57,853 nt of DNA from positions 1-57,853 of the forward strand of contig JACRPI010000011.1 of assembly GCA_016214075.1 (NCBI GenBank), in the 5' to 3' direction. Shown here piece after piece: positions 1 to 57,853 of this stretch. The position numbers were made by a program, and so were the translations under genes. Within the stretch, counting starts at the first letter, position 1, and each line of letters begins with the position of its first letter. A model generated the notes under the pieces. The model ran no database searches, was not told the origin of the DNA, and saw only the letters and a list, made by a program, of their open reading frames with translations. This DNA comes from Candidatus Woesearchaeota archaeon. Lineage in GTDB: Archaea > Nanobdellota > Nanobdellia > Woesearchaeales > DSVV01.

Positions 1-46
1 GTTCATCCGGAATTCTCCAACCATCATCTCTAACAACTAATCCCAT
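1..46 (-). CDS. IS5-family transposase, N-terminal fragment (15 codons)
   Basis: Fifteen codons read MGLVVRDDGWRIPDE and then leave the window at its left edge. The DDGWRIPDE stretch is typical of the N-terminus of small IS5-type DDE transposases, where it is normally followed by residues like LWEKI. A Shine-Dalgarno-like GAGGTGA lies just upstream of the ATG (about positions 51-58). The catalytic DDE residues are not in the window. The 3' end of a related gene lies at 57729-57853. Confidence 0.7.
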   Translation of the reverse strand, partial: MGLVVRDDGWRIPDE

Positions 47-135
47 CGGGTCACCTCTTCTCATTCTCACGTGACCCATTCCCTAATATCTATTCAATGA
101 GAAAGCTACTATTTATTCCTTTCGGGATAGGCTCT
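1..135 (-). mobile_element. IS5-like insertion sequence, 5' end piece
   Basis: This is the left piece of an insertion sequence that runs off the window. It holds the transposase start (ATG at 46 on the minus strand), an untranslated stretch, and a terminal repeat GGGATAGGCTCT at 124-135. The inverse of that repeat, AGAGCCTATCCC, is present at 57716-57727 at the other end of the window. The same orientation at both ends suggests two copies of one multi-copy IS, or one copy cut by a linearised circle. The family call rests on the transposase residues and the repeat, not on a database match. Confidence 0.85.
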
Positions 136-161
136 TAATACTCAATAAATGATTGCGTAGA

Positions 162-277
162 CATATAAGGACTTGCTGAGCGACAATTCTTTCGCCAATT
201 GGAAGCGAGATCAGGTACAACACTCACTGCGTTCGGTTGTACGCTCAATAACCGCCTTGTAGTGCTTTTGAATCCCC
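162..277 (-). repeat. Dispersed intergenic element, copy A
   Basis: Read on the minus strand this copy begins with the shared block GGGATTCAAAAGCA followed by AAGGCGGTT (250-277) and ends with TCGCTCAGCAAGTCC (to 162). Between them is a hairpin with arms GTACAAC and GTTGTAC (about 215-242). Blocks of nearly the same sequence recur at 13334-13402, 20781-20890, 24493-24617 and 35880-35975. No reading frame is conserved between copies, so a non-coding RNA or a small non-autonomous mobile element is more likely than a gene. This copy sits between the IS end and the pyrB promoter. Confidence 0.7.
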
Positions 278-380
278 AGGTATTTTTGAGTTATTAATGT
301 AATAAAAGAGACTGTCTACTAAAGCAATCGAGAGGTAAGAAAATAAAAAACCCAATCTTCATCCCAAAACAGTAATGAAC

Positions 381-392
381 AAACTATAAAAG
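381..392 (+). promoter_or_regulatory. TATA box of pyrBI
   Basis: The stretch AAACTATAAAAGGG carries a TATA box centred near 386. Transcription would start around 411, only a few bases before the pyrB ATG at 418, giving an almost leaderless mRNA. No Shine-Dalgarno sequence is visible before the ATG, which fits. Confidence 0.6.
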
Positions 393-417
393 GGATGAAA
401 CAAACTCTATTTTTTTA

Positions 418-1344
418 ATGAAGCAATGGAAAGGAAGACCAATTATTTCTATCAACGACTTTTCTCGAGATGAAATTATTCATGTGCTGGAAACAGCAAA
501 AAAATTAGAAAAAATCCAGAGAGAAGAGCGAGCAGCGCTTCTAAAAAATAATGTGGTCGCAACATTATTCTTTGAACCATCAACAAGAACGCGATTAAGT
601 TTTGAAAGCGCGGCAGCCCAACTAGGCGCAAAAGTAATTGGCTTTGCGGATGCAAAAAGCAGCTCTACAATAAAAGGAGAAACACTGCATGACACCATAA
701 AAATGGTCGAGCAGTATGCGGATATTATTGTCATGCGTCATCCGCAGGAGGGTGCTGCCCGTCTTGCAGCAGACATCACAAAAAAAATAGTGATTAATGC
801 AGGGGATGGTGCAAATCAGCATCCTACACAAACATTTCTTGATCTCTATACAATAAAAAAAACACAAGGGAAGCTTACTGGATTAACAGTCGCCTTGGTT
901 GGTGACCTTAAGTATGGAAGAACAGTGCATTCACTCGCGATTGCCCTTGCGCACTTTGGCTGTATATTATATTTCATTTCACCAGAAACACTGCGCATGC
1001 CTGCGTCAATTTGTGAACAGCTGCAGAAAAAAAATATACAATATGCGCACTATGAGAGAATAGAAGAAGTACTTCCAAATGTCGACATTCTCTACATGAC
1101 AAGAATTCAAAAAGAGCGATTTGGTGATCCAATGGAGTATTTGCGAGTGAAAGACGCGTACATTTTACAACCCCACACACTCAGTAATGCAAAAAAGAAT
1201 CTAAAAATTCTTCATCCGTTGCCGAGAGTAAACGAGGTTGCGCAAGAAATTGACGCATTGCCATATGCAGGCTATTTTGAGCAGGCAGGGAATGGAGTGC
1301 TTGTTCGTCAGGCGCTACTTGCGCTTGTGACAGGAAGGATATAA
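418..1344 (+). CDS. pyrB: Aspartate carbamoyltransferase catalytic subunit
   Basis: PyrB condenses carbamoyl phosphate with L-aspartate to carbamoyl-aspartate, the committed step of pyrimidine synthesis, in the cytoplasm. At 308 residues it has the usual family length. The carbamoyl-phosphate loop STRTR is at residues 55-59, the mobile SSSTIKGET loop at 81-89, MRHP at 106-109, HPTQ at 135-138 and the HPLPRVNE aspartate-binding segment at about 266-273. No key residue is missing. The stop is followed after one base by pyrI, so the two subunits are co-transcribed, as expected for the PyrB-PyrI holoenzyme of archaea and enterobacteria. Confidence 0.98.
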
Positions 1345-1345
1345 T

Positions 1346-1801
1346 ATGAAAGCAAAAAAAGTGTTGGAAGTTGCGGCAATTGAAAATGGCACGGTCTTAG
1401 ATCATCTTCCCAGTGAAAAAGTGCTGAAGATTGTGGAAATTCTCGCGTTGCATCAAGAAAGTAGAATCACGTTAGGGATGAATCTCGAGAGTAAAAAGCA
1501 AGGGAAAAAAGGAATCATCAAGATAGAAGGTCGTGATTTAACAGAAGAAGAAATGAACAAGATTGCGATCCTTGCGCCAGAAGTGACAGTAAATCAAATA
1601 AAAAACTATGGGGTCATAAAAAAGAAAAAAATTGTCTTGCGTGAGATTGAGCCAAACACGCTTCGTTGCAATAATCCCAACTGTATTACAAACGCGGAGT
1701 CAGTAGCAACAAAATTTCATATTCTTGACAAAAAACCATTAAAGATGCGCTGTTATTTCTGCGAACGTTCCATTGAAAAAGAAGAAATGATTTTTCTGTA
1801 A
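1346..1801 (+). CDS. pyrI: Aspartate carbamoyltransferase regulatory subunit
   Basis: PyrI binds nucleotide effectors in its N-terminal domain and contacts PyrB through a C-terminal zinc domain. The 151-residue length is normal. Four zinc ligands are visible as Cys108, Cys113, Cys136 and Cys139 (CNNPNC and CYFC). The N-terminal allosteric domain keeps the TLGMNL-type strand followed by GKKGIIKIE. The start is one base after the pyrB stop. It ends head-to-tail with the RPA gene on the other strand, leaving only a 9-base gap. Confidence 0.97.
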   Translation: MKAKKVLEVAAIENGTVLDHLPSEKVLKIVEILALHQESRITLGMNLESKKQGKKGIIKIEGRDLTEEEMNKIAILAPEVTVNQIKNYGVIKKKKIVLREIEPNTLRCNNPNCITNAESVATKFHILDKKPLKMRCYFCERSIEKEEMIFL

Positions 1802-1810
1802 AAGAAGAGT

Positions 1811-2821
1811 TTAAACCTGCGCTTTCTCTAATTCCTGCTGCAATCGAGAAATTTCTTCTTCAGGATTAATGTTAGTCTCCACTTTGTTTGCGATAAATTC
1901 AAGACGAGCAAACATCAGGTTTTTGGTTACTCGTCCTGTAGTTTTGAGCATTTCTCCAAGAAGATCTGTTTTCAATTTCTCAAATGTTTCAGGAGCAGTT
2001 CGGTAAACTTGAATGTCTTCGTCTGTTTTCTTGAGCAGCTGCTGAAGTTGTGTTCCAAAGAGGACAACACGAATATTGCCGCTACCATCGTCAAGATAGA
2101 CATTCATTACATAAGAAAATTCTGGTTTTACAACACCGTGATCAGGACATTGAAAGCCAACACCTTGCTCTTTGATTCGTTTCTTGCATGCAGGGCAGCG
2201 TTCAAAGAATTTCATGTCATAGACTTGGACGATCGTGCCAAGAAGTTCAACATTATTTTGATTCTCTTCAAGAGCTTTTATTTGTTTGCGAAGGGCAGCT
2301 GCAGTGGGTTGTGCTGCAACCACAGCAACAGTTTTTCCTTCAGGGTTTCGAACCAACTTCGTTCTTTCATTCAAATGAATTTCAAGCGCCCCTCTATTTT
2401 CCCGAACAGTACCATCAATAACAGCAACAATATCATTTTCAACAATGGGTTCCATTTCTTTCGTTTGATCATTCCAGCAGGTGATGCGAACAGAGCCTGT
2501 TTCATCGGCAAGAATAAAGGAGCCCACTTTACCACTTCGCTCTCCAGATTGAAATGCACGAATGTCAAATTTACGAGTCATTCGTCCAAGAACTTCCCCT
2601 GTGCGAAGTCCTGCGTAAAGATCGCGGATTTTAAGTTTCACATCTGTTTGTGCAAGTTTAATGCCGAGTTCGTTTGCGAGAATATGCGCGGCGCCTTCTT
2701 TGGAAATGAGGCCAGAAAGTTGTTCCATCTTAATCTTTATTTGTTCGTCAATCTGTTCAGCAGTAAGATTCTTCTCTGTTTTTATTTTTTCAATAAGCTG
2801 TTCATAGGGGATTTTGATCAT
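1811..2821 (-). CDS. Replication protein A-like ssDNA-binding protein
   Basis: This is an archaeal RPA-type single-strand DNA-binding protein of 336 residues for replication and repair. The N-terminal helical part (residues 1-60) is followed by one OB fold (about 65-155, with SFILADETGSVRITCW) and a second OB fold (about 190-330). The second is interrupted by a zinc finger with ligands Cys209, Cys212, Cys225 and His228. A TATA-like TTTTTATATC about 25 nt upstream of the ATG indicates a leaderless transcript. The dephospho-CoA kinase gene lies directly upstream on the same strand with a 35-nt gap, so the RPA promoter sits in that gap. Confidence 0.93.
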   Translation of the reverse strand: MIKIPYEQLIEKIKTEKNLTAEQIDEQIKIKMEQLSGLISKEGAAHILANELGIKLAQTDVKLKIRDLYAGLRTGEVLGRMTRKFDIRAFQSGERSGKVGSFILADETGSVRITCWNDQTKEMEPIVENDIVAVIDGTVRENRGALEIHLNERTKLVRNPEGKTVAVVAAQPTAAALRKQIKALEENQNNVELLGTIVQVYDMKFFERCPACKKRIKEQGVGFQCPDHGVVKPEFSYVMNVYLDDGSGNIRVVLFGTQLQQLLKKTDEDIQVYRTAPETFEKLKTDLLGEMLKTTGRVTKNLMFARLEFIANKVETNINPEEEISRLQQELEKAQV

Positions 2822-2856
2822 AAAAAAAGAGAAGGACTAAAGATATAAAAAGGTGA

Positions 2857-3426
2857 TCATTGTCGTCGAGCATGTTCCAGATGAGTGACAATTTTCATAA
2901 CTGCTTTTTTAAGATCATTTTTCGATGCTGTATTTGCAATCATAAAATCCGGGTTCTGAAAAGCTTTCTGTACTTGTATCCGCTCAGTAATCTCTTTTCT
3001 ACTCCATCGCTTTGCGCGTGTTGCGCAGACGAGAGGAGGTGCAGTAATGAGAATAGTGCAATCAATAAAAGTGCCTAAACCAAGTTCTTGAACTAAGGCG
3101 CAGTCAAGGACAGCATTTCTCCTCTCTTTTTTCATTTTTTTTATTTCCTGAAGAATCTTTTTCCGTAATGGAGGATGCATGATGACATTGAGCTTTTTCA
3201 ATGTCTTCTTATTGAAAAATGCACGTTTTGCAAGCAAAGCCCGATCTATCTTCCCATGAGTAATAATCGCATTTCCAAACGCAGCAGTAAGGCGTTTGAC
3301 AATGCTAGGATCTTCCAAAAGCGCGTGTCCAAGACTATCAACAGAAATCCGTTTCCAAGAGTGCGGAAAGAAGCTCGCCGCAGTAGTTTTTCCAGAACCC
3401 ATAAACCCAGTAATTGCAATAATCAT
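2857..3426 (-). CDS. coaE: Dephospho-CoA kinase-like P-loop kinase
   Basis: It probably phosphorylates dephospho-CoA at the 3' ribose hydroxyl, the last step of CoA synthesis. The chosen start gives 189 residues beginning MIIAITGFMGSGKTT, with the Walker A loop at residues 7-15. A later DCALVQELGL region and the RWSRKEITERI basic segment agree with the CoaE lid. A longer reading upstream to 3549 exists but would overlap the divergent protease gene and its promoter. The shared TATATA at 3449-3454 lies about 26 nt upstream of this ATG. Other archaeal P-loop (d)NMP-type kinases are an alternative. Confidence 0.75.
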   Translation of the reverse strand: MIIAITGFMGSGKTTAASFFPHSWKRISVDSLGHALLEDPSIVKRLTAAFGNAIITHGKIDRALLAKRAFFNKKTLKKLNVIMHPPLRKKILQEIKKMKKERRNAVLDCALVQELGLGTFIDCTILITAPPLVCATRAKRWSRKEITERIQVQKAFQNPDFMIANTASKNDLKKAVMKIVTHLEHARRQ

Positions 3427-3447
3427 AATGTCATTATATTTAGAAAA

Positions 3448-3458
3448 GTATATAAATC
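3448..3458. promoter_or_regulatory. Shared bidirectional TATA box
   Basis: GTATATAAATC contains the palindrome TATATA (3449-3454). It lies about 26 nt upstream of the coaE ATG on the minus strand and about 34 nt upstream of the protease ATG on the plus strand. No second good TATA box is visible in the 58-base gap, so one palindromic box may serve both genes. Confidence 0.5.
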
Positions 3459-3484
3459 TTCTTTCTGAAAAAAGAAGCAGTGCA

Positions 3485-6400
3485 ATGAAGCGACAAAAAA
3501 AGAAGCTGCACAGTGTTTTCTTGAGTCTTTTGCTAGTTCTCCTGCTCATAATAATGCTTCTTCCAACAAGCAGCGCAGCAGAGATTGATCCGGAAGTTGC
3601 TGCGGCAATAGAAAGCCAAGGCTCTGCAGAGGTTATTGTGTTTGTCGATGCGCCACTCAGCGAAGAAACACAAGTACTTTTGAATCAGCAAGAATATATT
3701 TCTGGACAAGATATGCAGGTACTCAAAAAAGCGCTTAAAGAGAAAAAGAAGAACATCCAAAAGCAGCAGCAGAATGTCTTGCGGCAGATGAATGTGGTAG
3801 AGTCGACAAGTACTGAAGTAAGTCCTACTACACTGGAATCTGAAGATATAGATCTAGTTCTCGAAGAGAAATATTCCTACATCAATGCATTCTCGGGGAC
3901 ACTCACAAGAGAAGGATATGAAAAATTGGTGCGTGATGAACAGGTAACAGGCATCTACAAAAATGAAGAAGTCAAATTGTTGTTGGATACAGCAACAGGG
4001 TTTGTCACTGCGCCATTTGCACAAACAATTTCCCTCAATGGATCAACGATTAATGGATCAGGAATAGGGATATGTGTCATTGATACAGGTGTTGATACCA
4101 CGCATCCGAGTTTGCAAGGAACAATTGTTGATCAATATTGTTATTGTTCACAAGGTACAGGCTGTTGTCCTAACGGAAAAACAGAAGATACAAGTGCAGC
4201 AGATGATAACGGCCATGGCACTGCGGTGATTGGAACAATCGCGTCGCAAGATCCGAGTTATCCTGGCGTTGCCCCAGGAGCACAAGTAATGGTCGTAAAA
4301 GCGTTTAGCAGTACAGGAAGCGCGACAACAGGAGATGTCCTTTCGGGAATTGTAAAATGTTTGGAAAAAGCGTCCACACATAACATAAAAGTGTTCAGCT
4401 TCAGTTTTGGCGGCACAACGTATTCCTCCACATGTGATGTGGATCCACTTGCTTCTGTCGCGAATGAGTTAGTTGATCTTGGTTTCTTTGTGAGCGCTGC
4501 ATCTGGAAATAGTGGGGAGAGCGCAAAAATAAGTAGCCCTGCATGTGGAACAAATGTGACTGCAGTGGGCGCAGTGTATGACAATGGCAGTACAGTTCCA
4601 GATACTGTTCCGAGTTTTAGTAATGCGAATGGTGCGTTAGACTTGCTTGCGCCAGGAGTAGGAATTTGTACAACATCAATAAATGGAAAAAGTTCATCGT
4701 CCTGTGCAAGTAAGAAGAGTGGTGTTTCAGAAGAAACAGCAGGAAAGAATTTTGGGCAATATTCAGGAACAAGTTTCTCTGCGCCGATGGTTGCGGGTGC
4801 GGCAGCGCTTGTTGCGCAGTACAAACAAGAAGAAGCAAATACAGTTCTGAGTCCTTTAACAATTAACGATGTGTTGACACAGTATGGAACAAGCGTTTTA
4901 GACAGCAGAAATGGAAAATATTTTCCACGTCTGAATATAGAGAATACATTGCGCAATATTGACGCAGCAGCGCCAGAAATTATCTTTGCAGCAGAAACTC
5001 CTGTGGATGGCGCAACAATAGAGAAAGGAGCAACAGTAAATATTTCAATAAACGCATCTGATGCAGTAAACAATGTGAGCAACTGCATTATTAATTATAA
5101 TGGTTCAAACACATCAATGGCTATGGTTTCTTCAGGAAGAACTGCGCAATGTAGTGCGCAGATCATTGCAGCAGCATCAAGCGACTATACCATCTATGCA
5201 GAAGATGCGAATGGAAACAGCGAAACAGTAACGCGATCATTTGTCGTCTCCAGCAATCCGCCAGTTATTGACAGCTACAACCCAGAAAGTACCGCGCTTG
5301 CACTTATTATTCCAGAAACGCAACTATTCATGATCACCGCAACAGATAGTGATAATGATGCACTAACATATACGTGGAAAGTTGATGGCACAGAAGTAGG
5401 AACAAGCACAGAATACGAGTTCGATTCAGAAGAATATGAGGTCGGAACACACACAATCATCGCGCAAGTACACGATGATGTTTCTACAACAGAACAGATA
5501 TGGAATGTTTCTGTAACAGAACGACATGCACCAACAGTAACAAACGTAACGATCACTCCACAAGAAGCGTATAGGAACGCATCATTAGTATGTGCATACG
5601 AATACAGTGATGCAGATAATGATCCAGAAAATGGAACAAGTGTTGTGTGGTACAAAAATAATGAGCTCCAGAACATTTCCAATACTACCATTCCCGTAGA
5701 ACTTCTTGTTGTTGATGATTTCTGGAATTGTAGCGTCACTCCTTCTGATGGAGTCTTAGAAGGAGAAGTAGCAATATCTTCTGCAAGAGTAATTCAAAAT
5801 GGAGTTCCTGCACTGAGTATTACAGGGACAACAACTGTATATGAAACAGAGAACATCGTGCTCACAATAGAAGCAGAAGACAGTGATGGAGACTCTATTA
5901 CAGTTGCATTGAACGATTCTCAGTTCACGCAAAATGGAACAAATTATACTCTGCAAACAACGCTGAGTTCTGCGGGAATATATACGCTTTCAGTGACAGC
6001 AGCAGATGCGTATGATACAACAACAGAACAATTCTCCTACACAGTCACTAACGCAGAAGATACTGATGGGGATGGGATTCCTGATTTCAAAGATGACGAT
6101 GATGACAATGATGGTATTCTTGACACTGAGGATAAGATCCAAGGAACTCCAACGCTGATGAATTATGCAAACTTCACCATTGAAATAAATGGATCAATAA
6201 ACACAACAGGCAATTTCACAGAGGTTCTTCCAGTTTCTTTACTCTTAGACGAAACAACAAACATGACGTTCTTCCATAATTTTTCAGAAAGCAATCTCAT
6301 TCTCAGCGCAGTAGTCTTTGAAAATGCAAATACAAGCGAAGGAAATATTCTGATTCACAATTTGACTACAGTAAATAAAACAATAATCATTCCTGATAGA

Positions 6401-7204
6401 AATGCAAGTACAACGGCGGTTTGTGTGTATGATGTAGTAGATCCAACAATGCAGGCAATAACAAGTGCGTGTAATGGAACTGCGCAGTATCTTGTACCAT
6501 GCAATGGAACAATAACAAATGGATATAGCTGTACAGACAGCGGCACTACGTATATTATTACAGGGCTTCAGCATTCAGGTGTTCTAGAAATGTGTGTGGA
6601 TAATGACAGCGATGGCTACGGAACAGGCTGTGTGTTAGGAACTGATTGTAATGATAATAATGCAGCAGTTTCTCCTGCGGCAACAGAGATTGCGGATAAC
6701 GGGATAGATGATAACTGTGATGGAACTGCATATGCAACGCCAGTGCAGCAGCCAGTAGAAGAAGAAGAGCCTGCAGCAGCAGGCGGTGGTGGAGGAGGCG
6801 GAGGTCCTGGTCCAACAACAAGTGACGAAGGAACAGAGGCAGCAGGAGAAGCAACAAGTGCAGTAACAGCAGAAACGCAAGCAGAAAATGCAGAAACAAA
6901 ACAAGAAACAACTGCTGAAGAAACAGCTTCTTTAGATGCACAAGCAGCAGAACAAACAAATGAAGCAGGAGGAACAGAACAAGCAAATTCTGTCTTTGCA
7001 TTAACCGGTGCTGTAGTGACAGATATACTGAATGGTAATGTTTCGTATGGATTTGTAGGAAGTATAATGATCGGTATTTTTGTATTCGGCGGTCTTATCT
7101 TTGGTGCGTCACGAATGTTCAGAAAGAAAAAAACAAAAGCAACTACTGCAGTAAAAGAACAGCTCACTGATATCTATGAAGGAATAAAAGATTTGTTTAG
7201 GTAA
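3485..7204 (+). CDS. Membrane-anchored subtilisin-like protease
   Basis: This is a secreted S8 serine protease of 1239 residues held at the cell surface. A signal peptide (1-32) is followed by an inhibitor-like prodomain (about 33-165). The catalytic domain shows Asp200 (VIDTGVD), His244 (NGHGT), the oxyanion Asn342 (ASGN) and Ser430 (GTSFSAP). Ig/PKD-like domains follow, then a calcium-binding DTDGDGIPD stretch near 859, a MopE-like DNDSDGYG...DNGIDDNCDG segment near 1040-1080, a Gly and Glu/Ala-rich linker, an LTGAVV motif, one membrane helix (about 1186-1208) and a short basic tail. The start was set at 3485 because the upstream extension has no signal peptide and overlaps coaE. Confidence 0.93.
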   Translation: MKRQKKKLHSVFLSLLLVLLLIIMLLPTSSAAEIDPEVAAAIESQGSAEVIVFVDAPLSEETQVLLNQQEYISGQDMQVLKKALKEKKKNIQKQQQNVLRQMNVVESTSTEVSPTTLESEDIDLVLEEKYSYINAFSGTLTREGYEKLVRDEQVTGIYKNEEVKLLLDTATGFVTAPFAQTISLNGSTINGSGIGICVIDTGVDTTHPSLQGTIVDQYCYCSQGTGCCPNGKTEDTSAADDNGHGTAVIGTIASQDPSYPGVAPGAQVMVVKAFSSTGSATTGDVLSGIVKCLEKASTHNIKVFSFSFGGTTYSSTCDVDPLASVANELVDLGFFVSAASGNSGESAKISSPACGTNVTAVGAVYDNGSTVPDTVPSFSNANGALDLLAPGVGICTTSINGKSSSSCASKKSGVSEETAGKNFGQYSGTSFSAPMVAGAAALVAQYKQEEANTVLSPLTINDVLTQYGTSVLDSRNGKYFPRLNIENTLRNIDAAAPEIIFAAETPVDGATIEKGATVNISINASDAVNNVSNCIINYNGSNTSMAMVSSGRTAQCSAQIIAAASSDYTIYAEDANGNSETVTRSFVVSSNPPVIDSYNPESTALALIIPETQLFMITATDSDNDALTYTWKVDGTEVGTSTEYEFDSEEYEVGTHTIIAQVHDDVSTTEQIWNVSVTERHAPTVTNVTITPQEAYRNASLVCAYEYSDADNDPENGTSVVWYKNNELQNISNTTIPVELLVVDDFWNCSVTPSDGVLEGEVAISSARVIQNGVPALSITGTTTVYETENIVLTIEAEDSDGDSITVALNDSQFTQNGTNYTLQTTLSSAGIYTLSVTAADAYDTTTEQFSYTVTNAEDTDGDGIPDFKDDDDDNDGILDTEDKIQGTPTLMNYANFTIEINGSINTTGNFTEVLPVSLLLDETTNMTFFHNFSESNLILSAVVFENANTSEGNILIHNLTTVNKTIIIPDRNASTTAVCVYDVVDPTMQAITSACNGTAQYLVPCNGTITNGYSCTDSGTTYIITGLQHSGVLEMCVDNDSDGYGTGCVLGTDCNDNNAAVSPAATEIADNGIDDNCDGTAYATPVQQPVEEEEPAAAGGGGGGGGPGPTTSDEGTEAAGEATSAVTAETQAENAETKQETTAEETASLDAQAAEQTNEAGGTEQANSVFALTGAVVTDILNGNVSYGFVGSIMIGIFVFGGLIFGASRMFRKKKTKATTAVKEQLTDIYEGIKDLFR

Positions 7205-7209
7205 AGACA

Positions 7210-7665
7210 ATGCGCGCGCCAACGCATCTCCTTTTTGCAGTTGTTTGTTTTCTGATATACAGCAGTTATTATGACATAACATATCCTCTCTTGTTCATCA
7301 GCATTGTTCTTTTTATGACCTTGTTTGTAGACATTGATGAACCGGACTCAAAAATAGGAAAGCTCTTTTGGCCTGTTGCGCAGAGTATCAAGTGGGTGCT
7401 TGGACATCGAGGACTGCTTCATAGTCTTATTCCTCCATTGTTATTATTTTTGATTTATAGGTTTATGGGGTGGAATGAAATCGCAATTGCGGCATTTATT
7501 GGCTATAATGCGCACCTTGTCGCGGATATGCTCACGCCGCATGGTATTTATCCACTATACCCAATTCCATGGAGAATTCGAGGACCAATTCGTGTAGGCT
7601 CGTTAGGAGAATATATGTTTGCAGGAATGCTTCTTGTAGTGATTGCAATCAAGCTGCTTCTTTGA
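7210..7665 (+). CDS. YdjM/DUF457-like membrane metal-dependent hydrolase
   Basis: This 151-residue membrane protein has about four hydrophobic helices. It keeps the conserved histidine/aspartate pattern of the YdjM family: PTHLLFA at the N-terminus, DIDEPDSKIG near residue 41, GHRGLLHS near 75 and HLVADMLTPHGIYPLYP near 106. Family members are called metal-dependent hydrolases but their substrates are mostly unknown. It starts five bases after the protease stop, so the two probably share a transcript. Its end overlaps the convergent gene at 7649 by 17 bases. Confidence 0.85.
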   Translation: MRAPTHLLFAVVCFLIYSSYYDITYPLLFISIVLFMTLFVDIDEPDSKIGKLFWPVAQSIKWVLGHRGLLHSLIPPLLLFLIYRFMGWNEIAIAAFIGYNAHLVADMLTPHGIYPLYPIPWRIRGPIRVGSLGEYMFAGMLLVVIAIKLLL

Positions 7666-8488
7666 ACACATCAGCAGGTTCTGCAGGAGATTCTTGCTGC
7701 ACTTGATACACAAGAGAAGAAACGCTGTGAAGAATTTGGTTTGCGTCTGTATCTGCCTGTTTCCAGTCTGTTTCTAATTCTTCTAATGCGCGTTGAATTG
7801 CAGTACTAACAGCAGCAATGTCTTGTTGATGAATCTTGCCAGTGCCAAGCTGGACTTCTTTTTGAAGCGTCGTCATAACGTGTTGTTGTGCGCGGCTGAG
7901 TTTGGTTTGGATAATTTGTTTAACTTCCGCGGCAAGCCCTTCACGTATGCCTGCGCCAAGAGCAAAGAGTTGTTGATACGAGCAGGAGTTGTAAAGACTA
8001 TCAATTTCTTGAAGCTCTTTCTTAATCCCTTCAGTGCTGGAGGTTTGTTCTTGTTTCAAATAATCCGCGTATTCTTTAATAGAATTGTAAACTTGGTTTG
8101 CCTGATGTTGTTTAATGAGGACAACAAACGTTGCGAGAGGGATCATATTGAAAAAAAATTCAAATCCTTCGCCAATCCCTGGAATCAAAGAAAGTCCAAA
8201 GTTTGCAGCTTCTGCGAGAAACAAAAGCGCCCATCCTGTACCAACTTGTTGTCTATATTTGAGGAACATAAGAACGCCACCAACCCAATCTCCAACATCA
8301 AGACCTGTAATACCAATGCCAAGAAGTTCATCCCAAAAAGAGAGGCCAGCGTCAATACCATAATCAAAAAACAAAGAAGTGCCTAATGCTCGAATGTATG
8401 AACGCAAGGAATACACAAGTGCGAGAACAAAGAATGCGCAAATCAGCCAGAAGACAGGGTTGCTGATAATATCTCCTAGTGTTGCCAT
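7649..8488 (-). CDS. Membrane protein with C-terminal coiled coil
   Basis: I do not recognise a family for this 279-residue protein. The N-terminal half has several hydrophobic segments (about residues 8-30, 55-70, 80-105 and 110-130) with glycine-rich GIGITGLDVGDWVGG and GLSLIPGIGEG stretches. The C-terminal half (about 140-270) is soluble and predicted coiled coil by its heptad-like pattern. It lies downstream of the winged-helix gene at 8533 and is probably the last gene of the operon that begins at 11585. Confidence 0.75.
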   Translation of the reverse strand: MATLGDIISNPVFWLICAFFVLALVYSLRSYIRALGTSLFFDYGIDAGLSFWDELLGIGITGLDVGDWVGGVLMFLKYRQQVGTGWALLFLAEAANFGLSLIPGIGEGFEFFFNMIPLATFVVLIKQHQANQVYNSIKEYADYLKQEQTSSTEGIKKELQEIDSLYNSCSYQQLFALGAGIREGLAAEVKQIIQTKLSRAQQHVMTTLQKEVQLGTGKIHQQDIAAVSTAIQRALEELETDWKQADTDANQILHSVSSLVYQVQQESPAEPADVFKEAA

Positions 8489-8532
8489 GAGAATATTTCT
8501 GTAAAACCACTATATTAATGTTGCTTAAAATA

Positions 8533-9093
8533 CTACAATAAATACTTCCCTTCTTTTTCCTTAATTTTCCCTTCTTTCACGAGAATGTTGACAAACTTCT
8601 TAATGTGTTCCTCAGGCATCCCAGCGCGTTTGCTGATTTCAAGCAATGTTTTTGGTCCAGACTCAAGAGTGGCTATAACCACGTTGCGTGCAAGGGTCAA
8701 TCCATTCTGTTTAACGACCTTGTTCTCTGCAGAAAGATTTTTGATAAGCATATCGAATTTGTGTAATCGTGCTTGAAGATCATTCAAGTAATCAGTAAAA
8801 TCATTTGCGCTGTATACTAATTCTGTTGGCTCATACACTTCGATCGAGCTTGGCATGTAATCAAAGCAGAAATACGTCATCGTAGGAAGATCATGAAACC
8901 CAAGATCCAATTCTGCAAAAACACTAAAGAGGGTATTCACTTCTTTTGGTTCTTCATATTCCACGTTGTATACAGTAATCTTTTTCTCTTCTTTCTTGAG
9001 TTTTTCAATGTAGAGACGCAAGGTCTCTTGAATGTGTTCTTTTGGAGCGCCGAGCATTTCAATAACAACTCGTGCTTTGATAATTTCTTTCAT
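8533..9093 (-). CDS. Uncharacterised protein with C-terminal winged helix
   Basis: This soluble 186-residue protein starts MKEIIKARVVIEMLGAPKEHI, which resembles an alpha/beta domain in archaeal conserved proteins. It ends with a small winged helix-turn-helix (about residues 130-186: GPKTLLEISKRAGMPEEH, then VKEGKIKEKEGKYLL). A regulatory or adaptor role is possible but not shown. It lies 23 bases downstream of the lamin-tail surface protein gene and 44 bases upstream of the membrane/coiled-coil gene on the same strand. Confidence 0.75.
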   Translation of the reverse strand: MKEIIKARVVIEMLGAPKEHIQETLRLYIEKLKKEEKKITVYNVEYEEPKEVNTLFSVFAELDLGFHDLPTMTYFCFDYMPSSIEVYEPTELVYSANDFTDYLNDLQARLHKFDMLIKNLSAENKVVKQNGLTLARNVVIATLESGPKTLLEISKRAGMPEEHIKKFVNILVKEGKIKEKEGKYLL

Positions 9094-9116
9094 GACAAGA
9101 AGAAAATAGTGTTGTT

Positions 9117-11585
9117 TTATATAGGTTGCGATTGATTCTGGAGCGTATTTTTAATCATATCTCGATTCTTTATGATCACATAAAGAATGAGGGAAAAAAG
9201 CACACCAAGCAATACTGCGTTGAGGAGCGCAATGGTTTTGTAGAAAGTTGTTTCAAAAGGAGCGGCGTGTTGGTAGACCGCATACCCTGTAATCGAAGCA
9301 AGAGAAGATGGGGTCTTCGTTTCTTTATTTTCTCTGTTCTCGATCGCTTCTACATTTTTTGTTGGAGAAATAGTGTCACCAGAAACAGAAAATGAGAGCG
9401 CGGCAGTATCAACAAGTGTTGTGTTGTGATAGAGTTGTGCAACAAACACATTCTTCCCTTTCAAAGGAGTAATATTGAGAAAAACAAATCCCTTTTCGTG
9501 GAGAGAAATAGGAATATTTTTTTGTTCAAGAGCACTTTCCAGAGAAAGAGTATAATTTCCATTTCCATCCACCTGAACAAACAAAGGAATTTGCTCATCA
9601 GAAAAACTGCCGAGCACGCGGAATGCCGTAATTTGCGCATCTTCTAAAACATGCTCTTCAACATGAACTTCATTGCCAACAACAGTGAGTTCTCCGCGAA
9701 ATTCTTTCAATGTCTTTTGTTGATCTTTTTGAATTTGTATTTTGGCAGAGTATGCTCCGGCTTCCACACCAAGAAGTGTATTTTGAAGCGTCACCGTATA
9801 TTCTTCGCCAGGATTCAGAGAAAGAGTATTCTGATTTGCGAAATGATCGCCGCTATAGGTCTTTGCTCGCCTATAGATCTTGCTGGAAACAGCATAGGTA
9901 TGCGGTGCATCATCAGTATTAATAATAATGACTGTGTGCGTTACATTTTCTCCACTAAAACCAAGCGATGCAAGTTCATACGACAGATACTCAGAAGATG
10001 CGCTTCCGCACCGTTCTTTGTTGACTCCTTTCACTGGAAATTTCTGTTTTGCAGTATTGCCTGCGCCTTCCACAACTAACGTGTACGTTTCCTCTGTTGT
10101 CGGAAATGATGTGCAAGAGTAATCAAGTAGAAAGGGAAGCGTCAGTTCATTTTCCTGAAAGCTTTCGCTTGGAGTAATTTGGGCAATAGGAGAAACAACT
10201 GTTCCAATTTCATTTTTGACGTACAGATGAATTGCCTTTTCATCAGAAGAGATGCGGGAGAGATTTCCTGTATAAAAATGAACCTTCGCACGAAGCGTGT
10301 CTCCAGTTTTTGCGATGCTGTCAGAACCAAGATAAAGATGTTCAATGGCAACAAATGGTTCTTCATCAAAACGATTGAAGACAAAAAATGTTGCAGTCGC
10401 AGTGTTATCTTGCAATGAAACATCAGCACAGTATGGATCAAGAAGCGTTGCGTGAATTCTATAAACACCATATTCTTTTTTTATTTTTGGTGTCCAGTGT
10501 TTTATGCTTGTGGTGGTTGTATTTGTTGATTTCTTCACAATCTCTCCAGTAATCTCTTCAATAAAAGTGGATGCGATAAACGGAAACGCGGGGTTTTTTG
10601 TTCCGTCAATAAGCAGAGAAAAGTCAATAGGTTTTCCAGAGCGGTAATCTGTCTGATTCATTATAATAGTAATTGTCCTATTACAAGCAATCTCTTCAAG
10701 GGAGACAACAGAAAGATTCTGGCAAATACTGTTGTCATCAAAAAGACCATCGTGGGGCAGACTTTCCACGTTCCCGCAAAGGGTATATTCTCCGGGTTCA
10801 GGAAAAGTAAAAGAGAGAGTGTCTTTTGTTTTGTATTTACTAATGTTGAAAAAATACTTTGTATTATTAAGAAGAAGAGTATCATTAAAGGAAACTGTAT
10901 ACGTAAGAATTGCATCAATTTTCTCATCGTGATTATTACCTATGCGAAAGCCAGAGGAGAGTGATTGGTTTACATAAAGAAGAGAAGGTAATGAAAAAGA
11001 AAGAGAAACAATGTTCGTTGTGTTTGTGGAATCTGCGCTTTCTTCTGAATGCTCTTCTTGTTTCTTTTTTTCCTCATTTTCAGAACTATTTGTTTCATTA
11101 TCTGTCATTTCTGAAAAAAAAGAAAAACCAGGAGTCCCATTCTGTAAAGTACTCAACCCCCATATTCCATCCCTTTTTTCAAAACTATATCCTTCAACTG
11201 CAGCAGTGTACTGTGTACTATCAAGCAATATTTTTTCATGAGTATAAAGAAAAATACTGTCTTGCGTATTCCCTAAATTATTTCCGATTGTTGCTCCTGC
11301 ATTATAAATCGATGCAGAGTTATTAAGCGATTGCCATGCGAATCCTTCTTCAACAACAAGCGCATATGTTCCATTGCCATAGAAAAGACCAACAAGCGTA
11401 TCATTATTCGCTTCATCACCAAGAACATATCCACTCAAATTTACACCAGTTGGATTATAAATCTCAATAAACTCTTTGTTGTTATCATCTCCAATCGGGT
11501 TAGGAAAGACTTCTGTAATCTCGAGCGCGAGAGTTATTTCTGTAAAAAACAGCAGTGCGAAGGCCATGAACACTAATTTTTTCAT
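9117..11585 (-). CDS. Surface protein with lamin-tail domain and C-terminal anchor
   Basis: An 822-residue secreted protein starts at the MKKL codon with a clean signal peptide. A lamin-tail (LTD) domain follows at about residues 20-155, recognisable from ITEVFPNPIGDDNNKEFIEIYNP. Next come an acidic NETNSSENEEKK linker and several CARDB/Ig-like beta domains with many N-glycosylation sequons. An ITGYAVY motif precedes one membrane helix near 783-808, and the tail is short and basic. A TATA-like GTTTTAAAAAGG lies about 30 nt upstream of the ATG. It is probably an envelope or adhesion protein. It heads the operon with 8533 and 7649. Confidence 0.88.
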   Translation of the reverse strand: MKKLVFMAFALLFFTEITLALEITEVFPNPIGDDNNKEFIEIYNPTGVNLSGYVLGDEANNDTLVGLFYGNGTYALVVEEGFAWQSLNNSASIYNAGATIGNNLGNTQDSIFLYTHEKILLDSTQYTAAVEGYSFEKRDGIWGLSTLQNGTPGFSFFSEMTDNETNSSENEEKKKQEEHSEESADSTNTTNIVSLSFSLPSLLYVNQSLSSGFRIGNNHDEKIDAILTYTVSFNDTLLLNNTKYFFNISKYKTKDTLSFTFPEPGEYTLCGNVESLPHDGLFDDNSICQNLSVVSLEEIACNRTITIIMNQTDYRSGKPIDFSLLIDGTKNPAFPFIASTFIEEITGEIVKKSTNTTTTSIKHWTPKIKKEYGVYRIHATLLDPYCADVSLQDNTATATFFVFNRFDEEPFVAIEHLYLGSDSIAKTGDTLRAKVHFYTGNLSRISSDEKAIHLYVKNEIGTVVSPIAQITPSESFQENELTLPFLLDYSCTSFPTTEETYTLVVEGAGNTAKQKFPVKGVNKERCGSASSEYLSYELASLGFSGENVTHTVIIINTDDAPHTYAVSSKIYRRAKTYSGDHFANQNTLSLNPGEEYTVTLQNTLLGVEAGAYSAKIQIQKDQQKTLKEFRGELTVVGNEVHVEEHVLEDAQITAFRVLGSFSDEQIPLFVQVDGNGNYTLSLESALEQKNIPISLHEKGFVFLNITPLKGKNVFVAQLYHNTTLVDTAALSFSVSGDTISPTKNVEAIENRENKETKTPSSLASITGYAVYQHAAPFETTFYKTIALLNAVLLGVLFSLILYVIIKNRDMIKNTLQNQSQPI

Positions 11586-11729
11586 GAAGCACAATGGTCG
11601 TTGATCCTTTTTAAAACCAGCAGAAAAGATGTTTACAAAATGTATAGTTTTTAGCGATGAGATGAAGTTTTTATGAAAAAAGTTTGTTTAATGGGTGTTT
11701 TGTTCAATTCAAAACCCTGTTTTTGAATG

Positions 11730-12290
11730 TCATTTCTTCATTACAGGCATGTACAAAAAACTCTTAGTTCTAAAATAGAATGTTCCTTTCCAATCTCTTA
11801 AAACTTGCTTATAAGTTCTCTTTACATTACCAACGAGAATTTTATCATAACTTTTCTTATCAACATATGAATCATAAATAAAGAATATTTTTTCTTTGTC
11901 ATTGTATCCCCAAACACTTATCCAGTGACTTATACAATTCATTCTTAATGCAGAGTACTTTCCTGTTGAAGAATAACCATTGCCAATCAATAATATCACT
12001 GGTCTATTTTTATCTAATTCTTTCTTTATTGATTGTATCTTTCTATCATCTGATAATTTATTCGCTCTCTTTATTGGAGCATCAAATCCATATTTTTTGA
12101 GAGTTTCTTGGATTAGTTTTGGCGTAGTAAATCCTAAACTCTTGACTTTTGGTAGTAAATACTTTTTTGGATGTCTCCCATCATCAAGATTGTAAGCACT
12201 AAGTATTGCTTTTATAGTATAGCCACCACAATGCCTCATTCCTTGTTGTAGATATTCCTTTGGTTTGTGATTTACTACTTTCTTAATCAT
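11730..12290 (-). CDS. Stand-alone C39-like cysteine peptidase
   Basis: This 186-residue protein has the layout of a papain-like C39 peptidase domain. QQGMRHCGGYTIKAIL near residues 15-30 gives the oxyanion Gln and catalytic Cys21. SHWISVWGYN near 125-134 supplies the His. Then comes a FIYDSYVD segment supplying the Asp. No membrane helices or ABC domains are attached, unlike bacteriocin-processing transporters, and there is no signal peptide. The gene is visibly more A/T- and Lys-rich than its neighbours and stands alone between promoter regions, which suggests recent acquisition. A bacterial BtrH- or C39-like protein of another role is the main alternative. Confidence 0.7.
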   Translation of the reverse strand: MIKKVVNHKPKEYLQQGMRHCGGYTIKAILSAYNLDDGRHPKKYLLPKVKSLGFTTPKLIQETLKKYGFDAPIKRANKLSDDRKIQSIKKELDKNRPVILLIGNGYSSTGKYSALRMNCISHWISVWGYNDKEKIFFIYDSYVDKKSYDKILVGNVKRTYKQVLRDWKGTFYFRTKSFLYMPVMKK

Positions 12291-12462
12291 GTAATATAAA
12301 ATAAATCATATCTTCTTTAATGTTTCGGCAGGCTTTGTTTTGGGATGCCTCAATTTTGTGAGCAATCAAAAATCACTTCTTTTTATTATACATTAATTCC
12401 AATCAAGAAAAAGTGAAAGTTGAGAATAAATAAGAAAAAAAATCAAAAAAGAAATAAAAAAT

Positions 12463-13140
12463 TTAAAGTTTCTTTTTCCACTGTTTAACAATCTGTGCTG
12501 CTTCTTCTTTTGCGCCAAGACCAAAGCCAATGCCGATTGCTAAGGATAATGCGAGTACAACGCCGTATAGGATGGCTAAATAAGTCTGTTCTGCAAGAGG
12601 CAAGTAAACTCCTATTTGTTGCAATGCAATAACTGCGACAAACACAATAATGATGATACGAGTCACATTGTTCAAATGTTTAATTGCAACGCCTTTTGCT
12701 TTGCTCATTTTGTCTGCGACAAAGTCAGCAAGGATTAAACCAAACATCATGATTGCAATGCCAACAATGAGGTGTGGTAACCAAAATACAATCATTGATA
12801 ACATATTGCTGAGTATTCCAAGTTTCAAAAAACCAAGTGCTTGAACGACGAATAAGAGGAAGATATACCATTTCAATAAAGTAGCACCAAGTTCAGAAAC
12901 GCTTGCATAGCCAATAGATTTATCCAAATGATTTTTCTGAAGCCATTTGTCTAGTTTTGAACGATCCAATGCCCACTTAGTAACCCAGTGGATACCCCAT
13001 GAAATTAAATACCCAACACCAATAATAATTGCTGCAAGGATAAGGTTAACGAGAATATAAATAAGAGTATTCCCCAAATAACTTATCGGTGTATATAGTT
13101 GCTCTTGCCCAAACTGTATAACATTTTCAAATCCGTACAT
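12463..13140 (-). CDS. MscS-like small membrane channel protein
   Basis: A 225-residue protein with four or five membrane helices resembles the conserved TM-helix (CmpX/MscS-like) family. The last helix ends with GIGFGLGAKEEAAQIVKQW, which matches the pore-lining glycine/alanine helix and following amphipathic turn of that family. The beta domain of full MscS is missing. The start was set at the second Met because GAGGGGTGG, a strong ribosome binding site, sits just before it (13148-13156). A role in osmotic release is the usual suggestion. Confidence 0.8.
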   Translation of the reverse strand: MYGFENVIQFGQEQLYTPISYLGNTLIYILVNLILAAIIIGVGYLISWGIHWVTKWALDRSKLDKWLQKNHLDKSIGYASVSELGATLLKWYIFLLFVVQALGFLKLGILSNMLSMIVFWLPHLIVGIAIMMFGLILADFVADKMSKAKGVAIKHLNNVTRIIIIVFVAVIALQQIGVYLPLAEQTYLAILYGVVLALSLAIGIGFGLGAKEEAAQIVKQWKKKL

Positions 13141-13333
13141 CGTAAACCACCCCTCGAGTATCACAGTTTCTATGACTCGAAACAATAATGCGTCATTTAG
13201 AATAAAAGCAGTATATAAATCTTTTGGAAATTTCGTCTAAAAGCAGTGACGAAAAGGAGGTTGTCTCAGGAGTGTCACAAATAGTTCACATGAAATTATC
13301 ATGCTTCTTAAGAAAATACAATAAAATAGATTA

Positions 13334-13402
13334 GGGATTCAAAAGCAGTAAGGCGATTACCAAGGAGCAGCTATTTTAGAAAATATTCGCTCAGCAAAGT
13401 CC
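13334..13402 (+). repeat. Dispersed intergenic element, copy B
   Basis: The copy shows GGGATTCAAAAGCA then GTAAGGCGATT (13334-13358), a middle GGAGCAGCTATTTT, and AAAATATTCGCTCAGCAAAG followed by TCC (13380-13402). Both blocks match copies A and D closely. It lies in a 322-base gap (13141-13462 to the channel gene start, 13495 to the Kazal gene) with no open frame of note. A short hairpin TTTCGTC/GACGAAA lies upstream near 13229-13252. Confidence 0.75.
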
Positions 13403-13495
13403 TACAACACAATTCATCCTTTATTAAAATGTAAATCATAATAATCAATGAAAAATATCAAGAAGAAAGTAAAAAATAATAATAAAAGAAGAAAA

Positions 13496-14083
13496 CTACT
13501 CAGTCACATTTTCTGCAACAGTTTCATTCGCTTCTTCATAACCTTGAATCTTCAATTCAATAATCTTACCGTGCGTTTTCAAAAACTCTTTGAGTTGTTC
13601 AGGAGCTTCTTCAGTCTCACTACACGTAATTGCATTGCCAGATTCCGTCACGCCAATATCATATTCAAGCATTCTGTTGACATAATATGATGCGCCTTTG
13701 TTGATTGCGCGAACATACGTCCAGCCATCGCCGTCTGCTTGTAAATTAAACATGCCGTAAAGCACTGCGATGTATGGTCGTCCGCGGTCATCTTCATAAT
13801 ACAACATGTTGTCCATAATGTAATGATCCTGTCCATTAAAAGAACAGACGTTGTACGAGCAAACCCCAGTGTGTGCAACCCCTACATCTCGTAAGCTTGA
13901 AAAGCAGCTGTTCTGATAGGTGAGTCCATCATCCCCGCAAATAGGAATGTAATCAAGACTGCATCCTGTTTCAGTATCAGTCGTTGTGGTATTTTGTTCA
14001 GTGTCAGTTTCGTCATCAGTTCCACATCCTGCAAGAAAAAGGAAAAGAAGAGATACTATTGCTATAAAAAGGAGTTTTTTCAT
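13496..14083 (-). CDS. Lipoprotein with Kazal-type protease-inhibitor domain
   Basis: This 195-residue protein begins with a lipoprotein signal (hydrophobic core ending LAGC, with Cys at residue 20) and a Thr/Asp-rich spacer. A Kazal fold with six cysteines follows at about residues 41-75: GCSLDYIPICGDDGLTYQNS and then CFSSLRDVGVAHTGVC, including the diagnostic CGDDGxTYxNxC. The rest (about 76-195) is an unrecognised globular part with two more cysteines. Kazal domains inhibit serine proteases. It is the last gene of the minus-strand run behind the murein hydrolase, 47 bases downstream of the 14130 gene. Confidence 0.85.
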   Translation of the reverse strand: MKKLLFIAIVSLLFLFLAGCGTDDETDTEQNTTTTDTETGCSLDYIPICGDDGLTYQNSCFSSLRDVGVAHTGVCSYNVCSFNGQDHYIMDNMLYYEDDRGRPYIAVLYGMFNLQADGDGWTYVRAINKGASYYVNRMLEYDIGVTESGNAITCSETEEAPEQLKEFLKTHGKIIELKIQGYEEANETVAENVTE

Positions 14084-14129
14084 GGATTTCAGAAGTATTC
14101 GGCGCTTTAAAAAACTTATGGAAGTGAAA

Positions 14130-15065
14130 TCATTCTAGGGGAAAATCAACAGCAAACAAATACACCGCGGGCTGTTGAATGGTCTTCTTTTCATCTCTGT
14201 CATAAACAGGAATTGCGGTAGAAGATTGTTTGCAGAATTTGTAGGTTGGCTCTTCAGAAATAGTGCATGCGTCCCGTGTTCCTTCATACAAAGTAAATGT
14301 GCTTTCACTTTCGACAGAAAGTGTCGTTCCTTGTTTATACAAATAAATAGTGGAAGAAGGTTCTAATGCAGAAAAGCTTCCTGAAACAGTGTCAGAAATA
14401 GCAAGAGTCATTGTATCTGCTACAAGCGGCGTTCCCTCGATAGCGAGAGAAGTAGAAGGAAGAACAACAGTCATGTCATCAAGAGAAAAGTGTGTTCCAT
14501 CATCTTCTTGGCTGACAAGAATAGCATATTCTCCTTCAGTATACAATCCAGACAACTGTCCAACGCAAGTGCAATCAGTATCTCCGCTTGCGCCACACGC
14601 TCTAAACACTTCGGTGACATCATAAAACAATGTTTCTTCAGGAGTTTCGCAATCTTCTCCAAGAAGCCACGATGAATACAAATCATCTTCAAGTGTTTCC
14701 TGAATGCAACTCTCTAATTTCTCTCGTTCATCACTTCCAGAAACACACGTTTGAATAGCATCGTAAAACTGGCGAATATCTTTTTGCAGCGCGTCATATT
14801 CTCCAACAATATTATAGTCTTCAAGAACGGAAAATGAAGGAGTAACTTTGTAGATACCAATTTGGGCTCCAGAACTATCAACAGCAATTTCTTCATCAGC
14901 AGTTGCTGCGCCAGTAATACTCGTTTCAGATTCGCGGTTATTATCAAATGCAACATAGCTTCCAAAAGTAAAAAGACCGAGTGTAACAAGAACAAGAAAA
15001 GTAGCTGCAAGATGCAAAGATTCTCGTTGTTGTGCTCGTGGTGCTTCCATTGCTTTTTTCCTCAT
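14130..15065 (-). CDS. Single-pass surface protein of unknown function
   Basis: I do not recognise this 311-residue protein. A basic N-terminus is followed by one membrane helix (about residues 20-40), then an ITGAA motif and a cysteine-containing exterior domain with four close cysteines (ACGASGDTDCTC). It lies 28 bases downstream of the M23/SLT gene and upstream of the Kazal lipoprotein on the same strand, so it belongs to the same transcription unit. It may be an accessory exported subunit of the pilin-like block. Confidence 0.75.
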   Translation of the reverse strand: MRKKAMEAPRAQQRESLHLAATFLVLVTLGLFTFGSYVAFDNNRESETSITGAATADEEIAVDSSGAQIGIYKVTPSFSVLEDYNIVGEYDALQKDIRQFYDAIQTCVSGSDEREKLESCIQETLEDDLYSSWLLGEDCETPEETLFYDVTEVFRACGASGDTDCTCVGQLSGLYTEGEYAILVSQEDDGTHFSLDDMTVVLPSTSLAIEGTPLVADTMTLAISDTVSGSFSALEPSSTIYLYKQGTTLSVESESTFTLYEGTRDACTISEEPTYKFCKQSSTAIPVYDRDEKKTIQQPAVYLFAVDFPLE

Positions 15066-15092
15066 ATTTGTTTTTATAAGTTTTACTATCTG

Positions 15093-16880
15093 CTATTTTG
15101 TTTTTCCTTCTTCTAATGACGCATACGCGTAATAATAACTCAGAACGCGGTTTGCGTAAGCGCGAACTTCTTTGACTTTTTTGTTTCTTTTTTCTGTTGT
15201 GCCGAAACTTTCTTCATACACGCTGGATGAAAATGCGTCGCTGTACACTTCTGCGATAAGATCTTCAGTAATCTGTGCAGAAACCTCATCCCAGGATGGG
15301 TCGCTTTTTCCTGTTGCGGCAATTGCTTTTTTGACAAGTCCAGCGCCGCCGTTATATGCGGCGAGGGAAAATGCAACTTGATCTTTATAGCCATTAAAGC
15401 TCTTCATGTTATCCTGAAGTAGCTGAACTCCTGCGGGAATTGCGCGCGAAGCGTCTGTTCGATAGTCAGTGCCAGTACATTTCTTATTGCTGCAAAGATC
15501 ATACTGATATGCAGTGCCTTTACAAAATTGCATAAGACCAGTACATCCAGTCGAAGACGCAGCGTTCGTATTGCCGCCAGATTCTGTCATGATAAGCGCG
15601 ATCACTAACGCTTTTGGAACAGAAGTTCCAGAAACAGAAGTTTCTATTACCTTTCCATAATTCGCGTCAATCTGTCGTAGCTTCTCTTTTGTCGATGCAG
15701 AAGGAGTGTAACTAATCCCACTAGTAGTCATAGTTGGACTAACTCCTGTTTGCGTTCTATAAAGGTTACAGAACTTGTAGATTCCTCCTTGCGATCGACA
15801 CGCGAGATTATTATTGTAATCATAACTGACAGAAGACGCAAAATAGCAAAGCGGGTTCACGCTTTTTTTTGTCCAGCTGCTGGAGAGTGTTGCTTTTTCT
15901 CCTTGCGCATTAGTAAGATCAGAAGGAACAGACGTGTCAATGATTTCAAAATGTAAGTGTGGATCATAAGCAGATGCGCTGTTTTTTCCACGACCTCCAG
16001 TGGTCCCAAGAACTTCTCCTTGCGCAACAATATCACCGACAGAAACAGAAATAGTGTCCATGTGCAAGTAAAGAGTATAAAGTCCATTGCCGTGATCAAG
16101 GACAACTCTCCCCCAGCGAACAGGCGAAGTGTCAACAACAGTGCCCGCGGCGGCAGCGAGAACAGGTGTTCCTAATGGTCCGCGAATATCAATTCCTGCG
16201 TGATATGTTGTTCCTTTGCTTGTTCCACTCACAACATCTCCTCCACGATACCCAAAGCAAGAATTCACGCGATGTTCATCGTACGCGACAGGCCATTGAG
16301 TGAATTGCCCACCAGAAAATGTTCCTGTTGCAGTTCCTTCGTGCGCAGGAACGCTGGTAATGCTCATTATAGGAATTTCAAGAGGTGCAGGAGAAATTCC
16401 AGTCAATCTATTCTCATCAAAAGTGAGGAGATACTCAGAGGGAAGAGGAAGAATGTCTTCATATGCTTCAAGATACGGAATAAGGGCGTGATCAAACGAA
16501 TCGCTGAGTGCATCTCCAAGTTCCTTCTCCAACTCATCGCCATAGAGCATGCAATCGCCACTGCCATAGACAACAGGAACGCCACGGTAAAAAGAGCAGG
16601 AAGAAGAATCCAGATAATTCGTTTTTGCAGTTTCCAAAACAGCAGCGCCATATGCTTGTTGTGCGCTCAGATCTAAATACAGCAACGCTTTCTCTCCTTC
16701 CGCAGCAGCATTCAAAACAGCAAGTTGTTTCTCTCCAATCTTATTACTCTCTCCTTCTTTGCTTTCAAATTGTTCTGTTTTCGCGGCAAGATCAAAATAG
16801 AGCAGAGTAAAGAGAACTAAGACAAAGAATGCAAAGAGAGGCATAAAGTATTGCGCTTTTTTATTTTTCAGTATTCTCAT
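15093..16880 (-). CDS. Pilin-anchored M23 endopeptidase and SLT lytic transglycosylase fusion
   Basis: This 595-residue protein begins KNKKA|QYFMPL, a prepilin-type signal, and one membrane helix (11-31). An M23 domain (about 200-315) shows the zinc ligands His227 and Asp231 (HAGID) and His308/His310 (HLH). An SLT domain (about 405-515) shows catalytic Glu433 in MTESGG, GLMQF at 448-452 and AYNGG at 508-512. Both domains look active. M23 enzymes cut murein peptides and SLT domains cut the glycan. Archaea have no murein, so a bacterial wall is the inferred substrate. It starts one base from the preceding gene and is co-transcribed with it. Confidence 0.92.
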   Translation of the reverse strand: MRILKNKKAQYFMPLFAFFVLVLFTLLYFDLAAKTEQFESKEGESNKIGEKQLAVLNAAAEGEKALLYLDLSAQQAYGAAVLETAKTNYLDSSSCSFYRGVPVVYGSGDCMLYGDELEKELGDALSDSFDHALIPYLEAYEDILPLPSEYLLTFDENRLTGISPAPLEIPIMSITSVPAHEGTATGTFSGGQFTQWPVAYDEHRVNSCFGYRGGDVVSGTSKGTTYHAGIDIRGPLGTPVLAAAAGTVVDTSPVRWGRVVLDHGNGLYTLYLHMDTISVSVGDIVAQGEVLGTTGGRGKNSASAYDPHLHFEIIDTSVPSDLTNAQGEKATLSSSWTKKSVNPLCYFASSVSYDYNNNLACRSQGGIYKFCNLYRTQTGVSPTMTTSGISYTPSASTKEKLRQIDANYGKVIETSVSGTSVPKALVIALIMTESGGNTNAASSTGCTGLMQFCKGTAYQYDLCSNKKCTGTDYRTDASRAIPAGVQLLQDNMKSFNGYKDQVAFSLAAYNGGAGLVKKAIAATGKSDPSWDEVSAQITEDLIAEVYSDAFSSSVYEESFGTTEKRNKKVKEVRAYANRVLSYYYAYASLEEGKTK

Positions 16881-16881
16881 G

Positions 16882-17388
16882 TTATGAACCTATTTTTGTT
16901 TGCACTTGGATGAGTGCGTAATTATCAGGATCATGAAGCGGAATGCGGACAGAGGAAGGGATGCTGTATGCATCGCCTGCGCCGCTTATTGCGACAAGCA
17001 GCCATCCTGGACCAGCATACATATCAAAAAATCCATAACTCGGTTCAATAAGAACAGCTGCTTCTTCCTCTCCATCAGTATTTCTAATCACGACAATCGT
17101 CACAAGTGCTTCTTCTTGAAGTGCTTCAAAATAATTTTCAGTTAAATCAACATATTCTTCCTGCAATCCATCATCTTCTGCTGCAGCAACAAGAAATTGT
17201 CCAAACGTCATTGTGCCCAAAGAAGTTTCTATAGGGGTTTGTGCATATAACAATGCAATTCTGTTCGCGTCAAGACCAAGTTCTTCTCCAGTAATTGTGT
17301 TCTCGACTTTCGCAGTCTTATAATGCAGAATAAAGAAGAACACAATGACAAGTAAGATAATCGCGATGGTCGCGTAAAAATCAACCAT
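16882..17388 (-). CDS. Pilin-like membrane protein, start codon unclear
   Basis: The ATG-started product has 168 residues with a helix at about 5-24 and an unrecognised exterior domain. In the same frame upstream, codons read KRFGKKGFATT before this Met. This would give the KKG|F prepilin-type signal seen in its neighbours, but the only start-like codon before the in-frame TGA is ATA at 17427. Either a rare ATA start is used, or the ATG at 17388 is real and the signal is absent, or there is a base error. It lies between two pilin-like genes and one base from the M23/SLT gene. Confidence 0.75.
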   Translation of the reverse strand: MVDFYATIAIILLVIVFFFILHYKTAKVENTITGEELGLDANRIALLYAQTPIETSLGTMTFGQFLVAAAEDDGLQEEYVDLTENYFEALQEEALVTIVVIRNTDGEEEAAVLIEPSYGFFDMYAGPGWLLVAISGAGDAYSIPSSVRIPLHDPDNYALIQVQTKIGS

Positions 17389-17419
17389 CGTTGTTGCAAA
17401 TCCCTTTTTTCCAAAGCGC

Positions 17420-17965
17420 TTAACTATTCGGCATCACCACATGGAATTGTAATACTCCTTGAGAGAGTGCGTCATCTTCTTTGATAAGCACAGTCTTATT
17501 GATCAAGTAATCAGTAGTCGAACCTCTTCCTTTCCAGAATGTTTGTGCAAGAACAATCCAGCGTTCATACCATTCACTATTGTACACCACTGTGCCAATC
17601 TTATTGTTTTCCGCATCAAAAAGAGTTAATTCAGCTGCGATAATATCATATTCTCCATAATCCATTTGTTCATTGAGTCGTGTTTCAAGTGCAGAGGGAT
17701 TTTCAAAATCACTTCGAAGAACAATGCCAGGATATGCGCGATGCAGTGTTTCATCATAGTAAGAAACACCTTGTTTCATGTTGAGCATATTGGCCACAAA
17801 AAGATCTACTTGTGTTTGCTGCACGTCAATTTCAGTGACAATATACATTTTCACAAGAATGACCATAGCAATCGCAACAAGGCAGACAATCACAAAGCGG
17901 TAAAAAAGGAAAATCCATCCTTCGTCAATCTGCGCTTTTTTGTGAAAAGAGAAATACTTAATCAT
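17420..17965 (-). CDS. Pilin-like protein with class III signal
   Basis: The start at 17965 gives 181 residues. It begins MIKYFSFHKKA|QIDEGW, followed by a membrane helix (about 16-38) and an exterior domain with a NSEWYERWIVLAQTFW stretch. It was chosen over the longer frame to 18265 because it overlaps the upstream stop by only eight bases (ATGATTAA) and exposes the prepilin-type signal. The family is not recognised. Its place in the operon suggests a minor pilin-like subunit of the same apparatus as the murein hydrolase. Confidence 0.85.
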   Translation of the reverse strand: MIKYFSFHKKAQIDEGWIFLFYRFVIVCLVAIAMVILVKMYIVTEIDVQQTQVDLFVANMLNMKQGVSYYDETLHRAYPGIVLRSDFENPSALETRLNEQMDYGEYDIIAAELTLFDAENNKIGTVVYNSEWYERWIVLAQTFWKGRGSTTDYLINKTVLIKEDDALSQGVLQFHVVMPNS

Positions 17966-18839
17966 TGTAGTATTCCTCCAATCCATTGGTAATTGCGCTA
18001 GTGAGCGCGCTACTCTCAGTAAGTAGATCAGTGCCAATAACAAGATGGACTGCAAGACCAGCAGTATTCTTGTTAAGGTTTTCTTCTGATGAAGCAAGCG
18101 GTCCAGTAAGAGAAGCATCCGCAAATTGGGAAAGAATGTTATTCTCAAACAAACAGCCCAGTTTCTCGCTTTGTTCGTCAGCAGTTTGCGAAATGTATGC
18201 CGCAACATCACTCCCTTCTTGTGTTGATAAAATAAGAACAAGATTTGTTTGGCTTGTGATTGCAACCTCTTCTTTATGTGTTTTCGCGAATCCTAGCTTT
18301 GGATTATTGAGAAGATCGTTTTGTACTTTAGAAAAGACAGTTTCATCACTCAAAACAACAAAACTCAGTTGCGTAGTTTTTGTTGAAGCAACAGAAGGGC
18401 AGCGAAGTTCTTTTTTTTCTTCGAGAGTAACGCTCCCGTGTTCTTCCACAGTAAAAGTTCCTTTTTCTTTGTTAATGTAAAACGCGCCAGGATGTTCAAA
18501 AACACCAAGTGTTTGGTAAAGACGTGCGTCTAAAAAGAAAGGATACGTGATTGCAGTCACAGAAGAGGTTTGATACACGCGAAGAAGGTTATCACTCAAA
18601 TCATACGAGTATGCGCCAACGTCAAACGAAGGCTGGCTGTAAAATAAAGTGACGTCTCCTGGGACGCTCTGGCTTGTTTCAAGAAGCAGCGCAATATCTC
18701 GCGCGGCGTAGGATTGTTCATATAAAGTATTTTTTTGAACAGTGGTGTGAAAATAAAAGAACACGCCAACAATAAGAACAAGAAGAATAATCTCTATAAT
18801 CACTTGATTTCCTAAGTTGAGTTGCCCTCTCTTTTGCAT
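17958..18839 (-). CDS. Pilin-like protein with large exterior domain
   Basis: This 293-residue protein begins MQKRG|QLNLGNQVIIEIILL, a class III signal with the hydrophobic helix at about 12-31. The exterior part is soluble with two cysteines (RCPS and LGCLFE) and an ordered alternation of strands and helices. I do not recognise a family. A TATA-like AGTATATAAACC about 25 nt upstream of the ATG (near 18860-18872) implies a promoter of its own within the 56-base gap after the SGNH gene. The next gene starts inside its stop. Confidence 0.85.
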   Translation of the reverse strand: MQKRGQLNLGNQVIIEIILLVLIVGVFFYFHTTVQKNTLYEQSYAARDIALLLETSQSVPGDVTLFYSQPSFDVGAYSYDLSDNLLRVYQTSSVTAITYPFFLDARLYQTLGVFEHPGAFYINKEKGTFTVEEHGSVTLEEKKELRCPSVASTKTTQLSFVVLSDETVFSKVQNDLLNNPKLGFAKTHKEEVAITSQTNLVLILSTQEGSDVAAYISQTADEQSEKLGCLFENNILSQFADASLTGPLASSEENLNKNTAGLAVHLVIGTDLLTESSALTSAITNGLEEYYND

Positions 18840-18895
18840 GTTGCGTTTTCGAGAGAAATTGGTTTATATACTTTTGCTGGATTCCATCTCACTTC

Positions 18896-20605
18896 TCAGC
18901 TCACAGAAAGGGAAGAAGCAAATTCGCTATACACTCCTTCAGCCCATGTTTCCGCAGCAGCTTTTCCAGCAGTGCCATGATTGTCAAAATGAACATCAGC
19001 GTCACAGCCAAAAGATCCTCCGTCAGGACAAAAAGCAAAGTCCGTATATTCTTCCGAATCAATAAATATACAACCAGAATTTTCTACACTTTCTTTTATC
19101 GCATCTCTAAATTGTTGATAGGTTTCAATGTCAGGATAATGAGGACCTTGAGGTGGGCCTGCCCAATAACAAGTAGCTCCTTGATTGGTTATTTCTTCTG
19201 CAACACTGTTGACGCTGTTCTGTATTGTTTCTTCAGAAGAACCATACCATTCATAGCCATTGCTTGCAAAAGTGACAAACACGAGAGAAGGGGTATGTTT
19301 TTCAATAAGATTGCTGAGAAGCGGAGTATTTCCAGAATCAACTTTTTTGCTGGAACCATCATCATACGTGTATTCTGCGTTACAAGCAGAACTAATAATG
19401 GATATCCCTTCTGTAAAGTATGATGGCGTTGATCCGCACACTGCATATTTATTTGTGGTGTAACCATCTGTTTTGAATGATGCGTAAAGCGTGTCGCCAT
19501 ACGTTCCCATAGTTTGAGAATCTCCAATAATCAAAACGTTTTGTTCAGAAGTTTCAGCTAATACAGAAGCAGTTGAAGTATCAGAAGAGTCTTCTGTTGA
19601 ACTCGTATCCGAAAGCTCTTGAAGAAGCGCGAGAAACTCTTCAGGAGTATATACTCCGTATTGTTCACTAGTATATCCCTCTGCTTGAACATAAACAACA
19701 GCATAAACAAAGGTATCATCATTGGCTGCTTGTAGTTTTGTTGCTTCAGATCCAGAAAGTTGTTTCTTGATATACGCAACAGCGTCTGAAAGTGTGGTAT
19801 ATGTTGTTATTTCATTCTCGGGTTCACGATATTTCCAAATTGTGCTTTCTTTGAGGGTATATTTTTTTGAAGAGCTATCGTAGGTGAGTTGTTGTGTATA
19901 GGAGTTAATACTCATAGCAGGTGTTTTATAATCAAGTGTTATTATTCCTCCAGAAGAAAGAAGAGACACAAGATCGTTACTATCAGTGGTCTCCACCTGT
20001 ACGTCACATTCTTTCGCACAAATCCGAACAGTGTTTTCAGTTTTTTTGAGGTACACACTTTGGACACTTTCCGCGCCAAGGACAAGCGCGAACGAACAAC
20101 TTCCTCCCTCAGTATATGTTCCACCAGTAAAAGAATAATCCTTACCAAACGTCTCTACAGTTGCGCATTGTTCAACGTCATCATTTTCTTTACATACTGT
20201 TGCAAAATCACTCGTCTTCTTGCAAAGACAGAGGCATCCTTCTGTACCTATCCCACACTGTTCAGGTTTGGTATTAGAATATGGAGAAGTAATAGCATAT
20301 GCAGTGCATGTTCCTCCAATAGAAGAAACCCCGCTCTGATACCCCACAATCGCATAATCTTCATCAACAAAAAGAGGATAGCTGCTGAACGAAGCACCCT
20401 CCTCCATGTTTGTAATGCTTGCGACAAGTTGTTCAAAATTCCGTTTTGTTGCTTCTTCTGTATCAGGTACAAAGACATCCCATATTTTGAAGATGAAAAT
20501 AGTGAGAAGAAGAATTGCTCCAACGCTGAGGACAACACGAATAACAGTGTCACTGGAAAGATCAAGTCCTCCTTGCGCTTTTTTACCTTTTATCATAGTT
20601 TTCAC
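18896..20605 (-). CDS. Pilin-anchored SGNH hydrolase
   Basis: This 569-residue protein begins KGKKA|QGGLDLSSD with a membrane helix at about 21-40. A cysteine-rich exterior domain (about 60-330) and a Ser/Thr/Asp linker (331-356) precede an SGNH/GDSL esterase domain (357-565). Block I is IIGDSQTMG (Ser363), block II Gly391 in VCGSTPS, block III FASNGYEW with Asn449, and block V DADVH ending at His539. SGNH enzymes remove acyl groups. Beside the M23/SLT gene, an O-acetyl esterase acting on murein or surface glycan is an inference. A TATA box at 20623-20636 suits a leaderless start. Confidence 0.9.
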   Translation of the reverse strand: MKTMIKGKKAQGGLDLSSDTVIRVVLSVGAILLLTIFIFKIWDVFVPDTEEATKRNFEQLVASITNMEEGASFSSYPLFVDEDYAIVGYQSGVSSIGGTCTAYAITSPYSNTKPEQCGIGTEGCLCLCKKTSDFATVCKENDDVEQCATVETFGKDYSFTGGTYTEGGSCSFALVLGAESVQSVYLKKTENTVRICAKECDVQVETTDSNDLVSLLSSGGIITLDYKTPAMSINSYTQQLTYDSSSKKYTLKESTIWKYREPENEITTYTTLSDAVAYIKKQLSGSEATKLQAANDDTFVYAVVYVQAEGYTSEQYGVYTPEEFLALLQELSDTSSTEDSSDTSTASVLAETSEQNVLIIGDSQTMGTYGDTLYASFKTDGYTTNKYAVCGSTPSYFTEGISIISSACNAEYTYDDGSSKKVDSGNTPLLSNLIEKHTPSLVFVTFASNGYEWYGSSEETIQNSVNSVAEEITNQGATCYWAGPPQGPHYPDIETYQQFRDAIKESVENSGCIFIDSEEYTDFAFCPDGGSFGCDADVHFDNHGTAGKAAAETWAEGVYSEFASSLSVS

Positions 20606-20621
20606 ATTTCAGTGAGAAGAG

Positions 20622-20783
20622 TTATATAAATTTTCGCAAAGAGGGTGCCATCCGATCTTTCGAGTGATGCAATACTTTTTTTCTCCCATATGAAATGAAG
20701 GTAAACCCTTTTTCTAAAAAATAACCCCATTCACCGAATTTCTCTTGCAATTTTTTTCTATTTCGTTTGATACTTCGGTTCAT
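20622..20783 (-). CDS. Possible small protein, 53 residues
   Basis: An open frame of 53 residues starts at the ATG that directly ends the conserved GTCAGGGGGACCCAT block of element copy E. It is basic and aromatic, starting MNRSIKRNRKKLQEKFGEWG and ending SLRKFI. The purine-rich AGGGGG could act as a ribosome binding site. Against it, its stop lies inside the TATA box of the SGNH gene, and the matching site at copy C has ATT in place of ATG. I would treat it as possible only. Confidence 0.3.
   Translation of the reverse strand: MNRSIKRNRKKLQEKFGEWGYFLEKGFTFISYGRKKVLHHSKDRMAPSLRKFI
20623..20636 (-). promoter_or_regulatory. Promoter of the SGNH gene, same core as at 24318
   Basis: On the minus strand the core reads CGAAAATTTATATA, centred about 22 nt upstream of the SGNH start codon at 20605. 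The identical 14 bases occur at 24318-24331 before the next pilin-like operon. Similar TCTTC-rich sequence follows in both. Confidence 0.6.
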
Positions 20784-20890
20784 GGGTCCCCCTGACAGTA
20801 CAAGGTCTGCTGGTGCGTGTATTTTCTTTGCTGCTGAGAAAATATTCGCTTTGCTCCTCCATGAATCGCCTTATTACCTTTTAGAATCCC
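20781..20890 (-). repeat. Dispersed intergenic element, copy E
   Basis: Read on the minus strand, the first block is GGGATTCTAAAAGG then TAAGGCGATT (20864-20890). It is followed by GAGCAAAGCGAATATTTT, AAATACACGCACCAGCA (about 20808-20824) and TGTCAGGGGGACCCATG (20781-20797). The last two blocks match copy C almost exactly. The surrounding 371-base gap holds otherwise only the promoter of the SGNH gene and the doubtful 53-residue frame. Confidence 0.75.
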
Positions 20891-20976
20891 TAAGTAATTT
20901 TATTTATTGAGATATGAAAAAACCAAATTCTGAAAATGTCGCAGACAATACGGCTATTTTTTAGAAAAAGCTTTAC

Positions 20977-21225
20977 CTATTCCTTTGTGTCTGAAGAAGT
21001 GGTACTTTCAGAAGTGCTTTCTTTGTCGCTATCAGTAATCCCTTCAAAAATATCTTTAACATCTCCCTGTTTCTTTACTTCTTCTTGAACGCCGCCAGTG
21101 GTCTCTCCCCATTTTTGAAAGACGCTATTCATGACAAAGAAAACAATGACCATGAAGATGAGTGCGATAACGAGGGTCACAAGCCAAAAGTTCATATCTC
21201 CTTTTTTTCTTTTGAGTATTTCCAT
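20977..21225 (-). CDS. Small pilin-like membrane protein
   Basis: An 82-residue protein begins MEILKRKKG|DMNFWL, a class III-type signal, with a hydrophobic helix at about residues 13-32. The exterior tail is short and ends in a Ser/Thr/Asp/Glu-rich stretch without cysteines. No family is recognised. It is the last gene of the operon starting at 24295, nine bases downstream of 21234. The tail is too small for an enzyme, so a structural or scaffold subunit is likely. Confidence 0.8.
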   Translation of the reverse strand: MEILKRKKGDMNFWLVTLVIALIFMVIVFFVMNSVFQKWGETTGGVQEEVKKQGDVKDIFEGITDSDKESTSESTTSSDTKE

Positions 21226-21233
21226 AATCTCAC

Positions 21234-21587
21234 CTATTTACAGCAGACTTCTGAAGATTCTTCGCATGCAGCAAAATAAAGTTGTTCCCCTATGCATTTT
21301 GTTGCACAACTACCGCCTTTCCCTATACAGGTATTAAGTCTGCATTCTTGATTTTCAGGACAAGTAAAGTCTGCTTTTGTTCCATAAGAGGAAGAAGTTC
21401 CCTGATCAACGCACTCTCCTCCTTTATTTTCGCAGGCACCAAGTTCCCCACTAAATAATGCAAATTTTCCGCCCATAATATAGACAACGACAATAAAAAA
21501 AATCAGTGCAAGTGCTGCTAACACAACAACTTGAATAGTCATGTCTGCTTTCTTTTCAGTAATAACCAGTTCTATTTTTCTCATCAT
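21234..21587 (-). CDS. Cysteine-rich pilin-like protein
   Basis: This 117-residue protein has TEKKA|DMTIQVV as its class III signal and a helix at about 16-37. A short exterior domain carries ten cysteines, ending in SSEVCCK. The layout (helix, glycine-rich turn GGKFALFSG, then Cys-rich tail ending VCC) resembles the 90-residue protein at 24686, so the two are probably paralogues. The dense cysteines suggest a disulfide-stabilised surface module. It lies two bases from the gene at 21590. Confidence 0.82.
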   Translation of the reverse strand: MMRKIELVITEKKADMTIQVVVLAALALIFFIVVVYIMGGKFALFSGELGACENKGGECVDQGTSSSYGTKADFTCPENQECRLNTCIGKGGSCATKCIGEQLYFAACEESSEVCCK

Positions 21588-21589
21588 GC

Positions 21590-22300
21590 TTATTCCTCAG
21601 TTGCTTGAGTATATAAATCTGCAAGTATTATTTTTGAAAGGTCTTCAATAGTAATGCATTCTCCATCATATTCTTTGTTATTGTTTGCATCTGTTAAAGG
21701 TTCTCCTTGATCCCAGCAGCCATTGTTGTTGGTGTCAGTAAAATCTTCTCCATCATATATTTCGTCATTATCAGTATCTTTAAACCATTGGTAGTCATGC
21801 TGTTGTGGAATATGAATATAGTTCTTTCCATCAATAATTATTTTTCCACGTAATCCTTGTTCTCCTCGCAATTCTTGCAGAGTAAGGATCTCAGTTAAGT
21901 TTTTATTTGATGCATAAGGTGCATATGATTCTTTTATAGCAGCGCATTCTTCATCAGACTGCCACCATCCGCATAACTTTTTATTTTCTTCAGAAAACGT
22001 TTCATGAAAAGCAGATTCAAGATTCCATCCTTCTCCGTATGCTTGTTTAATAATGACAAGATAGCCACTTTTACCATCTTGCGCTACTTTTTCTATTGGA
22101 ATATCTTTATCTGCGTCAATCCTCTCCTCATCAATGACTTGATCAGGAACAGTCTGTTCTTGAAATTCAAATCCAAGTCCTTCAAAAAATTCTTTTGCGT
22201 TGTCGATAGTGTTTGGGACGAAAACAAATGCAGCGAAAACAAGAAAGAATCCTGCAAGAATAAATAAAATAAGTTGGAAATTCAGTTCTGCTTTTTTCAT
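21590..22300 (-). CDS. Pilin-like protein with EF-hand-like calcium loops
   Basis: This 236-residue protein starts MKKA|ELNFQLILF with a helix at about residues 6-27. The exterior part ends with three acidic loops spaced like EF-hand or dockerin-type calcium sites: DTDNDEIYDGED, DTNNNGCWDQGEP and DANNNKEYDGE (about 175-218). Calcium binding is inferred from the motif. Its ATG overlaps the stop of the 48-residue gene at 22297 (ATGA), so translation is coupled. No wider family is recognised. Confidence 0.85.
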   Translation of the reverse strand: MKKAELNFQLILFILAGFFLVFAAFVFVPNTIDNAKEFFEGLGFEFQEQTVPDQVIDEERIDADKDIPIEKVAQDGKSGYLVIIKQAYGEGWNLESAFHETFSEENKKLCGWWQSDEECAAIKESYAPYASNKNLTEILTLQELRGEQGLRGKIIIDGKNYIHIPQQHDYQWFKDTDNDEIYDGEDFTDTNNNGCWDQGEPLTDANNNKEYDGECITIEDLSKIILADLYTQATEE

Positions 22301-22443
22301 CCTAACCAGTCCAGGAATTCAAAGAGTTTTCCTCCTTGAAGTTTGATAATAAAAAGGATGACAACAAGTCCAATCAAAAGCCAGATCAGCATGACAAGCC
22401 ACGTCGGCATATCTCCTTTTTTGTTGAATTGACGCATAGTCAT
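22297..22443 (-). CDS. Small pilin-like membrane protein, 48 residues
   Basis: This short gene encodes MTMRQFNKKG|DMPTWLVM with a single helix (about residues 13-34) and a brief LQGGKLFEFLDWLG tail. The signal KKG|DMPTW matches KKG|DMNFW at 20977. The stop overlaps the next start by four bases (ATGA), typical for genes translated together. A second in-frame ATG at 22437 is an alternative start. It is well supported by position and composition although very short. Confidence 0.8.
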   Translation of the reverse strand: MTMRQFNKKGDMPTWLVMLIWLLIGLVVILFIIKLQGGKLFEFLDWLG

Positions 22444-22477
22444 TGTTCTTGATCTCATTCTTTATTAATAATTCGTT

Positions 22478-23329
22478 TTAAGAAGCTCTATCTTGTTTCA
22501 CAGGCAACACTTCGCAGTTCAATTGGTTCAGCGCATCTGTGGTATATGGATAAAGCAAAATCCCGCTGTCCCAGTCCGCGGTTTTCTCAGCGCCAAGCGC
22601 ATAGCCACCAGCAGTTCCTGCGACAGTGCTTCCAGCGATCAATAAACCAGCAGGCAATCCAACGCCGCTGAACACAAGCACAGCGCCAGTTGCTAATCCA
22701 ACGCCAGCGCCAGTTCCTGTGCTCCATATTTTATTCATGTATCCTTTTTTTCCATACAAAAACAACACTGCGTAATCATCTTTTGTAGTAACAGAATCTT
22801 CGGTCTCTTTATCATAAAGTAATTGCAGCGCGTCATCAGATTGAAATCCTTGGAGATAATCAGTGTAAGACATCGGTTCGTGCGTATACAACAACGGTGC
22901 AGGATTATCGTCGAGATAATCTAAAACTCCAGAAATTTCTTGTGGTGTGCTGTCAAATTCCAAAACACTGCAGAGCACGCAGTATTGAGTAGAGCCAAAT
23001 TGTGTTTCAAACACTTCATATTGTCCTTCACCCATTTTATACCAGCAGCGGGCAAGCGCGTCAGCAGCTTCTTCTTTAATCTTCTCAGGATCAACACTTT
23101 CCACAGAAACATATTCTATGGGGCATTGCACTTCGTCATAGAGTTCCATGCCGCCAATGTTGCCGATTGCGTTAATCTCAATGCTTTTTCTGCAGGTGTC
23201 AGGAATGTTCTGCGCAGTTCCCACTGCTGCGGTTTTCTGATAAAAGATCAGCAGCACCACGAGAACAAGACCTAAGATAATGAGTCCTAACAAAAATTCC
23301 ATTTGCATTGCTTTTTTGTTGGTTTTCAT
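22478..23329 (-). CDS. Pilin-like protein, paralogue of the next upstream gene
   Basis: The start at 23329 gives 283 residues starting MKTNKKA|MQMEFLLG, with a helix at about 12-30. It was preferred over the longer frame to 23458, which would run deep into the preceding gene. The exterior part shares RCWYKMGEG, a C-V-L-C-S pair and PLLYTHEPMSYTDYL with matching segments in the 23343 protein. These mark a tandem duplication. Unlike that protein, it adds a second hydrophobic glycine/alanine-rich segment (GAGVGLATGAVLVFSGVGLP) near residues 220-255. Confidence 0.85.
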   Translation of the reverse strand: MKTNKKAMQMEFLLGLIILGLVLVVLLIFYQKTAAVGTAQNIPDTCRKSIEINAIGNIGGMELYDEVQCPIEYVSVESVDPEKIKEEAADALARCWYKMGEGQYEVFETQFGSTQYCVLCSVLEFDSTPQEISGVLDYLDDNPAPLLYTHEPMSYTDYLQGFQSDDALQLLYDKETEDSVTTKDDYAVLFLYGKKGYMNKIWSTGTGAGVGLATGAVLVFSGVGLPAGLLIAGSTVAGTAGGYALGAEKTADWDSGILLYPYTTDALNQLNCEVLPVKQDRAS

Positions 23330-23342
23330 GGTTCGGGATATG

Positions 23343-24164
23343 TTAGGAATAAATATAATCGCAAGTTTCCGTGCCAGTAAGTGTTTCAGTAGAGTAAACT
23401 GCAATTGCATGGCTTGGATCTTTCCAAAAATCTTTGTTAGGGGGAATAAAACTGACAAAAAAGATAGTATAATCTTTTGATGTTGTTAGTGGTTTAGTGT
23501 TGAGGTCATCTCCCACCTGAATCCACACATTTGTTGTTACTGGCGTGCCTGACGAAATACCGAAAAACCGAAGTATTTCATTTTGATCAGTAAATGCATA
23601 TTTCATCTCTTTGTAAAAATAATCATAATAAGTTATTGGTTCTTGTGTCTGTAGAGAGAGAGGTATTTTCGTCTCCTGAAGATAATCATATAGATTCCCA
23701 ACATCTTTTTTTGGTGAATTTTCAAAATGGATCTGGCTGCAAACCACACAAACACTATCAAAGGTGAAGGATGAAGAAGCGAAAGGATCAACCTCTCCTT
23801 CGCCCATTTTATACCAGCATTCGCGCATCTCCTCAGCAAAAACCTGTTTCACGTTGGCAGAATAATCTTCTTCATTCTCAGAAGCATAATCTCTCTCACT
23901 GTCATCAACAGTGTAGGATTCAGCAGAAAGAACAATATTTTTTCGAGGGCATTCAAGATCAAGAGTACTAATGCCCAAGCTAACATCCGAAATTTTGCCA
24001 GAAGCAACAACACTAAGTCTGCAGCTTTCGACATCTCCTTTGCTTGTTGTCCAGTCAAAAACACGAGCAGAAAAAAACGCAAGAACTAAAACAATGACAA
24101 CAAGAATAAGAAGACCCATAGTCACTTTCTGCGCTTCCACTTCTCCTTTTTTTCCTTGTATCAT
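23343..24164 (-). CDS. Pilin-like protein, paralogue of 22478
   Basis: This 273-residue protein begins MIQGKKG|EVEAQKVTMG with a helix at about 16-33. The exterior domain has ECWYKMGEGE, VCVVCS and a PLSLQTQEPITYYDYFY segment, each with a counterpart in the 22478 protein. Cysteine spacing is also shared, so the fold should be the same. The family is not recognised. It lies 13 bases upstream of that paralogue and 11 bases downstream of the 39-residue gene. Confidence 0.87.
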   Translation of the reverse strand: MIQGKKGEVEAQKVTMGLLILVVIVLVLAFFSARVFDWTTSKGDVESCRLSVVASGKISDVSLGISTLDLECPRKNIVLSAESYTVDDSERDYASENEEDYSANVKQVFAEEMRECWYKMGEGEVDPFASSSFTFDSVCVVCSQIHFENSPKKDVGNLYDYLQETKIPLSLQTQEPITYYDYFYKEMKYAFTDQNEILRFFGISSGTPVTTNVWIQVGDDLNTKPLTTSKDYTIFFVSFIPPNKDFWKDPSHAIAVYSTETLTGTETCDYIYS

Positions 24165-24175
24165 AATTATTCACA

Positions 24176-24295
24176 TCACAATCCAAAGATCATACTCAAT
24201 TTATCTTTTACACCAACAACGAGAATAATAAGAAGGACAATAAACAGAATAAGGACAATCATTTGTGTTTCCGTCATTGCTTTTTTATCAACCAT
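24176..24295 (-). CDS. Small pilin-like membrane protein, 39 residues
   Basis: The start at 24295 gives MVDKKA|MTETQMIVL with one helix (about residues 11-29) and a KDKLSMIFGL tail. It is the first gene of the operon running down to 20977. A TATA box at 24318-24331 lies about 27 nt upstream, so a leaderless mRNA would begin at this ATG. An earlier in-frame Met at 24358 is less likely because it lies upstream of that TATA box. It could be a major structural subunit because of its position and size. Confidence 0.75.
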   Translation of the reverse strand: MVDKKAMTETQMIVLILFIVLLIILVVGVKDKLSMIFGL

Positions 24296-24317
24296 ACATA
24301 TTTTCTGTGAAGAGACG

Positions 24318-24331
24318 TATATAAATTTTCG
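24318..24331 (-). promoter_or_regulatory. Promoter of the second pilin-like operon
   Basis: On the minus strand the core CGAAAATTTATATA is identical over 14 bases to that at 20623-20636. It is centred about 27 nt upstream of the ATG at 24295. The shared core suggests that both operons answer to the same basal promoter strength or regulator. Confidence 0.6.
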
Positions 24332-24492
24332 TATATAGTTGAGGACGCATTTATTCAAATCTTATTAATGTCCTCAACTATTCAGCCAAAGACTTTTTTG
24401 TTCGATTATTTATGTCTTTGGCTATAAAGAGCTCCACAATTGTGTTGCAGACATTTTCTCTCATTTTAACAAATAACACTTCAAAAAAGATT

Positions 24493-24617
24493 GGGGATTC
24501 AAAAGCACTGCAAGGCGATTCAAGCAACAGTAAAGCGAATAGTTGCCAAACAACAAGCAAATACACGCACCAGCAAAAGTAAAAAATGTCAGGGGGACCC
24601 ATTGCGTGAGCAATGGG
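24493..24617 (+). repeat. Dispersed intergenic element, copy C
   Basis: Blocks in order are GGGGATTCAAAAGCA and CAAGGCGATT (24493-24520), TAAAGCGAATAGTTGC, AAATACACGCACCAGCA (about 24559-24575) and TGTCAGGGGGACCCAT (24587-24602). The end forms a hairpin CCCATTGC/GCAATGGG with a four-base loop (24598-24617). Blocks 1, 3 and 4 match copy E on the opposite strand. It fills the gap between two pilin-like operons (24296-24685). Nothing else is visible there except the promoter of the downstream operon. Confidence 0.78.
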
Positions 24618-24685
24618 GTATTATTGAACTATAAAACCAAGCAGAAAATAAGAATATAAAAATGAAAAGAAAATAAAAAAATCAA

Positions 24686-24958
24686 TCAACCAATAACAGG
24701 AATGCAACAAACTTGACTGCTATCAACTTCGCCATCATCGTCTAAGCAACTTCGAGAATTATCTTGCACGTAACCAGACGAGCAGCTGTAATCGCAGACA
24801 TTGCCGCTAATGGATTCGCAGTTCGCAGTAGTAGTCGCAAATTGTCCGATCTTTCCAGTGAAGATAAACGCCAACACAACAAGCACTAATAATGCAAGTA
24901 CTGCAATAATAATAACGTTGATAGACATGCCTTGTCCTTTTTTCATAAATTGTTTCAT
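24686..24958 (-). CDS. Small cysteine-rich pilin
   Basis: This 90-residue protein begins MKQFMKKG|QGMSINVIIIAV, a very typical archaeal class III pilin N-terminus, with the helix at about 11-33. The short exterior tail holds six cysteines and ends QVCCIPVIG. The same layout occurs in the 21234 protein. It is a monocistronic gene between element C and the operon at 25026-27104, with a TATA-like GATTTAAATATCC about 40 nt upstream. It could be the main pilin of a thin filament. Confidence 0.85.
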   Translation of the reverse strand: MKQFMKKGQGMSINVIIIAVLALLVLVVLAFIFTGKIGQFATTTANCESISGNVCDYSCSSGYVQDNSRSCLDDDGEVDSSQVCCIPVIG

Positions 24959-25025
24959 AAAAACACCTCTTTTCTTATCTCATGCAGTTCAGGATATTTA
25001 AATCTTATTGACAAACATAACATTT

Positions 25026-25562
25026 TCAGCTAAACCCGCATCCTCCAATACAAAGATACACGTTCAAATCCTGTTGGCTTGGATACAATCGTAATGCAAA
25101 AGGTTCTGTTGTTCCGCCCATGGACGCGGACAAATTGCCACTGGAATAATAAATAATTTGTTGGTTGGGGGGTGCAATCGCAACAAATTCATATCCTGTA
25201 TCCGCGTATCCCCATTGATCAAGAGTCTGCGACAAAATTGTTGCGATCGTCGCATTTGCGTAAGGACAAGAATTTTGCCCATCCCCGCAAGTAATACTCC
25301 CTCCAGAAAATGGATTCTTCGCGCAATCGATAAGGAGATCTTGAATGGTGGTGTCATCAGTGCATCCAGAGGACGTTTGAAACAATGTATTGACAAAAGA
25401 CTCCACGAGTTTGCTCGTTTCATAACTCTGCGTCGTATCAGTCTTCTCTGAAGTAAACACCACTTTCACCACAAAAAGCAATGCAAGAGAAAGAATAACG
25501 ACAATAATCATAAGCCCCATCATTTCAATTTGTCCTCTCCTCAATAAGCTATTCCGAGTCAT
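25026..25562 (-). CDS. Pilin-like protein, third gene of the upstream operon
   Basis: This 178-residue protein begins LLRRG|QIEMMGLMIIVVIL with a helix to about residue 33. The exterior domain has six cysteines, including CGDGQNSC and a final CIGGCGFS, which point to disulfides. The ATG overlaps the stop of the 25559 gene (ATGA). I do not recognise a family. It is the last gene in the three-gene operon beginning at 27104. Confidence 0.85.
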   Translation of the reverse strand: MTRNSLLRRGQIEMMGLMIIVVILSLALLFVVKVVFTSEKTDTTQSYETSKLVESFVNTLFQTSSGCTDDTTIQDLLIDCAKNPFSGGSITCGDGQNSCPYANATIATILSQTLDQWGYADTGYEFVAIAPPNQQIIYYSSGNLSASMGGTTEPFALRLYPSQQDLNVYLCIGGCGFS

Positions 25563-26041
25563 GAATACACCTCAATAGTAATGTAGCCAAAACTATAACT
25601 GTCGGTTACTGGATCATAGAGCGTGACAGGTGTCCGAAACGGTTGAGCGCCACTGCTTTCTGCAGCGTAAGGATATTCATAGAGTACAACTTCTTCAGAA
25701 GTAGGATAGACAGAAGTCACCACAACACCAGAGTTTTTGAAAACAATGGAACTATAATACAATGAATTGTCTGCAATAGTTTCTTGCAGTGCTTCAATTT
25801 TCGAAAGATCATAACAATCGAAGACGACAGTTGCGTCGACAGTGCAGGGAATTTCCGCAAGATGCCGGACTCGTTGTTCGACAGCGATTGCGTCAAGCTC
25901 TTGCGCTTCCTGTAAATCTTGTTTGCCAGTAAACAGCTGAATCTTCGCGTAAAAAACCATTCCTCCTGCGAGAAGAATAAAGAAAATGATGAGCACAATA
26001 ATGGTCTCTCCAGTTTTTAGTTGTGCTTTTTTCTGCGTCAT
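25559..26041 (-). CDS. Pilin-like protein, second gene of the upstream operon
   Basis: The start at 26041 gives 160 residues beginning MTQKKA|QLKTGETIIVLII, with a helix at about 12-30. It was chosen because it follows the upstream stop by one base and shows the class III signal. The longer frame to 26095 overlaps the preceding gene. The exterior domain has two cysteines (IPCTVDATVVFDCYDL), compatible with one disulfide. No family is recognised. Confidence 0.84.
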   Translation of the reverse strand: MTQKKAQLKTGETIIVLIIFFILLAGGMVFYAKIQLFTGKQDLQEAQELDAIAVEQRVRHLAEIPCTVDATVVFDCYDLSKIEALQETIADNSLYYSSIVFKNSGVVVTSVYPTSEEVVLYEYPYAAESSGAQPFRTPVTLYDPVTDSYSFGYITIEVYS

Positions 26042-26042
26042 C

Positions 26043-27104
26043 TCAATACACCCGTGGGCATCCTTTGATTTGCGCGTATTTATTATTGTCTTCAAGAGTC
26101 GTCACCGCGTCCCGAACTGCGATAATATCTGTGTTCTCAGGATCAAGCGCTTCAGGAATTGCTTCTATTGCGTCTTGAATAGACTCTTCAAAATAATACG
26201 TGCAGTATGAAAGTTCAGGATCAGCTTCAAATGCAGAATAAAGCTGTGCAGTTCGTGCGCTATACACTGCGCCAACAAATTCCGCTTGATACAACGCTTT
26301 CTGGACATTGCAGGTGTAGAAATCTTTGTTCGCGGAAAAAAGTGCGCCAACAAGCAAAGGTAATCCCACATATTCAGTAGTACCATCATAAAAAGTAATC
26401 TCTCCAGAGTCTTCGTCTCCATCAACATACACAATGTCCCATGTTCCATCGCTTTGTGCGCCGAGTGTATCTTCTATTGTGGAAGTAGACAACGAATTTG
26501 CATCGAGAAATGCAATAATACGCACATAAGCATCATTTTTGTTGGTAATACTAAACGCAGATGCGCTATCGACTTTCACTGTCTCTTTAGTGATATAACT
26601 ATTTTCTGCGAGGAGTGTATTCACAGTATACGCAACACTGCTGTGGCTATCATCATACACAATAACATAACGCGCAGCGTCAGTAGTCAAGTAAAGAAAG
26701 TTTGCGATTTTGTAGGGCAGCGCCCACTCAAGCGACCATGTAATTAAGTTTGTTCCTTCAAGTTCTCCGAGCGAAAAGAGCACTTGTGTTTCTGTGGATC
26801 GTGCGATGCCGCCGCCAGAAAACTCTGAAGGACAGCCAAACGTGCTGCAATCATATGGTGAACAAGTAAAAGAAAGGGTGATGTCAGGGATTGTGGTGGT
26901 CATTGCAGTTTTTGGGCTTTCTTGCGCGGTTTTCATAAGGGACTCAAGTTGCAATACTATTTCGCCAGTAATTTTTTGTTCTTGTGTTCCTTTGTACCAC
27001 ATTGCGACGCCGACAAAGAAGCTGAGAATGAGTGCGCCGATAAGAAGAACAAAGATCCAGTTGAATTGCACATCAATTTGTCCGCGTTTGTTTTTTCTGA
27101 GCAT
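26043..27104 (-). CDS. Pilin-like protein heading the upstream operon
   Basis: This 353-residue protein begins NKRG|QIDVQFNWIFVLLIG with a helix to about residue 33. The QFNWIFVLI-G signature recurs at the N-termini of uncharacterised DPANN proteins in my recollection, which should be checked. The exterior part is large with a CSPYDCSTFGC cluster near 81-91 and no recognised catalytic motif. A GATTTAAAG box lies about 25 nt upstream of the ATG, so it is the first gene of the 27104-25026 operon. Confidence 0.86.
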   Translation of the reverse strand: MLRKNKRGQIDVQFNWIFVLLIGALILSFFVGVAMWYKGTQEQKITGEIVLQLESLMKTAQESPKTAMTTTIPDITLSFTCSPYDCSTFGCPSEFSGGGIARSTETQVLFSLGELEGTNLITWSLEWALPYKIANFLYLTTDAARYVIVYDDSHSSVAYTVNTLLAENSYITKETVKVDSASAFSITNKNDAYVRIIAFLDANSLSTSTIEDTLGAQSDGTWDIVYVDGDEDSGEITFYDGTTEYVGLPLLVGALFSANKDFYTCNVQKALYQAEFVGAVYSARTAQLYSAFEADPELSYCTYYFEESIQDAIEAIPEALDPENTDIIAVRDAVTTLEDNNKYAQIKGCPRVY

Positions 27105-27211
27105 TGTATTTTATGATGAGTATTTCTTTAAATCTATTCTTATAATTATGTCTTATTATTACTTGTGTTTTGGATAACATAAATCATGTTTTTTAAGGAA
27201 TGAAATTCAAA

Positions 27212-27424
27212 AGACGCTCGACTAACGCTCGCGTCTGAGCACACAGGCTCTCGCAGGAACGCTCGAGCCTGTGTGCCAGAGAATGTCAAACAAAAACAAC
27301 AACATGGCCAGACGGAACAAAATTTGTTTCACAAATTTTGTGGAGTAGGACAAGCTTTTTGGCGTAACGATGGAGAAGAAAGCCAAAAAGTTGGCCGTCT
27401 GTGCCATCGTTGTTGTTGTTTTTG
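27212..27424. ncRNA. Strongly structured intergenic element, possible non-coding RNA
   Basis: The 433-base divergent gap 27105-27537 holds four clear helices. A 6-bp hairpin lies at 27212-27236. A perfect 12-bp hairpin, GCACACAGGCTC with GAGCCTGTGTGC, lies at 27239-27276. A long outer stem pairs 27291-27315 with 27395-27424, with only a few bulges. Inside it are an 11-bp hairpin with TTC loop (27317-27341) and a 9-bp hairpin (27355-27363 with 27382-27390). The strand is undetermined. No SRP or RNase P consensus is apparent. A DNA-level role such as a transposon end is the main alternative. Confidence 0.6.
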
Positions 27425-27488
27425 TTTAATAAAGAAACATAATCATAAAGAAAAAAACAGAGAATAAACAATCTGCTCCCTTAAAAAA

Positions 27489-27499
27489 GAAACATATAA
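27489..27499 (+). promoter_or_regulatory. TATA box of the giant surface protein gene
   Basis: CATATAAATAC lies about 45 nt upstream of the ATG at 27538. It leaves room for a short leader containing the purine-rich AAAAAAGGGGTC just before the start codon, which could serve as a ribosome binding site. Confidence 0.5.
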
Positions 27500-27537
27500 A
27501 TACTCTCAATACAAAAAACAGTCTAAAAAAGGGGTCA

Positions 27538-30500
27538 ATGCCAGTGCGAAAAAGAGTACTCTATACTTTTATATCTATATTTATTCTTTTCATCCTCTCT
27601 TCTCTCTCTGTTTTTGCGGGATATTGCGCAAACCCAGGAGAATCCACATATTGTAGTGGCACAGTAGACAGTGAAGACTGCTGTCCCTCAAGCGCAGACT
27701 ATTATGGAGAGTATGGCGCGCCAGAAGATCAAAGCGATTGCGAAGATAATTTCTATTCCAGCACGAGTAGTAGTGTTGGTGGATTCTGTAGTGATGCGGG
27801 TTGTTGTTATATCGACAGTGAACAAACATGTAGTGATTCATCTCTTCAAGGAACTTGTGAATATGATGGTGGTTCGTGGGTTACTGACGGCTGTAGCGCA
27901 ATCACGCAATGTACAGAAGGATGCTGTATCTATAACGATGGTGCGACATTCACCTCAGTAATCAGTTCATCAGGTTTCTGTAGTATAAGCGTCGAAGGAA
28001 CATTTGACAGTAGCATCACCTCAGACAGCGAATGTTCAGACCTCGCAGCAACATACACAGAAGCAGATATCGAATGCGCGGATGGCGTAGACAATGATGG
28101 CGATGGACTTGAAGATTATCCATTGGACACAGGATGTAGCAGCGCGACAGACAGCAGTGAAAAAACAACACTCTACGCATGTGATGATGATGAAGATAAT
28201 GATGGAGATGGCGATACAGATTATCCTGATGATGCAGGTTGTTACGCTGCAGACACCGCAAGCGAAGAACTTGGTGATCTTGACGCATGTAGCGAGGGAG
28301 AAGTCAGCACTGCGTGTAATTGTTATGTCACGAGCGAAGAAGACGGAACATATTGTGAAGAAGGAAATTACTGCATAGATGGCGTTTGTCAAAGCAGCAG
28401 TGATGCAGTCTGTACAGAAGGAGAACGCGAATATTGTGGTGTAGAATCAGGCACAGGGTGTTTGATGTATGAAACATGCGAAAGCGGAGCATGGAGTTCA
28501 TGCGATGTCACCAGCTCTTGTGGTCTCGAACCAGAAGTATGTGATGATTCCACAGATCAAGATGGCGATGGATTAAATAATTGCGATGATTTGGATTGTT
28601 ATGAAACCGCGTGTGGTTCTTCGCGAGAAGACAGCAGTTGCTTAAGTGAAGATGGCGCAAGTAAAGGATTCTCTTATGGCGGCACGTATGTTTGTTGTAG
28701 CACGACTAATGTAAATGACTGCGAAGGAGATGGGACGTATGAAACCTGCGGTAGTTGTGCGTGTGAAACAACACCTATTGATCCAGAAATTGATGCGATC
28801 GAATATACATTAGGAGAAGCACAATTAACAATCAGTTGGTCGCTTTCCTGTTCTGTAGAATTTAATCTCAGGCGTTGCACAGGAGAAAGTTGCACAACAG
28901 ATATCACGGATTTAACAGATGCGGAAATTGAAACAGCATATCCAGATATTGTTGGCGCAAACATTGAAGATGCGTGGGAATATACAGACACGACAGTTGG
29001 AGTAAATCAATATTATTGTTATGTCGTCGAAGCAGTCTATCCTGATGGTACAAGCACATATTCAGAACCTTCTTGCATAGAAGACAGTGGCGATGCGTGG
29101 TGTCAGCAGATGACCACCAGCGAGTTTTGCATTGACGCGTATGATGGCATGAGTGAAGAATTGATTTATCGTGTGGGTTGTACATCAGAAAATAAAGTAA
29201 GTTATATTGAAAATTGTCACGTGGAATATGGTTCTGATTATATGTGCATTGGTCCGTATAGTGATGGCACGACAAGTTGTGAATATCAGAGTGATTGTGC
29301 AACTTGCGGTGATCCATTAGGAATCTATGCAATTCTTGATACAACATATCTCTATAACGATGACGATGCGTATGATGGCTATCTCTGCAGCGCAATTCCA
29401 ATGTGTTATTATGATTATACATTAACAACAACGGATTCATTCCAAGAATGCGCAGATGTCAGCAGTTGTTATGATTATGGAAGTCAAAGCGCGTGCGCAG
29501 AACAATATAATGCAGAAGGCTACAATAACAAATGCCTCCAAAGAGATTGCGATTGGATTGAGTTCAGCAGTGGCGATGGAATTTCCAACGGCATTTGCAA
29601 AGAAAAAACAGCAGACTATGCGCGCTGTGATGCGTGCAATGACGCGGTGAAGAATGGCATCTTTGACGCGTGCACAGCAACACGATGTGAAGAGTTTGGC
29701 GTCGAAGATGCGACGTGTTATCTCAGTGGCTTAACAAATCAGTGTACAGATATTGGAGATTTTACCTGTACTGCGTACGAAGATTCCGCAAGTTGTAGTG
29801 GAGATTATAATGTAGAGATTGATGAAGACACCAATGAAATTATTGTTGAAAGTCAAGACACGTTAGGGCTCGGTCTCTGCTACTGGAATGGCGAAGAATG
29901 TTACAAAGACGCAAATGGCGATGGTGCACAAGATGATGGACAAGAAGACATGACTCCTCCATCAACAATCGTTCTCACTGCGGACAAAATGAGCGCAATC
30001 AATATCACACTTCTTGCCACAGATTATGATGATGATGGCACAGCAGGATCTGGGGTCAAAGCATTGTATTATTGCCTCAGCGATGATGGAAGTTCATGTT
30101 ATCCAGATACGGCAGCAGAACTATCCAGCGAAGGACTTGCAAGTATAGAACTTGGCGATGGCAGTGGGACATACGCGTTGTATTATTATGCAGAAGATTA
30201 TTCAGAGAACCTTGAAGTCGTCCAAGAGTATTCATTTGAAGTGGACAAGCAGGCGCCAACAATCATCATTGATTATTATGTTTCTGTGGACACAAGCGAG
30301 CCATACGACGAATCTGCATTAACATTCGATGTCAGTGTGGATGAAGAAGCGTATTGTACAGACTCTTTTGAAACAGGAGAAAGCGGATTTGAAGAAGAAT
30401 ATAATGATCACTTTGTGTCAAAATTCGAAGACCTCAGCGATGGATATTATTTGTACACAGTCACGTGCACAGATAGTTTAGGAAATACAGGCGATGCGTT

Positions 30501-33500
30501 TGTCCTCGCGAGAGTAGATGCAGACACCTCAATCTTTGATAGCAGCCCAGAATATTACGTCGATGATGCGACAGTAACATTGGAAGTCAAAACATTGCAA
30601 AGCGCAGATTGTGGCTTTAGTGAAAATGTCGAAGAAGAATCTTTTGAAGACATGGAAGAAGGATTTGAAGCAGAAAGTGCAGACGGGTATTACCTGCACA
30701 CAAGAGACTGGACATTGACAGATAATGGATTATATTTCTTTGATGTAAAATGTGAGTTAGATGATGGCACAGAAGCAGATGATGAAATTTCGTTTGTCTA
30801 TGATGACACTGCGCCAACAACAACAGTAGTAGACAGCTTTGGAAATGAGTTTGACTTTGCAGCATTTTACACAGGAGAAGAACTCGACATGTACCTTTCC
30901 TGCGCAGATGATCCGGAATATGGATTTGGTTGTGAAGAAACATATTATTGCCTCGACACTGAAGAATGTGATCCAACAGACGAATATGATCCAACAGATT
31001 CCATTGAGTACAACCTCAGTGATGTGAGCAGATTAAATCTCTGCTATTACAGCACAGAAGCAACCTATTTAGAGATGGGTGGTCTTGAAGAAGATGTTTC
31101 CTGCACAGAAATAAAAGTGGATAGTTATGACCCAGAACTTATCATCTCTAGTCCAAGCGATGGAGAAAGTGTGTTTGTGCCCTATGTCACAGTCACTGGA
31201 ACAGTCGAAGACAGTGATGCAACAGAAGGCACTGCGATAAACACAGTGACAATAACAGTGAAACAAACAGATGGAACAGAAGTCACCTACACAGACGACG
31301 CGAGCGACGGATTTAGCACAACAGTGGATCTTTCCTTAGAAGCAAACGAAAGCACATACAATTATATCACGGTGTATGGAACAGATCGCTCAGGGGCGAC
31401 AACAGATGAAGAAACAGTTCGTGTAAGATACACCACAGAATTAGGCGAAGCGGCAATCTGGATTGAAGAGCCGGCGAATGGTGTTTCTGAGGAAACAGAC
31501 TTTGACTTTGTCATTGGAACCTATCTTGAAGCAGAAATATGTGGCTACAGTAAAAATAATGCAAGTCTGAACAAATCGATTGCACTCAATCAAGTCGCAA
31601 GCGACACAAGTGGAGAATATCTCTACAGCGCGCCATATTCTATTGATGAATCAAAAGACGGCATTGAAGAATATGTGTATGTGAAATGTCTTTTAGTAAA
31701 CGGCGTCGAATATGCGGAACGATTAATCCTGGAATACGACAGTACAAAACCAGTAATTAAAGATATTGAAATCATTAATAGCGATGGCAAAGATCCACCG
31801 AGTGTTGTGGAGTCTCCATTAAATGTGCAACTCCTCGTCACGACAGATGATCGCACAAAATGCAAATATAGTTTCGACAGCGGCGACGGATTTAGTACAG
31901 GAATGGATAAATTTACAGGCTATGATGACGCAGCGTACGCAACAGAAAATAGTGATACCATTGAAGATGTGGATGATCTCACGTCATACACATTGTATGT
32001 CGCGTGCCAGAATGGCGCGTATATGACGTCAGAAACAGAAAGTCTTGCGTTCAGCATTGACAGCAGTGCAGCGTCAGGCATCTATCTCATTTCGCCAGAA
32101 GCAAGCGGCAATAGAACATTTACGATAAACATTGGCACCACACGAAGCGCAAGCAGTTGTACGTATGGAACAAGCGAAGATGCAACAACGAGTGCAATGA
32201 CTGCAGTAAGCGAAAAACAATACAAAACAGGAAGCATAACAGTCAGTGCGGATGGTAATTACACATATTATTTCACGTGCTGGTTTGTCGATGGAGAAAA
32301 AACAGATTACTTTACGTTCCCAGTGGATACAACAGCGCCAGTGATTGATTTCATTGAAGATGGTGATGTCAGTTATTCTAATACATCACTTTCAGCAACG
32401 TGGAGCGCAAGCGACAGCTTAACAGAAATTGTAGAATATGTCTATTCCATTGGCACGAAAGCAACGTACAATGATACAGTGACGTGGACGTATACAGATA
32501 ATGAAACCGCGCTTGTCGATGCGTTAGATCTCAAGAATCAATCCACGTATTATTGGAATGTCAAAGCGCAAAATGAAGTAGGATTATGGAGCAGCACAAG
32601 CTCTAGCGATGGGGTCTTTATTGACGCGAGTGGTTCTGGCACAGATGATGATCTCAACGCGTCAACAGTGGGAGAAATTGATTATCATGCGTGCGCGAAT
32701 GGCGTGCAAGATGATGATGAGACAGACGTCGATTGTGGTGGCAGTTGTGATGCGTGTAAAGCAGGAAGTATGTGTGAAGTAAGCACAGACTGTGTCAGCG
32801 TCAATTGTGAAAATGGCATTTGCGCAGAAGCAACATGCACAGACAGCATTATCAACCAAGGAGAAAGTGATATCGATTGTGGTGGCAATTACTGTGAAGC
32901 GTGCAGTGAAGGAATGAGTTGTGTCTATCACAGAGATTGCGCGTCAGGATATTGTACCTCCAAGATTTGTACTGCTTCGAGTTGTGATGATGGCGTGAAG
33001 AATGGAGACGAAACAGGCACAGATTGTGGCGGAAGCTGTGATACATGTGAAGATGTAACCTTGCAAACCAGTCCTGCAGCATCGAAAGAAAGCGCAGATG
33101 AAGAAGGATGGAGTATCTGGACATGGGTCCTAATTATTCTTTTAATTATCGGCACAGGTGCTGGCGGATATTATGGATATATTTACTATATGAAGAAAAA
33201 AGGAAAATTACCTCCTTCATTTAACGCGTTTGGCAGTCTTGGAAAAGGATTACCTTCGCTAAGTACCTTGAAAAAATTACCACAACGAATACAAATGCCG
33301 TCAGTGCAAAAACCATCGCTGCAAAAAATATTGCAGCAGAAGCAACAAACACGCGATAAAATCTTTGGCGCGTTTGAAGAAAAACCAAAAGGAGCTCTTG
33401 GTGAAAAACTCCAAGAGAAAAAACCTGCTGAAAAAGCAGCGCCTGCAAAAGCTGTTGCAGAAAAAGAAACAAAGGAAAAAGCGACAAAAAAAAAAGAAGC

Positions 33501-33606
33501 GCCAAAGAAATTGGGTGAAGGACTTGTAATCAAAAAGCCAGCGAAAAAAGAGCCTTCAAAATCATTTACTGCATTAGAGAGATTAATCAAGGAAAGAAAG
33601 AAATAA
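27538..33606 (+). CDS. Giant cysteine-rich surface protein with C-terminal anchor
   Basis: At 2022 residues this is the largest gene. A signal peptide (about 1-30) leads into cysteine-rich modules. MopE/thrombospondin-like acidic repeats such as DGVDNDGDGLED, DNDGDGDTDYPDD and DQDGDGLNNCDD lie near 180-355 and probably bind calcium. Ig/cadherin-like beta domains fill the middle. Three DCGG-containing cysteine modules of about 40 residues lie near 1718-1838 (DETDVDCGGSC, ESDIDCGGNYC, DETGTDCGGSC). One membrane helix (about 1860-1881) precedes a Lys/Ala/Pro-rich cytoplasmic tail of about 140 residues. The likely role is adhesion or host contact. The next gene begins four bases later. Confidence 0.93.
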   Translation: MPVRKRVLYTFISIFILFILSSLSVFAGYCANPGESTYCSGTVDSEDCCPSSADYYGEYGAPEDQSDCEDNFYSSTSSSVGGFCSDAGCCYIDSEQTCSDSSLQGTCEYDGGSWVTDGCSAITQCTEGCCIYNDGATFTSVISSSGFCSISVEGTFDSSITSDSECSDLAATYTEADIECADGVDNDGDGLEDYPLDTGCSSATDSSEKTTLYACDDDEDNDGDGDTDYPDDAGCYAADTASEELGDLDACSEGEVSTACNCYVTSEEDGTYCEEGNYCIDGVCQSSSDAVCTEGEREYCGVESGTGCLMYETCESGAWSSCDVTSSCGLEPEVCDDSTDQDGDGLNNCDDLDCYETACGSSREDSSCLSEDGASKGFSYGGTYVCCSTTNVNDCEGDGTYETCGSCACETTPIDPEIDAIEYTLGEAQLTISWSLSCSVEFNLRRCTGESCTTDITDLTDAEIETAYPDIVGANIEDAWEYTDTTVGVNQYYCYVVEAVYPDGTSTYSEPSCIEDSGDAWCQQMTTSEFCIDAYDGMSEELIYRVGCTSENKVSYIENCHVEYGSDYMCIGPYSDGTTSCEYQSDCATCGDPLGIYAILDTTYLYNDDDAYDGYLCSAIPMCYYDYTLTTTDSFQECADVSSCYDYGSQSACAEQYNAEGYNNKCLQRDCDWIEFSSGDGISNGICKEKTADYARCDACNDAVKNGIFDACTATRCEEFGVEDATCYLSGLTNQCTDIGDFTCTAYEDSASCSGDYNVEIDEDTNEIIVESQDTLGLGLCYWNGEECYKDANGDGAQDDGQEDMTPPSTIVLTADKMSAINITLLATDYDDDGTAGSGVKALYYCLSDDGSSCYPDTAAELSSEGLASIELGDGSGTYALYYYAEDYSENLEVVQEYSFEVDKQAPTIIIDYYVSVDTSEPYDESALTFDVSVDEEAYCTDSFETGESGFEEEYNDHFVSKFEDLSDGYYLYTVTCTDSLGNTGDAFVLARVDADTSIFDSSPEYYVDDATVTLEVKTLQSADCGFSENVEEESFEDMEEGFEAESADGYYLHTRDWTLTDNGLYFFDVKCELDDGTEADDEISFVYDDTAPTTTVVDSFGNEFDFAAFYTGEELDMYLSCADDPEYGFGCEETYYCLDTEECDPTDEYDPTDSIEYNLSDVSRLNLCYYSTEATYLEMGGLEEDVSCTEIKVDSYDPELIISSPSDGESVFVPYVTVTGTVEDSDATEGTAINTVTITVKQTDGTEVTYTDDASDGFSTTVDLSLEANESTYNYITVYGTDRSGATTDEETVRVRYTTELGEAAIWIEEPANGVSEETDFDFVIGTYLEAEICGYSKNNASLNKSIALNQVASDTSGEYLYSAPYSIDESKDGIEEYVYVKCLLVNGVEYAERLILEYDSTKPVIKDIEIINSDGKDPPSVVESPLNVQLLVTTDDRTKCKYSFDSGDGFSTGMDKFTGYDDAAYATENSDTIEDVDDLTSYTLYVACQNGAYMTSETESLAFSIDSSAASGIYLISPEASGNRTFTINIGTTRSASSCTYGTSEDATTSAMTAVSEKQYKTGSITVSADGNYTYYFTCWFVDGEKTDYFTFPVDTTAPVIDFIEDGDVSYSNTSLSATWSASDSLTEIVEYVYSIGTKATYNDTVTWTYTDNETALVDALDLKNQSTYYWNVKAQNEVGLWSSTSSSDGVFIDASGSGTDDDLNASTVGEIDYHACANGVQDDDETDVDCGGSCDACKAGSMCEVSTDCVSVNCENGICAEATCTDSIINQGESDIDCGGNYCEACSEGMSCVYHRDCASGYCTSKICTASSCDDGVKNGDETGTDCGGSCDTCEDVTLQTSPAASKESADEEGWSIWTWVLIILLIIGTGAGGYYGYIYYMKKKGKLPPSFNAFGSLGKGLPSLSTLKKLPQRIQMPSVQKPSLQKILQQKQQTRDKIFGAFEEKPKGALGEKLQEKKPAEKAAPAKAVAEKETKEKATKKKEAPKKLGEGLVIKKPAKKEPSKSFTALERLIKERKK

Positions 33607-33609
33607 AAC

Positions 33610-34143
33610 ATGGGCAAGAACAAAAAAGCGCAAACTTCAGAAATCTTTTTCTTTATTCTTGCGATAGTTATTATTGGTCTACTCCTTTTGTTTGGCGTTA
33701 AATATATTATGGAACTGGGGAGTAAAGTCAACCAGATCGAGCTTGTCCAGTTTAAGACAGATCTTGAAAATAGTGCAGATGAATATAGACCTGTGTATGG
33801 AAAATGGAAGAAGTTAACCTTCTCTGTTCCAGTAGGAATACTAAAAGTCTGTTTTGTGCAGCATGAAACATTTACTGCCGCATCAATCTATTATCAAGAA
33901 GAAGGACTTTGTAAAAATGATCATGAAGATTATAATCTATTCATGTGCAATGCCTGGCAAGATGACACAAGCAGAAATGTTTATACAGATCCGTTCGATG
34001 AGCTTGAAGTAGGCATTGATCTTGGTGCAATAGAAGTGGGAACAGCAGATCAAAATTATTTGTGTATAGACACAACAGATCATATTTTACAAGTGAAGAT
34101 GACAGGAAAAGGAGACCGCGCGCTGATTGAAGAATGGAGCTAA
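33610..34143 (+). CDS. Pilin-like protein behind the giant surface protein
   Basis: This 177-residue protein begins MGKNKKA|QTSEIFFFILAIV, a class III signal with a helix at about 8-28. The exterior domain has four cysteines and no known catalytic motif. It follows the giant surface protein gene by three bases and so is probably co-transcribed. It is the only pilin-like gene of the window on the plus strand. The pairing suggests a surface complex in which the giant protein works with a pilin-type subunit. Confidence 0.85.
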   Translation: MGKNKKAQTSEIFFFILAIVIIGLLLLFGVKYIMELGSKVNQIELVQFKTDLENSADEYRPVYGKWKKLTFSVPVGILKVCFVQHETFTAASIYYQEEGLCKNDHEDYNLFMCNAWQDDTSRNVYTDPFDELEVGIDLGAIEVGTADQNYLCIDTTDHILQVKMTGKGDRALIEEWS

Positions 34144-34176
34144 GTACTCCTTTCCAATAGTGCAAAAGCTTTTAAT

Positions 34177-34259
34177 ATAGTAAACAACAAAGTTCGACAT
34201 AAGAAGAAAATGTTGTTTACTATTCCAGTAACGGACATAAAAATAGTCATTCCGTTACT
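34177..34259 (+). promoter_or_regulatory. Two consecutive hairpins upstream of the coiled-coil operon
   Basis: The first inverted repeat is perfect over 13 bp (ATAGTAAACAACA at 34177-34189 with TGTTGTTTACTAT at 34211-34223). The second is perfect over 9 bp (AGTAACGGA at 34227-34235 with TCCGTTACT at 34251-34259). A TATA-like CTTTTAATATA overlaps the first arm. They lie between the stop at 34143 and the GTG start at 34303. A terminator for the preceding operon, a leader structure or a repressor site are all possible. Confidence 0.55.
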
Positions 34260-34302
34260 CATACTGCAGGAGTTGTAAAAAGAGCACGAAAGGGGTGTTT
34301 TT

Positions 34303-35202
34303 GTGGGATTATTTGATGCGTTTAAGAAGAAGAAAGCAGCAAAACCAGTCCAAGACTTAGAAACACCGCCGATGCCAGAGGCAGTGCAAGGTCCAATGCA
34401 GCCAGCGCCAGGATTTGAAGAGTATACTCCTGCACCACAACAATCGCAAGGATCTTCTCCACAATATCCGCAATTCCCTCCTGCACAACAATTTTCTCAA
34501 CAACCAATGAATTTTCCAATGTCTCAGCAGCGCGCAGTGCCACAGTTTCAGCCAAGTGCGCCGTCCTTTGCGCCAGGGGCACAAATTCCTCCAATCGGAA
34601 TGCCTCCTGGAGCAGACATGAATGCGCAATACGGAGAAGTGCCTGAAGAAATGCCGATGCCAACGCCGCCAGAAGAGATGGCAACACCGCAAGGGCAAGG
34701 ACAACAGCAAAGTGTTTCAGAAATGCCTCAAGTAACGCTCTTTGGTGGCGCACAAGAACCACAACAACCACAATTCAAATTTTATTATGGTCCTGAAAGA
34801 GCAGGGCAAAGCAGCGAGAGCACAGAGCATGGAGAAATTCCTTTTGACGTGACACAGGAATTATTACATCTGCCCCAGATGCATCAAGAAGAGCATCCAG
34901 AACTTCATCCAGAAGAAGAAGAAGAAAAGCCATACCAATTTATGTCGCAAGAGCGTGCAATTCCTCAGCTAAAAAAAGAAAGTTCGCATATTTCCAAGCA
35001 ATTCATTACTGTCGCTACGTTGTATGAAGTAGGCGAGCAGCTCGTGAATATGGGTGAAGATCTTGCGTTGGCGAAAGATACTGCGTTCCGTTTGACAGAT
35101 CTGAATGAGCAGGAAATCGAGCAAATGGTCAAGTGGCAGGCGTTTCAGCAATCAATGGAAATGCGCATTGCGGAAATTGATAAATTATTATTCAAAGCAT
35201 AA
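34303..35202 (+). CDS. Pro/Gln-rich protein with C-terminal coiled coil, GTG start
   Basis: This 299-residue soluble protein starts with GTG after AAAGGGGTG, a good ribosome binding site. Residues 1-20 are a basic helix (GLFDAFKKKKAAKP), then about 20-160 are low-complexity Pro/Gln/Met-rich sequence. A structured C-terminal domain (about 220-299) contains a SKQFITVATLYEVGEQLVNMGED helix and the final predicted coiled coil. I do not recognise it. The next two genes also encode short coiled-coil proteins, so the three may form one cytoplasmic complex. Confidence 0.8.
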   Translation: MGLFDAFKKKKAAKPVQDLETPPMPEAVQGPMQPAPGFEEYTPAPQQSQGSSPQYPQFPPAQQFSQQPMNFPMSQQRAVPQFQPSAPSFAPGAQIPPIGMPPGADMNAQYGEVPEEMPMPTPPEEMATPQGQGQQQSVSEMPQVTLFGGAQEPQQPQFKFYYGPERAGQSSESTEHGEIPFDVTQELLHLPQMHQEEHPELHPEEEEEKPYQFMSQERAIPQLKKESSHISKQFITVATLYEVGEQLVNMGEDLALAKDTAFRLTDLNEQEIEQMVKWQAFQQSMEMRIAEIDKLLFKA

Positions 35203-35216
35203 TCAGGTGAAAATCT

Positions 35217-35444
35217 ATGGCACAAAAACCAGTGTATGTAAAACTTGAAGAGTACAAGAATATCCTTGCGTTAGTGGATACGTTAAAAGCGCAATTAATG
35301 AGCGCGAAAGACACGTTGAATGAAATTAGAAAATTAAAGCAGGAAGAAGATGTAGAGTTAGAAATCTGGCAAACAGTAGTCGCAGAAATAGAAAATAGAA
35401 TTCATTTTATTGATAATACAATAACAGAACCAGAAGAGATGTAA
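35217..35444 (+). CDS. Small coiled-coil protein
   Basis: A 75-residue, almost wholly helical protein (MAQKPVYVKLEEYKNILALV) with heptad-like leucines through residue 60. It is soluble and has no cysteines. Start and spacing fit an operon, with 14 bases from the previous stop and AGGTGAAAATCT as ribosome binding site. The function is unknown. It is probably a partner of the adjacent coiled-coil proteins. Confidence 0.8.
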   Translation: MAQKPVYVKLEEYKNILALVDTLKAQLMSAKDTLNEIRKLKQEEDVELEIWQTVVAEIENRIHFIDNTITEPEEM

Positions 35445-35474
35445 TGTAGAAACATAAATCCTCGAGAGAAAACC

Positions 35475-35825
35475 ATGGCAAAAAAACAAGCAATGAGTGA
35501 AGAATTATTTTTCATCAATGTTCCTGAGCCAAAGGACGTGCGAAAGAATTTGTTAGAGGCGTCGCAGCAGATTTTGGAAGGAATGAAGAGTTATGAAAAA
35601 TACAAGAAGCTCAAAGCAGAAAAGTTGCGCAAAATTGAGCAGTTAAAAACAACGACTGTTCAGATTCGCGAGTTGGCAGGAAAGCTTCGTGCATGTTTGC
35701 CGACAGTGAAAGGCATTCCAGAAAGAGCAAAAGCATCTCCTTTGGCGCATGTGACGCAGATTGAGTTAGAACAATTAAATTCTGAAATTAAAAAGTTGGA
35801 AGAAGAATTACGCGTGTTGAAGTAG
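35475..35825 (+). CDS. Coiled-coil protein of unknown function
   Basis: This 116-residue protein starts MAKKQAMSEELFFINVPEPKDVR. After this short head it is dominated by helical, charged heptad-like sequence. Helices at about 20-65 and 90-116 flank a loop with a single cysteine (LRACLPTVKGIPERAKASP). No family is recognised. It ends the three-gene coiled-coil operon beginning at 34303, before element D. Confidence 0.8.
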   Translation: MAKKQAMSEELFFINVPEPKDVRKNLLEASQQILEGMKSYEKYKKLKAEKLRKIEQLKTTTVQIRELAGKLRACLPTVKGIPERAKASPLAHVTQIELEQLNSEIKKLEEELRVLK

Positions 35826-35879
35826 GTTTTGAGGATTAAATTTTAATCGTTTTCTTTTATAGTGTAATCTTCTTCTCTT

Positions 35880-35975
35880 AATCGCCCTACTGCTTTTTTG
35901 AATCCTCATGTCTTTTTTTATATAAATAAAAAATGGATGGATTCTGATGGAAGTCTTTGCTGAGCGAATATTTTT
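35880..35975 (-). repeat. Dispersed intergenic element, copy D
   Basis: On the minus strand AAAAATATTCGCTCAGCAAAG (35955-35975) comes first and the block GAGGATTCAAAAAAGCAGT then AGGGCGATT (35880-35907) follows. The order is thus reversed compared with copies A and B. The distance between blocks is about 45 bases. It lies in the 233-base gap before the tRNA gene. Nothing else is visible there apart from the tRNA promoter. Confidence 0.6.
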
Positions 35976-36019
35976 CTGCGGTTTGTGGAGTAATCTATTC
36001 AAAGAAAATGAGAGAATAC

Positions 36020-36032
36020 TTTTATAAATTAG
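36020..36032 (+). promoter_or_regulatory. TATA box of the tRNA-Leu gene
   Basis: CTTTTATAAATTA is centred about 33 bases upstream of the mature 5' end at 36059, the expected place for an archaeal tRNA promoter. Confidence 0.6.
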
Positions 36033-36058
36033 TAATTTGTTCTCAATGATTAGATATT

Positions 36059-36142
36059 GCGGATGTGCCGGAGTGGTCAAACGGGACAGTCTCAAGAACT
36101 GTTAGCTTAGTGCTTACGCAGGTTCGAGTCCTGTCATCCGCA
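36059..36142 (+). tRNA. tRNA-Leu (anticodon CAA)
   Basis: The 84-base gene folds with a 7-bp acceptor stem (GCGGATG with CATCCGC) and discriminator A. The anticodon stem is ACAGT/ACTGT with loop CTCAAGA. The anticodon CAA reads TTG leucine codons. The long variable arm (about 12 bases) is the class II form expected for Leu and Ser. The T arm is GCAGG-TTCGAGT-CCTGT. There is no intron and no encoded CCA, so the CCA must be added by the tRNA nucleotidyltransferase. Confidence 0.95.
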
Positions 36143-36163
36143 TTTTATATTTTTTTCAAGAAA

Positions 36164-36898
36164 TTATCTTCTAATTTTAGTATCCTCAAACGCAACAAAC
36201 AATGCTCCTTGGTCACCAGTCACGTATGCGTGCCAGGGATAATGAATAACTCCTTTTTCAACAGTAGAAAAAAGTGGATGTGCATGACCAATCTTCATTG
36301 GAATCCTTTCGTATTCGGTTCCTTCATTTTGTGAATGATATTTCACCATCCAGCCATTGCCGCGAAGTTGCGTGTGCCACTCAACAAATTGTACGTTTGA
36401 ATCTCCAATATTATGTCCTTGATTTTCAGCATGATTGTGAATACCTCCATTTTTGTTTGGTACAAGATACCATAAATTAATGCGAATCCCGTCAACTTCA
36501 ATCTTTGGATCTGTTCGATGACAGCCAGGTGCTGGTTCGATCCATTTCATCTCAAGGCCAGAAAGAGGCTCATACACTTCGCCAGAACTACGTTCATAAC
36601 AGAGAAATGCAAGACTCTCTTCTTCTGCATGAAGAGCAGTGGAAGAATGGTACTGCGCAATATCATATCTTTTTTCAGGAACAGCAGCAAGCATTTGCGC
36701 ACCAATAGAAATGCTTCCGCGAAGCATGTTGACAATCACAGAAAATCCTTTCTCTGTATGATATGTTTTCCCTCGAGCAAGAGCAAGAATCCGCATGTCA
36801 TAACCAGAAGTAATAAAGCCAGGTTTCGAAAACAAAACCCCTGCTTCAGGTGTTTTCCAGTGCATATTATTTGATCCAGTAAGTGGAGGTATTTTCAT
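36164..36898 (-). CDS. Cupin-fold protein
   Basis: The start at 36898 gives 244 residues. A TATA-like TTTTAAAATTTTAA about 25 nt upstream makes a leaderless start at this ATG likely. The longer frame to 36949 has no promoter support. Cupin-type histidines appear as GGIHNHAENQGH near residue 165 and HAHPLF near 215. The beta-rich sequence fits one or two cupin barrels. Substrate and metal are unknown. The gene lies divergent from RNase J with overlapping promoters. Confidence 0.75.
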   Translation of the reverse strand: MKIPPLTGSNNMHWKTPEAGVLFSKPGFITSGYDMRILALARGKTYHTEKGFSVIVNMLRGSISIGAQMLAAVPEKRYDIAQYHSSTALHAEEESLAFLCYERSSGEVYEPLSGLEMKWIEPAPGCHRTDPKIEVDGIRINLWYLVPNKNGGIHNHAENQGHNIGDSNVQFVEWHTQLRGNGWMVKYHSQNEGTEYERIPMKIGHAHPLFSTVEKGVIHYPWHAYVTGDQGALFVAFEDTKIRR

Positions 36899-36986
36899 AA
36901 AGGGAGTAGAGCTTTTCCCTTTTAAAATTTTAACACCCAAATCCCCCACAACCCTTAAAAACCAACCTGCGTTTTACTCTCTAAAT

Positions 36987-38297
36987 ATGATCAAGATACA
37001 TACGATTGGCGGTTATGAAGAAGTAGGCAGAAACATGACTGCGATAGAAGCGGAAGATGAGATTATTATTCTCGATATGGGTCTTCATTTAGAGCCCTAC
37101 ATCAAGCTGCAGGACAAAGAAGGAAAAAACCCCTTGAGTAAAGAAATGCTCATGCAAGTCGGCGCAGTCCCTGATGACAGCAAGTTAGATAAAAGTAAAG
37201 TAGTGGCGATCATCCCATCACACGCGCATCTCGATCATATGGGTGCAATTCCTTATTTAGAAAATAAATACAACGCCACAATTCTTTGCACCCCTTTCGC
37301 AAAAGAAGTGCTGCAAAAAATTACACAGGATCACTACATGAAGATCCAGAACAAAATAAAAACATTGGAAACAGGAAAAATCCACAAAACAAAAAATTTT
37401 GAAATAGAACTCATCCCCGTTACCCATTCTGTCATTCAGACAGTGATCGTCGCAATCACCACAAAACAAGGAACTATCCTCTACGCAAATGATTTTAAAA
37501 TTGACAAAACTCCCACCTTTGGAGAAAAAACAGATATAGTAAAGCTCCAAAAATATAAACCAATTGCGTTAATTTGTGATTGCATTAAAGCAGATCAGGA
37601 AGAACCAACACCATCAGAAGCAAAAGCAAAAGAAATGCTGGAAACAGTGTTTGAAGAAAACGATTTTGAAAATAAAGTAGTAGTCATCTCTACATTCTCT
37701 TCACACATTGCACGTTTACAAACAATCCTCGCGTGCGCAAAAAAAATTAATAGAAAAACAGTCTTCATAGGTCGTTCGTTGGCAAAATATGTGGAAGCCG
37801 CTGCGATTGCAGAAGGCATGACTGATTTTCAAGACGTTGAAATTATAAAGTACGGAGATCAAATCAAAAAAGGATTGAACAAAATTATGGAAAATAAGTA
37901 TAACTATCTTATCGTCGCGACAGGACATCAGGGCGAGCCGAACGCGGTATTAACAAAGCTTGCCATGAATCAACTGCCACTGAGGCTGCTGCCTAACGAT
38001 GTGGTTATTTTCTCATCAACTGTTATTCCAAATGAAGAAAATATTAAGAATAGGTATGTTCTTGAGGAAGAGTTAGAAAGAAAAAAAGTCACTGTTTTCA
38101 GAGACATTCACGTCTCTGGTCATGCAACAAGAAACGATCTCAAAGAATTTATTGGCGCGCTCCATCCAAAGCATCTTATTCCTGCGCATGGACCTTTCGA
38201 AATGCAAAAAAATTTGCTCAGCATCGGAAAAGAACTCAGCTATAGTGATGAATTCCTCCATTATTCGAAAAATGGGACGATGCATGAAATTTCTTAA
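36987..38297 (+). CDS. rnj: Ribonuclease J, archaeal type
   Basis: This is a metallo-beta-lactamase/beta-CASP ribonuclease of 436 residues for 5'-3' RNA turnover. The motif-2 site HAHLDH is at residues 79-84 (His79, His81, Asp83, His84). Further motifs include VTHSV (His about 147), ANDFKID (Asp about 167), the beta-CASP region with FSSH and SGHAT (His about 382), and IPAHG near the end (about 396). It keeps GGYEEVGRNM at the N-terminus, which is typical of archaeal RNase J. A TATA-like CCTTAAAAACC lies about 28 nt upstream, so translation is probably leaderless. Confidence 0.95.
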   Translation: MIKIHTIGGYEEVGRNMTAIEAEDEIIILDMGLHLEPYIKLQDKEGKNPLSKEMLMQVGAVPDDSKLDKSKVVAIIPSHAHLDHMGAIPYLENKYNATILCTPFAKEVLQKITQDHYMKIQNKIKTLETGKIHKTKNFEIELIPVTHSVIQTVIVAITTKQGTILYANDFKIDKTPTFGEKTDIVKLQKYKPIALICDCIKADQEEPTPSEAKAKEMLETVFEENDFENKVVVISTFSSHIARLQTILACAKKINRKTVFIGRSLAKYVEAAAIAEGMTDFQDVEIIKYGDQIKKGLNKIMENKYNYLIVATGHQGEPNAVLTKLAMNQLPLRLLPNDVVIFSSTVIPNEENIKNRYVLEEELERKKVTVFRDIHVSGHATRNDLKEFIGALHPKHLIPAHGPFEMQKNLLSIGKELSYSDEFLHYSKNGTMHEIS

Positions 38298-38370
38298 ACA
38301 AAAATCTTTATAAAGTACCAGAGATTCACTTTTTCAGTAGTACTGAGAATAATATAGAAGAGGGACGACC

Positions 38371-39114
38371 ATGAAATTAACATTAGCAGAACCAAAATAT
38401 CTCAAGGAAAGTATTTCTATTATCAGCGAATTAGTCACAGAAGCGCGTTTCAAAATCACAAAAACAGGAATTGAACTTGTCGCGATGGATCCCGCGAATG
38501 TTGCGATGGTCATCTTTAGGCTTCTCGCAAGTAGCTTCGTGGAATATGAAGTAGAAAAAGATGTTCGTCTTTCTTTGAATCTCAATAATCTCAAACAAGT
38601 GCTCAGGCGTGCGAAACCTAATGATATGATTACATTGGAAGTTGTGGACAACAAGCTTGATGTCACACTGAAGAGCAAAACAAAGAGAACGTTTTCTCTT
38701 CCTATTATTGATGCAGATGAGCGCGAACAAAAAATCCCTGATTTAAATTTCCCATTAACAATTACCACAAATGCAGAGCAGCTTGTGGAAGCGATTGAAG
38801 ACGTGGACATTGTTGGTGAAAGCGTTTCCTTTATTGGAGAAAGCGAGAAGTTTACTGTTTCTGCAGAAGGAGATATGTCTAAAGCGCATATAGAAATTCC
38901 TGCAGATGAAACAACGGTAATTCAGACAACAAAAGCAGAAAGAGTCAAGGCGAAATATTCTGTTGAATATTTGAAGAAAATGATTGCGGCAGGAAAGCTT
39001 GTGCCAAGTGTCTCCATTCAATTCAACAAAGATTACCCTTTGAAGTTGGAGTACAAATTAGTGGATAAACTGATGCTCAGTTTTATTCTTGCGCCTCGTG
39101 TAGAAAATGAATAA
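38371..39114 (+). CDS. pcn: DNA polymerase sliding clamp
   Basis: PCNA of 247 residues, the ring-shaped processivity factor of replication. It starts MKLTLAEPKYLKESISIISELV and has the LVAMDPANVAMV strand (about 36-47), the LSLNLNNLKQVLRRA helix and the C-terminal LKLEYKL...FILAPRVE segment that binds client PIP motifs. Length and motifs are normal. A CTTTATAAAG box at 38306-38315 serves as promoter, and AGAGGGACG precedes the ATG. Its stop overlaps the next gene's start by eight bases (ATGAATAA). Confidence 0.98.
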   Translation: MKLTLAEPKYLKESISIISELVTEARFKITKTGIELVAMDPANVAMVIFRLLASSFVEYEVEKDVRLSLNLNNLKQVLRRAKPNDMITLEVVDNKLDVTLKSKTKRTFSLPIIDADEREQKIPDLNFPLTITTNAEQLVEAIEDVDIVGESVSFIGESEKFTVSAEGDMSKAHIEIPADETTVIQTTKAERVKAKYSVEYLKKMIAAGKLVPSVSIQFNKDYPLKLEYKLVDKLMLSFILAPRVENE

Positions 39115-40312
39115 AGATATTGTACAACATTTTTTTTCAGTGATTGTGGTTCTTGTTTTAGTAGTTGTAGCGCTGACGTTTGTTTCTGCGCAGGAGAATC
39201 AATCCAGTAATGAAACAACGAGCGAAACAGAGTATAATTTTACTATTTCTGAAAATGAAACAAACACAACAGAAGGAAATCAATCCGATATTTTTGAAGA
39301 ACCTAATCTGGCTGAAGAGAGTACAAATACAACAGAAAGCACAAACACAACAATAGAAGAGAGTATCGAAACAAACACAACTGAAATAAATCAAACTCAA
39401 GAAAACGCAACAACTGTTCTTGTTTGTTCAGCGCTCCAGTGTGATGTGGGCTGTACAATCTGTAGTGATGGAAGTTGCTATGCGCCTGAAGAAGAATGTA
39501 CGACAACACTTGTTGTGGAAAAAGTAACGCCAAGTACAATAAAGACAGGAGAACAGCAGCTTAACATCCTTGTAAAAAATACAGGAACAGTTGCACTCTT
39601 TAATGTGGAAGCAGAAGTCAGCGGATATGGTATAACTACTTTGGAAACATTATCGATAGAAGCATTACCTTCTGGAGAAAAGGATTATACATTTACGAAA
39701 GTGCTTGCGGGAAATGCAGGGGTCAATGACATTATTGTAAAAGTATACGCAAATAAAACGCTTGTAACACAAGAAATAGTTTCAATAACAGTAACAGAAG
39801 AAGAACAAGAGGAAGAAGAAATTGTTTTGTTTAATCAGACTGCCGCGCTTGCTGCGTTGAACGAAACAAGGGTAAGGTATAATGCGCTTGAGCTGTTGTA
39901 TTATGAAAAAGAAAAACAAGAGTATCTTGTCTTCGGCATTGACAAAGATTTGCTAGAAATAAAAGAGTATTTACGACAGGCGCAGGTTGCGGTCATTGAG
40001 CAGGATGAAAAAGAATTTCAGAAAAACCTTGCTGCGGCGCAGGCAACGATAGAAAATGTTGCGGCAGAGCTCGAAAGTGCGCAAAAAGAAGATAAAACAT
40101 TCATCGAAATTCTATCGGAAAATCTTGCGTTAATTGGTTCTTTATTTGGCGTTTTGATTAGTGGAGTGACGGTGTGGTCCCTGACAAAAGTGCATTTGAA
40201 ACGGGCGAAAATAGTGAACATTATCAAAGGAAAACAAATAGTTAATGTAGATAGAAATACAGATGTGGAAAATATTGTAGAATCCGACGAAGACAAAACA
40301 AAAGATTTATAA
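39107..40312 (+). CDS. Surface protein with CARDB-like domain and C-terminal anchor
   Basis: This 401-residue protein has a signal peptide (about 1-28) and a very sequon-rich N-terminal stretch (about 30-100, with many N-x-T/S). A CSALQCDVGCTICSDGSC cysteine cluster comes next, then a CARDB-like beta domain (about 140-225, TIKTGEQQLNILVKNTGTV). A helical coiled-coil region is followed by a membrane helix (about 345-365) and a cytoplasmic tail. It begins inside the stop of PCNA, so the two are co-transcribed although unrelated in function. Confidence 0.85.
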   Translation: MNKDIVQHFFSVIVVLVLVVVALTFVSAQENQSSNETTSETEYNFTISENETNTTEGNQSDIFEEPNLAEESTNTTESTNTTIEESIETNTTEINQTQENATTVLVCSALQCDVGCTICSDGSCYAPEEECTTTLVVEKVTPSTIKTGEQQLNILVKNTGTVALFNVEAEVSGYGITTLETLSIEALPSGEKDYTFTKVLAGNAGVNDIIVKVYANKTLVTQEIVSITVTEEEQEEEEIVLFNQTAALAALNETRVRYNALELLYYEKEKQEYLVFGIDKDLLEIKEYLRQAQVAVIEQDEKEFQKNLAAAQATIENVAAELESAQKEDKTFIEILSENLALIGSLFGVLISGVTVWSLTKVHLKRAKIVNIIKGKQIVNVDRNTDVENIVESDEDKTKDL

Positions 40313-40382
40313 AGTAATTTTTCTAGAATTTAAATAATCTCTACCATCAACTAATAGTTGGAGAAAGAGGAAGGGGCGTTAT

Positions 40383-42257
40383 ATGAAAAAGAGGTCTGCA
40401 CTCATAATTCTCGCTCTATTGGTAGTGCTGTCTTCTTTGGTAGTTCGCGCAGCAGAAGAGCATTTATTGCCGCTGCAGGGAACTGCGCGAATTAATGGTG
40501 GACTTCTTTCTGTGGGAAATTTAGATATTTTGATTTATGATGCGGCGAGTGGAGGAAACCTTGTCTACAATTCCTCAACTGATTTTCATGGAGTTATTAG
40601 AAATGGTCGGTATGATATTCTGATTGGGAATGGATCGCAGCCACTTTCTCTTCGCTTTGGTACAAAATATTATATGGATATAACAATGAATAGTACAGAT
40701 CTTGATTTTAATGGAAGTGAGCGTCAAGTCTTTATGAGTACAGTGGGAAATATCTCGTTAACAACACCACTCTCTACATCAAGTAATGATACCGATGACG
40801 CCTTAAACATAAGTAATGGTGGTTCTTTCTTTGGCGGAAATATTTCAATTAATGGAACGGTGAATATAACTGCTGCAACAGGAGATATAAGAACTGCGGG
40901 AAGGATAACGAGTCTCAATACAGATACAGATGACGCGGTGAATTTGACAGCTGGTGGTTTGGTCGCGAAAGGGCAGATCAGTGTGGAAAATTATACTTCT
41001 GCTCCAGCATTCACGGTGAATAATGGTTTCAACATCAGTGGAGCTACGAGCAATCTTGAGACAAATGGATCAGTAATAATTAAGGGTCTCGCACCTTTTG
41101 TATTTAACATAAACAACGGCTTTAACGTCAGTGGCTCCAATGAAGCGTTAACAACAAATGGAAGTATCAGTATCCAGAATCCTTCTCTTAGTCCTGCGTT
41201 TACTCTTAACAATGGTTTCAATATAAGCGGAACAGATGAATCTTTGCGGACAAATGGAACGATCCGTGTAGAACATACAAGCACTAATGCCGCAATCAAC
41301 GTGACAGGAGGCATGGCGGTTATTGGTACTGGTCAGATCTCGTCACAATTTAGTGTAGGAAATAGGGGGTTTACAATAAGTGATTCAGGAACAATAGTAA
41401 CGCAAGCAGTCATTAATGCAGGAGGAGAAATAATTATGAGGAGTAGCGAATCTGTTGCATTCGGTATAAATAGTGGTTTTAACATCAGCGGTACGAATAG
41501 CGCATTACGAACAAATGGAACAATGACTATTCTGAATGCCGATACAGATGACGCGTTGAATATATCTGGTGGTTTAATTATGGGGCAAGGCAGTCCAGGA
41601 TCTCAGTTTAAGATTGCTAATTTGGTGATTAGTGATCTTAACATTATTACCACACAGCCCACTATTACGCAAAATGGTCACATCATAATAAACAGTCTTA
41701 ATGGACCAGCATTGTCTGTTAATTCAGGATTCAACGTGAGTGGAACAACAGGAAATCTCAAAACAAATGGAACAATGACTATCTTAAATACTGATGTTGA
41801 TGATGCATTAAATATTTCAGGTGGTTATTCTGCAAACGTTGGTCAAAACGATTTCATGCAGTTTATCCCCGGAGATGCTAATGCCATCTTTACAGTAAAG
41901 AAAGTTTTCAACATTACTCCTGTTGGAGATATGCGAATAGGTAGTGGTGCTTCTGGAACACTCACTGTTTTAAGCACAGACACAGACGACGCATTAAACG
42001 TTTCAAGTGGGAAGGGTTTCTTTGGAGCAAACGTGACTATTGGAGCAACAGGGAATGCAGATCAACACCATTTAGATATTAATGCGCCTGCAGGAGCTGC
42101 AGCAGCAAATCGATGTGCGTACATCGCCTTAGGAAATGAGACAGGGCAGTTGAATTATTTGTTTATTACAAATACATCATTGAGGATAGCAAGTCTCCCT
42201 CCAATAAATTGTGATAATTCAGAAGGCATATTAGTGGGCTCACAGACAGGAACATAA
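40383..42257 (+). CDS. Secreted repeat protein
   Basis: This 624-residue protein has a signal peptide (1-24) and an N-terminal beta domain (about 25-125). Then come at least six repeats of about 32 residues, of the form NNGFN(I/V)SG...L(R/K/E)TNG(T/S)...I (about 210-470). They alternate with DTDDALN(I/V)S units. The repeats suggest a beta-helix or fibre fold like those of phage tail fibres and adhesins. No C-terminal membrane helix is seen, and a few cysteines occur near the end. It has its own ribosome binding site (AGGAAGGGGCG) and lies upstream of the 42282 gene. Confidence 0.88.
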   Translation: MKKRSALIILALLVVLSSLVVRAAEEHLLPLQGTARINGGLLSVGNLDILIYDAASGGNLVYNSSTDFHGVIRNGRYDILIGNGSQPLSLRFGTKYYMDITMNSTDLDFNGSERQVFMSTVGNISLTTPLSTSSNDTDDALNISNGGSFFGGNISINGTVNITAATGDIRTAGRITSLNTDTDDAVNLTAGGLVAKGQISVENYTSAPAFTVNNGFNISGATSNLETNGSVIIKGLAPFVFNINNGFNVSGSNEALTTNGSISIQNPSLSPAFTLNNGFNISGTDESLRTNGTIRVEHTSTNAAINVTGGMAVIGTGQISSQFSVGNRGFTISDSGTIVTQAVINAGGEIIMRSSESVAFGINSGFNISGTNSALRTNGTMTILNADTDDALNISGGLIMGQGSPGSQFKIANLVISDLNIITTQPTITQNGHIIINSLNGPALSVNSGFNVSGTTGNLKTNGTMTILNTDVDDALNISGGYSANVGQNDFMQFIPGDANAIFTVKKVFNITPVGDMRIGSGASGTLTVLSTDTDDALNVSSGKGFFGANVTIGATGNADQHHLDINAPAGAAAANRCAYIALGNETGQLNYLFITNTSLRIASLPPINCDNSEGILVGSQTGT

Positions 42258-42281
42258 AATCGGCTTAGTCAAAAATGAAAC

Positions 42282-43403
42282 ATGAAAAAAACATCTTTAT
42301 TAGGAATCATTTTTCTTTTTCTTCTAGCTTTTTCTCCAAATGTTTTTGCAATAATTTTTAATGGAACCACCAACACTGATGAGAGGCATGTTTTCAGTAG
42401 TGACAGTGCGTTTGGAAACATTGTGGAAAGGGAAGTGAATTATACTCCTGTAGGAGATGAACCAAGCTGGAGTGCCGTTCTTTTTAGTTGGGGTGGTCCG
42501 CTTGCAAATGCAACAGGGGTGATAGATGTTGCGACAGCAGGATTTGGAGTGAGTGCGGTGGGTGATATTCTTGTTCTGACAATGGGGCCAGAGTTAGAAG
42601 ATGAAGAACCAACAGTAGAAGAAGAAGAAGAAGAGGTTGAAGAAGAAGGAGGAGGTGTTCCTTCATCAGGTGGTGGAGGTGGAGGTTCTTCATCGAGAGA
42701 TACATATGCGCTGATTGTAGGAGACAAACTTACGGTCATCATCAATGGAGAGCCGCACACAATCGAGATTACAGAGGTAAGTGATACATCTGCGGTGCTC
42801 ACAATAGAGTCAACAACAATAGTAGTAGAAATAGAAGAAGGAGAAACAGAAGAGATAGATCTTGATGGAGATGGAGTTGCCGATATGGCAATTACCCTTG
42901 ACAATGTTTCAGAGTTAAGAAAAATAACAATTACTGTAGAAGATCTTACATTACGAGAAGAAGAAACAAGAGAAGAAGCTGAAGAAGAAGAATCCTTCCT
43001 TGCAGAACCACTGGAGAGAATTACGGGCGCAGTCACAGGAATAAATATTGATGCGGAAAAAATAAAAGAAATAAAACAAGAAGTCGAGCAGACAACAAAT
43101 ACATTCATAAAATATATCCTTCTCATAAATCTTGTAGTTGGTGCGATTCTTGGCACAGTTATCGCGGCACGGGAAATGCATAGACGAAGAATCTACAAGT
43201 TTTTCCACCAAAAATCAAAAGAAGACATTGTGCGGGATCAGCTTAAAGAGTTAGAAACATATGTGTACAAGGCATACCAGGAAGGACTTTCATTTGATGA
43301 AATCAAAGAAGCACTTTTGGAAGCAGGGTGGTTAGAGTACGAGATTGATGAAGTCGTGACCAATGTCATGTTTAAGAAAGAGAGCAGTCTTGTAATAAAA
43401 TAA
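42282..43403 (+). CDS. Membrane-anchored exported protein
   Basis: A 373-residue protein with a signal peptide (about 1-23), an acidic/glycine linker (about 105-135) and a small beta domain (about 140-215). An RITGAVTGINI segment (about 243) precedes one membrane helix (about 275-292). The cytoplasmic tail ends with LSFDEIKEALLEAGWLEYEIDEVV, resembling a small helical protein-binding module. I do not recognise the protein as a whole. It is followed by small genes and DagK on the same strand. Confidence 0.83.
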   Translation: MKKTSLLGIIFLFLLAFSPNVFAIIFNGTTNTDERHVFSSDSAFGNIVEREVNYTPVGDEPSWSAVLFSWGGPLANATGVIDVATAGFGVSAVGDILVLTMGPELEDEEPTVEEEEEEVEEEGGGVPSSGGGGGGSSSRDTYALIVGDKLTVIINGEPHTIEITEVSDTSAVLTIESTTIVVEIEEGETEEIDLDGDGVADMAITLDNVSELRKITITVEDLTLREEETREEAEEEESFLAEPLERITGAVTGINIDAEKIKEIKQEVEQTTNTFIKYILLINLVVGAILGTVIAAREMHRRRIYKFFHQKSKEDIVRDQLKELETYVYKAYQEGLSFDEIKEALLEAGWLEYEIDEVVTNVMFKKESSLVIK

Positions 43404-43415
43404 AAGGTAAGTATT

Positions 43416-43577
43416 ATGGATGATCTATTCAAAAAATTACGAAAAAAAATTAGGGAAGAGTATGAAAATATTTTTGAAGTAGATGAGAAATCAGATCTTC
43501 CAATCCATGAGCGGTATACGAAAGAAGAAGATATCCAGCAAATGCGTTCGGAGAAAAAGAAAAAGAGAATGAAATAA
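43416..43577 (+). CDS. Small basic protein, 53 residues
   Basis: This short gene encodes MDDLFKKLRKKIREEYENIF and ends KKKKRMK. It is highly charged and probably helical. AAGGTAAGT precedes the ATG as ribosome binding site. It is placed between 42282 and the DagK-like gene, whose ATG follows one base after this stop, a spacing typical of operon members. No family is recognised. Confidence 0.7.
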   Translation: MDDLFKKLRKKIREEYENIFEVDEKSDLPIHERYTKEEDIQQMRSEKKKKRMK

Positions 43578-43578
43578 C

Positions 43579-44445
43579 ATGCAGGCAAAGACACTGCTTA
43601 TTATCAATCCTGCTTCAGGAAAAGCAGCAGCGAGTGTAGTGCATCTTATTGAAAGAACGCTTGCAGTATTTCCAGCAATTAGTGTGATGAAGACAGCGAA
43701 GAAAGGAGATGCCGCGTTGTTTGCGAAAAAAACAGGTGCAGAGAGAATTCTTATTGCGGGGGGCGATGGCACAATTAACGAAGTCCTTAATGGACTGATG
43801 AAGAATCCACGGCAGAAGAAGCAAACAATAGGAATAATTCCATTGGGAACCTCAAATATGGTTGGCCGATCCTTTGGCATTCCTGGAGATATAGACAAGG
43901 CGCTTAACATCATAAAGAAGGGGAAAAGACAGCATATTGATGTAGGAAAAGCAAATCACAGGTATTTCCTTATTGGTGCAGGTGTTGGGGTAGATGCAGC
44001 AATGTATAGGAATGTTGAACCGCTTCTGAAAAAAATATTTGGAGAGATTGCATACCCTGTTGCCTTGGTAAAAACAATTTTGACGCATGATCCGCAGGAG
44101 CTCACATTGCATTTTTCAGGAAAAAAAGTTTCTTGTTATTATGCGCTAGTCTGTAATATAGGCAAATTCTCGGGAATCTTAGAAATAGTGCCAAACTCTC
44201 GGCCAGATGATGGAAGTCTTGATGTCATTGTTTTCCAAAACAAAGACGTTATGAATCAATTTAAATATTGTCTTGGTCTTGCAACAAAGAAACATGCATC
44301 ATTCTCCGATGTTAAGATATTTAAAGTTAAGAAAGTAAAGATTACAGGAAAAGATGCGATGGTGCATTGCGATGCAGAGCTGATAGGAAAAACACCAGTA
44401 AAAATAACGTGTGTTCCTCGAGCAATAGCAATTTTTGTTCCATAA
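43579..44445 (+). CDS. Diacylglycerol kinase family lipid kinase
   Basis: A 288-residue DagK/LCB5/YegS-type kinase that would phosphorylate a lipid alcohol with ATP. The N-terminal NPASGKAAA (about 9-18), the nucleotide-binding GGDGTINEV (about 61-69), the IPLGTSNMVGRSFGIP motif (about 90-105) and the later DDGSLDVIVF (about 215) are all intact. The length is slightly below bacterial DgkB (about 300). The substrate cannot be told from sequence. In an archaeon it may be an archaetidyl-type diol or a scavenged lipid. Confidence 0.93.
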   Translation: MQAKTLLIINPASGKAAASVVHLIERTLAVFPAISVMKTAKKGDAALFAKKTGAERILIAGGDGTINEVLNGLMKNPRQKKQTIGIIPLGTSNMVGRSFGIPGDIDKALNIIKKGKRQHIDVGKANHRYFLIGAGVGVDAAMYRNVEPLLKKIFGEIAYPVALVKTILTHDPQELTLHFSGKKVSCYYALVCNIGKFSGILEIVPNSRPDDGSLDVIVFQNKDVMNQFKYCLGLATKKHASFSDVKIFKVKKVKITGKDAMVHCDAELIGKTPVKITCVPRAIAIFVP

Positions 44446-44458
44446 AGAAGGTGAGAAA

Positions 44459-44731
44459 ATGTTACGCGCAACAATTCAGTTGTTAGAAGAGTTTGAAGAA
44501 GAGATGGGTTCTGATAAAATTGGAAACACAGATGAGCTTCGTGCGAGTGCGGAAAGAATTAAAAAACGCGTAGACTCCATTGCAAAGCTGCTCGATGTTC
44601 TTGAAAAGCATGGCTGGACATGGACAACAGGAGCAAGAGATATTATTCTCTTGAAAAACACTACAAAAGAAGAGGCGAAAAAAGAATGGAAAACATTAAA
44701 AATCCCAGAAGGAATTATATCATTTGATTAA
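44459..44731 (+). CDS. Small uncharacterised protein, 90 residues
   Basis: The ATG at 44459 follows AAGGTGAG, a clear ribosome binding site. The longer frame starting at 44435 overlaps the DagK stop and has none. The product is a small soluble helical protein, [17 protein letters not shown] to PEGIISFD, with the [12 protein letters not shown] segment near the middle. No family is recognised. It ends four bases into the convergent gyrA stop. Confidence 0.8.
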
Positions 44732-47271
44732 GGACTTCCTTGTGTGGTATTGTTGTTATTCGTTTGTATTTCAACAACGCCTTCTTCTCGCGCGATTTTA
44801 GCACAGGCAACAACATTGTCTCCTCCTTCAAGTTTCATGAGTCGAACTCCTTGCGTGTTCCTTCCAATAACAGAAACTGTTTTAGTGGGCATTCTAATAG
44901 TGATGCCGGATTTTGAAATAAGGACAATATCATCTTCTTCTGTAATAGATGCGACCGCAACAACAGGACCATTTCGCTCGCTGCATTGGATGTTAATGAC
45001 GCCAATTCCTCCTCTGTTAATAAGTCGATATTCTTCAAGCGCGGTTCTCTTCCCGTAACCATTTTCAGTGATAGTAAGAACAGTTTTTTGTGGATCTGCG
45101 TCAATCATCGTGATCACTTCATCATCGCCTTTAAGCGTGATGCCACAAACTCCTTTTCCACTGCGTCCAATAGGTCTTGCTTGAGATTCATGGAATCGTA
45201 CAGCAAGGCCATTGCGCGTTGCGAGCATGATTTCTCGCGTTCCATCAGTGAGGAGAACATTGACCAGTTTATCTCCGGAATCAAGAGTGATTGCGATGAT
45301 CCCTCCTGCGCGAGGTTTGGAGTACGCGATAAGGCTGGTTTTTTTTATAGTTCCGTTCTTCGTTGCCATGAGGAGATAATTATTTTCTTTAAACACTTTA
45401 ACAGGAATGCTTGCGGCAATATGTTCGTTTGGTTCAAGGTTGAGAAGATTGATAATTGCTTTTCCTTTTGCTTGTCGTGTTCCTTCTGGAATTTGATACA
45501 CTTTAAGCCAATGGACAATTCCGTGATCAGTAAAGAAAAGAATAGTGTCAAGATTATCTGCAACAAAAATGTCTTCAACAATATCTTCTTCTTTCGTGGT
45601 CGTGCCAATAACGCCTTTCCCTCCTCTGTTCTGTTGTTTGTATGTATCAACAGGAAGGCGTTTGATGTAGCCTGCTTGAGTGATCGTAACAATCATTTTG
45701 GTGTTTTCAATAAGCGCTTCATCGTCGATATTTTCTTCATCAATGTCAAGAATTTCAGTTCGTCGTTTGTCGCCATATTGTTCATTAAGTTCCTGCATTT
45801 CATTGCTGATAAGGTCAAGAATACGTTGTGGTGTTGCAAGGATTTCTTTGTATTCTTTCACAAGTTGAAGAAGGCCGTCATGTTCTTCGCGGATCTTGTT
45901 TTGTTCAAGAGAAGTTAATTTCTGAAGTTTCATGTCGAGAATTGCTTGTGATTGGATTTCGGAAAGCGCGTAATGGCCCATAAGTGCAGTTCGTGCCTTT
46001 TCTGCGGAAGTGCTTTCTTTGATGAGTGCGATTGCGCGGTCTATGTCATTAAGTGCGACAATAAGTCCTGCAAGGATATGTGCTTTTTCTTCCGCTTTGA
46101 GAAGATCATATTGTGTTCGTTTGGTCACCACATCTTTTCGATGTTCGATAAACACGAGAAGCGATTCGCGAAGCGAAAGCACGCGTGGTTCATTATTGAC
46201 TAATGCGAGCATGTTGATCGCAAAGGTGGTTTGCATGCGCGTATGTTTGAACAGTTGATTGAGAACAATGTCTGACTGCGCATCTTTTTTAAGATCGATC
46301 GAGACACGCATTCCATCTTTGTCGCTTTCATCACGAAGGTCTGCGATACCAATAATGACTTTATTTTTGATATATTCTGCAATCTCTTCAAGAAGCATTG
46401 ATTTGTTGACCATATACGGAATCTCATCAACAATAATTTTCTGCCTGCCTGCTTTTTCTTCAATATGGACTTTTGCTTTAACTTTAACCTTTCCATAACC
46501 ATTTGCAAATGCAGAAAGAATACCACTTTTGCCAGCAATAATGCCTCCTGTTGGAAAGTCAGGACCTTTGACAACATTCATGAGTGTGCGAACATCTGCG
46601 TCAGGATTTTCAAGTAAAAGACGAACAGCTGCGGTAATCTCGCTAAGGTTGTGCGGTGGCACGTTTGTTGCCATCCCAACAGCAATTCCATTCGCGCCAT
46701 TGATAAGAAGATTTGGAACTTTTCCAGGAAGCACAGAAGGTTCTTTAAGGCTGCCGTCAAAATTATCCACAAAAGACACAGTTTCTTTATCCAAATCTTG
46801 TAATAATTCTTCTGCGATCTTTTTTAGGCGCGCTTCCGTATAACGCATACTTGCTGCGTTATCCCCATCAAGACTACCAAAGTTTCCTTGCCCATCAATA
46901 AGAGGATAACGAAGAGAAAAATCCTGTGCCATACGAACAAGGGATTCATAAACAGCAGAATCGCCGTGCGGATGATATTTTCCCAAAGTTTCTCCCACGA
47001 TTCGCGCGCATTTTTTAGTAGGCTTGTTATGGACCATGTTGAGGTCATACATTGCGTACAAAATCCTCCGGTGCACTGGCTTTAATCCATCTCGTGCGTC
47101 AGGGAGTGCACGGCCAATAATGACGCTCATTGCGTAATCAAGATAAGACTGTCGCATTTCTTCTTCAATGGGTTTGAGAATTAAGTGCCCTGCTGGTGCT
47201 TCAGGAGTAATAGTTTTATCCTCTGGCGCAGGTACTTGTGGATTTTGATCTTTTTCGTCCATATTTTTCAC
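44728..47271 (-). CDS. gyrA: DNA gyrase subunit A
   Basis: A type IIA topoisomerase subunit that cuts and rejoins DNA for negative supercoiling. The 847 residues include the winged-helix/tower core with the catalytic Tyr144 in SMRYTEARL, the [11 protein letters not shown] region (about 64-74) and HPHGDSAVY. The C-terminal beta-pinwheel contains a gyrase box QQNRGGKG (about 545-552), which identifies gyrase rather than Topo IV. The start could be GTG at 47271 or ATG at 47262. gyrB is not in the window. Gyrase in archaea is usually considered of bacterial origin. Confidence 0.97.
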
Positions 47272-47463
47272 AGTAGTTTTTTTACAAATTTACCGTCGAG
47301 AAATAACGATAAATTATAAGGAAAAAAAGAGCGTTTCTCTTTATATATGTTGCGCTTTGAAAGAAGCTTCTTTTGTCGTCGAAAAAGTCTTTTTTTGGAA
47401 AGAAAAAATGAATGACTCCTAAATCCGACAACTTTAAATACCACTTTTCCCTAAAAAAGTGTT

Positions 47464-47850
47464 ATGGATGAAAAAGTTGTGCAAAAATACCTTCTTTTGA
47501 TAGTGGTGGCAGTCGCATCTCTTGCAGTCGTCACGTTGCTTTCCTCTGTGTTGACAGGATCGACAGATATGACAGGTGCAGTAGTCAAAGGGCGGATTGC
47601 AACTTTGTGTAAAGACAATGACGCAAGCAATGCAGAGAACAAAGGTATTGTCAGCATCTTTTATGGTTCACAATTCCCAGACCAGTGTTATACAGATAAA
47701 GCAGCGTCAGAAGATCCCGTAAATACAGGAAGATATTTGCGCGAAATGATTTGCGATGTTAATGATGTGTCCTACAAAGTCTACGACTGCGGCACAAATA
47801 AATGTCAGTATGGCGCGTGTGTGGGAAGTACATATTCTTTAGTGAAATAA
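47464..47850 (+). CDS. Small exported protein with N-terminal helix
   Basis: A 128-residue protein with one membrane helix (about 10-31) directly followed by an MTGAVV motif, then an exterior domain with six cysteines (about 48-122), suggesting disulfides. A TTTAAATA box about 25 nt upstream gives a leaderless transcript. No family is recognised. Its end overlaps the convergent acetate kinase gene by 12 bases. Confidence 0.82.
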   Translation: MDEKVVQKYLLLIVVAVASLAVVTLLSSVLTGSTDMTGAVVKGRIATLCKDNDASNAENKGIVSIFYGSQFPDQCYTDKAASEDPVNTGRYLREMICDVNDVSYKVYDCGTNKCQYGACVGSTYSLVK

Positions 47851-48951
47851 TCTCATCACTTCCCTCGCAATCATTTTCTCTTCATCAGTAGGAAGCACAT
47901 AAACCTTAACTTTTCCTTTACTAATTATTCTTTGATTCAATTTATTTTTATAAACATCAAGAACAATCCCTAAATGCTGCAAGTGCGTACAAACCTTTTC
48001 CCGAACATACCATGCATTCTCGCCAACACCAGCAGTAAAAACAACTGCGTCAATTCCACCAAGAGCAGCAGTATAGGCGCCAATGTATTTTTGTATTTTA
48101 TAACAATACATCTCTAAAGCAAGAAGAGCAGTCTTCTCTTTTTTCTGCGCTTGTTTCCAAATCTCGCGCATATCATTTGTTCCAGTAATTCCTTTCAATC
48201 CACTTTCAAAATTAAGTATATAATTCATGTCTCGACATTCATTTCGCATCGCAGCAATATGAAAAACAGCGCCAACATCAATGTCTCCAGATCGTGTCCC
48301 CATCATGAGCCCTTCCATAGGAGTAAAGCCCATCGACGTATCAACACTTTTTCCATCCTTGATCGCAGAGACACTTGCGCCATTACCGAGATGACAAACA
48401 AGCAGACGAGAAGGAAGCTTTCCCAATTCTCGTTTCAATTCCTCGCAAATGTATTGATAGCTTATTCCATGAAAACCATATCTTTTAATTTTATATTTCC
48501 TGGATAAAGAAAGTGGAATCCCATAGGTTGCAGCATGCGAAGGAATTGTGCTATGAAACGAAGTATCAAAAACAGCAATATTTGGAACAGAAGGTAAGAG
48601 TTTTTTGATCGCGCGAATCCCTTCAATATTATGCGGATTATGTAATGGCGCAAGCACAGCGGCATTTTCTATATCCTTCATTATTTTCTTGTCCACAAGA
48701 ACACTTTTCGTTAATCCATTGCCATGCACGACGCGATGTCCAACAGCAGAAATATCTTGAAATGTTGTTATATAATTCTTTTTCACAAGAGTGCTTAAAA
48801 TAAAAGAAATTGCAATCTTATGATTTTTTATCTTTGTCCCAATCTCTTCAACAATCCCCCGAGTTATTTTTTTCTCAGAACTATCGTAAAGCGCATATTT
48901 CACAGAACTGCTGCCGCAGTTGAGGACAAGGATGTATTTCTGTTTATTCAT
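47839..48951 (-). CDS. ackA: Acetate kinase
   Basis: AckA interconverts acetate plus ATP with acetyl phosphate plus ADP. From MNKQ at 48951 the protein has 370 residues; an ATG at 48966 would add five. All family motifs are present: LNCGSSSVKYALYD at the start, GHRVVHG, FDTSFHSTIP, RYGFHGISY, HLGNGASVSAI, TSMGFTPMEGLMMGTRSGDID and the later FTAGVGENA. With pta at 52876 it makes the bacterial acetate pathway. Archaea more often use ADP-forming acetyl-CoA synthetase, so the pair is likely of bacterial origin. Confidence 0.97.
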   Translation of the reverse strand: MNKQKYILVLNCGSSSVKYALYDSSEKKITRGIVEEIGTKIKNHKIAISFILSTLVKKNYITTFQDISAVGHRVVHGNGLTKSVLVDKKIMKDIENAAVLAPLHNPHNIEGIRAIKKLLPSVPNIAVFDTSFHSTIPSHAATYGIPLSLSRKYKIKRYGFHGISYQYICEELKRELGKLPSRLLVCHLGNGASVSAIKDGKSVDTSMGFTPMEGLMMGTRSGDIDVGAVFHIAAMRNECRDMNYILNFESGLKGITGTNDMREIWKQAQKKEKTALLALEMYCYKIQKYIGAYTAALGGIDAVVFTAGVGENAWYVREKVCTHLQHLGIVLDVYKNKLNQRIISKGKVKVYVLPTDEEKMIAREVMRLFH

Positions 48952-49065
48952 AAGCTTCTTTCTCATTTCCTTGTATTTAATGCTTTCTCGAAGCAGGGCA
49001 CCATCACCTTTAAAAATCCCAGCAAACTAACGACAAGTTACTAACTATAACTAATCCGGGGTGGG

Positions 49066-51150
49066 ATGATGGAGTTTGTGTGGTTTATTGTAATAGTGGG
49101 TTTGTTATCGCTTCTGGCTGCAAAATTTATTGCGGATACGGTGCAGAAAGCAGAAACAGGAAATGCGAAAATGCAGGAGATTGCAGCCGCGATTCATGAA
49201 GGCGCGATGGCATTTTTGACAAGAGAATACAAAGTATTAGGATGGTTCATTCTCGCTATGGCTGTTGTGATCTTCTTCTTCTTAGATCATCCAAAAACAG
49301 CGGACATTAATGAAGGTCCATGGACAGCGTTAGCGTTTATTGTTGGTTCACTTGCCTCAATTCTTTCAGGGTATGTGGGCATGAAGATTGCGACAAAAGC
49401 AAACGTGCGAACAGCAAACGCAGCGCAGTCCAGTATTGAAAAAGCGTTTGACATTGCGTTCAAATCAGGTGCGGTATTAGGATTCGCACTTGTCGGCTTC
49501 GCAGTTGTTGGCCTTGCAGGATTTTATATTATGCTCACAAAAATGGGTATTCCAACAGAATCCGCAATGGAAATTTTAACAGGATTCGCGTTAGGCGGTT
49601 CATCAATCGCGTTATTCGCAAGAGTAGGCGGCGGAATTTATACAAAAGCAGCAGATATTGGCGCAGATCTTGTGGGAAAACTTGAAGCAGGAATTCCAGA
49701 AGATGATCCACGAAATCCGGCAGTCATTGCAGACAATGTCGGAGACAATGTCGGTGACGTCGCAGGGATGGGCGCGGATTTGTTTGGCAGTTGCGCAGAA
49801 TCAACGTGCGCGGCAATGGTTATTGGCGCGTTGGCGTTTGGTGCGCAGGGATTACAAACAGCATTATTATATCCGCTTGCAGTTTCAGCAGTAGGAATTT
49901 TAGCAGCGTTAGTAACTGTAAAGTTTGTGAGCTTAAAAGGACAGAATGTTGAAGGAGCATTAAAGATGGCATTAACAGTTGCGTCAGGCATTGTGCTTGT
50001 CGCGATGTTCTTTTTAACAAAATTGTGGCTTCCAGCAACATTCGTGCTCAATGGAATAACATACACTGCAATGGGTGTTTATATTGCGCTCGCAGTAGGA
50101 TTAATTGCAGGACTTTTAATTGGCTACACAACAGAATATTTTACATCGCACGCGTATGATCCTGTACGAAATGTCGCGAAAGCATCAGAAACAGGAGCAG
50201 CGACAAACATTATTCAAGGACTTGCGTTAGGGTATGAAAGTTCTGTGATTCCAATTGTGTTAATTGCAATTACCGTGCTTGTTTCCTTTAAATTTGCAGG
50301 ATTGTATGGAATTTCCATTGCAGCATTAGGAATGCTCGCGACATTGGTTATCGCACTCGCAATTGATGCGTATGGTCCAGTAGCAGATAATGCAGGTGGT
50401 ATTGCGGAAATGGCTGGTTTGCCAAGCGATGTTAGAAAAAAAACAGACGTCTTAGATGCAGCAGGAAACACCACAGCGGCAATTGGAAAAGGATTTGCGA
50501 TTGGCTCTGCTGCGTTGACAGCATTAGCGTTGTTCAGTGCGTTTATTGCAGCATCAGGACTTTCCGCAGTAAATCTTCTCGACAGTATGGTGATTGCGGG
50601 ATTGTTCATTGGCGGTATGCTTCCGTTTTTGTTTTCCGCAATGACGATGAAATCTGTTGCAAAAGCAGCGCAGGATATGATTGTTGAAGTGCGAAGACAG
50701 TTTAAGACAATCAAAGGATTAATGGAAGGAAAAGCAAAGCCAGATTACAAAACATGCGTTGACATTTCAACAAAAGCAGCGCTCAGAGAAATGATTGCGC
50801 CAGGAATGCTTGTTGTTCTTACGCCAATCGTTGTTGGACTTTTGTTTGGTGTTGAAGCGTTGGCAGGCGTGCTTGCGGGTATTCTTGCGTCAGGCGTTGT
50901 GCTTGCGATTGCGAAAGCAAATGCAGGCGGTGCATGGGACAATGCAAAAAAATACATCGAAGCGGGAGCGCATGGGGGAAAAGGCAGTGCATGTCATAAA
51001 GCAGCAGTGGTCGGAGACACTGTAGGAGATCCATGCAAAGATACTTCAGGTCCAAGCTTGAATATCTTGTTGAAACTCACCGCAATTATTAGTCTTGTCT
51101 TCGTGCCATTGTTCATGAAGTACGGCGGTATATTGTTGAAGTTTATGTAA
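49066..51150 (+). CDS. hppA: Membrane-bound ion-pumping pyrophosphatase
   Basis: A 694-residue integral membrane enzyme with about 16 helices that couples pyrophosphate hydrolysis to proton or sodium transport. The signature [18 protein letters not shown] is at about 225-242, and other acidic motifs include [13 protein letters not shown] and [16 protein letters not shown]. At the position that decides potassium dependence it has GNTTAA, so it belongs to the K+-dependent type. The ion (H+ or Na+) cannot be decided here. A ribosome binding site GGGGTGGG precedes the start; the second Met (49069) is equally possible. Confidence 0.96.
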
Positions 51151-51164
51151 GAATTTTTTTGTTT

Positions 51165-52016
51165 TTACTTCTTTTCTATTTTCTTTTGTTCTTTTCCTTC
51201 AAGATGAAGAAAGGTATTTCCGCTCACGACTTTCTTTCCAGTCTTTTTCTCAAGTGCAACTCTTGCGTCTCGTGCAATAGTTCCACCTTCTTTGGAAGAA
51301 GTGAGGCACTCATCATATCCTTGGCTATCTTTCGCTTTGGTGATTTCAGTGGTTGCTTTTTCTCCAAGCATAGTAAATATTAGCTCCAGGTCGGTCATAT
51401 GGTCTCGCAGATTCTGATTTTGAAATTGTGGTTCTAAGCCTTTTATTTGTTTGTGTTCTTTTATCGAAACTCCAAATGTTGCTTTTGCAATTTCATTAGT
51501 AAGAATCGAGTATGCAATTGCATCTCCAACATCTCTGTTTTTCCACTCGTCTGTCAATTCTTGTCTAATCGCAATGCCACGGAGTCTTTTTTCAATCCAG
51601 TCTTTTGGATATCCTTTGAGTTCATAATATTCTTTTGCGCGTTGTTGGGCGAGTTCAGGGTTTTCAATTTCTTGTACTCTTTCATAGCCTACTTTTGCGA
51701 GCCATTGTTTGAATGGTTCTGCTTTTTTAGAAGGAACGGATTGGATTATTCTGAACATGTTCTTAGTGTTAGCGCAGTCTGTTTCTCTTAGTTTACCATC
51801 TTCTGCAGGTAGTTTCAACTGTACGATTTTATCGTACGGTTCAAATCCTTCTTCTACAAGTTTCGCTTTTAGGTCAGACCAATACCGTTTTGGTAATGCG
51901 CTTGCTTCTAGAGCTTCCACAACATCGACCACAGAAAAATACCATTCTTCATTATGGAGTACTCGACGTATTTTTTTATCTTGAAAAACAATTAGATGCT
52001 TATTCTCATCTGCCAT
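51165..52016 (-). CDS. BRO-N domain protein
   Basis: A 283-residue soluble protein with an N-terminal BRO domain (about 1-110): the strand HLIVFQDKKIRRVLHNEEWYFS, then VVDVVEAL, RYWSDLKAKL and GKLRETDCANTKNMFRIIQSVPSKKAEPFKQWLA. The C-terminal part is helical and Lys/Glu-rich, with DECLTSSKEGGTIARDARVALEK. BRO-N occurs in phage antirepressors and in chromosomal proteins related to DinD. No other phage genes lie nearby, so a DinD-like chromosomal protein is preferred. Confidence 0.8.
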   Translation of the reverse strand: MADENKHLIVFQDKKIRRVLHNEEWYFSVVDVVEALEASALPKRYWSDLKAKLVEEGFEPYDKIVQLKLPAEDGKLRETDCANTKNMFRIIQSVPSKKAEPFKQWLAKVGYERVQEIENPELAQQRAKEYYELKGYPKDWIEKRLRGIAIRQELTDEWKNRDVGDAIAYSILTNEIAKATFGVSIKEHKQIKGLEPQFQNQNLRDHMTDLELIFTMLGEKATTEITKAKDSQGYDECLTSSKEGGTIARDARVALEKKTGKKVVSGNTFLHLEGKEQKKIEKK

Positions 52017-52230
52017 GAAATTGGAATGTCTTTGTCCTTTATATATCTCACGCGCACCTGTCCAGTGCTGTGTACATGGTTGTCTTGTGGATGAGATTTT
52101 TAGAAATAATACAAATCTCTAATAAATAAGCAAAGAAAAAGAGCAAAAGCAGAAACAAATTTGTCCAGTGCTATTTCCCCCAAGAGATAAAGGCTTTCAA
52201 GATGGAACGAATATGGAGTTTGTAAAGTAA

Positions 52231-52797
52231 TTATTTTTTCTTTTTTATTTTCTTCTTCCCAATAATCTTCAAGCTAAACAAGAAAGCAACAACCTGCACG
52301 AATGCCATTAAGAAGAACAACATTCTAAATCCATACCAATTAACCAAAAATCCACCAAGCACAGCTGCGATAGAAATTAAAATCATATCTCCACCATCAA
52401 CAAGAGCCCATTCTTGCGCCTGTTTTCCAATGTCTTCATCGTTTGCGTACAATGTTTTCCATGCTGGATTAAATATGCCAAACGCAATTGCGTTCAAAAC
52501 CTGGACAACATAGATATGCCAAAGTTCTGTGATAAACAAGTAAGACGATGCGCCAATAGCGACAAAAAAATAGCCAAGACAAAGCATTTTTCGCTTATCG
52601 AGAATTTTATCCTCCAGTTTGCCAAAAATAAATGTGACAAGGCCAGCGGTTAACGTGTAGGTTCCAAAACTTGCGCCTGCGTGAAACACATTGCCCCCCA
52701 TTGATTGAACAAAAATTGCGTAAAGGGGAATAAATAGTCCAGAACCAAAAAAATTAAGATAGTTGCTGAGTAAAAGTAATCTAAGTTCAAGTTTCAT
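52231..52797 (-). CDS. Half-size MFS-type membrane protein
   Basis: This 188-residue protein has about six hydrophobic helices, half the number of normal major facilitator transporters. The loop between helices 2 and 3 is GKLEDKILDKRKMLCLGYF, matching the MFS signature (G-x-x-x-D-x-x-x-R/K-R). The start at 52797 was chosen because a TTTATAA box lies about 25 nt upstream, making it leaderless. A single-domain MFS protein would have to act as a dimer, or this could be the N-half of a split gene. No second half is seen nearby. Confidence 0.8.
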   Translation of the reverse strand: MKLELRLLLLSNYLNFFGSGLFIPLYAIFVQSMGGNVFHAGASFGTYTLTAGLVTFIFGKLEDKILDKRKMLCLGYFFVAIGASSYLFITELWHIYVVQVLNAIAFGIFNPAWKTLYANDEDIGKQAQEWALVDGGDMILISIAAVLGGFLVNWYGFRMLFFLMAFVQVVAFLFSLKIIGKKKIKKKK

Positions 52798-52875
52798 GAA
52801 CAATTCATTATTGTAAGGTTATAAATATCTATGTTTTTCAATACCAAACAAACAAAAGAAAGCACCAAGAAAAAT

Positions 52876-53868
52876 CTACCTATACCTCAACTTCCCCTGC
52901 GCCTGCATCACGGTCACAGCAGTCACTTCAACGATGTCTGCAATACTGCACCCTCTAGACAAATCATTCACCGGCTTGTTCAATCCCTGAATAATCGGAC
53001 CAATGGCGTTTGCCTTCGCTAATCGTTCAACAAGTTTGTACGCGATATTCCCCGCATCTAAATTAGGAAAAATCAACACATTCGCGTCTCCTTGTACTTT
53101 TGACTTCGGGCATTTCTGGCTAGCAATAGCAGGAACAAGCGCGGCGTCAACCTGCATTTCTCCACCAACGCAAAGTTTTGGTTTCTTTGCCTGCACAATC
53201 GCGGTTGCCTCGCGAACTTTATCAACATAATGATGTTGGCCGCTTCCATAGGTCGAGAAAGAAAGCATCGCGACTTTAGGGGTAATCCCAAGCATTGTTG
53301 CGGTCGTTGCAGTATCAATCGCAATCTCTGCAAGATCTTTTGCGTCAGGAGCGACATTGACGCTGCAGTCCGCGAAAAGAAGTAATTTGTTGTTCAAGAC
53401 CATAAAGAATACCGCGCTTGCTTTGTGAAATTTTTCATGCGTTTTAATAATCTGGAATGCAGGTCGCAGCGTATGCGCGGTAGGATGAATCGCGCCAGAG
53501 ATAACACCATCAGCGTTTCCCATATGGAGCATCATTGTTGCGAAGTACATAGGTTCTTCAAGTAATTTGCGCGCCTCTTTTTCTTGCAGTCCATGCTCTT
53601 TTCTAATGGAAAGAAGTTCTTTCAAATAGCGTGAGAAATTTGCGTCATTTGTTGGGTCTCGAATAGTCACCGCGTCAGCAGAAAGATGATGTTTTTTGAG
53701 CGCGGCAGCAATCTCTTTTTGATTCCCTATTAAAATAGGTTTTGCGATTTTTTTATTCAGAATAATTTTCACTGCTTCAATGGTTCGCGGCTCTGTTGCT
53801 TCAGGATAGCAAATGCGTTTGGGATTCTTTTGCGCTTCGCGAATAATTTTGGAGATAAACTGTTTCAT
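52876..53868 (-). CDS. pta: Phosphate acetyltransferase
   Basis: Pta moves the acetyl group between CoA and phosphate. The 330 residues match the catalytic domain alone without the N-terminal DRTGG extension of longer enzymes. Motifs present are ICYPEATEPRTIEAV at the start, GNADGVISGAIHPTAHTLRPA (about 117-137), FADCSVNVAPDAKDLAEIA, MLSFSTYGSG, GEMQVDAALVP and LIFPNLDAGNIAYK. It works with AckA at 47839; the two are separated by hppA, BRO and MFS genes rather than adjacent. Confidence 0.97.
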   Translation of the reverse strand: MKQFISKIIREAQKNPKRICYPEATEPRTIEAVKIILNKKIAKPILIGNQKEIAAALKKHHLSADAVTIRDPTNDANFSRYLKELLSIRKEHGLQEKEARKLLEEPMYFATMMLHMGNADGVISGAIHPTAHTLRPAFQIIKTHEKFHKASAVFFMVLNNKLLLFADCSVNVAPDAKDLAEIAIDTATTATMLGITPKVAMLSFSTYGSGQHHYVDKVREATAIVQAKKPKLCVGGEMQVDAALVPAIASQKCPKSKVQGDANVLIFPNLDAGNIAYKLVERLAKANAIGPIIQGLNKPVNDLSRGCSIADIVEVTAVTVMQAQGKLRYR

Positions 53869-53908
53869 ACATTATTTCGAGAGAAAGGTGAATATATACA
53901 TTTCGGTA

Positions 53909-54958
53909 TTATAGAAGCTCCTTCTTCAACCGTTCCAAGAACACGTTGAAATCATCAACATTCACGCAAATCCCGCACGCGTGATCATGTCCGCCACCAT
54001 AGCCTGTTAATCCTTCAAGCGACTTCTTAATTGCAGGAGGTAAAATCTTGTTACTATCGCGAATACTGCATTTCATCTCCAATCCTTTCTGTCTGCAAAT
54101 TAAAATCGTCTTCTTTGGATATTTATACAACAACTCGTTAGACAAATCAGAAGTAAACGACATCTTGTCTTCAGTATACGTAAAGAGGAGTATATCATCG
54201 TCACTATCAGTCACGCTTTTTTTGAGTTCTTCATAATCACCATTAACCTCAGAAAACCATTTCCAGAGATATTTCCCTTGGTTTGTTTTTTGTTCAAGAA
54301 AATCATCAGGTCCAGCAACTCTGGTGAGTATCTTAATGCAGTTCATAGATTTTTTTGTCGGACCTTTTTGAATAAAAGAAAGCACACGAGTTATTTTTCC
54401 AATTTTTGTCTCATACAGTGCTTCTTGTACGGTTGCGACAGGTTCTTTCATGAGTTTAGGATATTTAGCGCAAAATGCTGCGGTAAAGTCTGGTAAAAAC
54501 CAATCGCCAATACACCCCGCCATTGCGATCCACATGTCTTTTGGGTTGTGTTCTTTGACAACCAGCCAGCACCAATAGTTAGTTGGCCGATTATCGCTGT
54601 CTTCCGCGACGCGCGGATTATAATACAAAACACCAGTATTCTTTTGTGGTGGATGATGATCAATCCAGATAATAGTAGGCGCGCAGATTTCTTGCATTTT
54701 ATCGATAAAACTCTGGCTCATCATTGGCTTATCCAAAACAACAACAACATCCGGTCGACATTCTTCAACTTTTGAAATATATTTCTCATCAAGCTGTGGA
54801 CTGCTTTTGACCACAATGCCGGTCCCTTTCTTGACCCATCGATAAAGAAGTAAAAAAGAACTTAAGCCATCAGGATCATCATCGAAGAAGAAAAGAGGTT
54901 TTTCGCTTTTTTGAAGAATTTCTTGAATTTCTTGGATTTGTTGTTCTGTGATAGGCAT
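53909..54958 (-). CDS. DHH-family phosphoesterase
   Basis: This 349-residue protein has a DHH domain with DDDPDGLSS (about 26-34), VLDKPM, DHHPP (about 100-104) and a DW-containing metal motif (GCIGDWF). A DHHA1 domain at the end carries GGGHDHACG (about 320-328). Related archaeal proteins are RecJ-like nucleases of the replication machinery or cyclic-dinucleotide/nanoRNA phosphodiesterases. I cannot choose between them from the sequence. All metal-binding residues that I can see are kept. Confidence 0.9.
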   Translation of the reverse strand: MPITEQQIQEIQEILQKSEKPLFFFDDDPDGLSSFLLLYRWVKKGTGIVVKSSPQLDEKYISKVEECRPDVVVVLDKPMMSQSFIDKMQEICAPTIIWIDHHPPQKNTGVLYYNPRVAEDSDNRPTNYWCWLVVKEHNPKDMWIAMAGCIGDWFLPDFTAAFCAKYPKLMKEPVATVQEALYETKIGKITRVLSFIQKGPTKKSMNCIKILTRVAGPDDFLEQKTNQGKYLWKWFSEVNGDYEELKKSVTDSDDDILLFTYTEDKMSFTSDLSNELLYKYPKKTILICRQKGLEMKCSIRDSNKILPPAIKKSLEGLTGYGGGHDHACGICVNVDDFNVFLERLKKELL

Positions 54959-55000
54959 AAAACAAAGAAGAAAGAGGTTGTTTATATGCGTTTAGAAAGA

Positions 55001-55705
55001 TTATGATTTTGTTTTAGGGTATTGAACTTTGTAAAATCTCTTGTAGCTAAGAGTGCTATAAAAAAGAATAAGAAGAGGGGTTTCAAAAGCAACTGCCAAT
55101 GCAGGTTCAAGAGCAGCATAGCGGTCTCCTTTTGATAAGTAATAAAGAGCTCCAAGGGCAGTTGTTGGATATTGAAGAGCGAATAAAAGAGGAGTAAACC
55201 CGAGCAATTGAATATAATCACAGAAGGGATGTGCGACAAGGGATTGCTGTTTGGGAAGAACATCTTCACTATAATCTCTATCTTGAAATTGTCTTCTAAT
55301 TCCTGCAGAAACAGCTGGGGAGAGATGAGTGAGTTCAGTATCAAGAATTTTTTCAAGAACAGCAGTGGAAGATTCTCGTTGAGCTCGCCAGTGATCTGCG
55401 GAAAAACGACCATATTCAAGTTCAGCGGCAATAACCCCGTCATCATAAAAGCGAACATGAATTTCATCCATGCCGTCTTGTGGCGGATCTATTTTGCGAA
55501 TAAGTCCAGCAGTTTGTCCAGGAAAAATAAGTTGGAATGGTGTTCTTTGAAATCCATGAGAGAGCAGTTCTTCAAAAAATGCTCTTTGGTATGTCCCATT
55601 TTCATCATCAGTAAAGTATCCACGTGCAACGCGAGGTCGCGTAATCCCAGAAGGATAGAGAAGTGCAGCATGAGCAGTGTCTAATATAAACTCGAGAAGC
55701 TTCAT
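55001..55705 (-). CDS. Uncharacterised protein with C-terminal hydrophobic part
   Basis: From MKLLEF the product has 234 residues. A CATATAAAATAAG box about 25 nt upstream makes this ATG a leaderless start; the longer frame to 55804 overlaps the Lrp gene and lacks support. It contains YFTDDENGTYQRAFFEELL, an HWRAQRESSTAVLEKILDTEL helix, then two hydrophobic segments (about 165-225). No family is recognised. Confidence 0.75.
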   Translation of the reverse strand: MKLLEFILDTAHAALLYPSGITRPRVARGYFTDDENGTYQRAFFEELLSHGFQRTPFQLIFPGQTAGLIRKIDPPQDGMDEIHVRFYDDGVIAAELEYGRFSADHWRAQRESSTAVLEKILDTELTHLSPAVSAGIRRQFQDRDYSEDVLPKQQSLVAHPFCDYIQLLGFTPLLFALQYPTTALGALYYLSKGDRYAALEPALAVAFETPLLILFYSTLSYKRFYKVQYPKTKS

Positions 55706-55727
55706 GCACGAAGAGAAGAAACTTATT

Positions 55728-56717
55728 TTATATGCTTTTCGTGAGTCCTTCGGGAAACAAGTGAAACTTCCCTTGTTCTGTAATAAGGTGTGTTTGAATA
55801 TCAAGAATGTGGCTGAAAAAGTGTTGTTTCAATTCCTGAATAATCGCGTCAAGCTCACTAACATGCTGTACTGCAAGAAGAAATAGTACTTCTAGTTGTG
55901 ACGCGCCGCGAAACGCGTATTTGATATGGCTATGTTGAAGAATAAATTGTTTAAGAGATTGTGCTTTTTCTGGAGTAAGATGTCGTAATTGGAGATGGCA
56001 GAAATATTCTGTATAGCCAATCTTTTCCAGTGCAACAAAAGGAATATAATGAAGAATGACACCCTCTGCGTAAAGTTTTTTCATGCGATAGTGCACGACA
56101 TCGAGCGTTGTCTCGCACTGTTGTGCAAGCACATGGAGGGGCGCAACAGCATCGTTGCCAAGTGCGTAAAGAAGTTTTCGATCAATGATGTTGAGAGCAA
56201 TATGTTCTTTCCACACTCTGCTTGGTGTTTCTAAAGGAGCAATTTTTGCGCTCTGCACAAATTGTTTGGGAAGGTGCTCCACTTTGTAAATTTCAAGAGC
56301 AATATGTGTTCGATAATCTTCAAGAGCAGATCCCAACTCCTCGACCATCTGCATAAGAATCTGATTAAAATGAGTAAAATCCTGTGCAACAATTTCAACG
56401 TGAAAATCCCACATTCCTAAAAATTTGCATACCCACGTCGTAAAGGGGTGCATGTCAAAGTAGTAGAAAATCTTCTTTTCCTGTTCTTTTGATGCGTGCA
56501 GTTTGAAAAAAACATTGTACGTGGTGTATCCAACAGCAGAAAGATTCACGACAGTCATGAATCGTCGAATAATCCCTGCCTCACGAAGTCGTTTAATTCT
56601 ATAAGGGACAGCACTTTTGCTGATGCCGACTGCTTTCCCGAGTTGATGATGAGACGCCCTGCTGTTCTGACTGAGCGCAACGAGTAATTTCTTGTCTTTG
56701 AGGTCTAAATCAACCAT
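55728..56717 (-). CDS. Lrp/AsnC-type regulator with two HTH-RAM units
   Basis: A 329-residue transcription regulator containing two consecutive Lrp/AsnC units. The first HTH (about 5-50) has DLKDKKLLVALSQNSRASHHQLG with VGISKSAVPYRIKRL; its ligand/oligomer domain follows (about 55-150). The second HTH (about 175-225) has LNIIDRKLLYALGNDAVAP and DVVHYRMKKLYAEGV, followed by its own C-terminal domain. Two-unit forms occur in DPANN and other archaea. Its promoter, TTATATATAG, lies about 30 nt upstream, divergent from the small membrane genes. Confidence 0.9.
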   Translation of the reverse strand: MVDLDLKDKKLLVALSQNSRASHHQLGKAVGISKSAVPYRIKRLREAGIIRRFMTVVNLSAVGYTTYNVFFKLHASKEQEKKIFYYFDMHPFTTWVCKFLGMWDFHVEIVAQDFTHFNQILMQMVEELGSALEDYRTHIALEIYKVEHLPKQFVQSAKIAPLETPSRVWKEHIALNIIDRKLLYALGNDAVAPLHVLAQQCETTLDVVHYRMKKLYAEGVILHYIPFVALEKIGYTEYFCHLQLRHLTPEKAQSLKQFILQHSHIKYAFRGASQLEVLFLLAVQHVSELDAIIQELKQHFFSHILDIQTHLITEQGKFHLFPEGLTKSI

Positions 56718-56840
56718 AATTATGCTCTTTTTGTATTTCTATATATAAGTTTCCAAAAAAGAACAAAAATAAGTACAAAAGCTAGTTATAGTTGTATGTC
56801 TCTATGGAGCAGTAACAAAAAGTAAAAAGAGGATGAAACA

Positions 56841-56960
56841 ATGAGCAACACAACATTGTATGTCGAGTATATGAAAACAGTGAAGACAGCGCCAACAATC
56901 AGCAACGCAACGCTTGCAGTAGGGATTGCAGTTGTGGTTGTTTTGATAGCAGTCTTGTAG
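56841..56960 (+). CDS. Tiny membrane protein, 39 residues
   Basis: This gene encodes MSNTTLYVEYMKTVKTAPTI, followed by a hydrophobic helix (about 24-39, ATLAVGIAVVVVLIAVL) that ends the protein. This is a tail-anchored layout. AGAGGATG precedes the ATG as ribosome binding site. It is the first of three tiny membrane genes in a row on this strand. The family is unknown. Confidence 0.7.
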   Translation: MSNTTLYVEYMKTVKTAPTISNATLAVGIAVVVVLIAVL

Positions 56961-56983
56961 AAACAGAAAAAGAGGAGAGAAAA

Positions 56984-57103
56984 ATGCCAGCGGACCAAGG
57001 ATATCATCTATTTGACCACAATGTCTATCGAGGAACTGCTGTTCCAGAATGGAGCAAGTGGTTGTTTTGGACAGTGATAATCATTGCAATAATCATGTGG
57101 TGA
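56984..57103 (+). CDS. Tiny tail-anchored membrane protein, paralogue 1
   Basis: 39 residues beginning MPADQGYHLFDHNVYRGTAV, then PEWSKWLFW leading into a final helix (about 27-39). AGAGGAGAG precedes the start. The MPAD(Q/E)G start and the PEWxK-LFW motif are shared with the next gene, so the pair arose by tandem duplication. No known family is evident. Confidence 0.7.
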   Translation: MPADQGYHLFDHNVYRGTAVPEWSKWLFWTVIIIAIIMW

Positions 57104-57108
57104 TACAA

Positions 57109-57225
57109 ATGCCTGCGGACGAAGGAACATCGACCTATTACGCGCATTATTGCCAGAGAAAAATTCCAGAATGGTTGAAAATCTTGTTTTGGATACTAGT
57201 AGTGATAACAATATGGAAGTGGTGA
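57109..57225 (+). CDS. Tiny tail-anchored membrane protein, paralogue 2
   Basis: 38 residues beginning MPADEGTSTYYAHYCQRKI, then PEWLKILFW and a terminal helix ending in WKW. It starts five bases after the stop of its paralogue and ends seven bases before the gene at 57233, so the whole set is one transcript. The function is unknown. A role as a small membrane component is plausible. Confidence 0.7.
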   Translation: MPADEGTSTYYAHYCQRKIPEWLKILFWILVVITIWKW

Positions 57226-57232
57226 GGAAAAA

Positions 57233-57748
57233 ATGACAGACAGAGACGACCCAGCACAATATAAAAATAATTGGATGAAACACGCAACTCCTGAAGAGAT
57301 TGATGCATATTTTAAACAAATTGATGCGCGTGAAGAAGAGATTAGGGCGTCGCGGCAGTTTGGAGTCGCAATGGATTTGACAGCGCAAGTGCTCCATGAT
57401 CAAGGAAAAAGCAGAAGTGATCTAACAAGCGAGTTAGGGTATTTTGGTTCTACAAGATTAGGTTATGAATATTATCATGCATGTCGTGTTATTTATCGTC
57501 TAGGAGTAGAAGCAGAGGAAATGTGGAGGAAAGTTCAAGGAAGAAAAAACCCAACAGAAGATCTTCTTGGAAGGTTAAAAGATTCAGAATATAAAAAAGA
57601 GTCTGAAAGCAAAGATGAAATCATTTTCAACCGACTCAAAAGAGCAGTAGACGAAGAAGTTGCGGATCGTCCAGGATGCACACCAAGTCGTGATGGAGGA
57701 TTACGATATATCTTTAGAGCCTATCCCATTAGATTGACCTCCATGTAA
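57233..57748 (+). CDS. Uncharacterised protein truncated by the IS
   Basis: The frame of 171 residues begins MTDRDDPAQYKNNWMKHATP after GGTGAGG. It is a soluble, charged, mostly helical protein with no recognised family. The IS boundary (AGAGCCTATCCC at 57716-57727) lies at about residue 162, so roughly the last ten residues (RAYPIRLTSM) are read from the insertion sequence. The natural C-terminus is lost. The frame ends by chance inside the IS, so the product may still be made but is altered. Confidence 0.65.
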   Translation: MTDRDDPAQYKNNWMKHATPEEIDAYFKQIDAREEEIRASRQFGVAMDLTAQVLHDQGKSRSDLTSELGYFGSTRLGYEYYHACRVIYRLGVEAEEMWRKVQGRKNPTEDLLGRLKDSEYKKESESKDEIIFNRLKRAVDEEVADRPGCTPSRDGGLRYIFRAYPIRLTSM

Positions 57749-57853
57749 TTATTCCACATGCGAGATGCAATAATCCTATGTAAGCATCTGGTCTTTTAGA
57801 CCAACGAATCAATAACCCTCTAAATCGGTTGAACCAACTATGTGTACGTTCAA
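57716..57853 (-). mobile_element. IS5-like insertion sequence, 3' end piece
   Basis: The right-hand end of the window holds the 3' end of an IS5-like element. It starts with the terminal repeat AGAGCCTATCCC (57716-57727), the inverse of GGGATAGGCTCT at 124-135, and runs out of the window inside the transposase gene. It has cut the gene at 57233-57748. Confidence 0.85.
57729..57853 (-). CDS. IS5-family transposase, C-terminal fragment (40 codons)
   Basis: Forty codons end the transposase: ERTHSWFNRFRGLLIRWSKR then PDAYIGLLHLACGIITWRSI and a stop. ERTHSWFNRFRxLLxRWxK is the conserved C-terminal signature of IS5-type DDE transposases and includes the catalytic Glu. The N-terminal part lies outside the window. 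The N-terminus of a related gene is at 1-46. Confidence 0.88.
   Translation of the reverse strand, partial: ERTHSWFNRFRGLLIRWSKRPDAYIGLLHLACGIITWRSI

Follow-up and report, generated by a model that had tools for sequence, protein, structure and literature searches.

What would murein-degrading enzymes be doing within a block of pilin-like genes in an archaeon? The question is raised by a window of 57,853 nucleotides (the whole stretch of DNA that was analysed), in which an initial annotation described at least fifteen pilin-like proteins between positions 13496 and 27104, two of them carrying enzyme domains. The window comes from a near-complete (98%) woesearchaeal draft genome, and the assignment to a DPANN archaeon made at that stage is borne out by its named relatives (Candidatus Woesearchaeota / Nanoarchaeia). 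All coordinates were re-checked against the sequence and found to be correct.

A conserved operon of pilin-like genes

The genes in question form a compact minus-strand operon (14130-27104), made up of 16 genes whose products carry class III prepilin leaders, along with p16, the companion gene of p15, which has only an atypical leader (Table 1). The count of at least fifteen therefore holds, but the pilin-like block does not extend over 13496-14083, which encodes a Kazal lipoprotein rather than a pilin (one possible homologue is found near the L041 cluster). The divergent genes q1 and q2 (27538-34143) count as part of the apparatus. The leaders are basic and end in K/R-(G/A), followed by Q/E/D/M/F and one hydrophobic helix in all 16 genes. 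Applied as a sequence-pattern test to the genes of 82 loci, this pattern was passed by 407/481 operon-family genes versus 102/591 other genes, and its presence in the operon is therefore beyond chance.

Table 1. Genes of the operon and its flanks, in window coordinates (a slash marks the end of the leader)
Gene	Position	Strand	Leader	Description
q2	33610..34143	+	GKNKKA/QTSE	Pilin-like
q1	27538..33606	+		Giant secreted protein (2022 aa), Cys- and Asp-rich (composition and TM analysis); hydrophobic segment at N-terminus, membrane helix and basic tail at C-terminus; putative adhesin or scaffold of the cell surface, encoded as a partner of the pilin operon
p2	26043..27104	-	KNKRG/QIDV	Pilin-like subunit of 353 aa with four Cys that are invariant
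p3	25559..26041	-	TQKKA/QLKT	Pilin-like subunit, conserved (alignment, synteny)
p4	25026..25562	-	LLRRG/QIEM	Pilin-like subunit, conserved (synteny)
p5	24686..24958	-	FMKKG/QGMS	Small pilin-like, p5/p9 family
mini ORF	24176..24295	-	MVDKKA/MTETQ	Pilin-like, 39 aa
p6	23343..24164	-	QGKKG/EVEA	Pilin-like, p7 paralogue
p7	22478..23329	-	TNKKA/MQME	Pilin-like
mini ORF	22297..22437	-	FNKKG/DMPTW	Pilin-like, 46 aa
p8	21590..22300	-	MKKA/ELNF	Pilin-like
p9	21234..21587	-	TEKKA/DMTI	Small, Cys-rich, pilin-like, p5/p9 family
p10	20977..21225	-	KRKKG/DMNF	Small pilin-like
p11	18896..20605	-	KGKKA/QGGL	Pilin-like N-terminal region, C-terminal SGNH/GDSL-like domain
p12	17958..18839	-	MQKRG/QLNL	Pilin-like, conserved (synteny)
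p13	17420..17965	-	FHKKA/QIDE	Pilin-like, conserved (alignment)
p14	16882..17388	-	KRFGKKG/FATT	Pilin-like; leader in frame 5' of first ATG, so start probably non-ATG
p15	15093..16880	-	KNKKA/QYFM	N-half of slot subunit (about 180 aa), M23 and SLT
p16	14130..15065	-	atypical	C-half of slot subunit, separate gene, VTPSF domain (residues 70-240)
lipoprotein	13496..14083	-		Kazal (PF00050, 27.8 bits); downstream of operon, membership uncertain

The most conserved of the pilin-like subunits, p2, is present in 189 of the 236 genomes of the phylum, and p13 in 118 of the 155 genomes of the order. The gene order q1-q2-p2-p3-p4-(p5/p9/p7)-p11-p12-p13-p14-p15 is kept across dozens of families. Most relatives have a large gene directly before q2-p2 at the q1 position (phmmer finds q1 homologues in L044, L045, L046, L049 and L051), and q2 stands immediately before p2 in many of them, while here it is inverted relative to p2-p16. 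The p5/p9 family often occurs in several copies in the relatives' loci and p5 is a candidate major or repeated pilin (its match to the Flp1-like family PF16982 is at E 0.027 only); the pilin-like N-terminal region of p11 also recurs in relatives. The comparison of gene order in related DPANN genomes, proposed at the outset as one of several checks and as a way of refuting the interpretation, finds synteny throughout the order.

The draft state of the assembly (46 contigs) might suggest that the block results from contamination of a metagenome-assembled genome, or that it is a mobile element. This is already contradicted by the conserved synteny, as the same order is found in the single-contig genome G020 (loci L040 and L085) as well as in the dozens of families just mentioned. 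Moreover, an rpa gene lies on the operon's contig here and near the operon in many relatives' loci, and the GC of this contig equals that of the others, so that an artefact or mobile element is extremely improbable.

Assembly machinery elsewhere in the genome

The window indeed contains no assembly ATPase or platform protein, as first annotated, but the genome carries both on other contigs: two FlaI/TadA-type ATPases (PF00437) on contigs C35 and C20, and a TadC/FlaJ-type platform (PF00482) on C35, with a sub-threshold match on C20. An A24/FlaK-type prepilin peptidase is encoded on C46 (PF01478, 49 bits; 68.5 bits against FlaK_Arch, under the equivalog cut-off of 330). No ATPase or TadC gene adjoins the operon in any fetched locus, and since no pilin gene adjoins the ATPase in any of them, the operon is paired with ATPase and platform by inference. 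An 11-TM protein in L039 was considered as a platform and rejected, because on inspection of its sequence, as distinct from a database match, it resembles a cation/proton antiporter carrying a TrkA-like domain.

Several features of the type IV filament superfamily can be recognised: class III signal peptides at the level of sequence pattern, an A24 peptidase, assembly ATPase and platform at the level of the genome and, as in modular pilins, a pilin module joined to one that has no specific tie to pili. The AlphaFold2 model of p2 (pLDDT 89) has an N-terminal helix (7-62) followed by a beta-rich head, which fits the extended N-terminal helix and globular head of this superfamily. A fold search with p2 returned no PDB match at E <= 0.001, so that the head, although confidently modelled, is not a recognisable pilin; pilin heads vary widely, which makes similarity between them a weak criterion.

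An envelope-anchored, pilin-type apparatus, as originally suggested, is supported. It could be argued that bacteria are indeed targeted, but by a membrane-anchored complex or by single anchors, with no assembled type IV filament: the subunit heads are large and diverse (up to 1500 aa), the locus has no ATPase and the p2 head is unmatched in the PDB. We consider this rather unlikely, as class III leaders are conserved throughout the set, peptidase, ATPases and platform are all in the genome, and a bulky modular pilin has been modelled to fit the filament tip in bacteria (PMC8179133). The operon may be the pilin set that the DPANN assembly ATPases have been missing.

The enzyme slot and its probable substrate

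The fusion of M23 and SLT domains behind a prepilin leader was verified in p15 in all its parts. The M23 peptidase domain (residues 226-320, 88.5 bits, above the Pfam cut-off) has the zinc ligands H227, D231 and H310 (HLH 308-310), and the SLT transglycosylase domain (GH23, residues 419-527, 75 bits) has the catalytic E433, GLMQ (448-451) and AYN (508); as far as sequence can tell, the active-site residues of both are intact. Both the HxxxD and HxH motifs are kept in 21/31 M23 domains of the fetched loci, several others reading HLD. The second enzyme, annotated as an SGNH esterase, fares less well: the p11-equivalent slot of L038 matches GDSL_2 at 58 bits, but the match in p11 itself is marginal (PF13472, 30.4 bits, below the Pfam cut-off of 32.9), with GDS (361-363) and SNG (448-450) present and the block-V Asp-His spacing atypical. 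The p12 of L057 is enlarged, with Amidase_3 and M15_4 domains; Pfam gave no match on further enlarged proteins in the p11 slot and beside it (L043, L050, L057, L060, L058 and L037).

The p15 and p16 genes are the two halves of one conserved pilin-like subunit, present in single copy in the apparatus and split here into two genes. In L027, from the same genus, N-half, enzymes and C-half are all found in a single protein of 897 aa. A murein-active domain lies where the two halves meet in all 24 proteins with a detectable half, including 12/12 of those with both halves in one gene. The slot is empty or filled with an enzyme depending on the lineage, and the families found in it are M23, SLT, Amidase_2, Amidase_3, M74, M15, NlpC/P60, GH108 with PG_binding_3, 3D, VanY/M15, GH25, YkuD (in L117), Glucosaminidase, polysaccharide deacetylase and GDSL. 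The picture is one of a single conserved subunit that takes exchangeable enzyme inserts. Cargo differs even between near relatives in the N-half (for example L145, empty, and L169, SLT; L176, SLT, and L033, M23). Only such pairs with starred support were compared because the cargo tree is poorly resolved (7/71 inner branches starred; 41 changes versus a mean of 45.4 for shuffled labels). The structure model of p15 is poor (pLDDT 44, from a 12-sequence alignment).

A census anchored on p13, and therefore blind to the enzymes, recovered 55 p15 genes, 29 of them with an insert of more than 60 aa; a murein-active domain is found in 23 of these 29, which makes murein very likely the substrate. With about ten unrelated murein-active families sharing one slot, the case for bacterial murein as the target, made initially from the enzymes of this locus, is far stronger than a single M23/SLT gene could make it. 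About half of the p15 genes have no recognisable enzyme, so the apparatus has a function that needs none.

The enzymes could alternatively act at home, remodelling a murein-like layer of the archaeon's own or clearing a path for its own filament, as lytic transglycosylases do for pili and secretion systems in bacteria. The genome does encode a class A PBP (PBP1a-type, 746 aa, glycosyltransferase and transpeptidase), which weakens any claim of "no murein metabolism"; a PBP glycosyltransferase domain is found in 6/60 relatives, single-contig G020 among them, and the YkuD of the L117 slot is a transpeptidase. On the other hand, no Mur ligase (MurC-F) was found in this 98% complete genome, its sole PF08245 gene having been rejected as one because it is FolC (359 bits); the PBP is absent from 54/60 relatives, most of which carry the operon; and cargo switches from one near relative to the next, as would not be expected of a wall enzyme with a housekeeping role. 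Self-directed activity is thus very unlikely.

The interpretation that we favour, and hold to be probable, is that of a surface apparatus resembling type IV filaments and built from class III prepilins, whose p15/p16 subunit carries exchangeable murein-active enzymes on the outside of the cell. Subunits would enter the membrane, where the FlaK-type peptidase encoded elsewhere would cut their basic leaders; either of the two FlaI/TadA-type ATPases, acting with its own TadC/FlaJ platform, would assemble them. The giant Cys-rich q1 and other large subunits would touch the surface of a live bacterium, p15 would cut both peptide (M23) and glycan (SLT) bonds of the wall at the contact site, perhaps assisted by the SGNH domain of p11, and the opened wall would let the archaeon attach to the bacterium, kill it or take up its contents, to the archaeon's benefit.

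The host-associated or predatory cell proposed at the outset is not the only reading that suits the sequence data; scavenging would account for them equally well, the surface-held hydrolases digesting the wall remains of bacteria already dead and leaving live cells alone. Digestion predicts what is seen in the slot, almost any murein-active enzyme including M15/VanY carboxypeptidases and deacetylases, and a role in recycling cellular compounds has been described for Woesearchaeota (PMC9723730). Against this, the enzymes are not secreted in bulk but are held by one single-copy subunit within a large, conserved apparatus, and we regard scavenging as unlikely. More tentatively, and with less confidence than we would give to its opposite, the apparatus could be a near-core trait of the very large archaeal order Woesearchaeales, a dedicated, contact-dependent wall-breaching machine with a polymorphic slot whose hydrolases are exchanged according to bacterial host or prey. 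If so, archaea would have their own equivalent of polymorphic toxin delivery systems, and the ordinary hosts or prey of DPANN would include bacteria as well as archaea.

Relation to known systems

The combination of a pilin operon with a murein-active slot appears to be undescribed; what is newly seen here is a conserved subunit in two halves with an enzyme slot, of which the M23/SLT gene encodes the N-half. Vigneron et al. (2022, PMC9723730) reported GH23 lytic transglycosylases, as CAZy matches, in predatory-looking Woesearchaeota, and likewise proposed an attack on bacterial walls by this lineage with the same SLT/GH23 domain, but without the operon, the slot or the other enzyme classes (words starting with "pili" are absent from the main text). 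Peptidoglycan hydrolases, M23 and others, are known from archaea including Nanoarchaeota, and two from Halogranum kill bacteria (Strock et al. 2025, PMC12352652). The zoocin-like enzymes tested there combine M23 with PG-binding domains, whereas the woesearchaeal ones belong, as subunits, to a conserved pilin-type operon; the word "pilin" is absent from that paper's main text. Since the variable part of the order-wide apparatus is almost wholly murein-active, bacteria are indicated as its target and candidate genes can be named; the slot also provides a large natural store of murein hydrolases encoded by uncultured archaea.

Loci with a CpaF-type ATPase and TadC, the same kind of genes as on C35 and C20, are conserved in cluster 2 DPANN, but FlaF and PilA are the only filament proteins listed for them (Hamm et al. 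2024, PMC11291902), and a census of archaeal type IV pili left a nanoarchaeal ATPase without cognate pilins (Makarova et al. 2016, PMC4858521). The operon likely supplies this missing set. The closest parallel is with the modular type IV pilins, such as PilB and PilC of Streptococcus sanguinis and those of a bacterial survey (PMC8179133), in which a functional module is likewise carried on a class III minor pilin for display on the filament and many modules have been used in evolution. Those pilins are bacterial and their modules mostly serve adhesion, although peptidases S74 and M26 are mentioned; the woesearchaeal system is archaeal, places the module between two halves of the subunit and has nearly all of its recognisable modules murein-active, and it would carry the idea of modular pilins into archaea, with enzymes taking the place of adhesins.

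A conserved operon of prepilin-like genes

The window corresponds to contig C11 in a 1.62 Mb genome (98% complete); by genome-wide searches and its named relatives it belongs to an order recorded as Candidatus Woesearchaeota or Nanoarchaeia. Spacing within its minus-strand operon never exceeds 67 bases, except for two gaps of about 370-390 bases, and sixteen of the genes, two mini-ORFs and p14 included, carry a class III prepilin leader (that of p14 sits upstream of its first ATG). The initial annotation's count of at least fifteen prepilin-like genes is thus borne out; the last gene of its block encodes a Kazal lipoprotein and is not a pilin gene. The leader pattern, an approximation of the published FlaFind rule rather than the FlaFind program itself, occurs in 407 of 481 operon-family genes versus 102 of 591 others. 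An inverted repeat (21 nt at 95%, 50 nt at 74%) is common to the two long gaps and may represent a small dispersed element.

Per-gene profiles recover the order q1-q2-p2-p3-p4-(p5/p9/p7)-p11-p12-p13-p14-p15 in dozens of families, q1-q2 being inverted relative to the rest of the operon in the window. The p2 gene is present in 189/236 genomes of the phylum (168/207 good ones) and p13 in 118/155 genomes of the order, while the q2-p2-p3-p4 module extends to a Pacearchaeota record (L114). Many relatives have an rpa gene close to the operon, and the window has one too; the operon is a stable chromosomal locus. An 825-aa secreted protein is also kept near it in L027 and L041.

Coordinates of the features discussed
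Feature	Contig or locus	Position	Strand
rpa	C11	1811-2821	
825-aa secreted protein	C11	9117-11594	
Kazal lipoprotein	C11	13496-14083	
Operon p2-p16	C11	27104-14130	minus
p16 (C-half, residues 70-240)	C11	14130-15065	minus
p15 (M23 + SLT)	C11	15093-16880	minus
p14	C11	16882-17388	minus
p13	C11	17420-17965	minus
p11 (SGNH-like)	C11	18896-20605	minus
Inverted repeat, copies	C11	20808-20872, 24512-24575	
q1-q2	C11	27538-34143	
Leaderless M23+SLT, two parts	C25, C35 (L024, L025)	67-1155, 135-989	
Leaderless M23+SLT, congeners	L028, L030	5415-6932, 6947-8767	
Class A PBP	C19 (L074)	8964-11204	plus
ATPase-platform locus	C20 (L071)	595-10362	
p15 with PGA_cap	L057	6753-8999	
Multi-enzyme gene adjoining p15	L122	3087-7520	

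Enzymes in a two-half subunit

Pfam finds M23 (88.5 bits) and SLT (75 bits) in p15, which retains the zinc ligands (H227, D231, H310) as well as E433, GLMQ and AYN, the motifs of the transglycosylase; its nearest solved structures are bacterial M23 murein peptidases. The SGNH-like domain of p11 scores slightly below the Pfam cut-off, and the p11 slot in L038 holds a clear GDSL protein. A second M23+SLT protein, lacking the pilin leader, occurs in the genus; in the window's genome its gene was probably broken by assembly, since the two parts sit at two contig ends.

The window's p15 is only half of a subunit. Two segments are conserved across p15 proteins: the N-half, roughly 180 residues long counting the helix, and the C-half, roughly 150 residues long and containing a V/I-x-P-S-F motif. 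They adjoin within one gene in empty forms (e.g. L091, L098, L118), flank M23+SLT in a single 897-aa protein of a congener (L027), and are split in the window, where p16 encodes the C-half. Among proteins gathered by similarity to the window's, a set biased for enzyme presence and unbiased for enzyme position, all murein-active domains follow the N-half or precede the C-half (24/24 with a detectable half), and the enzyme lies between the halves in all 12 having both.

To avoid that presence bias, we chose 60 loci by p13 alone. Of the 55 that have p15, 29 carry an insert of more than 60 residues, recognisably murein-active in 23 (17 via local profiles; L117, L133, L146, L150, L161 and L172 via Pfam); adding L126, L148 and L169 gives 26/55. 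Two exceptions have their enzyme beyond the C-half: M23 in L148 and M15 in L126. The slot families are M23, SLT, M15/VanY, M74, NlpC/P60, Amidase_2, Amidase_3, GH108, GH25, glucosaminidase, 3D, YkuD, polysaccharide deacetylase and GDSL, most of which have muramyl glycans or D-amino-acid peptides as substrates; murein is the substrate common to these unrelated folds. Cargo differs between near relatives with well-supported N-halves, and within the window's own family includes M23+SLT, M74+SLT, M74, M15_4 and NlpC/P60. The 1477-aa protein encoded beside p15 in L122 carries metallophosphatase, GDSL, M15, M23 and NlpC/P60 in a row. In L057 the slot holds a capsule-related PGA_cap domain (176 bits), then an M74 endopeptidase. 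Slot M23 domains of L051, L052, L141, L148 and L061 have HLD in place of the expected zinc-binding HxH, which may represent a variant metal site or an inactive form.

Candidate assembly machinery and the probable target wall

No locus fetched has an ATPase near the pilin operon. Elsewhere in the window's genome there are two T2SSE/FlaI-type ATPases (C35 and C20), each adjoined by a T2SSF platform protein (the C20 match is below cut-off), and a FlaK-like A24 peptidase (C46). On C20, a 762-aa ATPase and a 731-aa platform protein lie near three 5-TM proteins, an arrangement like that of a DPANN pilus locus but without pilins. ATPase/TadC loci occur across cluster 2 DPANN (PMC11291902), and a 2016 census (PMC4858521) was unable to pair a nanoarchaeal ATPase with cognate pilins.

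The apparatus is best read as type IV filament-like, displaying murein-cutting enzymes in one subunit: leaders would be processed, and subunits assembled into a filament-like structure that would present the slot enzymes and make contact. That the enzymes instead remodel the archaeon's own wall is unlikely, because the only Mur-ligase-type gene in the 98% complete genome is FolC and no Mur ligases were found there, although a class A PBP in the same genome needs explaining. This 746-aa protein (PBP1a family, 229 bits) has glycosyltransferase and transpeptidase domains; the former occurs in 6/60 genomes, counting the window's own and the single-contig G020 (L177). The slot enzymes might also serve the scavenging of dead walls.

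Relation to known systems

Archaeal murein hydrolases able to kill bacteria have been described (PMC12352652), as have GH23 genes in Woesearchaeota, for which predation was proposed (PMC9723730). We found no description of pilin-anchored archaeal murein hydrolases, this operon or the slot in the open-licence literature. Of the features of the type IV filament superfamily, the leader, A24 peptidase and machine genes are present. A pilin-like head fold was not found for p2: it is modelled confidently with a long N-terminal helix, and a structure search with this model returned no fold matching its head. Modular pilins have already been described (PMC8179133), and the proposed apparatus would work like one of these.
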